Below, in pieces: positions 1 to 38,595 of a stretch of DNA of 38,595 nt. The position numbers and the translations under genes were made by a program. The stretch's first letter is position 1. Every line of letters begins with the position of its first letter. The notes under the pieces were generated by a model that saw nothing but the letters and a program-made list of their open reading frames with translations, did not search any database and was not told the origin of the DNA. Source of the stretch: Chromatiaceae bacterium (GTDB taxonomy: Bacteria; Pseudomonadota; Gammaproteobacteria; Chromatiales; Chromatiaceae); NCBI GenBank assembly GCA_027078745.1, contig JALWWO010000005.1:35696-74290 (forward strand). Reading direction: 5' to 3'.

Positions 1-254
1 GTATCGCCGTCACCGCCGGTATCACCGTCACCCCCGGTATCGCCACCATCGTTGTTACCACCGGAAAGGAACACCGTACTCGCATTGGCACAGCTTGCAT
101 AGATCCCTGTGGTATTTAAGAAAATACTCTCCGCTTCCAGGGAACATTCCCCCCTGAGCCCATCACTAAAGGTGAGGATGATAGAAGTTCCGTAAGCGGA
201 ACTGACTGTGCCCAGGAACAGGGCGAGGGCTGAGGCGATCGGTTTGGTATTCAT
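1..254 (-). CDS. Exported protein with Gly/Asp-rich repeat, 3' end outside window
   Basis: The reading frame opens at an ATG (complement of 252-254) and stays open to the left edge, so only about the first 84 residues are visible. It begins with a short basic stretch and a hydrophobic segment (MNTKPIASALALFLGTVSSA), which looks like a Sec signal peptide. A mature part with two cysteines follows, and then a low-complexity run of GGD/GD units (GGDTGGDGDTGGDGD) that continues past the edge. GGAG at 261-264 is a suitable ribosome binding site. Asp/Gly repeats of this kind occur as linkers or calcium-binding stretches in secreted proteins, but no family can be named from this fragment. The upstream neighbour on the same strand ends in a strong terminator, so this gene probably has its own promoter in 255-374. 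Confidence 0.7.
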   Translation of the reverse strand, partial: MNTKPIASALALFLGTVSSAYGTSIILTFSDGLRGECSLEAESIFLNTTGIYASCANASTVFLSGGNNDGGDTGGDGDTGGDGD

Positions 255-374
255 CCTAGGCTCCAGAAAATTCTGAGAACGAACATAAGGAAGTTCCTGC
301 AACTACATGAAAAAGCATACGATACTTCTTCCTCCTGTTCAAGCCTGTTCAAGAAGAACGCAACAGCGACCCAT

Positions 375-407
375 AAAAAAAAAGGCGGAGGGTTTCTCCC
401 CTCCGCC
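375..407 (-). terminator. Rho-independent terminator after the 506-aa secreted protein gene
   Basis: A perfect 9-bp stem (384-392 with 399-407, GGCGGAGGG/CCCTCCGCC) with a 6-nt loop is followed, reading the minus strand, by nine T residues (A run at 375-383). It lies 32 bp beyond the stop codon of the minus-strand gene ending at 439. Confidence 0.92.
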
Positions 408-438
408 CGATCGAGCAGCCCTTCGCTCGAGAGCCCGA

Positions 439-1959
439 CTAGCTCGTCAAGATCATGCGGTCGTAAGCATGGGCTTGCACGATGCCGTAGTTCAATACGC
501 CATTGCTGCTGGACACCCCGTTCTCCAGCGACTTGATGCCAAAACCGGTGACCGGCAAGCCATAGTAGCTGAAGTTCGCACCCTGTAGGATGGCACTAGG
601 ACTGGTAAAGGACAACCGCATCCACCCGCTGGTGAATCCCTGTGCTAGGGGGACACCGTAGAGGTTGTTTCCCCCTAGGACGCTGTTGTTCTGATCGAAG
701 GCAAGGATTTGGGTTTCCTGACAAATGGCGCTGCCCGGGGTCCCCGGTGGACGAGGCGAGAAGTCAATCCCATCGTCCACAACCTGCTTACCCTCCTCGC
801 GGTTATAGTAACCGAAGGCCACCTGCACGCAGGATTGCCCGTTACTGCCATCCTGGAAGAATTCTGCGAAGGGCATGGGAGCCACTTGGCCGGTGGCGAT
901 GTTCTCCGTGTCCACATAGAACTGCTTTGTGGGGAAGGTGATCACCCAGTCGGTCGCCGCATTGCTTCCGCCACCGATGGCATATTCATTGATGACGGTC
1001 GTTGCCATAAACAGGGAGCTGACAGCATCCGCTGTGCCTGGCCAGAAGAAATCTTCAATGGCGCCTGCCCCTGTGATCTGCAGTGAGCTAGCCGGGAAGG
1101 CATTGGTCAGATTCGGTGTAGAAGTGGCCGGATCCGCCATGATGTTATCCGGACAGGGATTGTTGAGATCTTCTTGCCCAAGGGGGATGGCCCCACAACC
1201 CGGATTGTAGAAATTCGCTAACATGTCTACGGGTATGCCGCCGGCAACCCCTGCATCCACCCGAATGAGGTTGGCAGCCACTTTGATGACGTTGAGCGGT
1301 TCGGAGAACTGAGAGGCTAGCGTGCTGCCATTTGTTCCAGTAGGCGGCGACTTGTAATCATTGATGATCTGATTGCAGTCCGCCGGTACCCCATTGCTGT
1401 CATGGACTGCGCCCGCGGAGAGTCGACCGGACAAAGGTTGGTCTACCCCCATGACGATGACTTCGAAATGACCGTCCTGGGTACGGGAAATGCTCGTGCT
1501 TCCGCCGTCTGCCCTGCCGTTTTGATCGTTGGATTCGTCGATGTAATCGCTGTTCGTGAAGCTGATTTGACGGGAGCCGTTGGGACCTGCGGGAAGGGCC
1601 GGCGCTGTACAGGTATTATCCCAAGTACGGATCACTGGGGTTTCCCCGTCGTCCCCCATGGTTACGATCCCTGTCCAAACATCGTTCGGGGACAAGAAGA
1701 TGTTGAAGTCACGCGCATCCCGCGTGTTGTCCGCTTCCCGGAAGCGCAGCTTCACCGCCACCACATACACATCTGAAGTATTCGTGATGCTGATCACGGT
1801 ATCGAACATGTTGGTGGCCGTGTAGTAAGACGCCAAGCCGACCTCGCCGAGCCCATTATCGGAAAAGTTAACCGCCTGGGCAGGTAGGGACGCGACGGAA
1901 GCGCCGAAAGCCACCGCCATGGCAGCTGTGAGCTTTCTGTATCGGAACGGATGCTTCAT
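439..1959 (-). CDS. Secreted protein of unknown function, 506 aa
   Basis: This protein starts with a clear Sec signal peptide (basic MKHPFRYRK, hydrophobic AMAVAFGASVASL, likely cleavage after PAQA near residue 29). The mature part looks beta-rich, Asn/Asp/Gly-rich and poor in cysteine. The N-terminal pattern 'ASYYTATNMFDTVISITN... VAVKLRFREADNTRDARDFNIFLSP.DVW' recurs in uncharacterised secreted or cell-surface proteins of gammaproteobacteria. That is family memory, not a search result, and no enzymatic motif is visible. An AAGGAG-like Shine-Dalgarno lies about 9 nt before the ATG, and a strong terminator follows at 375-407, so it is probably monocistronic. It could be a surface-layer or envelope protein; its function is not known. 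Confidence 0.88.
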   Translation of the reverse strand: MKHPFRYRKLTAAMAVAFGASVASLPAQAVNFSDNGLGEVGLASYYTATNMFDTVISITNTSDVYVVAVKLRFREADNTRDARDFNIFLSPNDVWTGIVTMGDDGETPVIRTWDNTCTAPALPAGPNGSRQISFTNSDYIDESNDQNGRADGGSTSISRTQDGHFEVIVMGVDQPLSGRLSAGAVHDSNGVPADCNQIINDYKSPPTGTNGSTLASQFSEPLNVIKVAANLIRVDAGVAGGIPVDMLANFYNPGCGAIPLGQEDLNNPCPDNIMADPATSTPNLTNAFPASSLQITGAGAIEDFFWPGTADAVSSLFMATTVINEYAIGGGSNAATDWVITFPTKQFYVDTENIATGQVAPMPFAEFFQDGSNGQSCVQVAFGYYNREEGKQVVDDGIDFSPRPPGTPGSAICQETQILAFDQNNSVLGGNNLYGVPLAQGFTSGWMRLSFTSPSAILQGANFSYYGLPVTGFGIKSLENGVSSSNGVLNYGIVQAHAYDRMILTS

Positions 1960-2119
1960 GTTGAAGATCTCCTTTAGGTTGACAGGATAAGCCAGAAGTT
2001 GATGTCATCGGCCGCGAGGCAATGCCAGGTCCGAGGGACTCCGCCGCAACTATACAACAGGTAGCGGAAGGGAGTATAGAGACCGCTTGCGCTTTCTGCT
2101 GCTGAATGGCGTGCACTCC

Positions 2120-2557
2120 CTATTCTCGGAGAAACCACCAATTCCCCTCCTTGAATATCCAGGTTTCTTTCACACCCCGACGGTTCTTGTATGCGCCTCC
2201 CATCGGCAGGGGGGCTTCATACTCCACCCAGAGCAGCACCTCGGCAGTCTCATCCGTAACCTTTACTTCCCGCACCTGCGCACCGTACCAGCGCACCTGA
2301 TGCCCGTACTTGCTGCGAAATGCTTCTAAAGAAGTGGTCGACCGGAAAGCGGGCGTTTCAAAGGCGTAGGCAGCCGCGAAATCCCCCCTCGCCAAAGCGC
2401 CCCACCGGGCTTCTGCCCTCGCCTTGATCTGTTGCTCTGGCGCCACGGCTTGCGAGGCAGGTTCTGGAGAACAACCACCGATTCCCCCGGCTAAGATCGT
2501 CAAGCCGACGATTAGGAGCAGACGTGGGGAAAGCCATAGTTTCACAGAACGCTCCAA
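2120..2557 (-). CDS. Small lipoprotein, NTF2-like shape, unknown function
   Basis: The 145-residue protein has an N-terminal hydrophobic segment (LLLIVGLTILAGGIGGC) ending in Cys, consistent with a lipobox and lipidation by Lgt/LspA. The mature domain (about residues 40-145) contains 'ARWGALARGDFAAAYAF.TPAFRS' and ends in 'KETWIFKEGNWWFLRE'. This layout is common in small secreted NTF2-like (DUF4019/SnoaL-type) proteins. No catalytic residue can be assigned. It lies upstream of the 506-aa secreted protein on the same strand, separated by 160 bp, so co-transcription is possible but not shown. Membrane anchoring is a firm prediction; fold assignment is a guess. Confidence 0.8.
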   Translation of the reverse strand: MERSVKLWLSPRLLLIVGLTILAGGIGGCSPEPASQAVAPEQQIKARAEARWGALARGDFAAAYAFETPAFRSTTSLEAFRSKYGHQVRWYGAQVREVKVTDETAEVLLWVEYEAPLPMGGAYKNRRGVKETWIFKEGNWWFLRE

Positions 2558-2907
2558 TTATAGCTGCTAACTGGTTGATGGTGGGGATTGCATTCAGTAT
2601 AAAACCCGCTGCATCCGCTGAAAAGACCTAGCATCAAGGCTGCCTCTGCAACCCTCAGAGCAGCATACTATCATACTGTGAAGGAAAAGCAACAATATTT
2701 TTTTGCCACATTCCCCGCGCTGCATCCGAGATGGCCCGTCGCTCGGAAAGCAAGGGCTAGAAAAGACTAGAGGCGATGGGACACGCGGACAGAAGGCGAG
2801 AAAGAGTGGTATATAGGCAACAATCGCTCTTTCCATTGAATATTAGTATATTATTAACCTATACTATATTGGCTTATCCGAAAAGATCCTGTTTAGGAGC
2901 CACAGAA
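2558..2907. other. 350-bp divergent intergenic region
   Basis: No credible gene is visible in this gap between a minus-strand lipoprotein gene and the plus-strand CZB gene. An open frame runs through its right part, but it is only the upstream extension of the CZB frame. The segment 2840-2880 is strongly AT-rich and carries a sigma-70-like promoter, listed separately. The middle part (2640-2830) shows no tRNA fold or clear terminator by eye. A small RNA or long 5' leader cannot be excluded. Confidence 0.5.
2836..2865 (+). promoter_or_regulatory. Sigma-70-type promoter for the CZB gene
   Basis: TTGAAT at 2836-2841 and TATACT at 2860-2865 are separated by 18 bp within the most AT-rich stretch of the region. 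Transcription would begin near 2872, about 35 nt before the ATG at 2908. Confidence 0.6.
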
Positions 2908-3297
2908 ATGCACGCCCATACGATCGCCCAGCACACTCCCTTCTTCTTTCAACGTCTCAATGATCACGTGCAGTATCTCCGCAAGCTACAGGCTGCGATT
3001 GAGAGAAAGGAGGAATCCAACTTTTGCGGTATCGACTCCCAGAACTGCAGACTCGGTCAATGGCTCTACGGTACCGGCCCAGAAGAGGTGCAACATCTGG
3101 ATGCAGAAAGCCGCGAACTATTCGCAAAGCTTTTCAAACCCCATGAAGCGTTCCATCTTGCTGGCCAGCGAGCTTTGCAGGCACAACAGGCAGGGGATGA
3201 AGAGGCGGTACGGCAGGCGCTGGGGGAAATGACCCAACTTTCCGCCGTTTTAGTCGATCTGCTCATCGAACTGGACAGACGTTGCGAGCATCTCTAA
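2908..3297 (+). CDS. Stand-alone CZB (chemoreceptor zinc-binding) domain protein
   Basis: The 129-residue soluble protein consists almost entirely of a CZB domain. The zinc ligands expected for the family are visible: His20 in 'NDHVQYL', Cys47 in 'CRLGQWLYG', and His79/His83 in 'HEAFH'. CZB domains usually sit at the C-terminus of chemoreceptors or diguanylate cyclases and sense zinc or hypochlorous acid through the 3His/1Cys site. Here there is no attached output domain. The start is set by AGGAG at 2895-2899, 8 nt before the ATG; the same frame extends upstream but without a better start. wecB follows after 48 bp on the same strand, with no obvious functional link. It may act on a receptor or cyclase encoded elsewhere. 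Confidence 0.87.
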   Translation: MHAHTIAQHTPFFFQRLNDHVQYLRKLQAAIERKEESNFCGIDSQNCRLGQWLYGTGPEEVQHLDAESRELFAKLFKPHEAFHLAGQRALQAQQAGDEEAVRQALGEMTQLSAVLVDLLIELDRRCEHL

Positions 3298-3345
3298 GGA
3301 GAGTTCGGTGAAGCGCTGAGTTGCCTGCCTGAGTCTCCGGCGCCG

Positions 3346-4470
3346 ATGAAAAACGTGATCGCCGTGTTCGGCACCCGCCCAGAAGCGATCAAGATGATTC
3401 CCGTGGTCAGGGCGATCCGTAGACTCGAGGGGATCCGATGTCAAGTCTGCGTGACTGCCCAACATCGGGAAATGCTCGATCAAATCTTAGAGCTGTTTGA
3501 GATCGTTCCAGAGGAAGATCTGGATATCATGGAGATAGGGCAGGATCTCACCAGCATCACAGTCAAAGCGCTGCAGGGATTGCAGCGAGTCTTCCGGCGG
3601 GAAAACCCAGATCGGATCCTGGTTCACGGGGATACCACGACCACCTTTGCCGCTGCTCTGGCCGCCTATTACCAGCGGATTCCGGTGGCTCATGTGGAAG
3701 CAGGATTGCGAACGGGCAATCCCTATGCCCCTTGGCCGGAGGAAATCAACCGCCGATTGACCGCCGGCATCGCAGATCTGCACTTTGCCCCCACCGAACA
3801 AGCCCGGGAAAATCTGCTGCGGGAAAATATCCCCCCGTCGAACATTTTTGTCACCGGCAACACGGTCATCGACGCTCTGCTGTCCGTCGTGCAGCGGATT
3901 CACGAGGATGCTGCACTGCAACAACAGTTGCAACAGCGGTTTTCCTTTTTAGATCCGAAAAAAAAGCTGATCTTGGTTACCGCCCATCGCAGGGAAAATT
4001 TTGGCGAAGGCTTCGAAAACATCGGAAAAGCCCTCGCTCATCTCAGCCAGCGGGAAGGGGTGCAGATCGTCTATCCGGTTCATCTCAATCCTCGGGTGCG
4101 GGAGCCCATCTTTCGCTGGGTTGGGGATCGACCCAGCGTGCATCTCATCGGTCCCTTGGATTACCTTCCGTTCATCTACCTGATGCAGCGCGCCCATCTC
4201 ATCCTGACGGATTCCGGGGGCATTCAGGAAGAAGCCCCCGGGTTGGGGAAGCCCATTCTCGTCCTGCGGGAAACCACGGAGCGACCGGAAGCGCTGGCAG
4301 CGGGCACTGTGCGGTTGGTGGGCACGGATCCAGAAAGGATTGTTCAGGAAACGATGCGATTGCTGGAAGATGAGGCGGCCTATATGGCGATGCGTTTCGC
4401 TCAGAACCCCTATGGAGATGGTAAGGCAAGTCAGCGCATCGCTGCGATCTTAACGCACGCTTTGGGCTAG
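3346..4470 (+). CDS. wecB: UDP-N-acetylglucosamine 2-epimerase (non-hydrolysing)
   Basis: This cytoplasmic enzyme interconverts UDP-GlcNAc and UDP-ManNAc, supplying ManNAc-type sugars for surface polysaccharides. The 374-residue length matches the family (about 376 in E. coli). Recognisable motifs are '[10 protein letters not shown]' at the N-terminus, '[16 protein letters not shown]' and '[18 protein letters not shown]' in the first Rossmann domain, '[10 protein letters not shown]' mid-protein, and '[12 protein letters not shown]' in the C-terminal nucleotide-binding domain. Its usual partner WecC is not in the window, so the gene is isolated from a polysaccharide cluster. Its stop codon overlaps the stop of the convergent small gene in a shared CTAG at 4467-4470. 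Confidence 0.96.
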
Positions 4471-4670
4471 TCGGTCGCACAGCGTCCCGCGTACACCGCC
4501 ATGATCTGCTGCAGTTCGCCCAGCACCCAAAGGCGATCCGCTGAGCTTAGGCATTGGACTTCTCGCAGAATTTCTCCCTGCTGCAAGCGTTCGATTGCTC
4601 GCCAAACCTGACGACAGCCCTTCGCGCAGAGGGATTCCAAGGCCTGTTCTCGGGAAGGGATGGATGACAT
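4467..4670 (-). CDS. Conserved-looking small protein, 67 aa, unknown function
   Basis: The small helical protein has the pattern '[23 protein letters not shown]', '[20 protein letters not shown]'. From memory, short proteins with an 'L..GC..V...I..LE.G' start and a final 'VL.EL..IMAVY' occur in related gammaproteobacteria, so I think it is real rather than a shadow frame. The start is uncertain: ATG at 4670 (chosen) or 4682, with GGAG lying very close to the first. It runs opposite to wecB and shares a CTAG double stop with it. Its start is only about 10 bp from the divergent phosphopantetheinyl transferase start. Function is unknown. Confidence 0.55.
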
Positions 4671-4680
4671 ACTCCAAAGC

Positions 4681-5397
4681 ATGGGAACGATCGAAATTCT
4701 AGAACAAGCAGATCCCAAGGCAACCGCACTTCCCCAGCTCTCTTGGTCTCGGGAGCATCGCGTACCCCCCTTAGCTTCGGAGACCTTGCACCTCTGGAAG
4801 ATCGATTGCTCTGCTTCAGAACCCGTTGGTTTTTCCCTGCTCTCCCCAGAAGAGCGCCGGCGGGCGGAGCGATTGCCCAGCCGCCAGCAGATCCGCTGGA
4901 TTCATGCCCATGTAGGATTGCGTCGCATCCTCTCCCGCTATCTCGGTCAACCCCCGCGCGCGATCCGCTTTCTCCGAAGTCCTTCGGGAAAACCCTTCCT
5001 AGCGGAAGCTGCGCTATCCTTCAATCTGACCACCGCCGCCAGGCTCGCCTTGGTAGTGCTGCATCCCAGCCAGCCTATTGGAATTGACTGCGAACGGCTG
5101 CGCCCCCTGCCCCGCCACGCTGCGATCGCCCGCCGGTTTCTCGGTGTGGAAGTAGCGCAGAAAATCCAGCAGGCACCACCGGAAGCGCGCGCGCAGCTCT
5201 TTTTCCTCGCTTGGACTGCCTTAGAAGCTCGGGTCAAAGCAGACGGGCGAGGTCTGTTCCACCGCCAGGAATCCCCGATGCCATCCTTTCCCGTGCAACA
5301 CTGCATCCCCGAATCGGGCTATCTTGCAGCGATTGCTGGTTCGTCCCTGCCCCCGTTGGTGAAGTGGCAGACTTTTTCCCTAGATCTGCAATGCTGA
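4681..5397 (+). CDS. 4'-phosphopantetheinyl transferase, Sfp/HetI type
   Basis: Such enzymes move the phosphopantetheine arm of CoA onto a serine of acyl or peptidyl carrier proteins. The family's three landmarks are present but slightly altered: a substrate-binding stretch 'RSPSGKPFL', 'LSFNLTTAARLAL' (usually FNxSHS/T), the metal-binding 'GIDCERL' (usually GVDIE), and 'FFLAWTALEARVKADGRGL' (usual W.xKEAxxKAxGxGL). The length of about 238 residues is normal for the Sfp class. The ATG at 4681 is chosen; an in-frame ATG at 4660 is equally open and would overlap the divergent small gene. Downstream uppP begins 15 bp after the stop. No polyketide or peptide synthetase is nearby, so the carrier-protein partner is unknown. 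Confidence 0.82.
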   Translation: MGTIEILEQADPKATALPQLSWSREHRVPPLASETLHLWKIDCSASEPVGFSLLSPEERRRAERLPSRQQIRWIHAHVGLRRILSRYLGQPPRAIRFLRSPSGKPFLAEAALSFNLTTAARLALVVLHPSQPIGIDCERLRPLPRHAAIARRFLGVEVAQKIQQAPPEARAQLFFLAWTALEARVKADGRGLFHRQESPMPSFPVQHCIPESGYLAAIAGSSLPPLVKWQTFSLDLQC

Positions 5398-5412
5398 ATT
5401 TTGGAGAATGCT

Positions 5413-6222
5413 TTGGATAGCCTACCGATTCTTTCCCTCGCCCTGATCCAGGGGCTGACGGAATTTCTACCCATTTCCAGCTCCGCCCATCTGCTCCTCG
5501 CACCGCTGATCTACGGTGCCGAATTGCAGAACCTCGCCTTCGATGTAGCCTTGCATCTGGGCACCTTGGCCGCAGTCTTGATCTATTTCCGCCAAGAGAT
5601 CGGCGCCATGCTCGACGCCCTCTGGCAGTCAGCGAAGGCGCGGCGGCTCGTTTCCCCGCAGGCTCAGTTGGGCGCCATGCTCTTCTTGGCGACCCTGCCC
5701 CTGTTGGTCCTCGGCCTGCCCCTCAAGCAGGTCCTCGACGTGCTCCGCGCCCAGCCCCAGTTGCTGCCTCTGGTGATCGCTGCGACCACCATCAGTTTCG
5801 GGGGGTTGCTCTGGGTCGCAGATGTGAAGGGTTCCAGACATCGAGATGAATACAGTCTAAGCCCCTGGGATGCCCTGATCATCGGTTGTTCACAAGCGGT
5901 CGCTATCATCCCGGGCACTTCTCGTTCCGGTATCACCATCACTGCCGGGCTATTTTTAGGACTGAGCCGCCGGGCTGCCTCCCGGTTTTCCTTTCTCCTC
6001 TCTATCCCGACTATCCTCATGGCAGGTGGCCTGGAGAGCCTAGCACTCGTCCGATCCCCACAGCCCGTGGACTGGGCTGCTTTGGGCTTGGGGGCTTCCG
6101 CTGCCTTCGCAGTCGCCTATGGCTGCATCCATTTTTTCCTTCGCTTGATCGAACGCGTGGGCATGTTGCCCTTTGTCCTCTATCGCCTTCTGTTGGGGGC
6201 TGTGCTCCTGCTGCTGTTCTGA
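5413..6222 (+). CDS. uppP: Undecaprenyl-diphosphatase
   Basis: This integral membrane enzyme dephosphorylates undecaprenyl diphosphate to recycle the lipid carrier for peptidoglycan and other polymers, and confers some bacitracin tolerance. Diagnostic motifs are 'QGLTEFLPISSSAH' near the N-terminus (the Q/ExxxE catalytic region) and 'IIPGTSRSGITITAG' (the PGxSRS motif), with about eight hydrophobic segments. The length of 269 aa is typical. TTG at 5413 is chosen because GGAG at 5403-5406 sits 6 nt before it; a TTG at 5401 in the same frame has no binding site. The stop TGA overlaps the rimI start (TGATG at 6220-6224), which indicates translational coupling. Confidence 0.95.
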   Translation: MDSLPILSLALIQGLTEFLPISSSAHLLLAPLIYGAELQNLAFDVALHLGTLAAVLIYFRQEIGAMLDALWQSAKARRLVSPQAQLGAMLFLATLPLLVLGLPLKQVLDVLRAQPQLLPLVIAATTISFGGLLWVADVKGSRHRDEYSLSPWDALIIGCSQAVAIIPGTSRSGITITAGLFLGLSRRAASRFSFLLSIPTILMAGGLESLALVRSPQPVDWAALGLGASAAFAVAYGCIHFFLRLIERVGMLPFVLYRLLLGAVLLLLF

Positions 6223-6707
6223 TGGCGCCCTCTGTCCAGCTTCGACCCATGCGGAAGGGGGATCTGCCCGCCGTGATGGCCATCGAACGCATGGCCTATT
6301 CCCATCCTTGGACAGCATCTATCCTAGAAGACTGCCTGCGCATGCAGAACTATGCCTGTTGGGTGGGACTGATAGACGGGAAGATCGCAGGCTATGGCAT
6401 CTTATCCATCGCCGCCGGGGAATGCCATCTCCTCAATCTCTGCGTGCATCCCGATCAGCAGGGCAATGGACTGGGGCGCATCCTGTTGCGCCACCTGTTA
6501 GCCCTCGCCCGCCGTCGGGGTGCGGACACAGCCTTTCTGGAAGTCCGAAGTTCTAATCGGATCGCTCGGAAGCTCTATGCCTCTGAAGGGTTCTGCGAGA
6601 TCGGCCGGCGGCGGGGCTATTACCCTCATCCCCAGGGCCGAGAAGACGCCATCCTCATGGCGCGTGCCTTGCTGCCCGTCCTAGAATTCGAGGAAATCCC
6701 CTCCTAG
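6222..6707 (+). CDS. rimI: Ribosomal-protein S18 alanine N-acetyltransferase
   Basis: This GNAT-family acetyltransferase acetylates the N-terminal alanine of ribosomal protein S18. The acetyl-CoA binding loop is visible as 'QQGNGLGRILL', followed by 'FLEVRSSNRIARKLYASEGF', and the family signature 'RRRGYYPHPQGREDAILM' closes the domain. Length is 161 aa, slightly longer than the E. coli enzyme because of a C-terminal tail. The ATG at 6222 shares one base with the uppP stop. Its 3' end overlaps the convergent lolA gene by 27 bp. RimI more often neighbours tsaB, which is not in this window. Confidence 0.93.
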   Translation: MAPSVQLRPMRKGDLPAVMAIERMAYSHPWTASILEDCLRMQNYACWVGLIDGKIAGYGILSIAAGECHLLNLCVHPDQQGNGLGRILLRHLLALARRRGADTAFLEVRSSNRIARKLYASEGFCEIGRRRGYYPHPQGREDAILMARALLPVLEFEEIPS

Positions 6708-7337
6708 AGGCAGCTCCATCTGGAACAGATCCTCGGAGAGGGGCGGATTCCGCCGCAGATGCTGGAAGCTGAAGCGGGAGAGCTGGCCGAAATGATCTTC
6801 CATGAGCAAGGTATCCAGTTGCCCCCGAAGAAAACCCACCCGGATGCGCCGGATTTGTCCTTCCTGCCGAGGTTGTAGCTCCACCCAATCCCGCTGATCC
6901 CCCGCATCCCAGGGCAGGATGCGGAACAGCCGCTCCAAGGGGGCGTTGCTGATGAGCAGTTGGGCCGGTGTGCCCTGAAGGGCGGTTTTCTGATCCTGAT
7001 GGGCGATCTGATCTAATTCGGGATCCTGCAACCAGACCCGTTCCCCGTCAGCGATGATGAGCTGTGCATGGGGTTCATGGTATTCCCAACGGAACCGTCC
7101 GGGGCGTTTCAGATAGAGGGTGCCTCGGGATTCGATCATCCGTCCGCCGTCCGCGCTCAAGCTGATCTGGAGGAAATCTGCCTGCAAGCTGTGCAGATTC
7201 TGGAGAAAGTGCCGCAGCGCCCGTTCTCCGGTAGCAGATAGGGCGGGAAGGGCAGCGCAGAGCAGTGAGAAAAAAGCGAAGCCCGCCAGGGTGGGTTTTC
7301 GTAAAAATGCGCTAAGCTTCTCTTTTATCGGCTTCAT
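6681..7337 (-). CDS. lolA: Outer-membrane lipoprotein carrier protein
   Basis: LolA is the periplasmic chaperone that receives lipoproteins from LolCDE and passes them to LolB at the outer membrane. The 218-residue protein starts with a long signal peptide ending about 'PALSA' (residue 35). The mature part has the LolA pattern 'LRHFLQNLHSLQADFLQ', 'SRGTLYLKRPGRFRWEY' and 'QLIIADGERVWLQDPELDQ'. It is transcribed convergently with rimI, overlapping 27 bp at the 3' end. Its start is only 29 bp from the divergent SPFH gene, so its promoter must overlap that gene. The usual ftsK neighbour is absent. Confidence 0.94.
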   Translation of the reverse strand: MKPIKEKLSAFLRKPTLAGFAFFSLLCAALPALSATGERALRHFLQNLHSLQADFLQISLSADGGRMIESRGTLYLKRPGRFRWEYHEPHAQLIIADGERVWLQDPELDQIAHQDQKTALQGTPAQLLISNAPLERLFRILPWDAGDQRDWVELQPRQEGQIRRIRVGFLRGQLDTLLMEDHFGQLSRFSFQHLRRNPPLSEDLFQMELPLGGDFLEF

Positions 7338-7366
7338 AAGCTACTTATTTCCTACAGAGAGAGACC

Positions 7367-8809
7367 ATGAACAAAAGACTCGACCTGGGCAATGTCAAGA
7401 CACTGTCCTTCGTTCGATCCCTATGGCTCCCCGCAGGAGCAGGGATCTTGCTGTTCCTCTTCGCCTACAACGCTTGGTTTCAGACCAACGCAGGCTTCAC
7501 CTATGTATATCAGAATAATGTGACCGGCGAGCTTTCCGTCTACACGGAACCCGGCATTCACTTTCGCATGCCTGGTCTCTCCCGGGTGACGGAATACAAG
7601 CAAGTCATGACCCTCTCCTTCGGTCAGGATGAATCTGTTTCCACCACCCGCCATCTTCCGCCGATCCACGTGCGCTTTGCGGATACCTACACGGGCACTA
7701 TCCCCGCCACCTTCCGGTTCAAGCTGTCTTCCAACCCAGAAAAGATCATTCAGATGCACCGAGAGTTCCGGAATTTTGAGAATCTCGTGGATTCCCTGCT
7801 GGTGCAGAACGCCCGCAATGTGATGGTCATCACTGCCACTCAGTACACGGGGGAAGAGTTTTTCCAGGGGGGATTGAATCAGTTCAAGGCAAAGCTAGAA
7901 GATCAGCTGCGCCACGGCATCTATGTGACCGAGCGCAAGCGAGTGGAAGTAGAGCAGATCGATTTAGCACCCGTAGGCATCGATCAAGCGGACCCCAGCA
8001 AGTTGCGCCGCACCAAGCAGTTGGTCTGGAAGACTGTGCCAATCCTAGACGAAAACGGACTCGTACAGCGACAGATCAATCCCCTAGATCAGTACGGAAT
8101 TCAGGTGACCCAAGTAACCGTAGGTGATCCCAAGCCCGAACCCCAGCTAGAGGCCTTGTTGGCGGACAAAAAGCGGCTGGTGGCGGAGCGCATCAAGGCT
8201 ATTCAGGAGCAGGAGACCGCCAAGGCCCAGGCGAAGACGGAACAACTCAAGAAGGAGATCGAGCGCACCCGCGCGGTGCAGGATGCCCAGCGAGCCAAGG
8301 AACTGGCGGTCATCGCCCAGCAAAAAGAAGTGGAAGTCGCCAAACAGATCGCCGAGCGAGAGCGGGTGGAGCAGGAAAAACTCAAGAATCTGGCGGTGAT
8401 CCAGAAGCAGAAGGAGTTGGAGATCGCAGAGGCCAATCGGAACATTCAAAAAGCCAATGCGGAGGCGGCGAAGTTTGAGGCCCAAGCAATCCTGGAAAAG
8501 GGCCGGGCGGAAGCTGAGGTGCTCGCCGCGAGGTATGCCGCGCTGGGAGCACATCAAGCGGTTTATCTGGCGGAGATCAATCGGGATATCGCCGGGCTGC
8601 TCTATCCAAATCTGCGAGATTTCCGAATTCAGATGCCCCAGAATTATGTGTCCACGGGCACCGAGGGCCAGCAGCGCTTGCTGACCAATCTAGATGTACT
8701 CTCCGCCTTCGCCGCGCTGGGCGTCATGAACCAATTGGGAACTCTTTCCCAATCCCCCACACCTGTGCCGACCCAGGAGCAGAGCCCACCGCTGCGCCCG
8801 GCAGAATAA
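7367..8809 (+). CDS. SPFH/band-7 (prohibitin-like) membrane protein with long coiled coil
   Basis: This membrane-anchored scaffold protein has one N-terminal transmembrane segment (about residues 20-38, LWLPAGAGILLFLFAYNAWF), then an SPFH-type domain (about 40-250). A long charged helical coiled coil rich in K/E/A/Q follows (about 260-410), and the Pro/Gln-rich tail is short. SPFH proteins form large oligomeric cages or membrane microdomains and often regulate FtsH or other membrane proteases. No NfeD partner or protease is adjacent. Instead a sensor kinase follows 45 bp downstream on the same strand. An alternative description is a general 'prohibitin-family' protein; the exact subfamily is not clear. 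Confidence 0.87.
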   Translation: MNKRLDLGNVKTLSFVRSLWLPAGAGILLFLFAYNAWFQTNAGFTYVYQNNVTGELSVYTEPGIHFRMPGLSRVTEYKQVMTLSFGQDESVSTTRHLPPIHVRFADTYTGTIPATFRFKLSSNPEKIIQMHREFRNFENLVDSLLVQNARNVMVITATQYTGEEFFQGGLNQFKAKLEDQLRHGIYVTERKRVEVEQIDLAPVGIDQADPSKLRRTKQLVWKTVPILDENGLVQRQINPLDQYGIQVTQVTVGDPKPEPQLEALLADKKRLVAERIKAIQEQETAKAQAKTEQLKKEIERTRAVQDAQRAKELAVIAQQKEVEVAKQIAERERVEQEKLKNLAVIQKQKELEIAEANRNIQKANAEAAKFEAQAILEKGRAEAEVLAARYAALGAHQAVYLAEINRDIAGLLYPNLRDFRIQMPQNYVSTGTEGQQRLLTNLDVLSAFAALGVMNQLGTLSQSPTPVPTQEQSPPLRPAE

Positions 8810-8820
8810 ACCGTAACCCG

Positions 8821-8839
8821 CTCCCCGTCCCTCGGGGAG
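8821..8839 (+). promoter_or_regulatory. Hairpin overlapping the ribosome binding site of the kinase gene
   Basis: CTCCCCG (8821-8827) pairs perfectly with CGGGGAG (8833-8839) around a 5-nt loop. The 3' arm contains the start of GGAGGAG (8836-8842), the only good Shine-Dalgarno before the GTG at 8855. There is no T run, so it is not an obvious terminator. It could limit kinase translation relative to the upstream SPFH gene; this is inference. Confidence 0.45.
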
Positions 8840-8854
8840 GAGCTGGCGATCGTT

Positions 8855-11188
8855 GTGAAACTCCGCACCCTGCTTTTTCTGTTTCTCCTGGGCTTCGGCC
8901 TCTTTCCTCTGATATTGGCCATCACCATCAATTTGCCCTTGGTGCTCAACCATATCACGCTGTTCTATCAGAAGGCCTATCTGCAAAATCTGCGGGCAGA
9001 TTTCCGAGATCTGGACGAACATCTGGCCAGCCGTCATGAAATGATCCGCTTGCTCGCCAAACTGCCGGAGCCAGGATTGATCCTGGGAGAACGGGGCGAT
9101 GGCGAGCAGATCGATCTGGCCCGCGCTCGCTACACTGCTTGGATCAACCAGATCCTTAGCGATCAGCGGGACATCGTGCACATTCTCTTTCTCGATACCC
9201 AGGGGGAAGAACGGTTCTGGCTGGAACGAGATCCCAAAACCCTGAAATGGCATCCCACCCTTCGGCCTCCGACCCATCCGAGCGAGGAACTCTTGCAAGC
9301 GGCTCTGCGGATGCAGCCCGGGGGGGTCATGGTGAGCCGCATCCGCATCGAACCTATTGATAGCAGCAAGGATCCCCGCCAGCGCATGATGCTCAGCTTG
9401 GTCAGCCCCATCGGTAGGGATGCGCAACAAGCTCCTCAAGGTTTAGTCGTTCTCACCATCGATGTGGGCGGGTTGGCCCAGTTCTACCGAGATACCCTCT
9501 GGGTCAATCACAACGGCAGCTATCTGCATCCAGGTCTGCCTATGAGCGATCAACCGGAAGCCTTCCAAGATTTTCCCGGATTACAACAGATCTTTGCGAA
9601 GAATAAGCTAGCGCTCTGGAAGGGACCGCAAGGGGAACAATTTCTCTGGGTGCCTATGTTCATCACGGAAAATGCGGAGCCGCTCTGGGTGGGGCGGAAG
9701 GTAGATCCCTCTCCCATCGACAATTTCCGCAATGCCCTGATCCTGCGGGTGCTGGGCATCGTCTTGTTGCTGCTCCTGGTCATCACAGGCATGGCGCGCT
9801 GGATCGCCAAGCGGGTGGAGCACTTCGGCAAGGAGTTGACCTTAGGGCTTCGGCGGGTCGTGCGGGATGGGGAACGCATCCAGTTCGACTGGCAAGGACC
9901 CCAAGAATTGCGGGAACTTGGGCAACAACTCAGCGCCCTGGCGGAACAGCATGTAGCCCATCTGCGCGCAGCCCGAGAGCATACGCGCGCCTTGGAGCGT
10001 TCCAACCGTTACAAATCCGAATTTCTGGCCAATGTGAGCCATGAACTGCGTACACCACTGAACTCGATCCTGCTGCTCTCCAAACTCCTCGCCGAGTCCA
10101 ATCAGCTTTCTCCTACCCATCGCCGCCAAGCCCAGGTCATTCACGAGGCCGGCAGCGACCTGATCGCCATGATCGACAATATTTTGGATATCTCCCGCAT
10201 CGAGGCGGGACAAGTAGCCGTGCATCTGGAATGGATCCCCCTCCGCAGTCTGGTGGAAGAGGTTTTGGATCTGGTATCGCCACTCTTCGAGGAAAAACAG
10301 CTCTATCTGCGGCTGGTGCAGGAACCGGACGCACCCCCACAGATTTACAGTGATCGGAATAAAATTCGACAGATTCTCAAAAACTTCCTTTCCAATGCTG
10401 CTAAATTCACGGATCGAGGAGGGGTTACTGTAATCTTGGGCAAGAGCAAAGAGGAATCCCGCCCCGTCGCCCTGAGCGTGGTGGATACCGGCATCGGTAT
10501 TCCTGAGGATAAGCAAGCTGTGATCTTCGAAGCCTTTCAGCAAGCAGATGGCTCTACCCACCGGCGCTACGGGGGTACCGGTTTGGGGCTCTCCATCAGC
10601 TGTGAGCTCGCCCAGCTGCTCGGCGGCGCCATTCAGGTGGAAAGTCAGGAGGGTGCAGGGTCGCGTTTCACGCTGATGCTACCCGTCGAACTTCAAGAAG
10701 CCCAGTTAGCGGCCGCTCGGGTCACCCGAGATCGGGAAAAGACTGCGCTACCAGAACCCCTTTCGGAAGAACGCGTTCCAAAGGAAAAACAATTTGCCGG
10801 CCGCCGCGCGCTGCTCGTGGAACGAGAGGTGAACAGCTTGTTGGTAGAAACGGAACTGCTAGAATCCTTAGGGTTTCAAATCGAGACCGCAGCGGATGGG
10901 GAGGAGGCCCAGGAGACCCTGCAGGAAGAACCGGACTGCACCCTGATCCTCATCGCAGAACACCTGTCTCCTGAAGCAACCTGTGATACGATCAGAGCGA
11001 TTCGCAGCAGTTTTCAGTTGCCCTTGGTAGTACTCGTGAACAGGGATAACCGGGAAGACCACAGGCGCTATCTCAGCGCGGGTGCCGATGACCTGATCGC
11101 TAAACCGATCAGCCGTACACAATTAGAAGCCGTGCTCACCAGGCTGTTTCGGACGGCAACGAGCGCTAGTCCCTCACCGCTGTCATGA
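8855..11188 (+). CDS. Membrane sensor histidine kinase with degenerate C-terminal receiver
   Basis: The 777-residue kinase has a first transmembrane segment at about residues 4-28, a periplasmic sensor region of about 260 residues (Cache-like by length and position), and a second transmembrane segment at about 292-315. A HAMP-like linker follows, then HisKA with the phosphoacceptor His396 in '[15 protein letters not shown]', then HATPase with N box '[11 protein letters not shown]', G1 '[10 protein letters not shown]' and G2 '[10 protein letters not shown]'. A receiver-like domain (about 648-765) keeps 'AKP' but has ER in place of the acidic pair and Ala701 where the phosphoacceptor Asp should be, so it probably cannot be phosphorylated. 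Translation starts at GTG, with GGAGGAG 12 nt upstream. The stop overlaps the next gene by ATGA. Confidence 0.93.
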
Positions 11189-12042
11189 AACGATATGCCG
11201 GTTTCAAACTGCTGCTCGTCGACGACCACGCCCACAATCTCTTCACTTTGCGGACGTTGATCGAGAAGCACATGGACGTGACCGTCTTAGAAGCGACTTC
11301 GGGACGGCAAGCCATCGATCTCACCTTACAGCATCCCGATATCGATCTCATCATCCTCGACGTGCAGATGCCGGAGATGGACGGCTTTCAAACCGCCGCC
11401 ATGCTCAAGAAGCGCAAGCGGACCCGAGATATTCCTATCATCTTCCTCACCGCTGCCTTTAAGTCCGAAGAATTCCAACGGCGCGGCTATGCGGTGGGTG
11501 CAGTGGATTATCTGCTCAAACCCATCGAAGATAATCAGCTCATCAATAAGATCAGCACTTATTTCCGGCTGATCGAGAAGGAGCGGCAACTCAATCGGAT
11601 TCTGGAACAAAAGGTCGCGGAGAGAACCAAGCAGCTTGCAGAAGCCAAGCAATACTTGGAGAACATCATCACCTATATGGGGGAAGCCCTGTTAGTGCTG
11701 AATGCGAAGGGTGAGATCACCTTGGTCAATCCCGCTGCTTGTAGGATGCTGGGCTATTCGGAAAAGGAATTGATCGGCATGTCCATCGGCGATGTGTTCG
11801 AAGAAGAAGGGGATGAGCAGGCAGGGGCTTTCATGGGGCTTTGGTTGGAAGCTCTCATCCGCACGGGTGCCTTGAGTAAGATCGAGGCGCGCTTCGTGGC
11901 GAGCGATGGACGGCGCGTGCCGATTCTCTTCTCCCGCACCGCGATTCAGGACGAAGCGGGGAAAATCACCCACATCATCTGCATCGCCAAAGATATGACC
12001 GGCTATGTCCGCGTTGAAGAGGAAGAAAACCATGGTCCATAG
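11185..12042 (+). CDS. Response regulator with receiver and PAS domains
   Basis: The 285-residue protein has an intact receiver domain (about 1-125): the acidic pair in 'LLLVDDHAHN', phosphoacceptor Asp59 in 'IILDVQMPEMDG', Thr in 'FLTA' and Lys in 'LLKPIE'. A short coiled linker (130-155) leads to a PAS domain (about 158-280; 'LENIITYMGEALLVLNAKG', 'VNPAACRMLGYSEKELIGMS'). There is no DNA-binding, cyclase or kinase output. The ATGA overlap with the preceding kinase shows that they form one operon and are almost certainly partners. It may pass the signal on by protein-protein contact through PAS, or act as a phosphate sink or intermediate. Confidence 0.93.
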   Translation: MKRYAGFKLLLVDDHAHNLFTLRTLIEKHMDVTVLEATSGRQAIDLTLQHPDIDLIILDVQMPEMDGFQTAAMLKKRKRTRDIPIIFLTAAFKSEEFQRRGYAVGAVDYLLKPIEDNQLINKISTYFRLIEKERQLNRILEQKVAERTKQLAEAKQYLENIITYMGEALLVLNAKGEITLVNPAACRMLGYSEKELIGMSIGDVFEEEGDEQAGAFMGLWLEALIRTGALSKIEARFVASDGRRVPILFSRTAIQDEAGKITHIICIAKDMTGYVRVEEEENHGP

Positions 12043-12082
12043 CCCTTGCTACTCTCTGGAGAAAGCCAGCTAGGAGTCACCC

Positions 12083-12415
12083 ATGAGCGAGTCCATTCCC
12101 CCCATGCCCAAAGACGAAGACACGACCCTGACGGCAAACGCCCTCAAGGCCATGGCTCATCCCCTGCGCTGGAAGATCCTCTGTTCCCTGGGAAGTCGGG
12201 AGCTTTCGGTGGGGGAAATCGTGGAGCGCACAGGCACCTCTCAGAGCAATATTTCCCAACACCTGGAACAGTTGCGCAATAAAAACATCGTCGTCGCCCG
12301 CAAAGAAGCGAACCGGATCTATTACCGCATCCGCAACGATCAGTTGCTCGAACTCATCGGCATCATGCGGGATGTGCTCTGTCCGGCGAACCTGGACGAC
12401 CGCTATCCGCGGTAG
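12083..12415 (+). CDS. ArsR-family winged-helix transcriptional regulator
   Basis: This small DNA-binding regulator (110 aa) has the ArsR fold: 'LKAMAHPLRWKILCSL', a recognition helix in 'TGTSQSNISQHLEQLR', and the wing 'ANRIYYRIRNDQLLEL'. The metal-binding ELCVCD motif of classical ArsR/SmtB is replaced by 'ELSVGEI', so it is probably not a metal sensor of that class, although a Cys near the C-terminus remains. AGGAG at 12072-12076 precedes the ATG by 6 nt. It lies 90 bp upstream of phosphoribulokinase on the same strand. The position suggests a regulator of carbon fixation or redox genes, but no operator was identified. Confidence 0.9.
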   Translation: MSESIPPMPKDEDTTLTANALKAMAHPLRWKILCSLGSRELSVGEIVERTGTSQSNISQHLEQLRNKNIVVARKEANRIYYRIRNDQLLELIGIMRDVLCPANLDDRYPR

Positions 12416-12505
12416 CGGGATAGCCCTCAGGTCATGGGGAGATTGCCGCTTGGGATGCGCATTGGATTCGTACGGGCACAGTTTCATTGAACGAAGGAGA
12501 CCCTA

Positions 12506-13399
12506 ATGTCTAGGAAACATCCCATCATCGCCGTGACCGGTTCTTCCGGTGCAGGTACTACCACTGTCAAACGCGCTTTCGAGCACATTTTTACCCGAGA
12601 TGGGTTTAAAGCTGCGATCGTGGAGGGGGATAGCTTCCACCGGTTCGACCGCAATGAAATGAAGGCGGAGATGGCGAAGGCAGCGGCGGAACACCGAAAC
12701 TTCAGCCATTTCGGACCGGAAGCGAATCGATTTGATCTGTTGGAAGAATTATTCCGTACCTACGGAGAAACGGGGCGAGGTAAGAAGCGCTATTACATCC
12801 ACAGTTTGGAAGAGGCTGCTGAGCACAACGCGCGTTTGGGTACTGATCTCAAACCGGGACAGTTCACGCCCGAGGAAGAGATTCCCGAAGGCACGGATCT
12901 TTTGTTCTACGAAGGCTTACACGGTCTGGTCGTTACGGAAGAATACAACATCGCCCAGCATGTGGATCTGGGCATCGGTGTGGTGCCCATCGTGAACCTG
13001 GAATGGATTCAGAAAATCCATCGGGACAATGCGGAGCGGGGCTATTCGGCGGAAGCCATCGTGGATACGATCATGCGCCGGATGCCGGATTACATCAATA
13101 CCATCGTGCCCCAGTTCTCCCTGACAGACATCAACTTCCAGCGGGTGCCCACGGTGGACACCTCCAACCCCTTCATCGCGCGGGATATCCCCACACCGGA
13201 TGAAAGCTTTGTCATCATCCGATTCAAAGACCCCAAGAAACTGGACATCGATTTCCCCTATCTGCTCTCCATGATTCATGACTCCTTCATGAGTCGGCGC
13301 AACAGCATGGTGGTTCCTGGCGGAAAGATGGGCTTTGCCATGGAAATCATCCTCCAACCCATCATCGAACGCATGATGGAAGCAGCGAAAGCTGCCTGA
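12506..13399 (+). CDS. prk: Phosphoribulokinase, class I (proteobacterial type)
   Basis: Phosphoribulokinase converts ribulose-5-phosphate and ATP to ribulose-1,5-bisphosphate, the Rubisco substrate in the Calvin cycle. The 297-residue protein has the P-loop 'GSSGAGTTT' (residues 12-20), the catalytic 'EGDSFHRFDR' with Asp42 and Arg49 in the positions known from the Rhodobacter enzyme, 'FYEGLHG' (Glu136, Walker B region) and 'IQKIHRDNAERGYS' (basic sugar-phosphate site). AAGGAG at 12494-12499 is 6 nt from the ATG. Enzymes of this class are octameric and respond to NADH/AMP. E. coli carries a related prkB without Rubisco, so this gene alone does not prove autotrophy. No cbbL/cbbS or cbbQ/O is in the window. 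Confidence 0.95.
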   Translation: MSRKHPIIAVTGSSGAGTTTVKRAFEHIFTRDGFKAAIVEGDSFHRFDRNEMKAEMAKAAAEHRNFSHFGPEANRFDLLEELFRTYGETGRGKKRYYIHSLEEAAEHNARLGTDLKPGQFTPEEEIPEGTDLLFYEGLHGLVVTEEYNIAQHVDLGIGVVPIVNLEWIQKIHRDNAERGYSAEAIVDTIMRRMPDYINTIVPQFSLTDINFQRVPTVDTSNPFIARDIPTPDESFVIIRFKDPKKLDIDFPYLLSMIHDSFMSRRNSMVVPGGKMGFAMEIILQPIIERMMEAAKAA

Positions 13400-13407
13400 G
13401 CGAGGAT

Positions 13408-13436
13408 TGCCAGCCGTCCGGGTTCGGCGGTTGGCA
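13408..13436 (+). other. Stem-loop after phosphoribulokinase gene
   Basis: TGCCAGCCG (13408-13416) pairs with CGGTTGGCA (13428-13436), with one G-U pair; an inner CCG/CGG helix can extend it. No T run follows, so it may be a transcript-end or mRNA-stability element rather than a standard intrinsic terminator. Confidence 0.4.
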
Positions 13437-13500
13437 GCCCCTCACCGAAATCCGAACTTCTCCGGGTGCTTCACAAAGGATCTCCAGGCAGCAGGATTCC

Positions 13501-13866
13501 ATGAAAATCGCCATCACCAGTCAGAATTTTCGGACTATCACCGGCCATGCGGGAAAGACCCGCCGCTTTCTCCTCTATGAGATCGATAACGGCCAGTCAC
13601 GCGCTCTGGAGCGATGGGATCTACCTAAGGAAATGAGCCTCCACGCCTATCGGGGGGAAGATCATCCCCTCTTTCAGCTGGACGGCTTGATTACCGGTGG
13701 TTGTGGCCCAGGCTTCGTACAGCGGCTGGCGCGACATGGTGTTCAAGTATGGGTTACGACTGAGACCGACCCCCAAAAGGCCGTTTCCATCCTCGCTGCC
13801 GGCGGGAAACTGCCCATGCCGGAACAAAAACCAGTGGATGCCCCTCTACCCGGTCCATCCCGATAG
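13501..13866 (+). CDS. NifX/NifB-like dinitrogenase iron-molybdenum cofactor-binding domain protein
   Basis: The 121-residue protein matches the single-domain NifX/NafY/'NifB C-terminal' fold. It opens with 'MKIAITSQNFRTITGHAGKTRRFLLYEI', and has 'DGLITGGCGPGFVQRLARHGVQVWVTTE' and 'DPQKAVSILAAGGK' in the usual order. These domains bind iron-sulfur or FeMo-cofactor precursors in nitrogen fixation, but many free-standing versions are found outside nif clusters with no known role. No nif gene is present here, so a nitrogenase function should not be assumed. It lies about 100 bp after phosphoribulokinase on the same strand. Confidence 0.85.
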   Translation: MKIAITSQNFRTITGHAGKTRRFLLYEIDNGQSRALERWDLPKEMSLHAYRGEDHPLFQLDGLITGGCGPGFVQRLARHGVQVWVTTETDPQKAVSILAAGGKLPMPEQKPVDAPLPGPSR

Positions 13867-13888
13867 GCTTTGCCAAACGGAGAAAGTC

Positions 13889-14353
13889 ATGCCGAAATCG
13901 CCCGTTTTCTCTGCAACGCTCTGGTTCGCCTTAGCAAGCCTGTGGGGGAACACGGCGGCCGATGTATACAAGTGGGTAGATGATCGGGGACAGATCGTCT
14001 ATTCCCAATCCCCACCGCCGCCGCCAAAGCGAGCGGTACGAATCCAGACGGTGCCTGGGCCCGATCCGGAAGAAATCGCCCGCGCTCAGAACGCGTTGCA
14101 ACAATCCATTGAGAAGAGCCAAGAACGAGAGGAAGAAAGACGGCAGGCACGCGCTCAAAGGGAACAGCAAAGAGAGATCCAAAAGCTGCGCGCGAAGAAC
14201 TGTGAGATCGCTCGCCAGAACCTGAATATCATTCAGAATCTGGGCCGCCGCCGGATCCTTTCCCCGGACGGCACATCAGTCTTTCTGTCGGAGGAAGAAC
14301 GGGCGGCGCGCATCGAGAAAGCCCGGAAAAATATCGAAGAATACTGCGATTAG
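13889..14353 (+). CDS. DUF4124-domain exported protein
   Basis: The 154-residue protein has a signal peptide (hydrophobic FSATLWFALASLWG, cleavage near NTAA) followed at once by the DUF4124 hallmark 'DVYKWVDDRGQIVYSQSPPP'. The rest is a highly charged helical stretch rich in Glu, Arg and Gln (about residues 65-110), and then 'LRAKNCEIARQNLNIIQNLG', a pattern frequent in this family. The function is unknown; DUF4124 proteins are periplasmic and common in proteobacteria. GGAG at 13879-13882 lies 6 nt before the ATG, which sets this start rather than the longer upstream frame. The MIF-like gene follows after 10 bp, so the two are probably co-transcribed. Confidence 0.88.
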   Translation: MPKSPVFSATLWFALASLWGNTAADVYKWVDDRGQIVYSQSPPPPPKRAVRIQTVPGPDPEEIARAQNALQQSIEKSQEREEERRQARAQREQQREIQKLRAKNCEIARQNLNIIQNLGRRRILSPDGTSVFLSEEERAARIEKARKNIEEYCD

Positions 14354-14363
14354 GAGGACTGCT

Positions 14364-14708
14364 TTGCCCACGCTCATTGTGCAAACCAATGTGATCGTTC
14401 CCCCTGCCCGTCGCAAACCGATCTTAGAAGCCTTCTCCAGCCGGTTGTCGGAATTGCTGGGCAAGCCGGAACGCTATGTGATGGTGATCCTTCAGACCAA
14501 CGAGGACATGATCTTCGGTGCAGATGATGGGCCGATGGCCTATCTGGAGCTCAAGAGCTTGGGACTGCCGGAAGGACAGACTCCCCATCTGTCCAAAGCC
14601 CTGTGCGCGCTCATGGAGCAGCAGCTCAACTTGCCCGCCCATCGGGTGTACATTGAATTCAGCTCCCCCCCCCGCCATCTCTTCGGCTGGAACGGCTCTA
14701 CCTTCTGA
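14364..14708 (+). CDS. MIF-family tautomerase-like protein
   Basis: The 114-residue protein matches macrophage migration inhibitory factor-type tautomerases along its whole length. TTG (14364) gives Met followed by Pro, the catalytic N-terminal base once Met is removed. The chain contains '[18 protein letters not shown]' and '[12 protein letters not shown]' and ends in 'LFGWNGSTF', the family's typical C-terminus. AGGAGG at 14352-14357, just after the stop of the preceding gene, supports the TTG start. Family members form trimers and can tautomerise phenylpyruvate-like keto acids. The bacterial role is generally unknown. The neighbours (DUF4124 upstream, proS downstream) give no functional clue. 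Confidence 0.93.
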
Positions 14709-14751
14709 ATTCCCCTGTCGAGTCAACCTCATGATTGCTCCTCGAATCTCC

Positions 14752-16470
14752 ATGCGCACTTCACAATTTCCCTTACATACCCTCAAGGAAACCCCCGCCG
14801 ATGCGGAGATTCCGAGCCATCGACTCATGCTGCGAGCGGGTATGATCCGCAAGCTCGCCGCCGGACTCTACACCTGGTTGCCCCTGGGGCTGCGGGTGTT
14901 GCGACGGGTGGAGCAGATCGTGCGGGAAGAGATGGATCGGGCGGGGGCCCTGGAAGTGCTGATGCCCGCGGTGCAGCCGGCAGAACTTTGGCAGGCTTCT
15001 GGGCGTTGGGAACAGTACGGCCCAGAGCTCCTGCGGTTTCGGGATCGCCATCAGCGGGAATTCTGCTTGGGCCCCACCCATGAAGAGATCATCACGGAGC
15101 TGGCCCGCAACGAGCTGCGCAGTTACAAGCAATTGCCGGTGAACTTCTATCAGATCCAGACCAAGTTTCGGGACGAGGTGCGGCCCCGATTCGGCCTCAT
15201 GCGCGCCCGGGAATTCCTCATGAAGGATGCCTACTCCTTCCATCTGAATCAGGAATCCCTCGCGGAAACCTATACGATCATGCACGAAACCTATTGCCGG
15301 ATCTTCCGCCGCTGTGGGTTGAATTTTCGGGTGGTGCAGGCGGACACCGGCAGTATCGGCGGTCATGCTTCCCAGGAATTCCACGTGCTCGCGGACTCCG
15401 GGGAAGACGTCATCGCCTTTTCCACAGAGAGCGACTATGCAGCCAATGTGGAGCTGGCGGAAGCCCTGGCACCCAGGGCAGCGCCACCGGCGCCCCAGCA
15501 GGAAAAGCGGCTGGTGGATACCCCCCAGGCGCGCACCATCGAGGAACTGGTAGAACAGTTTCAACAGCCCATCGAACAGACCCTTAAGACTTTGGTAGTC
15601 GCCGCCAGCGAAGGGGGACTGATCGCCCTGGTGCTGCGGGGAGATCACAGCCTGAATCCCATCAAAGCAGAGCGACTGCCGGAGGTGGCTGCCCCCCTGC
15701 GCATGGCCACTGAGGAAGAAATTCGAAAGGCCATCGGTGCGGGGCCGGGTTCTCTGGGCCCCCTGGATCTACCCATTCCCATGATTGTGGATCGCACCGC
15801 TGCTGTCACTGCGGACTTCAGTGCGGGAGCTAATCAGGATGGCAAACATTGGTTTGGGCTGAATTGGGGGCGGGATCTCCCCCTGCCCCCACGCATTGCC
15901 GATCTGCGCAACGTGGTGGCGGGCGATCCCAGTCCGGATGGAAAGGGGCGGCTGCGCCTGGCTCGGGGCATCGAGGTGGGCCATATCTTCCAACTTGGCC
16001 GCAAGTACAGCCAAGCCATGGGGGCCACGGTCCTGGACGAGAACGGACGCGCGGTTCCCCTGGAGATGGGTTGCTATGGCATTGGCGTCTCTCGGGTCGT
16101 GGCCGCAGCCATCGAACAGCATCATGATGAACGGGGCATCCGCTGGCCTGCTGCGCTCGCGCCCTTTCAAGTGGCCCTGCTGCCCATGAAGCTCCATAAA
16201 TCCTATCGGGTGCGGGAAGCGGCGGAAGCCCTGTATGCCACCTTGACCGAAGCAGGTATTGAAGTCTTGTTCGAGGATCGGGATGTACGGCCCGGCTTCA
16301 TGTTTGCGGACATGGAGCTCATCGGCATTCCCCATCGGGTGGTCGTGGGAGATAAGGGCCTGGATCAGGACATGTTAGAATACCGGGGGCGTGGGGATAC
16401 CCAGTCTGTCCAAGTGCCTCGCTCGGAAATCCTATCCTTTCTGCAAGAACGCCTTGCCCATCAGGAATAA
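14752..16470 (+). CDS. proS: Prolyl-tRNA synthetase, bacterial type with editing domain
   Basis: ProS charges tRNA-Pro with proline and edits mischarged alanine. Starting at ATG 14752 ('[19 protein letters not shown]') the protein is 572 aa, the same as E. coli. The frame is open farther upstream, but that part reads across the preceding gene and is not homologous. Class II motifs are visible: '[20 protein letters not shown]' (motif 2 region) with '[20 protein letters not shown]', the inserted editing domain at about residues 230-380, and motif 3 '[19 protein letters not shown]'. The C-terminal anticodon-binding domain covers about 475-572. fabA begins 4 bp after the stop. Confidence 0.97.
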
Positions 16471-16474
16471 CTAG

Positions 16475-16990
16475 ATGCCTCGAAAGGAATCCTTCACTCG
16501 GGAAGAGCTGCTGGAATGCGGTTACGGCAGGTTGTTTGGCCCGGGAAACGCCCAATTGCCCGTACCTAACATGCTCATGATGGATCGCATCTTGAAGATC
16601 CGAGATCGGGGGGGGGCCTATGACAAGGGAGAGATCATCGCCGAATTGGATGTGCATCCCTCCCTCTGGTTCTTCGCCTGCCATTTTCCCGGGGATCCGG
16701 TGATGCCCGGCTGTCTGGGTTTGGATGCCACCTGGCAGCTCGTGGGCTTCTTTCTCGCTTGGATCGGCAACCCTGGGCGAGGCCGTGCCCTGGGCGTGGG
16801 AGAGGTCAAGTTCACCGGACAGGTGTTGCCCACGGCCAAGAAGGTTACCTATTACATCGATATGAAGCGCATCATCAACCGCAAGCTGGTGCTGGGCATC
16901 GCGGACGGGCGGGTTCAAGTGGACGGTCGGGAGATCTACACCATGAAGGATCTTCGGGTGGGGCTCTTCACTTCCACCGAAGGCTTCTAA
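16475..16990 (+). CDS. fabA: 3-hydroxydecanoyl-ACP dehydratase/isomerase
   Basis: FabA dehydrates 3-hydroxydecanoyl-ACP and isomerises the trans-2 bond to cis-3, the branch point for anaerobic unsaturated fatty acid synthesis. The 171-residue sequence is very close to the E. coli type. The catalytic His70 lies in '[17 protein letters not shown]' and Asp84 in 'LGLDATWQL', with '[17 protein letters not shown]' after it. The usual partner fabB is not adjacent. The gene starts 4 bp after proS, so the two may be co-transcribed. Its TAA overlaps the stop of the convergent phosphatase gene by a shared CTAA at 16987-16990. Confidence 0.97.
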
Positions 16991-17793
16991 TCCTGATCGG
17001 TTTCTTGAGTAGGTTCCTGGGAGGCATCTGCGCCTTGGTCCACGGAAAGGCGCACTAGGGCAACGGTGATGTTGTCCAATCCTCCCCCTTCATGGGCCAG
17101 GCTGATGAGCCGATCGCAAAGGGCCTCTAAGGCACCTGTTTCACCTTCCCGCAGGGCGGTCTTCAGATCCGCCTCCGATACCATGCCGGACAGACCATCG
17201 GTGCAGAACAAGAAGAGATCCCCGGGCACCAATTCCAGATGATCCGTATCTACCAGCACTTGATTAGCAGAGCCTAGCCCCCGCGTGAGGATGTTTTGGC
17301 GGATGCCGTAGCGTTGCGCATCCGCAATGCTGGAAAAAAAACCCTGGTCCACCACTTCTTGAATCAGGGAATGATCTCGGGTGAGCTGATGTAATTGTTG
17401 ATCCCGCCAGAGATAGAGGCGAGAGTCTCCCACATGGGAGAACACTGTCCAATCCGGGCAGAAATAGCCGGTCACCACTGTGGTGCCCATGCCCGCATAG
17501 CGAGGGGTCTGCGTACCAGTGAAGTAGATGACGCGGTTAGCTTCGAGAACGGATTTGTTGAGGCGCTCCGCCGCTTCTTCCGGAGTAGCGGGTAGCTTGT
17601 CATACTTTTGGAAAGTCTCCCACAGGATGCGCACGGCCAGGCGGCTAGCGATCTCTCCTGCGTTAGCACCGCCGATCCCATCCGCGATGATCACGAGACC
17701 GCTTTCTGGGTGTACCCCGATGGCATCTTCGTTGAGGGTGCGCACCTTCCCTCGATCTGTCCGCCAAGCATACTCCAACTTCTTTTCAGCCAT
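16987..17793 (-). CDS. PP2C-type serine/threonine protein phosphatase
   Basis: This soluble metal-dependent phosphatase (268 aa) belongs to the Stp/PrpC group. The metal-binding and catalytic motifs are in order: '[17 protein letters not shown]', '[18 protein letters not shown]', '[16 protein letters not shown]', '[16 protein letters not shown]' and '[14 protein letters not shown]'. Such enzymes usually reverse Hanks-type kinases or act in type VI secretion or stress signalling. No kinase or forkhead-associated protein is adjacent, so its partner is unknown. The gene is convergent with fabA. The 5' side contains only the MerR remnant. Confidence 0.95.
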
Positions 17794-17954
17794 CTTCCAT
17801 CCAGCTTTTGGGGGTTCTCGGTGGCGCTATATAGTAACGCCATTTGAAACCCTGATCCCAACTTCTCCCCTGTTAAGAGCTGCTGTATTTGTGGCCTGAT
17901 CGGGAGCTGAATCCAGGTTCTACACGGAGGACGGTTGTTCAGGGGGGGAAATAG

Positions 17955-18215
17955 GATGATTATTCCAGCGGAAATCTTCTCGAGCCCCCCGCACAGCACC
18001 CTATCTCGCCGACGGCCACTCATCGTCCTCGGTCTCTATCGGCTCAACATGCGCGGGCGCAGGTGCGCGCCCTGACCCAGCAGAAGCTGCAAGCCGTCGC
18101 CGCCCCGTTACAGCAGCTCGAAACCCTGCATCGGGAATTGAGCCTGCTGTGCAACCTGTGCGGCAACAGCGCAGGGGGCTGTCCAATCTTCAAAAATCTG
18201 GAGCGCGATCCCTAG
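17955..18215 (+). pseudogene. C-terminal remnant of a MerR-family regulator
   Basis: An open plus-strand frame ends at TAG 18213-18215. From about 18045 it reads 'AQHARAQVRALTQQKLQAV', 'LQQLETLHRELSLLCNLC' and 'GGCPIFKNLERDP'. This is the pattern of the dimerisation helix and C-terminal metal-binding loop of MerR regulators (ARxxVRAL...ELxxLxxxCxxxxxxCPI...L), with three cysteines. The N-terminal winged-helix domain is missing: the frame is closed by a TAG at 17952 and no HTH can be read in any frame upstream. The preceding part of the gap (17794-17954) has no gene that I can support; fragments such as 'SRFYTEDG' could be decayed MerR sequence but are too weak to claim. The remnant's stop and the stop of the 1826-aa gene share CTAG. 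Confidence 0.55.
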
Positions 18216-21200
18216 GGCTTTTCCAGGATCTGAACCCGAGTTTCCGCCGTCCAGGCCCGCCATTGGGGACGATACATATCGGACAGGGTCGCCGCCGGAT
18301 GCAGGAAATCGCCCGGAGAGACCGCCCGCAAGCGATAGGCAAGCTGGAAGAAAGGCCGTTGTCGCGCGGACCTTTCCAAAGCCGCTAGGAAGCGATCGCT
18401 GCGGAATTCCTGATGATCGGGACTGCTCTCCAGGTCATCGGAAAGCCAGGGCAGTTGCTTCAGTTCTCCGCTGCGGAGCAGATGGGGATTCTCGATCTCA
18501 AAACCCGCTGGCAGGGGATCATCTAGGATCAGGTAGGCCGCCCGCTGGCGGTCCGCTCGCACGCTGAGGACAGCGATCAACCGCTGGCCTTGCTGCACCT
18601 GATCCAGTGAGACCCGTCGGCCCTGTAGGTCATAGTATGCCCGTTCAACCCGATAGCCCTGCCCTCCGGCGGGCGGTGCGATCTTGGGGATGCCGGAGAT
18701 CGTGACCAGCAGGTCGATGGGGCGCTGCCCTAGGTTTTGAATGCGCAGGGGTTCTTTCAGCTCGCTGCTTTCCAATCGTAGCATCAGGGGCCCTTCCCGC
18801 CGCTGACCGTTGAGGGCGAGCGCCGGTTTTTCTCCAGACTGCATCAGAGCATGGGCGGCCAGCAGCAACCAGGCGTTTTCCTGGGTGTTGGTCTCCCCCT
18901 GCATTTCTGCAAACCATCGGTCGAGCGCTGCGCCCAATGCTCGCAGATCGAGGGTCCCGACGGCGGTTTCCGCCGCCAGGGTGAGCAAGGCCGCCCCATC
19001 CCGCAGGCGGGAACCGTAATCTCCCCGCCAATCTTCCCCAGCCTCCCAGCGCTGCAGGGATGCCAAAGCCGTTTGAAAAGCCTGCGCTGCCCGCCGGTTC
19101 TCCCCGTACAGGGCGAGGGCGGCACCGAGCTGGGCTTGCGCCAAGGGGGTGGGAAAGTCCTGAAGCCTGGCAGAGCCGTAATAGCGAAGATCCCCGAGCA
19201 CCGCTCGGCCGTTGCGGGCCAACACATAGAGCCCATAGGCAAATCCCTCGCCATCCTCCTCTAAGTTCGTATAGCTCAACTGATTGCTTAGAGAATCCAG
19301 TGCCCGAGAAAAGGCTGGTTCTGGCACTGCATAGCCTGCCTCCTTGGCGCGGCTGAGGAAGTCCGTCACATAGGCGCTGAGCCAAAAGCTTTCCCCGCTG
19401 TTTCCCCAGAGACGGAACCCCCCTCTTGCATCCTGTTTGTTCAAGAGGTCGGCGATGGCTTGGCGGATGCGAGGTGCAGCCCGGGAATCCACCGGCAGCC
19501 CAGCGGACAACGCCACTTCATTGAGATAGAGCAGGGGCAGAGCGCGGCTCGTGATCTGTTCGGTGCAGCCGTAGGGATAGCGATCCAGGGCTTGCAGCAA
19601 TCCGGCCACATCCAATCGGCCTGCACCGGTGGCAGAGAGCAGCACTCGTCCAGTGCCCGGCACCATCTCGCGGAGCGGGGCAGGATCCCATACCCAGGGC
19701 TTGCCCTGGGGTTCCAACGGGATGCGGCGGGTATAGCGGATCTCAGGGCGGTTCATGCGCACGGGTACTAGGACGGTTTTGGTGAGCCGCTGCCCATCCG
19801 GTGTGGTCAGGCGGAACACGAGCGAATGATCACCGGTCTGGTTCGCTTGCAGGGGAATCCGCAGGCGCATTTGTTCTTTGGGGTGCAGCATCCTTTCCCA
19901 ATGGCGGAAGGTCGGCGCTATTGCGATGCCCGCATCCTGGGCATCCAGCGAGAGGGTTACGGTTCCCGCCGGTCCCTGCACATGGCGGAGTTCCACCAAC
20001 ATTTGCGTGCGATCCCCAGGGGCGAGGAAAGGCGGCAAAGATACCTGCATTACGATGGGATCGTGAGCGATCACATCCTGGACCCCGTGGCCCACACCCT
20101 GGGCAGACCAAGCCATGGCCATGAGGCGGATGGTGCCGTTGAAGTCCGGCAGCGCCCAGCGGATTTTTACTTCTCCTTGGGCGTCCACCCGGTGGATGCC
20201 CGAGTAGAAGGCCAAGTGCTTTTCCGTAGGTGGGATCCCTTTCACGCGCATCCCCGCGCCGCCACCGGAACGGACGATGCCGAGGGCGCCTTGCATGGGA
20301 TTGATGAGTTGCCCATAGAAGTCTCGGATCTCCATGCCTAATCGGCGCTGGCCGAAATACCAGCCATCCGGATCCGGTGCTCGATAGTTTGTGAGATTGA
20401 GAATGCCCAGATCCACTGCGGCCAAGACCACATAGGCTTCTTCTCCCGGGGATAAGGGTTCCACCTTCAGGCCGATTTCCAGAGGACCCCGGGGCTTTAC
20501 CTCTGGAGGGACAGTGAAGCGCACGGACAATTTCCGTTCCTCCGGATCCACTGTCGCCCATTGCAACCCGATGGCCCGAGCAGGCATTTGCTTCGCCCCC
20601 TGGTTCATGGGGCGGTAGAGGTTCACCAAGACATAGGCGCCCGGTCCCCAATCTTCGGTGACCGGCAGATCCACCACGCCTTCTTCTGAAGAGATTTCTA
20701 TGGTCTTCATGGCGATCAGGCGATCGTCCACGACCATGACCAAGGCGATCCCCGGGAAGCGGGATTCAATATGCACTCGCGCGGTCTCCCCGATGCGATA
20801 CTTGGGACGATCCAAGGAGACACGCAGAAAATCCGGCGTATCGAGCTTCCCAGGTACGGAGTACCAGCCTGCATGGAATCGCAAGCTGGCGGGCACTGCG
20901 GCGCCAGATTCCTCCATGACCTGGAGTTCATAGCGACCCCAATCTACTGGCACTTCTAAGGGAATCGGTTGATCTCCCTGCACTTCCAGACGACCGCTCG
21001 CCACCTGTCGACGAGTGGTAACCGGCTCATAATTCCAATCGCCCTCTCGGTGGTACCATTGGAAACGCGTGTGGAGTTTTGACAGGGTCCAGCGCAATCT
21101 TCTGGGCGCTTGCGTGGCCGATGCCTCCCCCGCCACATAGCGGATGAAAAAGGCAGCATTTCCCCCTTCCTCCACGGAATCCTCGAACTGGGGCCGGATC

Positions 21201-23692
21201 CCGATGCGGGATTTCCCCTCCTGCACGGGCAAGGTCTTTCGACGTTCCACCGGACGACCCCCGGCTTCCAACAAGCGCACGATCAGTGTTCCCGAAAAAG
21301 GTTTGCTGACCGGCGGCAGGGCTGGCAGGCGGATCGGCAATTGCGCCAATCCCGCTGCATCAGTGGTTGCCTCCGGCAGGGGGAGATGAATGGGTTTCAC
21401 CTCTTCTTCTGTCAGTCCAAATCGATAGCCGGGATAATCGGGTAATTGATCCACGGGTTCTAGCCGTAGATCCCCCTCGACAGTCAGATCCGCTGCAGGC
21501 GCACCGAAGAGGAAGCGGGCGCGCAGGGAAAGTTTCGTGGATTTCTCGGGACGGAGCACGGCTTGTTCCGGTTGTAGCTGGAAATCCAAGCGCTCCGGCT
21601 GAAAATCCGCTACCAGAAACCGGCGCTCTGCCAGGGGGGGATCCTCAGGATCCGTGTAGATCGCTGCTTTCCAGCTGCCGTGCATCGCCTCGGATGAGAG
21701 GGGGAGGTGGAAAGAGTAGCCGCCCAGCCCCTCCTCCTGAAGCAGATGTCGACTGTGCTCGACCCCGTTCGGCCGCCGAACGATCAGGATTAGGGGGAGA
21801 TCCGGTTGTGCATAGGCCCGCTGATCGCGGGCGAGAACAGTGAAATAGACGGTCTCCCCGGGCTGATAGATGTCTCGCTCCGTGGTAAAGAAGAGATCGA
21901 TGGGTTTGGGGGCAGGACGACCGTTTGCACCTCGGTCGCTGAGATCAAAGGGAGCTTTTTTAAGACTCAGAAAAGCATAGTCTCCGGTCGTCGATTCGAA
22001 GGCCTCCAAAAGCAGGGGGCGATTGCCGCCGGTGCCCCGCAATAGTCCCGGATCGAAGCGCCCATAGCCCGAAGCATCCGTAGTTGTCTCGCCCAGAATC
22101 CGATGGTTCCGAGCGATCAGGCGCAGTTGGATTGCCGGTTTCGGCTGTGCATCGGACAGGGAGCGAACCAGCACATGGAGTCCATCGTTCCCTTGATAGC
22201 TGGCCAGTCCCAGATCCGAGACGATGAACCACTGGGGGCGAGTGGAATCTTCTTCATCCTCCCCGGGGAGCCGCGCGGTCAGGAGGTACAGGCCGGGTTC
22301 TGGAGTTTGGATCAGCTCACTGATGGGCACCGCAGTGGTGACCGCCTGATTCAGCGCGGTCTTGGTCTCGACCTCGCCAGACCAAAGCAATTCTCCGGAC
22401 TGATTTTTCAATTGCCTCAAGGCATGGGCGTTCAGCTTGTGGAGAAAATCGCCTTCCCGAATGGGCGCTACCAGGGCACGGCGGTCGATCCGATACAGCT
22501 GGAGCTGAACGCGCGATGCATTCACGGAAGTCAGAGGAATGCGGGCTGATTCTCCTTTGGGCACCACATAACCTTGGCCAGGGAAATACACTGAAGGAGA
22601 ACGATCCCTCACATAAATCTTGAGATCCGCACCTTTCCTGAGAATTTCCCCATTGGCGGCAGGCAGTCCTGGTCGGATGCGAATCCCATATCGCTCTCCG
22701 TGCCGCACCCCCTCCACGCAGATTTGTTCTGCTTCCACCGTGATTGCCAGACCTCGGCTCGGATCCACTCGCACATAGTCCGCCAGATCTTCCCGTTCCT
22801 TCGGCAGAGGATGGGAGAACGCGATGCAGATCCTCGGTTCCCGAGCATCTGCATCCACTCGATCTCCGAGGATGCGGAAACCATGTCTTCTCATCCATTG
22901 GGCATAGGTCTTGCGCAGCGCAACATCCTCTCCCAGGGCGAGGGCTGCCCGGTAGGCGCGAATCGCGGGCAGCCATTGGGATCGGTCGGCGAGGGATTGA
23001 CCGAGTTGAACTAGAGCGTCCTGACGCTGTTCCTTCGTTCCGGCTACCAGATATCCGTTAATCGCTGCAGCGGTGGCGAGTTGGGCATGTCGGGGGATCT
23101 CTCTGCGCACTCGCCAAGGTTGGTCTCGGATCGCTCGATAGCTTCGGGATAGGGATAGCCACAACTCGGCATCCTCAGGATTCAGGCGGAGCGCCTGCCG
23201 GTAATCTGTGATCGCCCGTTTCAGCTGACGGGTCTCCGCGGTGGCAGCGCGGCGGCGCAAGACCATCGGAGGTAACTTTGGCAGGGCTTGGGCAGCGATC
23301 TGCTCGCGGAGCTGTGCGGCGGATTGCCGGTGTTGCTGGGAAAGGAAATCGAGTGCTGCCAGACGTTGGGCTCGCTGTTGTTCGCTGGAGGCCGGTTCCA
23401 CCACATGGCCGGAGACGGCGCCAGAAAAGCGGCGGGGTGCTTCATAATCGCTCTTTAGAAAGCACCATCTCGCCTTGCGGTTATAGGTAAAGGCCTGACA
23501 AGCTGGTTCTTCCCGACAAGCGGATTGGCAGCGATCTAGATCCACGTTTTTCAGGATGCTGAGGTCGTGGCCGAAATAATCCACTCCTTCAAACAGTAGG
23601 AAACGCTGTGCCCTGCCGGCCTGTGTGGAGCTAATTCCGAAGAGAAGAATCCCGAGAAGAAAGGGGAAGTGCAGGAATCGCTGCAGTTTCAT
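18212..23692 (-). CDS. Bacterial alpha-2-macroglobulin-like protein with PAN domain and thioester
   Basis: This very large (1826 aa) exported protease-trap-like protein has a signal peptide ending about STQA (residue 25), then a PAN/apple-like domain at about 28-98 ('LFEGVDYFGHDLSILKNV', 'CQSACREEPACQAFTYN', 'WCFLKS'). A TPR-like stretch (about 150-265) is followed by macroglobulin-type beta domains. A bait/MG region contains 'TERDIYQPGETVYFTVLARD'. The thioester site 'YPYGCTEQITSRALPL' has Cys1376 and Gln1379, and an alpha/alpha thioester domain and C-terminal beta domain follow. Bacterial members trap attacking proteases in the periplasm by covalent thioester coupling. Many are encoded beside penicillin-binding protein 1C (pbpC); here no such gene is present. 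There is no lipobox, so it is probably soluble or outer-membrane associated. Subclass (MagD/YfaS versus YfhM) is uncertain. Confidence 0.93.
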   Translation of the reverse strand: MKLQRFLHFPFLLGILLFGISSTQAGRAQRFLLFEGVDYFGHDLSILKNVDLDRCQSACREEPACQAFTYNRKARWCFLKSDYEAPRRFSGAVSGHVVEPASSEQQRAQRLAALDFLSQQHRQSAAQLREQIAAQALPKLPPMVLRRRAATAETRQLKRAITDYRQALRLNPEDAELWLSLSRSYRAIRDQPWRVRREIPRHAQLATAAAINGYLVAGTKEQRQDALVQLGQSLADRSQWLPAIRAYRAALALGEDVALRKTYAQWMRRHGFRILGDRVDADAREPRICIAFSHPLPKEREDLADYVRVDPSRGLAITVEAEQICVEGVRHGERYGIRIRPGLPAANGEILRKGADLKIYVRDRSPSVYFPGQGYVVPKGESARIPLTSVNASRVQLQLYRIDRRALVAPIREGDFLHKLNAHALRQLKNQSGELLWSGEVETKTALNQAVTTAVPISELIQTPEPGLYLLTARLPGEDEEDSTRPQWFIVSDLGLASYQGNDGLHVLVRSLSDAQPKPAIQLRLIARNHRILGETTTDASGYGRFDPGLLRGTGGNRPLLLEAFESTTGDYAFLSLKKAPFDLSDRGANGRPAPKPIDLFFTTERDIYQPGETVYFTVLARDQRAYAQPDLPLILIVRRPNGVEHSRHLLQEEGLGGYSFHLPLSSEAMHGSWKAAIYTDPEDPPLAERRFLVADFQPERLDFQLQPEQAVLRPEKSTKLSLRARFLFGAPAADLTVEGDLRLEPVDQLPDYPGYRFGLTEEEVKPIHLPLPEATTDAAGLAQLPIRLPALPPVSKPFSGTLIVRLLEAGGRPVERRKTLPVQEGKSRIGIRPQFEDSVEEGGNAAFFIRYVAGEASATQAPRRLRWTLSKLHTRFQWYHREGDWNYEPVTTRRQVASGRLEVQGDQPIPLEVPVDWGRYELQVMEESGAAVPASLRFHAGWYSVPGKLDTPDFLRVSLDRPKYRIGETARVHIESRFPGIALVMVVDDRLIAMKTIEISSEEGVVDLPVTEDWGPGAYVLVNLYRPMNQGAKQMPARAIGLQWATVDPEERKLSVRFTVPPEVKPRGPLEIGLKVEPLSPGEEAYVVLAAVDLGILNLTNYRAPDPDGWYFGQRRLGMEIRDFYGQLINPMQGALGIVRSGGGAGMRVKGIPPTEKHLAFYSGIHRVDAQGEVKIRWALPDFNGTIRLMAMAWSAQGVGHGVQDVIAHDPIVMQVSLPPFLAPGDRTQMLVELRHVQGPAGTVTLSLDAQDAGIAIAPTFRHWERMLHPKEQMRLRIPLQANQTGDHSLVFRLTTPDGQRLTKTVLVPVRMNRPEIRYTRRIPLEPQGKPWVWDPAPLREMVPGTGRVLLSATGAGRLDVAGLLQALDRYPYGCTEQITSRALPLLYLNEVALSAGLPVDSRAAPRIRQAIADLLNKQDARGGFRLWGNSGESFWLSAYVTDFLSRAKEAGYAVPEPAFSRALDSLSNQLSYTNLEEDGEGFAYGLYVLARNGRAVLGDLRYYGSARLQDFPTPLAQAQLGAALALYGENRRAAQAFQTALASLQRWEAGEDWRGDYGSRLRDGAALLTLAAETAVGTLDLRALGAALDRWFAEMQGETNTQENAWLLLAAHALMQSGEKPALALNGQRREGPLMLRLESSELKEPLRIQNLGQRPIDLLVTISGIPKIAPPAGGQGYRVERAYYDLQGRRVSLDQVQQGQRLIAVLSVRADRQRAAYLILDDPLPAGFEIENPHLLRSGELKQLPWLSDDLESSPDHQEFRSDRFLAALERSARQRPFFQLAYRLRAVSPGDFLHPAATLSDMYRPQWRAWTAETRVQILEKP

Positions 23693-23720
23693 CGGTGCGC
23701 TCGATTGTGGAGAGTTCGGC

Positions 23721-23727
23721 TATAATA
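23721..23727 (-). promoter_or_regulatory. Possible -10 element for the macroglobulin gene
   Basis: On the minus strand TATTAT lies about 30 nt before the ATG (complement of 23690-23692), with a weak TTAGCA 16 bp upstream. The plus-strand reading of the same bases is TATAAT, so direction is ambiguous; the minus gene is the nearer one. Confidence 0.3.
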
Positions 23728-23783
23728 GCCAGGTCAGTTTTTGTGCTAACGATACAGGCAATCGGTTTGATTGGGAATGTCAA

Positions 23784-23811
23784 TTGATATTTCAGAATTT
23801 GATTATATACT
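23784..23811 (+). promoter_or_regulatory. Sigma-70-type promoter for the proline-rich repeat protein
   Basis: TTGATA (23784-23789) and TATACT (23806-23811) are separated by 16 bp in an AT-rich stretch. The expected start near 23818 gives a leader of about 78 nt before the ATG at 23896. Confidence 0.65.
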
Positions 23812-23895
23812 GAAAACCTAAATCCAGAGCGAACCGCTCATCGATGACAACGAGAAATGTCTTGCTCCCAGAAACTCATCCTTAGGTGTGTACCC

Positions 23896-24792
23896 ATGAA
23901 ACTGACCTCTCTTTTTTCCGCGGCCGCCTTGGCCATCACCTCCTTCTCTGCAAATGCTTGGTATGGGCCTTATCAGGTCCAGCAAGAAACCCTGATGCAG
24001 CAGTATCAGCAGATGTTGCGCGTTCAACAGGAATGGGCAAAACGGATCGCCGCTCAGCAGGTCGCGTATCTACAGCAGCTGCAGCAGCGAGGATACATTC
24101 CCTTCGGCTTCCCACCTGTAGATTTCCCGGCAGTGCCAGACCTCGGCCAGATGCCCGACTTCCCTGCACCGCCTAAGATGCCGGATTTCGGTCAGATACC
24201 CGACTTCCCAACACCGCCCAAGATGCCGGACTTCGGCCAGATGCCCGACTTCCCTGCGCCGCCTAAGATGCCGGATTTCGGTCAGATACCCGACTTCCCA
24301 ACACCGCCCAAGATGCCGGACTTCGGCCAGATACCCGACTTCCCTGCGCCGCCTAAGATGCCGGATTTCGGTCAGATACCTGACTTCCCAACACCGCCCA
24401 AGATGCCGGACTTCGGCCAGATACCCGACTTCCCTACCATGCCCGCGCCGCCCAGCTACGGATCAGGCTACTCCGAGTTCGACAGAATGGAAGACCTGGG
24501 CAAGCTCTTCCGGATGCGCTATGAACAGCGGCGGGCAGAGGCCAGAAAGCGAATCCTGGCACACCGCGCCCGGATGATGGAGCTTCTGCGGCAACACTAT
24601 GGGCCTAACTTCCCGGCACCTTTCTTCCATCCTCAAATGCCCGAAAAAACCGTGGCCCCCGCCGCTCAAGAAGCGGAACAGGAAAAGGCGGTAGAAGCAG
24701 CGAAGGCAACCCAGCCGGAGTCGACTCCAGAAAAGGGAGGCGAGCCGGAAAAGCCTGAAACGGCTCCTGAACAAGCGCCTGCAACGGACTAA
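23896..24792 (+). CDS. Exported proline-rich protein with 15-residue tandem repeats
   Basis: The 298-residue protein begins with a clear signal peptide (MKLTSLFSAAALAITSFSANA). Part two is a Gln-rich helical segment (about 22-70, 'QQETLMQQYQQMLRVQQEW'), and part three is the repeat PDFGQ(I/M)PDFP(A/T)PPKM, about six copies (residues 80-180). Part four is a basic helical segment ('FRMRYEQRRAEARKRILAHR'), and the tail is a low-complexity Ala/Glu/Pro/Lys stretch. I recognise no known family or enzyme motif. The ATG at 23896 is chosen because it starts the signal peptide; an ATG 39 bp upstream is in frame but lacks support. It has its own promoter and a strong terminator, so it is monocistronic and probably well expressed. 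It could be an envelope, adhesive or matrix protein, but that is a guess. Confidence 0.85.
   Translation: MKLTSLFSAAALAITSFSANAWYGPYQVQQETLMQQYQQMLRVQQEWAKRIAAQQVAYLQQLQQRGYIPFGFPPVDFPAVPDLGQMPDFPAPPKMPDFGQIPDFPTPPKMPDFGQMPDFPAPPKMPDFGQIPDFPTPPKMPDFGQIPDFPAPPKMPDFGQIPDFPTPPKMPDFGQIPDFPTMPAPPSYGSGYSEFDRMEDLGKLFRMRYEQRRAEARKRILAHRARMMELLRQHYGPNFPAPFFHPQMPEKTVAPAAQEAEQEKAVEAAKATQPESTPEKGGEPEKPETAPEQAPATD
24151..24420 (+). repeat. Three 90-bp tandem repeats inside the proline-rich gene
   Basis: Copies at 24151-24240, 24241-24330 and 24331-24420 differ from each other at only one to three bases; a fourth, partial copy begins at 24421. Each 90-bp unit is itself two diverged 45-bp halves (one with CCTGCxCCGCC, the other with CCAACACCGCC). 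The array therefore arose by a 45-bp duplication followed by later duplication of the pair. Confidence 0.95.
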
Positions 24793-24814
24793 GGATTGTA
24801 TTCTCCTCTCGGCC

Positions 24815-24846
24815 AGCCCGCTTCTTTCCGGAGCGGGCTTTTTTTT
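24815..24846 (+). terminator. Rho-independent terminator after the proline-rich repeat gene
   Basis: AGCCCGCT (24815-24822) and AGCGGGCT (24832-24839) form a perfect 8-bp stem followed by an uninterrupted T run to 24846. It separates this gene from aceE. Confidence 0.93.
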
Positions 24847-24939
24847 GTCCTGCCAGCGGCTGCTTTCCGCAGGATTAGATCCGCATCCCGCTGCTATACT
24901 TGCCTCCATTTTTTGCCCTTGTGGAGGAAGCGAGTTGTA

Positions 24940-27594
24940 ATGTCCATGAAACCCGATATCGATCCTCAGGAAACCCAAGAATGGCTCGATGCACTGGAAG
25001 CCGTTCTTGAAAACGAAGGCGTGGAGCGGGCCCATTTTCTGCTCGAACGTCTCATCGATAAAGCACGCCGCTCCGGTGCTTATCTGCCCTATAGCGCCAA
25101 CACTGCTTATGTGAACACGATCCCACCCCAACAGCAGAAAAGGTTCCCCGGAGATCGGGCTTTAGAACGGCGCATCCGGTCCTTTATCCGCTGGAATGCC
25201 ATGGCTATGGTGGTGCAGGCTAACCGCCTGTCCACAGAATTGGGGGGCCATATCGCTTCCTTCGCTTCTGTAGCCACCCTGTTCGACGTGGGTTTCAATC
25301 ATTTCTTCCGGGCGAGCAATTCCGATCAAAAAGGGGATCTGATCTTTTTCCAGGGCCATTCCGCCCCTGGAATCTACGCGCGGGCGTTTCTGGAAGGTCG
25401 GATCACGGAAGAACAACTCTATAACTTCCGACAGGAAGTGGACGGTAACGGCCTGTCCTCCTATCCCCATCCCTGGCTGATGCCGGGATTCTGGCAGTTT
25501 CCCACGGTGTCCATGGGGTTGGGCCCCATCATGGCGATCTATCAAGCCCGCTTCATGCGTTATCTCCAGGATCGGGGCATTCAGCACATGGGTGACCGGA
25601 AGGTCTGGGCTTTTCTGGGGGATGGGGAGATGGATGAACCCGAATCCCTCGGCGCCCTCTCTTTGGCCGCTCGGGAACGTTTGGATAATCTGGTGTTCGT
25701 TGTCAACTGCAATCTCCAACGCCTGGATGGGCCGGTGCGGGGCAATGGCAAGATCATTCAAGAGTTGGAAGCCGTCTTCCGAGGGGCGGGCTGGAATGTC
25801 ATCAAGGTGATCTGGGGCAGCTACTGGGACCCCCTGTTCGCTCGAGATAAGAAAGGGCTGTTGCTCAAGCGCATGGAAGAATGTGTCGATGGCGATTATC
25901 AAGCCTACAAAGCCAAGGGCGGCGCCTATACCCGCAAGCATTTCTTCGGAAAATATCCCGAGCTGGAAGAACTCGTGGCGAACATGAGCGACGAGGATAT
26001 TTGGCGGCTCAACCGAGGCGGCCATGATCCCATCAAGGTTTACACTGCCTATGCGGCCGCCATGGCCCATCGGGGACAACCCACCGTGATCCTAGCCAAG
26101 ACCGTCAAGGGGTACGGCATGGGCGTCGCGGGCGAAGGGATGAACATCACCCATTCCCAGAAGAAGATGGGAGAAGCAGCCCTCAAGGCATTCCGAGATC
26201 GGTTCAACATTCCCATCTCAGACGATCAGATCGCCGCCGCCCCCTTCTATAAACCCCCTGCTGACAGTCCGGAACTCCGCTATCTCCACGAACGGCGGGA
26301 AGCCCTGGGGGGTTATCTCCCCGCAAGGCAGGTGGACGCACCGCCCCTGCCCATCCCACCCTTGGAACGATTTCAACCCCTGCTGGCGGGGAGTGGGGAC
26401 AAGGAAATGTCCACCACCATGGCCCTGGTGCGCCTGTTAACCCTCCTCATCCGAGATCCAGAGATCGGCCGCTTGGTGGTACCCATCGTGCCCGATGAAG
26501 CCCGCACCTTCGGCATGGAGGGCATGTTCCGACAGCTCGGCATCTATTCCTCCGTGGGCCAGCTCTATGAGCCGGTGGATGCGGGGCAGGTCATGTACTA
26601 CCGAGAGGACAAGAAGGGGCAGATCCTTCAGGAAGGCATCAACGAAGCGGGGGCTATGTCCTCCTGGATCGCAGCGGCCACTGCCTATGCAAATCATGGT
26701 CAGAGCATGATTCCCTTTTATGTGTTCTATTCCATGTTCGGCTTTCAGCGGGTGGGGGATCTGGCTTGGGCAGCAGGCGACATGCAGGCGCGGGGCTTTC
26801 TCATCGGCGGCACCGCCGGCCGCACCACCTTGGCGGGCGAGGGCTTGCAGCATCAGGACGGGCACAGCCATTTGGTGGCATCCACTATTCCCAACTGCAT
26901 TGCTTATGATCCGGCCTTCGCCTATGAACTGGCGGTCATCGTGCAGGATGGATTGCGGCGGCTCTACCAGGAGCAAGAAAACTGCTTCTACTATATCACC
27001 ACCATGAACGAGAACTATGTGCAGCCGCCTTTACCGGCCGGTGTGGAAACGGGCATTCTTCGAGGCATCTATCCCGTCCGCACGCCCGACGGAGACCGCC
27101 CCCAGGTCCATCTGTTCGGTTCCGGTGCGATCCTGCGGGAAGCTCTGGGGGCGGCGGATCTCCTGGCCCAGGACTGGGACCTTCAAGCCAAGGTCTGGAG
27201 CCTAACCAGCTTCAACGAGCTGCGGCGGGATGGGATAGCCGTGGAGCGCTGGAACCTGCTCCATCCCCAGGAACCTCCCAAACAGCCTTATATTCAACAG
27301 CAGCTCGGCGATGCGCCCGTTCCCATCGTCGCTGCCACTGATTATGTGCGCGCCTATGCGGATCAGGTGCGCCCCTATCTGAAACAGCCCTATTTCACCC
27401 TGGGCACCGATGGCTTCGGGCGCAGCGACCTGCGGAGCCAGCTGCGCAAGTTCTTCGAGGTGAACCGCTGGTACATCTGCCTCGCTGCCCTGAACTCCCT
27501 GGCCGATCAGGGCACGATTCCCAAAGCGCAGGTGCAGGCAGCGATTGAGAAGTATCGGATCGATCCAGAAAAGCCGAATCCCATGACGGTCTGA
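24940..27594 (+). CDS. aceE: Pyruvate dehydrogenase E1 component, homodimeric type
   Basis: AceE is the thiamine-diphosphate subunit of the pyruvate dehydrogenase complex; it decarboxylates pyruvate and passes the acetyl group to lipoyl-AceF. The 884-residue protein agrees with the E. coli enzyme (887 aa) throughout: 'RIRSFIRWNAMAMV', 'GHIASFASVATLFDVGFNHF', 'FLGDGEMDEPESLGAL' (ThDP/Mg site, GDG...), 'NCNLQRLDGPVRGNGKI', and 'EARTFGMEGMFRQLGIYS'. The start at ATG 24940 is selected because homologues begin here; GGAGG at 24923-24927 is 12 nt upstream. An ATG at 24946 is an alternative. TATACT at 24895-24900 may be its -10 box. aceF follows after 15 bp. Confidence 0.97.
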   Translation: MSMKPDIDPQETQEWLDALEAVLENEGVERAHFLLERLIDKARRSGAYLPYSANTAYVNTIPPQQQKRFPGDRALERRIRSFIRWNAMAMVVQANRLSTELGGHIASFASVATLFDVGFNHFFRASNSDQKGDLIFFQGHSAPGIYARAFLEGRITEEQLYNFRQEVDGNGLSSYPHPWLMPGFWQFPTVSMGLGPIMAIYQARFMRYLQDRGIQHMGDRKVWAFLGDGEMDEPESLGALSLAARERLDNLVFVVNCNLQRLDGPVRGNGKIIQELEAVFRGAGWNVIKVIWGSYWDPLFARDKKGLLLKRMEECVDGDYQAYKAKGGAYTRKHFFGKYPELEELVANMSDEDIWRLNRGGHDPIKVYTAYAAAMAHRGQPTVILAKTVKGYGMGVAGEGMNITHSQKKMGEAALKAFRDRFNIPISDDQIAAAPFYKPPADSPELRYLHERREALGGYLPARQVDAPPLPIPPLERFQPLLAGSGDKEMSTTMALVRLLTLLIRDPEIGRLVVPIVPDEARTFGMEGMFRQLGIYSSVGQLYEPVDAGQVMYYREDKKGQILQEGINEAGAMSSWIAAATAYANHGQSMIPFYVFYSMFGFQRVGDLAWAAGDMQARGFLIGGTAGRTTLAGEGLQHQDGHSHLVASTIPNCIAYDPAFAYELAVIVQDGLRRLYQEQENCFYYITTMNENYVQPPLPAGVETGILRGIYPVRTPDGDRPQVHLFGSGAILREALGAADLLAQDWDLQAKVWSLTSFNELRRDGIAVERWNLLHPQEPPKQPYIQQQLGDAPVPIVAATDYVRAYADQVRPYLKQPYFTLGTDGFGRSDLRSQLRKFFEVNRWYICLAALNSLADQGTIPKAQVQAAIEKYRIDPEKPNPMTV

Positions 27595-27609
27595 CAGGGA
27601 GCATGCTAA

Positions 27610-29235
27610 GTGGCCCATCGAAAAGAAATACGACTTCCCGATCTAGGGGATTTCTCCGATCTGCCCATCATTGAAATCCTGGTGGCCCCCGGGGATCAGA
27701 TTGAGGCGGAGCAATCCATCCTCACGCTCGAGAGCGATAAGGCCACCATGGAGATCCCCGCTCCACAGGGGGGGCGGGTGGAATCCCTCGCCGTCTCTGT
27801 GGGGGATCGGGTCAACCCGGGCGATCTGCTCTTAACCCTCGTGGAGGCAGAAGAAACCGGGGAAGAAAGGGAAGAGAACGCGGAGAAACCCGCCCAATCT
27901 CCAGCACCCTCGGTTCAAGAAACGAAGGGACCATCGGTGGCCGAATCCAAGGGGACGGAATCTCTGCCGGTCTATCTGCCGGACATCGGGGATTTCCGGG
28001 ACGTATCCATCATTGAAATCCTGGTGGCCCCCGGGGATCAGATTGAGGCGGAGCAATCCATTCTCACCCTGGAGAGCGACAAGGCCACGATGGAAATTCC
28101 CGCCCCGCAGGGGGGGCGGGTGGAATCCCTCGCCGTCTCTGTGGGGGATCGGGTCAACTCCGGCGATCTGCTCTTAACGATGGCGGTGGAACCGGATGCA
28201 GAGGAATCACCGGAGGCAGAAGCCGTGCCCCCACCGGAGCCGCAACAGCGCCCGCCTGGAGAAAAACCCCTTCGTCAACCGCCTGTGCTGCCTCGTCCAT
28301 CGGATCTAACCGCGATCGCGCCGGGCCGCAAACCCCATGCGAGCCCCGCTGTCCGGCGCTTCGCCCGAGAGCTCGGGGTAGATCTCAGTCAGGTGAAGGG
28401 TTCCGGTCCCAAGGGGCGCATTCTCAAGGAAGATGTGCAAACCTATGTGCAACAAACCCTCGCCCAGAGTCGAGAAGCCGTCCCCAGCGGTCTGCCCTTC
28501 TCCCTGCCCGCTGCGCCGGAGATCGATCACGCCCGATTCGGGCCGGTGGAGCTGCGAGACTTGCCCCGAATCAAGCGGCTCAGCGGCCAGCATCTGCACC
28601 GCTGCTGGCTCAGCGTGCCTCAGGTCACCCAGTTCGATGAAGCAGATATCACGGAGCTAGAGACCTTTCGCAAAGCCCAGCAGCAGGCGGCTGCCGATCA
28701 GGGGATCCGGCTCACTTTGCTTCCCTTCCTGCTCAAGGCGGTGGCTCATGTGCTGGAAGAAATGCCCTTGCTCAAGGCTTCCCTGACCGGAGACGGGGAA
28801 CGGCTGGTTTGGAAACAGTTCACCCACATCGGGGTGGCGGTGGACACACCCCAGGGCCTGTTGGTGCCGGTGATTCGAGATGTGAACCGCAAGGGCATCT
28901 ACGAACTGGCCCGAGAGCTCGCGGAGATCAGCCAGAAGGCTCGGGAAGGCAAATTGCTGCCCGGGGATCTGCAAGGGGGGGTCTTCTCCATCTCCAGCCT
29001 CGGTGGGATCGGGGGCACCGCCTTCACGCCCATCGTCAACGCACCGGAGGCAGCGATCTTGGGCGTTTCGCGGGCCCGCATGAAACCGGTTTGGAATGGG
29101 CAGGAATTCGTGCCTCGGCTTCTGCTCCCCCTTTCCCTATCCTATGATCATCGCATCGTGGACGGTGCGGAAGGGGTGCGCTTCACCACGAGATTGGGCA
29201 CCTTGCTGGGAGACATCCGGCAACTCTTGCTCTGA
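27610..29235 (+). CDS. aceF: Dihydrolipoamide acetyltransferase (E2) with two lipoyl domains
   Basis: AceF forms the core of the pyruvate dehydrogenase complex and transfers acetyl from lipoate to CoA. The 541-residue protein has two lipoyl domains (about 2-78 and 116-192), each with the modified lysine in 'ESDKATMEIPAPQ'. A Pro/Glu-rich linker leads to an E1/E3-binding domain (about 238-278, 'ASPAVRRFARELGVDLSQV'). The catalytic domain (about 310-541) has the active-site 'SYDHRIVDGAEGVRF'. GGGAG at 27597-27601 supports the GTG start at 27610. The two lipoyl domains are nearly identical at DNA level, see the repeat entry. No E3 (lpd) gene follows; a glycosyltransferase follows instead. Confidence 0.97.
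   Translation: MAHRKEIRLPDLGDFSDLPIIEILVAPGDQIEAEQSILTLESDKATMEIPAPQGGRVESLAVSVGDRVNPGDLLLTLVEAEETGEEREENAEKPAQSPAPSVQETKGPSVAESKGTESLPVYLPDIGDFRDVSIIEILVAPGDQIEAEQSILTLESDKATMEIPAPQGGRVESLAVSVGDRVNSGDLLLTMAVEPDAEESPEAEAVPPPEPQQRPPGEKPLRQPPVLPRPSDLTAIAPGRKPHASPAVRRFARELGVDLSQVKGSGPKGRILKEDVQTYVQQTLAQSREAVPSGLPFSLPAAPEIDHARFGPVELRDLPRIKRLSGQHLHRCWLSVPQVTQFDEADITELETFRKAQQQAAADQGIRLTLLPFLLKAVAHVLEEMPLLKASLTGDGERLVWKQFTHIGVAVDTPQGLLVPVIRDVNRKGIYELARELAEISQKAREGKLLPGDLQGGVFSISSLGGIGGTAFTPIVNAPEAAILGVSRARMKPVWNGQEFVPRLLLPLSLSYDHRIVDGAEGVRFTTRLGTLLGDIRQLLL
27670..28178 (+). repeat. Duplicated lipoyl-domain DNA in aceF
   Basis: 27670-27836 and 28012-28178 (167 bp each) differ at about 11 positions, nearly all synonymous, with long identical blocks at the start and end. 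This is a recent duplication or gene conversion between the two lipoyl domains. Confidence 0.9.
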
Positions 29236-29236
29236 A

Positions 29237-30349
29237 GTGGCTATCGAATCCATCGCCCTCTTCGCCTCCTTTTCGGGTACTGGCGGCGTGGAGCGGATGT
29301 TGGTGCACCTGATCCAGGGTTTTCTAGAACAGGGGCGTTCGGTGGAGCTGTTGCTCGTGCGCCAGGACAGCCCCTATCTGGCACAGCTCCCTAAGGCCGT
29401 CCGGCGGATTCCCCTCGGTACCCAGCACACTTGGCCGGCCGTGCCCCCGCTCGCCGCCTATCTCAGACAAAGGCAACCCAGGGTCCTGCTCGCGGTCAAG
29501 GATCGAGCAGGCCGAGCGGCGCTGTTCGCCCGTCGCTTAGCAGGTACGAACACGCCCATCGTCCTGCGCCTGGGCACCCATCTTTCCACCGCCATGGCGC
29601 AGCGTTCTCGGATCGAACGGTGGTTGCGCTACGGTGCGATCCGCCGGACTTACCCAAAGCTGAACCGGATCATCGCGGTTTCCCAAGGGGTAGCGGCGGA
29701 TACAGCCGCGATCGCCGGCTTACCTCTAGAAGCCATCGCCGTGATTCCCAATCCAGTGATCACACCGAATCTATATAGACGGGCGGCGGAACCCTGCTCC
29801 CATCCTTGGTTTCGACCCGGGGAACCACCGGTGATCCTGGGGGCGGGTCGATTGCAGCGCCAAAAGGATTTCGGCACATTGATCCGTGCCTTTGCGCGGG
29901 TGCGTCAAAAGCGCCCCTGCCGGCTGGTGATTTTGGGAGAAGGGGGAGAGCGGCCCAAACTCGAAGTCTTGGTGCGGGAACTCGGCCTGAGAAATCAGGT
30001 GGATTTACCTGGCTTTCAGGAGAATCCCTATCCCTTCTTCGCTGCGGCGCAACTCTTCGTGCTGTCCTCCGCTTGGGAAGGTTCCCCGAATGTGCTCACG
30101 GAAGCCATGGCCCTGGGCACGCCGGTGGTGGCCACGAACTGCCCCAGCGGCCCCGCAGAACTGCTGGCAGGCGGGCGGCTCGGTCCCTTGGTGGCGGTGG
30201 GCGATGTGCCGGGCTTAGCCCATGCCATAGAACACAGCTTGGCCCATCCTCCCGCACCCGATCAACTGCAACAGGGGGTTGCTGCCTACAATCAGATGGA
30301 GAGCACCCGCCGCTATTTGGAAGTCTTGGAATCCGTGGCTATTCCTTGA
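29237..30349 (+). CDS. Glycosyltransferase, GT4 family (GT-B fold)
   Basis: The 370-residue enzyme has a GT-B layout. The N-terminal acceptor domain starts 'IALFASFSGTGGVERML'. The C-terminal nucleotide-sugar domain has 'VILGAGRLQRQKDFGTLI', 'LVILGEGGERPKLEVL', and the GT4 hallmark 'SSAWEGSPNVLTEAMALGTP' with its ExxxxxxxE pattern. GT4 enzymes transfer sugars from UDP- or GDP-sugars to surface glycans, lipids or trehalose-type acceptors; the substrate cannot be told from the sequence. GTG at 29237 begins 1 bp after the aceF stop and has no good Shine-Dalgarno, suggesting coupling to aceF translation. The 3' end overlaps convergent pgsA by 11 bp. Confidence 0.9.
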   Translation: MAIESIALFASFSGTGGVERMLVHLIQGFLEQGRSVELLLVRQDSPYLAQLPKAVRRIPLGTQHTWPAVPPLAAYLRQRQPRVLLAVKDRAGRAALFARRLAGTNTPIVLRLGTHLSTAMAQRSRIERWLRYGAIRRTYPKLNRIIAVSQGVAADTAAIAGLPLEAIAVIPNPVITPNLYRRAAEPCSHPWFRPGEPPVILGAGRLQRQKDFGTLIRAFARVRQKRPCRLVILGEGGERPKLEVLVRELGLRNQVDLPGFQENPYPFFAAAQLFVLSSAWEGSPNVLTEAMALGTPVVATNCPSGPAELLAGGRLGPLVAVGDVPGLAHAIEHSLAHPPAPDQLQQGVAAYNQMESTRRYLEVLESVAIP

Positions 30350-30899
30350 ATCCTTTTTCCAGGGCCTTATGCCACCAGATCCAGACATATTGCACCCCAC
30401 TGATGAGAATACTGAGCAGACAGCTCCAGATCAACGCTTCCATCAAGCCCCCTGGCAGGGGATAGAGCCCTGCATCTGTAACGACGGCGATGACCAACAG
30501 GATCTGCAACAGGGTATTAAGCTTGCTCGTGAGCAGGGGATCGGCGCGGAGTTCCTCCACGCGATAATGATAGAGGGTGGCTCCCCCCACGATGAGGAAA
30601 TCTCTGGTGATGGCCGCGATGACCAGCCAGACCGGAATCAGGGACAGGGCCCCCAAGACCAGAAAGGCGGCCACGAGCAGTATTTTATCGGCGAGGGGAT
30701 CGATGATGCCGCCGAGACGGCTTTCCCAGCCGAAGCGCTTTGCCAAGAAACCATCGAGTCCGTCCGAGATACCGGCCAGGAGAAACACGACCAGGGCCCA
30801 AGCAAACTGATGTTTCAGCAGGAGGAAGACGAAGGGCAGGACGGCTAACAGACGGCCAAAGCTGATGAGATTGGGCAGGTCTCGGGGCGCAAACTTCAA
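30339..30899 (-). CDS. pgsA: CDP-alcohol phosphatidyltransferase, PgsA-like
   Basis: This integral membrane enzyme (186 aa) probably makes phosphatidylglycerol phosphate from CDP-diacylglycerol and glycerol-3-phosphate, the first step towards phosphatidylglycerol and cardiolipin. The family signature D-x-x-D-G-x-x-A-(K)R-...-G-x-x-x-D-x-x-x-D is visible as '[11 protein letters not shown]' and '[10 protein letters not shown]'. Several hydrophobic segments follow. The N-terminal '[10 protein letters not shown]' resembles the 'PNxLTxxR' start of PgsA. TTG at 30899 is chosen since AGGAG lies 6 nt before it; upstream parts of the frame have no homology. A related family member with another alcohol substrate is possible. 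Confidence 0.86.
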
Positions 30900-31013
30900 G
30901 CGAGTCTCCTGAATGCAAAGGGCGAAACAATTTATTGTAGGTTTGACCCATCGTTCCTGCCATCTCATACAGGAGCACTTGTTAAACTGATATCTTTTAT
31001 TAGGGAGTCCGTT
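30900..31013. promoter_or_regulatory. Divergent pgsA/purM promoter region
   Basis: For purM a TTGACC at 30943-30948 and CATACA at 30966-30971 are 17 bp apart (weak match). For pgsA, TACAAT on the minus strand (30935-30940) is a candidate -10 without a convincing -35. No PurR-like operator is clear by eye. Confidence 0.3.
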
Positions 31014-32078
31014 GTGTCTCAAGAAGCGAAAGAAACGAGAAATCTGCGCTACCGAGATGCAGGCGTGGATATCGATGCGGGCAATCAGTTTGTGGATCGG
31101 ATCAAACCCTTGGTCGCCTCTACCTTCCGGCAAGGTGTGCTCACTGGGCTGGGCGGATTCAGTGCCCTGTTCGAACTGCCCGTGGAGCGATTCCGGCATC
31201 CGGTGCTGGTCTCCAGTACGGATGGCGTGGGTACCAAATTGAAACTTGCCCTGGCGCGGAACTGCCATCAAACCATCGGCATCGATCTGGTAGCCATGTG
31301 CGTCAACGACATCCTGGTGAGCGGTGCCGAACCCCTCTTTTTTCTCGACTACTATGCCACAGGGCACTTGGATCTAGAGGTAGCGCAGCAGGTCATCCAG
31401 GGCATCGCCCAGGGCTGCGAACTGGCAGGCTGTGCCCTTACCGGCGGAGAAACCGCAGAGATGCCCGGCCTGTACGGGGAAGGAGATTACGATCTCGCGG
31501 GCTTCTGCGTGGGCATCGTGGAGCGGGAACAGCTGCTGACGCCGGATCGGGTGAGCACCGGAGATGTGCTCATCGGGGTGGCTTCTTCTGGACCCCATGC
31601 GAACGGCTATTCCCTCATCCGCAAGATCCTCCAGATGACAAACGCAGATCTGGACAGCCCCTTGGCGGGCGTGCCCCTAGGGGATCAGCTCATGGCGCCC
31701 ACGCGAATCTATGTGCCCGCCCTGCTGCCCTTGCTGCAACAGATTCCCATCCAGGCCATGGCCCACATCACCGGCGGCGGGCTGCCGGAAAACATCCCGC
31801 GGATCCTGCCCCGAGGCACCCAAGCGGTGATCGATCTGGATTCCTGGGAATGGCCACCCATCTTCCGCTGGTTGCAGGAACAGGGCGGTATCGCTGAGGA
31901 AGAGATGCTGCGCACCTTTAATTGCGGCTTGGGTCTGGTGGTCTGTGTGCCCGCTGCTGAGGCAGAACGAACCTGTGAACTTCTGCGAGAACGAGGGGAA
32001 TCCGCGTGGGTGCTGGGATACGTGGAATCTGCCCTCGGGGAACCCAGGGTTCGCTATACAGGTAGGTCGCGGGAATGA
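31014..32078 (+). CDS. purM: Phosphoribosylformylglycinamidine cyclo-ligase (AIR synthetase)
   Basis: PurM uses ATP to close formylglycinamidine ribonucleotide to aminoimidazole ribonucleotide in purine synthesis. The 354 residues (E. coli 345) show the family motifs '[20 protein letters not shown]', '[15 protein letters not shown]' (nucleotide-binding loop), '[20 protein letters not shown]', '[20 protein letters not shown]' and '[17 protein letters not shown]'. GTG at 31014 is preceded by GGGAG at 31003-31007. The stop codon overlaps the purN start by ATGA (32075-32078). purM-purN is a common gammaproteobacterial pair. Confidence 0.97.
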
Positions 32079-32773
32079 AGGAAGGAAAATTGCCGGTGGT
32101 GGTGCTCATCTCCGGCAGCGGCAGCAATCTGCAAGCACTCATTGACGGGGCGCAGTCCGGAGAACTGCCCATCGTGCTGCGGGCAGTCATCAGCAATATG
32201 CCGAACGCCTATGGTCTTCAGCGGGCGCGGGCAGCTGGGATTCCGGCGGAAATTCTCGACCATCGCGCTTATTCGGATCGGGTGCATTACGATCAAGCGC
32301 TTTGGGAATGCGTGCAGGCCTATGCACCTGAATTGGTGGTGCTCGCCGGTTTCATGCGGATTCTGACCCCCGCATTCGTGGCGCGCTACCGTGGGCGCTT
32401 GCTCAACATCCATCCTTCCCTGCTGCCGAAGTATCGCGGCCTCCACACCCACGAACGGGCTTTGGCGGCGGGAGAGCGGACGCATGGAGCGAGCGTGCAT
32501 TTTGTCACAGAAGAATTAGATGGGGGACCGGTAATCCTTCAAGCCGAAGTGCCGGTGCATCCAGATGAGGATCCCCGGCGTCTCGCCGCTCGGGTGTTAG
32601 TGGAGGAACACAAGATCTATCCCTTAGTGGTCTGTTGGTTTGCCCAAGGTCGTTTGTCTCTGGGGGCGGACGGGCTGCCTCGATTGGATCGAAAAATCCT
32701 TCACCAGCCCTTGCGCTATCACGAACTCAGCCCTGATCTTCTCTGCGGAGGTGCCCATAAAGCCTTGCCTTGA
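32075..32773 (+). CDS. purN: Phosphoribosylglycinamide formyltransferase
   Basis: PurN transfers a formyl group from 10-formyl-tetrahydrofolate to GAR in purine synthesis. Motifs of the family are present: '[17 protein letters not shown]' at the N-terminus, '[14 protein letters not shown]' and '[19 protein letters not shown]', with the catalytic Asn-His region, plus '[19 protein letters not shown]' with the catalytic Asp. The 232-residue length is about 20 more than E. coli; the extra part is a C-terminal tail that overlaps the convergent parA gene by 47 bp. It is translationally coupled to purM. Confidence 0.96.
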
Positions 32774-33506
32774 CCTCCTGCCAAAGGTTGCCATAGGCCT
32801 TGGAAGCCGGGTTATCTGGATTCTTCAGCACTACAGGCATCCGGTAGATGCCCATGCGTTCCACTTCTGCCGAATAGGGAATGCTCGTCCGGAGAAAGTC
32901 CGGATACTGCTTCGGCAGTTCCGCCATGAGATCCGTGTGCAGACGCTTGCGCCGATCCACCATGGAGAAAAAGGGCATGCACTGCAAGTTCGGATTGAAG
33001 GCATGACTGGCCAGAAACTCCTGGAGCTGATCCAAGGTGCGGGCCGATAGGGTGGTGGGAATCATGGGTACCAGCAGGGCATCGGCTATCCGAAAGATAT
33101 TTTCGGAAACCAGGGAGATGCTCGGCGGGCAGTCCAGGAAGATGCAGTCATATTCTTGGGACAGGGGTTTCAGAAGGCGGCTGAGCTGCTTGGTGGGTTT
33201 CTTGTTCTCTTCTAACACCAGGTCCAGATTTCGATAAGAGAAATCCGCGGGCAGAAGATCCAAGGACTCGAAATCTGTTCCCTTGATCAGAGGATCCAGG
33301 GAACGCTTCTTTTTCTTTTTCAATAGTCCCTGTCCCCCGCCCTTGACCTTGGGCTGGATCCGAAAGTAATAGGTCGCTGCACCCTGGGGGTCTAGATCCC
33401 AAATGAGTGTCTGCTTGCCTTCATTGGCGGCGAGGGAGGCGAGATTGACTGCAGTAGCAGTCTTTCCCACGCCTCCCTTGAGGTTGTAGCAGCCGATCAC
33501 TTTCAT
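32727..33506 (-). CDS. ParA-family partition-type ATPase (orphan)
   Basis: The 259-residue ATPase has the deviant Walker A box 'NLKGGVGKTATAVN' (signature Lys10, Lys15), the A' motif 'IWDLDPQGAAT' and Walker B 'CIFLDCPPSIS'. ParA ATPases dimerise on ATP, bind DNA nonspecifically and move cargo; examples are plasmids, carboxysomes (McdA) and chemoreceptor arrays. It has no ParB partner here; a CHAD-domain gene lies upstream, overlapping by 4 bp (ATGA at 33503-33506). An unusual basic insert follows the A' motif (KVKGGGQGLLKKKKKR, residues 53-68). Its N-terminus has no helix-turn-helix, so it is of the small-ParA type. The chromosomal partition ParA normally sits with parB and gidB, so this is a different, accessory ParA. 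Confidence 0.92.
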   Translation of the reverse strand: MKVIGCYNLKGGVGKTATAVNLASLAANEGKQTLIWDLDPQGAATYYFRIQPKVKGGGQGLLKKKKKRSLDPLIKGTDFESLDLLPADFSYRNLDLVLEENKKPTKQLSRLLKPLSQEYDCIFLDCPPSISLVSENIFRIADALLVPMIPTTLSARTLDQLQEFLASHAFNPNLQCMPFFSMVDRRKRLHTDLMAELPKQYPDFLRTSIPYSAEVERMGIYRMPVVLKNPDNPASKAYGNLWQEVKARLYGHLRREDQG

Positions 33507-35080
33507 CCATGCCCGCCCTTTTTCTTGGTTCGAAATAGGGATCGGAACAGACGTTGGTGGCTCGGGCTGTCGAAGGTTGCGAAGGTACCGGCGAATTCTT
33601 GCCGCGCTGCGGCCTGACGGCTGAGCAAGCCACCCACGAGCACGCCCATGGCCAACAGGCTGTCCGGATCGGCGCGGCCCTCCTCGCTCATGGTATGGGC
33701 AGTTCGCCGGAGGCTATCCGCCTGCACAGCCAGATCCTGAAAGCGTCCGAGATTGTCGAGCAAGGTCTTCAGGATTTTAATCAGTTTACGCATCTCCTTT
33801 TTCGGGTAGAGGCTGGCGAAAAACTCCAAGAGATAGCGGAGTTTCTTGCAGCTCTTGCGCAGTTCGTGCAGATCTTCCGGCGGCGAAGTCTCATCGATAG
33901 CGCGACCTTCCCGCAACACCCGCTTGTACATGCGCCAGATCCGCGCATCCGCAACCCATTTCGTGGGCCGCAGGGCGTTGGGCGCGGTGGGGTGTTCGGG
34001 CGCGGGGGCTTCCAAAAAAGCCCGCCAATTGTTCAACAAATCCTGCATCTCTTGAGAGGCCAGCTGCTCAGCAAGTGCCTTTTGGGCTTCGTCATAATGG
34101 GAGAGGAGGAAAGCCCGCAAGGGTTCTAAATGCGGTTGCAGGAATTCGGGTAAACTCCGCTGATAACTCGGAAAATCCAAGAGATACACATCCAGATCCC
34201 GAACAGGACCGGTGATCTGACCCACCCAAGCGAAACGGTCTTTGTATTCCTGCACGATTTCCGGCGCGAAGACCCCTTTGATTTGAGAAAGGGCGGACCG
34301 AGTGCGCCGCACGGCAACCCGCAGGTCGTGCAAAAACTCGGGGTCCAAGTTCTCCCGCACCCCCGGAATGTTCGCTTCTATGACATTGAGAAGGTGGAGC
34401 AAGATTTCCTTCGTCGTTTCATCCGCACGTCGGTCGGGGTCCAATCGGAAGTTCAGCTTGGAGGAATAATCCCCCGGTGTGCGGCCCGCTGCGCTTAGGG
34501 CCTCGAGCAACAGGGGTGTCCGAGCAGGGATTAACTCGAGTTCATTCTCTAAGATCCGCAACACTCCTCGATAGGCATCGGGATAACCTCGAATGGGCCG
34601 CACCCGGATGCGGGCACCCAGCACATGTCGGTTTCGGGGATTTTCCTCAAAACGGTTTTCTTCAATCTCCATGCGAACGACCGTCTTTTCATCCTCATTG
34701 AGCACGCGCAGGGTTTGTACCCGACTGGAAATCTGAACGATCGGAAGCAAACGGCGAATGCTAGAGATCGGAGCAATTCGTGCTCGCACGGGTCCAAGGT
34801 CGAGCTGATCTGCGAAACTCACTTCCCCTGTCAGCCGTTGTTTGAGTTGCGGTTGCTTGCTTTGAAACGGTTCCCAAAACAGCTGCCGTGTGTTGCTATC
34901 AACCTGTTCCCAAAGGCAACCCCCCGCATGGAAAATGCGCCAATCGAAGGTATCGTAGAATCTCCTGATCACCGAGCGGGCAGGGTCCGCAGCGATCTGC
35001 CGATGAGCCTGTAGCATCCTTTTGACTTCTTCTACCCCGGTTCTCTCCGGAACAAGATAATCGCGCACAGGTGCATTCAT
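33503..35080 (-). CDS. CHAD-domain protein with uncharacterised N-terminal domain
   Basis: The 525-residue cytoplasmic protein has a C-terminal CHAD domain (about 220-510). The conserved His/Arg/Lys helix motifs are visible: 'EFLHDLRVAVRRTRSALSQI' and 'DLHELRKSCKKLRYLLEFFA', which together line a basic pocket. CHAD domains bind inorganic polyphosphate and can localise to polyphosphate granules (known for the family). The N-terminal 200 residues resemble a CYTH-like triphosphate tunnel region by position and content (alternating E/R strands, 'TVVRMEIEENRFEE'), but this is weak. It is the first gene of an operon with the ParA ATPase (ATGA overlap). The start is ATG 35080; the binding site is poor. 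Confidence 0.88.
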   Translation of the reverse strand: MNAPVRDYLVPERTGVEEVKRMLQAHRQIAADPARSVIRRFYDTFDWRIFHAGGCLWEQVDSNTRQLFWEPFQSKQPQLKQRLTGEVSFADQLDLGPVRARIAPISSIRRLLPIVQISSRVQTLRVLNEDEKTVVRMEIEENRFEENPRNRHVLGARIRVRPIRGYPDAYRGVLRILENELELIPARTPLLLEALSAAGRTPGDYSSKLNFRLDPDRRADETTKEILLHLLNVIEANIPGVRENLDPEFLHDLRVAVRRTRSALSQIKGVFAPEIVQEYKDRFAWVGQITGPVRDLDVYLLDFPSYQRSLPEFLQPHLEPLRAFLLSHYDEAQKALAEQLASQEMQDLLNNWRAFLEAPAPEHPTAPNALRPTKWVADARIWRMYKRVLREGRAIDETSPPEDLHELRKSCKKLRYLLEFFASLYPKKEMRKLIKILKTLLDNLGRFQDLAVQADSLRRTAHTMSEEGRADPDSLLAMGVLVGGLLSRQAAARQEFAGTFATFDSPSHQRLFRSLFRTKKKGGHG

Positions 35081-35191
35081 GAGTATCTACCGATCCGCTT
35101 TACAATGGTTTCAGCTTGAAGCGCAGGAGCATCCTAGCGATCCGATTACGATTGGGTTACGATACTAAGGAACTTTTCGAAAAACTGCCAG

Positions 35192-36001
35192 ATGCAGGCG
35201 ATTTCAGCAAAAAACCATCCTCACCGACCTCGCAAGCGCTTTGGCCAGCACTTCCTTCAAGATCCCCAAGCGATCGCCCGTATTCTGGAAGCAATTCGAC
35301 CGAAGCCCGGAGAACATTTGGTAGAGATCGGCCCTGGTCGGGGTGCTATTACCCTGGAACTGCTGCGCCGTGCGGGTTCTTTGGATGCCATCGAATTGGA
35401 TCGGGATCTGGTGGAGCCCTTGCGGCAGCGCTGTGCCGGCCTCGGAGAACTGCGGCTACAACAAGCGGATGCCCTGCGGGTGGAGCTGTGCGCATTGGTT
35501 CCTTCCGGGGAACGGCTTCGATTGATCGGGAACCTACCCTACAACATTTCTACCCCCTTGCTGTTCCGATTTCTGGAGCAGCGCGCCTGTATTCAGGACA
35601 TGCACCTGCTATTGCAACGGGAAGTGGTGGAAAGGATCGCCGCCCAGCCTGGTACCAAAACCTACGGTCGGCTCTCCGTCATGGTGCAGACAGATTGCCA
35701 AGTGGAAAAGCTGTTCTCCATTCCTGCCGAGGCCTTTTCCCCACCGCCCAAGGTGGATTCCGCCTTTCTTCGGCTCCGTCCCTGGGATCCACCCCGCTAT
35801 TCCCTCAAAGATCGGGAAATCTACAGCAAGTTAGTAGCCCAGGCCTTTGCCCACCGGAGGAAGACCTTGCGCAATGCATTGCGGGGATGGGTGAATGAAG
35901 CGCAGTTGCTGCGGGCTGGCATCCAAGGAGAGCAGCGGGCGGAAGAAATCGATATCTCCCACTTCATCGCCCTAGCGAATGAGATCGCGGCAGCTGGTTA
36001 A
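35192..36001 (+). CDS. rsmA: 16S rRNA dimethyladenosine transferase
   Basis: RsmA (KsgA) dimethylates two adjacent adenosines near the 3' end of 16S rRNA during 30S maturation. The 269-residue sequence shows 'KRFGQHFLQDPQAIARILEA', the SAM-binding 'LVEIGPGRGAITLELL', 'IELDRDLVEPL', and the catalytic motif IV 'LIGNLPYNISTPLLF'. The RNA-binding C-terminal part has 'VDSAFLRLRPW' and 'AFAHRRKTLRNALRGW'. It is the only plus-strand gene between 33.5 and 38.6 kb and is divergent from the CHAD gene. Its TAA overlaps the convergent gene's stop by a shared TTAA (35998-36001). The usual pdxA/apaGH neighbours are absent. Confidence 0.96.
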   Translation: MQAISAKNHPHRPRKRFGQHFLQDPQAIARILEAIRPKPGEHLVEIGPGRGAITLELLRRAGSLDAIELDRDLVEPLRQRCAGLGELRLQQADALRVELCALVPSGERLRLIGNLPYNISTPLLFRFLEQRACIQDMHLLLQREVVERIAAQPGTKTYGRLSVMVQTDCQVEKLFSIPAEAFSPPPKVDSAFLRLRPWDPPRYSLKDREIYSKLVAQAFAHRRKTLRNALRGWVNEAQLLRAGIQGEQRAEEIDISHFIALANEIAAAG

Positions 36002-36369
36002 CGGATGAGCTGACGGTGATCGATCACGAGGATTTGGCAATCAGCACAATGCCAAGCCATGTTGACTGCCGGTCGGAAGGATAGGCTCAGAGTATTGGGC
36101 AGGGCGGCGGTGATGCTGGAGAAGATGCCGGGTTTCCCTTGAGCGCGAGGCGACCAGATCGCCCCCTTGCCGAGCAGTACCCAACCTTGCGCCATCTCAG
36201 TCTGGCACTGGGGGCACGTATATTCCCTACCTTCCCAAAGGCCTGGGTGATCGGGCCAGGTACGACTCCTCCGGCTGATTTTCCGAACCCATAGCAACAG
36301 GATCAACAAAGCTAAAACTACCGTGAGCACGGGCGGCCCCACGACAATCCACGGCTCAGTGTCGAACAT
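35998..36369 (-). CDS. Membrane protein with DUF6487-like zinc ribbon
   Basis: The 123-residue protein has one N-terminal transmembrane segment (VLTVVLALLILLLWV) and a cytoplasmic or periplasmic domain with two Cys pairs, 'YTCPQCQTEMAQGWVLLGKG' and 'WHCADCQILVIDH'. The first pattern (CPxCxxxMxxG) is reminiscent of small zinc-ribbon proteins of the DUF6487 type, whose function is unknown. It is the last gene of the four-gene minus cluster, 6 bp after its upstream neighbour. Assignment to the named family is from memory; the zinc ribbon itself is well supported by the Cys spacing. Confidence 0.72.
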   Translation of the reverse strand: MFDTEPWIVVGPPVLTVVLALLILLLWVRKISRRSRTWPDHPGLWEGREYTCPQCQTEMAQGWVLLGKGAIWSPRAQGKPGIFSSITAALPNTLSLSFRPAVNMAWHCADCQILVIDHRQLIR

Positions 36370-36375
36370 CTTGAT

Positions 36376-36849
36376 CTAATTCTGGTAGGTGGAGAAGCGG
36401 AAGGGGGCAGCTAAGATCTTCTCCTCTGTCCTGAGTAATACAGTCGCTTCCCATTGCATATGATCTCGTACACAGGCGGGAAGCACGGCCTGACCCACCC
36501 AGCGATTGTTCTCCTTTCTTTCTAAGGTCGCTCGGTTATAGCCCATGTTCATATCGGTTCCCGAGAAATCCACTTCTATACCCTGGGGCAGGATGCTTTC
36601 TAACTGTACTTCCAGAGCAAGCGGCTTCAATACCGGGATCGTTTTGGGGCGGATTTGGAATCGCACCTGAGCACCGCTTGGGAAAAAGCTGGTACAAGCA
36701 CTTACCCGCAAATCGCATTGAGGATCTAAGGGTGCCGTTTCCGTAATCTTCGGGAAAAGCAGGGGCCAAGCGCGATAGATCGCCAAAATCGCTACGGTAC
36801 CTAAGAGCAGGCTGAAGGAAAGCCAGAAAATAATGCTCTTTCGTACCAT
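36376..36849 (-). CDS. Membrane-anchored protein, unknown function
   Basis: The 157-residue protein has one N-terminal transmembrane helix (SIIFWLSFSLLLGTVAILAIY) and a short beta-rich domain that starts 'DPQCDLRVSACTSFFPSG' and contains 'SGTDMNMGYNRATLERKENN' and 'LPACVRDHMQWEATVLL'. Proteins with this layout and a central 'DMxMGxN' motif occur in other gammaproteobacteria, to my memory without assigned function. Three conserved-looking Cys and the Met-rich motif could suggest a metal or redox role, but I would not claim it. It is closely packed with the zinc-ribbon gene downstream (6 bp) and the protease gene upstream (19 bp). Confidence 0.72.
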   Translation of the reverse strand: MVRKSIIFWLSFSLLLGTVAILAIYRAWPLLFPKITETAPLDPQCDLRVSACTSFFPSGAQVRFQIRPKTIPVLKPLALEVQLESILPQGIEVDFSGTDMNMGYNRATLERKENNRWVGQAVLPACVRDHMQWEATVLLRTEEKILAAPFRFSTYQN

Positions 36850-36868
36850 CCCAGCGATCTATTGGGCC

Positions 36869-38035
36869 TTAGGGCGATGTCATCTGAACGGATAGGGTTC
36901 CCGCAACGCTGAAGGTATCCATGAAACCAACATGGTTCGATGCTCTGATGGTCAGATCCCCGAATACAGTTGTATTGGAAAAGGTGCCATCGTCCAGATC
37001 ACAGATAACGATTTCAGATGCCGCAATATCGGGGCCAGAATAGTTAACATTTGAGCCATCGCAAACCCCCATCCCCATAGAAGGGCCTGAGATGTTCCAG
37101 CCAATATCCTGCATCAGACGGAAAGTAATCAGATCATGGGCTTCAGCAGTTGCATAGGCCTCCATCACTTCATCCGGGGTGATGGATAAATCCCAATGAG
37201 AGACGGAAGAACCTAGCTCTAGGGCACTAGGTGCATACATTTTGATATGGCCCCCAGAGATCCCATCGGTCAATAAACTTGCATTGCCTAAGGCATTAGT
37301 GCCGGTCCAGTGTAGATCTCCCGTATCCGTTGCAGAAGCCTGGCGTCCTGCATCGGTCATATCTGGCCAATTCATCCCTTGCGAATGATCTTCCAGATGG
37401 ACCATAAAGGCATCATCATAATTATAGAATTTACTACCGTTACTCGTATCGACTAAGGTCATAAACCCTAGACCATGTGCGATCTCATGCAATAATACGG
37501 GGTAGAAATCTACCATTCCTGTTGGCGCGGATGAATCAATCCCATACCACCAGGACATCCCTCCCAGGCAAGTGGGATCGGAATCTAATGCACTATTGAA
37601 CTGAGCGCTGATATCAGCATAAGCAGGCTCTAGATCTGTTCCTGCAAGGCTATTGGCTAAAGCTTGCACATACCAAGTATTGTTCAGAGGCGCATTAGAA
37701 AAGTCCCTATGAACGGTGGTAGGTCCTGCTTGTCCAAGTGTAGCTCCCGTAGAAGAGCAATATAGATCATCGAAGGTCATGCTGATCCGTATTTCTACAT
37801 CGCTCTTCAAAACAGCCCCCCAGGCATCAGCCGCGGCTTGCGCTGCGTTTAACCTTTGTTCCCCTAATGTGGTTCCTGGATTGCCATCCACTGGCGTTAC
37901 CGGCGTTGGATCATTGAATCCCTCATTGGGCCCGTCGTTGTTGATAATTGTGATGGTGGCTGCGAAAGCAGTGGTAGTTAGTAGGGGAAAGATCACCAGA
38001 GATCCTTGCAAACCTCTCTTCCAAAATGCAGGCAT
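36869..38035 (-). CDS. Secreted zinc metalloprotease-like protein
   Basis: The 388-residue protein has a signal peptide ending near 'TTAFA' and a central 'VLLHEIAHGLGFM' (about residues 180-192). This is an HExxH zinc-binding motif with the following Gly, but no third His at the usual metzincin spacing. Farther on, 'GSSVSHWDLSITPDEVMEAY' and 'LMQDIGWN' recur in secreted bacterial proteases of this kind and could supply a further ligand. The C-terminal part (about 310-388) looks like a small beta domain. Starts at 38041 (TTG), 38038 and 38035 (ATG) are tandem; 38035 is chosen because AGGAGG (38043-38048) lies 7 nt before it. The preceding gene's stop is adjacent, so the two are probably coupled. 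Activity is inferred, not shown. Confidence 0.85.
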   Translation of the reverse strand: MPAFWKRGLQGSLVIFPLLTTTAFAATITIINNDGPNEGFNDPTPVTPVDGNPGTTLGEQRLNAAQAAADAWGAVLKSDVEIRISMTFDDLYCSSTGATLGQAGPTTVHRDFSNAPLNNTWYVQALANSLAGTDLEPAYADISAQFNSALDSDPTCLGGMSWWYGIDSSAPTGMVDFYPVLLHEIAHGLGFMTLVDTSNGSKFYNYDDAFMVHLEDHSQGMNWPDMTDAGRQASATDTGDLHWTGTNALGNASLLTDGISGGHIKMYAPSALELGSSVSHWDLSITPDEVMEAYATAEAHDLITFRLMQDIGWNISGPSMGMGVCDGSNVNYSGPDIAASEIVICDLDDGTFSNTTVFGDLTIRASNHVGFMDTFSVAGTLSVQMTSP

Positions 38036-38037
38036 CA

Positions 38038-38397
38038 TCAATCCTCCTGACTGGGCGTATGGCTGATTCTGACTTTGCCTTCCTTGTCAACCGTAGCAAA
38101 GATCGCGCTCTGAAAACGACCTTGCAGATTCACCGAGACAGAACCGTCTGGATGGTATTCTTCCACTAAGCCCCGAGAACTCGTGCTCATGGCATTGCGC
38201 TCTCTGGCGGATAGGGGGATAGGTTCGCTCCTTTCTAGTTCCGGCCCTGGAATGAGTTGGCCTGTCATCGGATCGATATAGATTCGATGGCCAGCCTGGC
38301 CCTTAGGGAATGCAGCATTGTCCAGCGAGTCTGCATGGGAAATTGCAATTGATCCAATTACCGTAGAGGCTAGCAGGAGAGAAACGCTCAATTTCAT
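38038..38397 (-). CDS. Small exported protein upstream of the protease
   Basis: The 119-residue protein has a signal peptide (MKLSVSLLLASTVIGSIAIS, cleaved near 'HADS') and a mature part with 'HRIYIDPMTGQLIPGPELE', 'MSTSSRGLVEEYHPDGSVSV' and 'NLQGRFQSAIFATVDKEG'. The 'DPxTGxL...LSTSxxGLVEExxPDGSxxVxLxGRFQS' pattern is familiar from small secreted proteins next to similar proteases, which suggests a functional pair such as an inhibitor or chaperone/propeptide. That is inference. Its stop lies within a few bases of the next start. It is the first gene of the minus cluster, with its own promoter upstream. Confidence 0.78.
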   Translation of the reverse strand: MKLSVSLLLASTVIGSIAISHADSLDNAAFPKGQAGHRIYIDPMTGQLIPGPELERSEPIPLSARERNAMSTSSRGLVEEYHPDGSVSVNLQGRFQSAIFATVDKEGKVRISHTPSQED

Positions 38398-38428
38398 AAG
38401 GGAACTCCCTTCTTAAGGTGGGGATTTC

Positions 38429-38457
38429 AGTATTGAATATTCCCGAGGAAACTGCAA
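38429..38457 (-). promoter_or_regulatory. Sigma-70-like promoter for the minus-strand cluster
   Basis: On the minus strand TTGCAG (complement of 38452-38457) and AATACT (complement of 38429-38434) are 17 bp apart, about 32 bp before the first ATG. It starts just downstream of the rRNA terminator. Confidence 0.55.
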
Positions 38458-38473
38458 GAAAGGAGTAAAAACG

Positions 38474-38502
38474 AAAAAGCCCCCTAGGGGTCCTAGGGGG
38501 CT
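38474..38502 (-). terminator. rRNA operon terminator
   Basis: A perfect 11-bp stem (38478-38488 with 38492-38502, AGCCCCCTAGG) with a 3-nt loop is followed on the minus strand by a short T run. It lies 10 bp after the 5S rRNA 3' end. Confidence 0.93.
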
Positions 38503-38512
38503 GAGTAGAAGG

Positions 38513-38595
38513 GTCCTGGCGGTGCCCTACTTTCGCATGGGGAAACCCCAAACTATCATCGGCGCAGCACCGTTTCACTGCTGAGTTCGGGAAGG
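38513..38595 (-). rRNA. rrf: 5S ribosomal RNA, 3' part (5' end outside window)
   Basis: The reverse complement of the last about 83 bases reads as the 3' two thirds of a bacterial 5S rRNA. It contains 'CCGAACTCAGCAGTGAAACG', 'GCGCCGATGATAGT', 'GGGGTTTCCCCATGCGA' and 'AGTAGGGCACCGCCAGGAC', in the same order as E. coli 5S. The 16S and 23S genes of the operon should lie to the right of the window. The 3' end is set by comparison and may be off by 1-3 nt. Confidence 0.97.

Follow-up and report, generated by a model that had tools for sequence, protein, structure and literature searches.

A ParA-type ATPase gene and a CHAD-domain gene, situated side by side in a 38,595-nucleotide stretch of DNA from a Chromatiaceae bacterium (the whole stretch is termed the window), are strong candidates for an ATP-powered system to position and divide polyphosphate (polyP) granules. 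The two genes probably constitute a module for positioning or partitioning such granules, consisting of ParA and a CHAD adaptor. The CHAD domain would bind polyP chains on the granule surface, and the N-terminal tunnel domain of the same protein, triphosphatase-like and lacking the strand-1 metal-binding motif, would be the docking site of ParA, through a patch of K132 and residues 163–166 at one tunnel mouth. ParA–ATP dimers would be held on the nucleoid via a basic surface. Contact with a CHAD-coated granule would lead to ATP hydrolysis and ParA release, and the granules would track ParA gradients, keep apart and be divided between the daughter cells. The features of the pair are as follows.

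32727–33506, minus strand: ParA ATPase, Soj-like, 259 aa (Pfam match, motifs and fold)
33503–35080, minus strand: CHAD protein, 525 aa, with a pseudo-TTM N-domain and a CHAD domain; proposed polyP cargo adaptor
33503–33506, minus strand: ATGA stop/start overlap of 4 bp, coupling CHAD to ParA
33459–33479, minus strand: deviant Walker A, K10–T16, with the signature lysine
33297–33362, minus strand: lysine-rich loop of ParA, residues 49–70, partly flexible in the model
32946–32957, minus strand: DRRK, ParA residues 184–187, basic segment and candidate DNA contact
33521–34468, minus strand: CHAD domain, residues 205–520, with polyP contacts H251, R254, R258, R294, R415 and Y416
34469–35080, minus strand: residues 1–204 of the CHAD protein, CYTH/TTM triphosphate-tunnel fold without ExExK; proposed ParA-docking domain
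34685–34687, minus strand: K132 codon, first part of the candidate patch
34583–34594, minus strand: residues 163–166, IRGY (V/I/L-R/K-G-Y in the family), second part of the patch

The ParA ATPase and its coupling to CHAD

The sequence at 33503–33506 reads ATGA, so the 4-bp overlap of the original prediction is present; in a scan for promoters and terminators, signals never rose above those of shuffled sequences. The window's ParA matches Pfam AAA_31 (E 1.1e-33), and its Walker motifs are intact, as had been claimed: Walker A reads KGGVGKT, and K10, G14, K15, T16, D39 and D125 (Walker B) are invariant among 40 ParA sequences, the window's included. In the fold comparison, Soj/ParA structures are nearest, with Z 29.3 to both 8ray and 9a6n (rmsd 2.5 and 2.2 over 237 and 233 residues, respectively); McdA (6non, Z 25.0) and BcsQ (Z 24.3) match as well. 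The absence of a ParB is likewise upheld for the window's genome (97% complete), where a search for the ParB_N domain (PF02195) gave zero matches while a control matched in 10 of 14 genomes; no ParB partner that would place the pair in ParABS was thus found there.

The ParA is more basic than generic ParAs (mean net charge +8.3 versus −3.8), which suits nucleoid binding. The lysine-rich loop, in which residues 56–67 of the predicted model have a pLDDT below 50, carries a mean net charge of +5.7 in 58 CHAD-paired ParAs, +3.2 in 57 clade ParAs without CHAD and −1.7 in 14 generic ParAs. The region around DRRK, with D184 invariant, is more positively charged than its counterpart in generic ParAs and may contact DNA.

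BcsQ acts in cellulose synthesis, and the ParA may instead be a BcsQ-like regulatory ATPase of polyP metabolism, one that attaches to the tunnel domain and either controls whether CHAD is bound to polyP or brings in PPK or PPX. The match to BcsQ is in keeping with this reading, as are the polyP/triphosphate fold of the tunnel domain and the PPK1 or PPK2 genes close to some pairs. However, the nearest folds are those of Soj/ParA and the basic charge of the ParA suits a nucleoid-bound protein, so that a metabolic regulator is considered rather unlikely.

The CHAD domain and its probable cargo

The CHAD domain, predicted earlier to bind polyP, matches PF05235 at residues 226–458 (E 1.9e-63), and its fold is close to that of the CtCHAD–polyP complex (6qva, Z 35.4) and to 6qv7 (Z 36.5). 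Residues of CHAD that contact polyP have been defined (PMC6537752), and the window's protein keeps them, which supports the predicted role of the domain as a polyP binder. H251, R254, R258, R294, R415 and Y416 are invariant in 58 aligned rows. They are also kept in all 14 CHADs from ParA-less genomes and in every one of the 80 rows of the named set, that is, the best 80 named matches to a profile built from paired CHADs, a set biased by this choice. Paired divergent copies with altered contacts and an intact patch occur at three loci (L045, L048 and L066), and the contacts are partly altered at L121, L127 and L129; polyP binding is therefore not assured in all pairs.

Clustering of neighbouring genes, a procedure that also produced many antisense frames, followed by checking, shows that some pairs have PPK1, PPK2 or a phosphate-transport-like cluster as recurrent neighbours; no third gene general to the pairs was found among the clustered neighbours. 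At L296, PPK1, CHAD and ParA follow one another with 4-bp overlaps at both joints. Within 6 kb of 60 paired named loci, PPK1 is present in three and PPK2 in four, and a PPK1 domain lies within approximately 5.5 kb of the pair in 7 of 42 PPK1-bearing pair genomes. PPK1 was also considered as an obligate companion and rejected, as it is present in 42 of 54 pair genomes versus 7 of 9 others and, with such similar frequencies, is not specific to the pair. The window's genome gave no PPK1 match and holds polyP enzymes of the PPK2 type only, including PPK2 and a polyP:AMP phosphotransferase, so the polyP content of the organism is unproven.

These last findings bear on a different cargo, in which CHAD would mark a polyanion other than polyP, or else a store of sulfur or carbon, for ParA to position. 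The lack of a PPK1 match in the window's genome, the three paired copies with altered contacts and the named carriers, largely Chromatiaceae, Sedimenticola relatives and methanotrophs in a set skewed towards the window's relatives, lean this way. Nevertheless, such a cargo is improbable in view of the contacts kept throughout the named and ParA-less rows, the PPK1 present in most of the pair genomes examined and the two polyP enzymes named above in the window's genome.

The tunnel domain and its ParA-dependent residues

The first 200 residues of the CHAD protein, originally left unexplained, adopt a TTM/CYTH fold. The AF2 model of this domain has a pLDDT of 94.5, and the comparison gives a VIA Z of 16.0 to 6yp4 and 15.7 to AtTTM3 (5a67), over 180 and 177 residues, respectively. 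The Pfam CYTH model gave zero matches among 20 family members, and the loose pattern of the strand-1 motif ExExK is absent from the stretch searched in 75 of 80 rows; the matches in the remaining five lie off strand 1 by eye, and one of these rows (L282) is truncated before strand 1.

The suggestion that this region carries a ParA-linked part is favoured, since its conservation depends on ParA. K132 is kept in 98 of 98 CHADs from ParA-bearing genomes versus 3 of 14 from ParA-less ones, and Y166 in 96 of 98 versus 2 of 14. In this comparison, loci with full flanks were used, near-identical rows were removed, two ParA-less genomes (G114 and G206) stand outside the set, and "ParA-less" means without a clade ParA, generic ParAs still being present. 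L092, ParA-less and bearing K132, was removed as a near-copy of L266, and every left-out row with an N-domain has K132. After relatives are merged at 55% identity, K132 is found in 45 of 45 ParA-bearing versus 1 of 9 ParA-less representatives (p 8.6e-9), this being the one comparison in which the Fisher values take account of shared ancestry. Of 509 columns, the five that then separate the two groups best are 132, 166, 164, 163 and 165, with K132 and Y166 as the top two. Furthermore, the ParA-bearing/ParA-less label changes at least five times by the starred branches of a quick tree, and eight times on the tree as it stands.

Unlinked CHADs were dropped as a single class, as 10 of the 19 have a clade ParA elsewhere in the genome. 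Where the clade ParA is present but unlinked, in ten genomes, the CHADs keep K132, G165 and Y166, and so does an unlinked CHAD (L017) of ParA-bearing G011. Residues of the N-domain thus co-evolve with ParA, as judged from the alignments. Kept with ParA and lost without it while the polyP contacts are unaffected, K132 and Y166, whose closeness in space is argued from strand order, form a candidate ParA-docking patch. The CHAD protein would bind ParA directly there, the patch acting as a protein interface rather than a ligand site.

An N-terminal disordered peptide of the ParB type, a candidate for the activating segment, is absent: a median of five residues precedes strand 1, and 48 of 61 paired rows have at most 12, the lengths in the others being based on the first in-frame start. 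A basic C-terminal tail is a less favoured candidate, as the numbers of K/R do not distinguish the 61 adjacent CHADs from the 19 unlinked ones (p 0.44); it may still play this part, given that tails of at least four residues with at least two K/R occur in 33 of 61 adjacent CHADs but in 4 of 19 unlinked ones (p 0.017). The tunnel domain is not a universal docking part, since 5 of 58 paired ParAs (L120, L121, L127, L129 and L188) adjoin CHADs of 301–325 aa without it. In four ParA-less genomes (G018, G031, G033 and G279), CHADs of 47–57% identity miss the N-domain.

An active CYTH enzyme, either a class IV adenylate cyclase or a triphosphatase, with ParA merely co-transcribed, has been proposed for Acidithiobacillus (PMC6416229) and agrees with the fold, which matches both enzyme types; the missing strand-1 motif makes it very unlikely here, and the loss of K132 and Y166 together with ParA argues against an enzyme independent of ParA. 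A dead tunnel domain that docks ParA and perhaps activates its ATPase, with K132 in contact and the lysine-rich loop of ParA touching polyP or DNA, is put forward tentatively; it would be a folded adaptor, neither ParB nor McdB, for an inorganic-polymer organelle.

Distribution of the pair and comparison with known systems

The pairing is ancient and occurs widely. A search of 55 relatives puts the ParA clade at 18 loci in 16 genomes, with E ≤ 1.7e-80 compared with 1.1e-27 for the next best match. At 17 of these loci, the ParA gene directly follows one for a CHAD relative, G009:C456 being counted among them from its coordinates only; G002:C82 (L135) is the one locus that differs. In the wider clade, CHAD lies directly upstream on the same strand for 58 of 116 different ParAs, the 116 being the ParAs in fetched loci, fewer than all matches and some with a 1.5 kb flank only; L196 was left out because its ParA frame is broken. 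The adjacency with which the original prediction was to be checked is therefore conserved. On the ParA tree, a quick tree like that of the CHADs, the CHAD-paired label changes 9 times versus 42.4 when shuffled, and none of 500 shuffles is as low. In the named set, this ParA adjoins CHAD in 59 of 80 loci by the script's rule, or 60 with L289, and the exact 4-bp overlap recurs in 39. A CHAD match is found in 57 of 68 ParA-bearing genomes versus 145 of 330 others (odds ratio 6.6, p 7e-10, ignoring shared ancestry), the other 11 of the 68 giving none. The pair is even duplicated as a unit in G009 and G322. Chance or merely local adjacency is ruled out by the label clustering, the genome co-occurrence and the named loci. 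Named carriers include Sedimenticola selenatireducens DSM 17993 and Thiorhodococcus minor DSM 11518; the many bacteria with the pair include purple sulfur bacteria and methane oxidisers.

No CHAD was found beside 57 of the 116 clade ParAs, a 23-row clade among them, and their neighbours, read by eye, are mixed genes with no conserved alternative partner. Of these ParAs, L217 has genes for a Pit-type transporter and a PhoU-like protein nearby, and L216 a Pit fragment.

A role of the pair as a substitute for ParABS, with chromosome segregation via polyP-bound nucleoid, is hardly credible: the window's genome (G000) has no ParB_N domain or further Soj-like ParA, its own matches falling from 1.6e-176 to 9.8e-10, but among the matches listed a generic ParA (E ~1e-18 to 1e-27) occurs in 14 of 15 other pair genomes (not G014), so chromosome segregation cannot be the general role of the pair.

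Partners in ParA systems are thought to use charged, disordered N-termini (PMC10241942). The CHAD protein has no such segment, and it is genetically tied to the ATPase by adjacency, co-occurrence and ParA-dependent residues. The original idea of a ParA with a CHAD adaptor is supported in part, by the conserved pairing, the polyP residues and the Soj-type fold; it is refined for the N-terminal region, which is a degenerate TTM/CYTH domain rather than a ParB-like disordered peptide. The McdAB system of carboxysome positioning is similar, in that a ParA-type ATPase is encoded next to the putative binder of its cargo, a ParB was not found and the folds are related. However, the adaptor of the pair is a folded TTM–CHAD protein without a charged N-terminal tail, its ParA is nearer to Soj than to McdA, and its cargo would be an inorganic polymer granule.

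Among CYTH–CHAD proteins and "phosins", a tunnel domain likewise precedes the CHAD domain in E. coli YgiF (5a60), and the Chlorobium tepidum CHAD (6qva) has the same polyP contacts; in the pair, the N-domain lacks ExExK and is missed by Pfam CYTH, and the gene is coupled to ParA. The adjacency is not wholly new, as parA, a CYTH–CHAD gene and ppk1 adjoin likewise in the folD-ppk-parA-CHAD cluster already printed for Acidithiobacillus (PMC6416229, PMC10892726), where cAMP signalling or copper resistance is proposed and granule positioning is not. Unlike the N-domain of the pair, the Acidithiobacillus protein is reported to conserve the CYTH active-site residues (PMC6416229).

The pair bears on how polyP granules are placed and inherited in bacteria. 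In Pseudomonas aeruginosa, AlgP (PMC9239181) spaces polyP granules evenly on the nucleoid, as proposed for the pair, but AlgP is a histone-like DNA-binding protein. The accessible part of a 2025 review (PMC13052382) names AlgP as the sole protein for polyP positioning and calls the ATP requirement unknown. The ParA–CHAD pair provides an identified ATPase and adaptor, together with single residues (K132 and Y166) whose change should uncouple the two; if the proposal is true, a folded pseudo-enzyme adaptor joins the ParA systems, whose partners are otherwise thought to be disordered at the N-terminus.

The CHAD–ParA gene pair and its conservation

On the minus strand of the window, a gene for a CHAD protein (Pfam CHAD domain at residues 226-458) is directly followed by a gene for a Soj-like ParA (Pfam AAA_31/ParA domain), and the two overlap by ATGA, as originally noted:

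33503-35080, minus strand: CHAD protein gene, 525 aa, upstream gene of the pair
32727-33506, minus strand: ParA gene, 259 aa, directly after the CHAD gene

The neighbours, PurM/PurN and KsgA (read by eye), look ordinary, and a phosphoribulokinase/uridine kinase family protein (Pfam) lies further away. The 3' end of parA overlaps that of a convergent purN-like frame by 47 bp (32727-32773). Elsewhere, the window encodes a bacterial alpha-2-macroglobulin of 1826 aa with an N-terminal PAN domain (18212-23692, minus strand); a 311-aa protein (23857-24792) that neither Pfam nor NCBIfam matches at the cut-offs applied and that is based on a 45/90-bp tandem repeat (24134-24435, PDFGQIPDFPAPPKM units, 97% matches); and a 390-aa secreted-looking protein (36869-38041, minus strand) that carries a zinc-protease-like HEIAHG motif and has no Pfam hit at E 0.001.

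The whole genome (2.18 Mb, completeness 97%) contains a second, stand-alone CHAD, one PPK2 and one polyP:AMP phosphotransferase, and a search of it for PPK1 gave no match. ParB_N likewise had no match in this genome, in agreement with the lack of ParB noted originally, and a second Soj-like ParA was not found there; hence, a chromosomal ParABS system seems to be missing.

The adjacency of this ParA clade with CHAD genes is conserved, as the original prediction anticipated. Of the 55 genomes around the window, 16 carry clade ParAs, at 18 sites altogether (E <= 1.7e-80, the next best dropping to 1.1e-27), and 17 of these 18 ParAs directly follow a CHAD relative, locus L135 being the exception. 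At E <= 1e-35, the ParA is present in 57/369 genomes of the class sample and 68/398 of the phylum sample, with a CHAD match in 57/68 ParA-positive genomes versus 145/330 others (kinship ignored). Among the fetched loci, 116 distinct clade ParAs are set apart from 14 generic ones with 100% support; CHAD is directly upstream on the same strand for 58, PPK1 for one, and neither for 57, many outer-clade ParAs having no CHAD neighbour. The CHAD-adjacency label requires 9 changes across the 116 ParAs versus 42.4 in shuffles. The 80 best named hits, drawn with a profile of paired CHADs and hence a biased set, include 60 paired with ParA (59 by rule, plus L289), 39 with the exact 4-bp overlap. Named carriers include Sedimenticola, Thiodiazotropha, Thiohalocapsa, Thiorhodococcus, Methyloprofundus and Nitrotoga, and the closest named relative of the window CHAD, at 58% identity, comes from a Chromatiaceae bacterium. 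Two genomes, G009 and G322, each possess two pairs, which look as if duplicated as one unit.

Other neighbourhoods were also observed. In L123, L131 and L134, an outer-clade ParA immediately follows a gene for an NtrC-like regulator (by eye), a CHAD-less clade ParA begins 7 bp after a PPK1 gene in L124 (genome G192, 1738-4756), and the CHAD-less ParAs of L217 and L216 are close to a Pit-type phosphate transporter, with a PhoU-like gene additionally near that of L217 (by eye).

Structures of the two proteins

In the CHAD protein (AF2 model from 58 sequences, pLDDT 94.5), residues 205-520 match CtCHAD with polyP (6qva, Z 35.4, rmsd 1.8, 309 aligned). The polyP contacts of CtCHAD listed in PMC6537752 (H253, R256, R260, R296, R418 and Y419) correspond by alignment to H251, R254, R258, R294, R415 and Y416. 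All six are invariant in the 58-row alignment and kept in 80/80 rows of the named set, with changes in three divergent paired copies (L045, L048 and L066) and in the short CHADs L121, L127 and L129.

The N-terminal 200 residues, originally described as not explained, are now accounted for by a triphosphate-tunnel fold. Residues 1-204 of the AF2 model match the tunnel enzymes 6yp4 (Z 16.0, rmsd 3.3, 180 aligned) and AtTTM3 (5a67, Z 15.7), as well as Mediator Med18/20 (Z about 10), tunnel proteins described as non-catalytic in PMC4641920. A Pfam CYTH domain was detected in 0/20 members examined. The strand-1 ExExK motif was not found: within the stretch searched, 75/80 rows have no loose match, the matches in the other five sit elsewhere (by eye), and one of these five rows is truncated.

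The ATPase motifs of the clade ParA are invariant, consistent with the intact Walker motifs noted originally. The ParA model (pLDDT 86) is nearest to Soj/ParA (Z 29), followed by MinD, McdA and BcsQ (Z 24-26). Relative to 14 generic ParAs, this ParA is basic (net +8.3 versus -3.8), with a flexible, lysine-rich loop at 49-70 (net +5.7 in CHAD-paired ParAs versus -1.7 in generic ParAs, and +3.2 in clade ParAs without CHAD). Because ParA DNA contacts are mostly basic and poorly conserved, according to PMC7229837, the predicted nucleoid binding of ParA is plausible.

A ParA-dependent patch in the tunnel domain

Nineteen named CHADs have no adjoining ParA, and a 20th stops at a contig edge. Whole-genome searches located a clade ParA elsewhere for ten of the 19 (Methylobacter group, E <= 8.9e-93) and none for nine, the best match there being a generic ParA (E 1.8e-24). 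Once unnamed loci were included, each alignment column was compared between 98 CHADs of ParA-bearing genomes and 14 from genomes lacking a clade ParA. Thirty-seven columns are >=95% conserved in the first group, and only three are at <=60% in the second, all within the tunnel domain: K132 (98/98 versus 3/14), Y166 (96/98 versus 2/14) and G165 (98/98 versus 8/14). The six polyP residues remain 14/14 in the ParA-less CHADs, as do D43, D46, W47 and R109. When relatives were merged at 55% identity, K132 was found in 45/45 versus 1/9 (p 8.6e-9), and the top five discriminating columns of 509 were 132, 166, 164, 163 and 165. Counted on starred branches, the ParA-bearing/ParA-less label switches five times or more, and on the quick tree eight times. 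In the AF2 model, K132 is situated in the turn that joins strand 112-127 to strand 133-147, and residues 163-166 follow strand 156-162; judging by strand direction, both should be located at the same barrel end.

All rows outside this comparison with an N-domain and a ParA-bearing genome contain K132, with either Y or F in position 166. Exceptions exist among ParA-less loci: L266 and its copy L092 keep K132 and Y166, L297 keeps Y166 with R132, and L242 and L261 keep K132. Four further ParA-less genomes (G018, G031, G033 and G279) encode CHADs 47-57% identical in which the N-domain is missing. The divergent pairs L066 (G322:C101), L045 (G011:C256) and L048 (G005:C99) keep the patch, including K132 and Y/F166, despite altered polyP contacts, and perhaps serve a second cargo. 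CHADs without the tunnel domain adjoin 5/58 paired ParAs; thus, ParA in those lineages has to rely on CHAD itself or on a different part. These tunnel-less CHADs and the CHAD-less outer-clade ParAs count against a simple story.

Working model and known systems

Most likely, polyP would be coated by CHAD, ParA would be docked by the tunnel domain, with the patch as the proposed site, and nucleoid-located ParA-ATP, together with CHAD-triggered hydrolysis, would space and partition the granules. The analysis directly demonstrates the genetic coupling, the fold, an intact polyP site in this CHAD protein and the dependence of the patch on ParA; we infer ParA–CHAD binding, ATPase activation and granule movement.

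The chief rival makes ParA a switch in polyP metabolism. Polyphosphate genes lie near some pairs. In L296, PPK1 (3415-5622), CHAD (5619-7202) and ParA follow one another, each joint being a 4-bp overlap. Of the 60 paired named loci, three have PPK1 in their flanks (L236, L269 and L296), four have PPK2 (L281, L282, L303 and L304) and six have a gene resembling those for phosphate-binding proteins (PBP_like_2), the last also being near CHAD in 10/10 Methylobacter-group loci, where ParA is elsewhere. A PPK1 domain lies <= about 5.5 kb from the pair in 7/42 PPK1-bearing pair genomes (G117, G246, G274, G228, G351, G300 and G189), and PPK1 is not commoner with the pair (42/54 genomes versus 7/9 without).

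As for the favoured ParA-driven positioning of polyP, no such proposal appears among the literature matches listed (titles and abstract openings, with subscription papers mostly outside). The Acidithiobacillus ppk-parA-CHAD neighbourhood has already been printed, with cAMP signalling or copper resistance proposed for the cluster in PMC6416229 and PMC10892726, and polyP spacing is ascribed only to AlgP in the available portions of PMC13052382 and PMC9239181.
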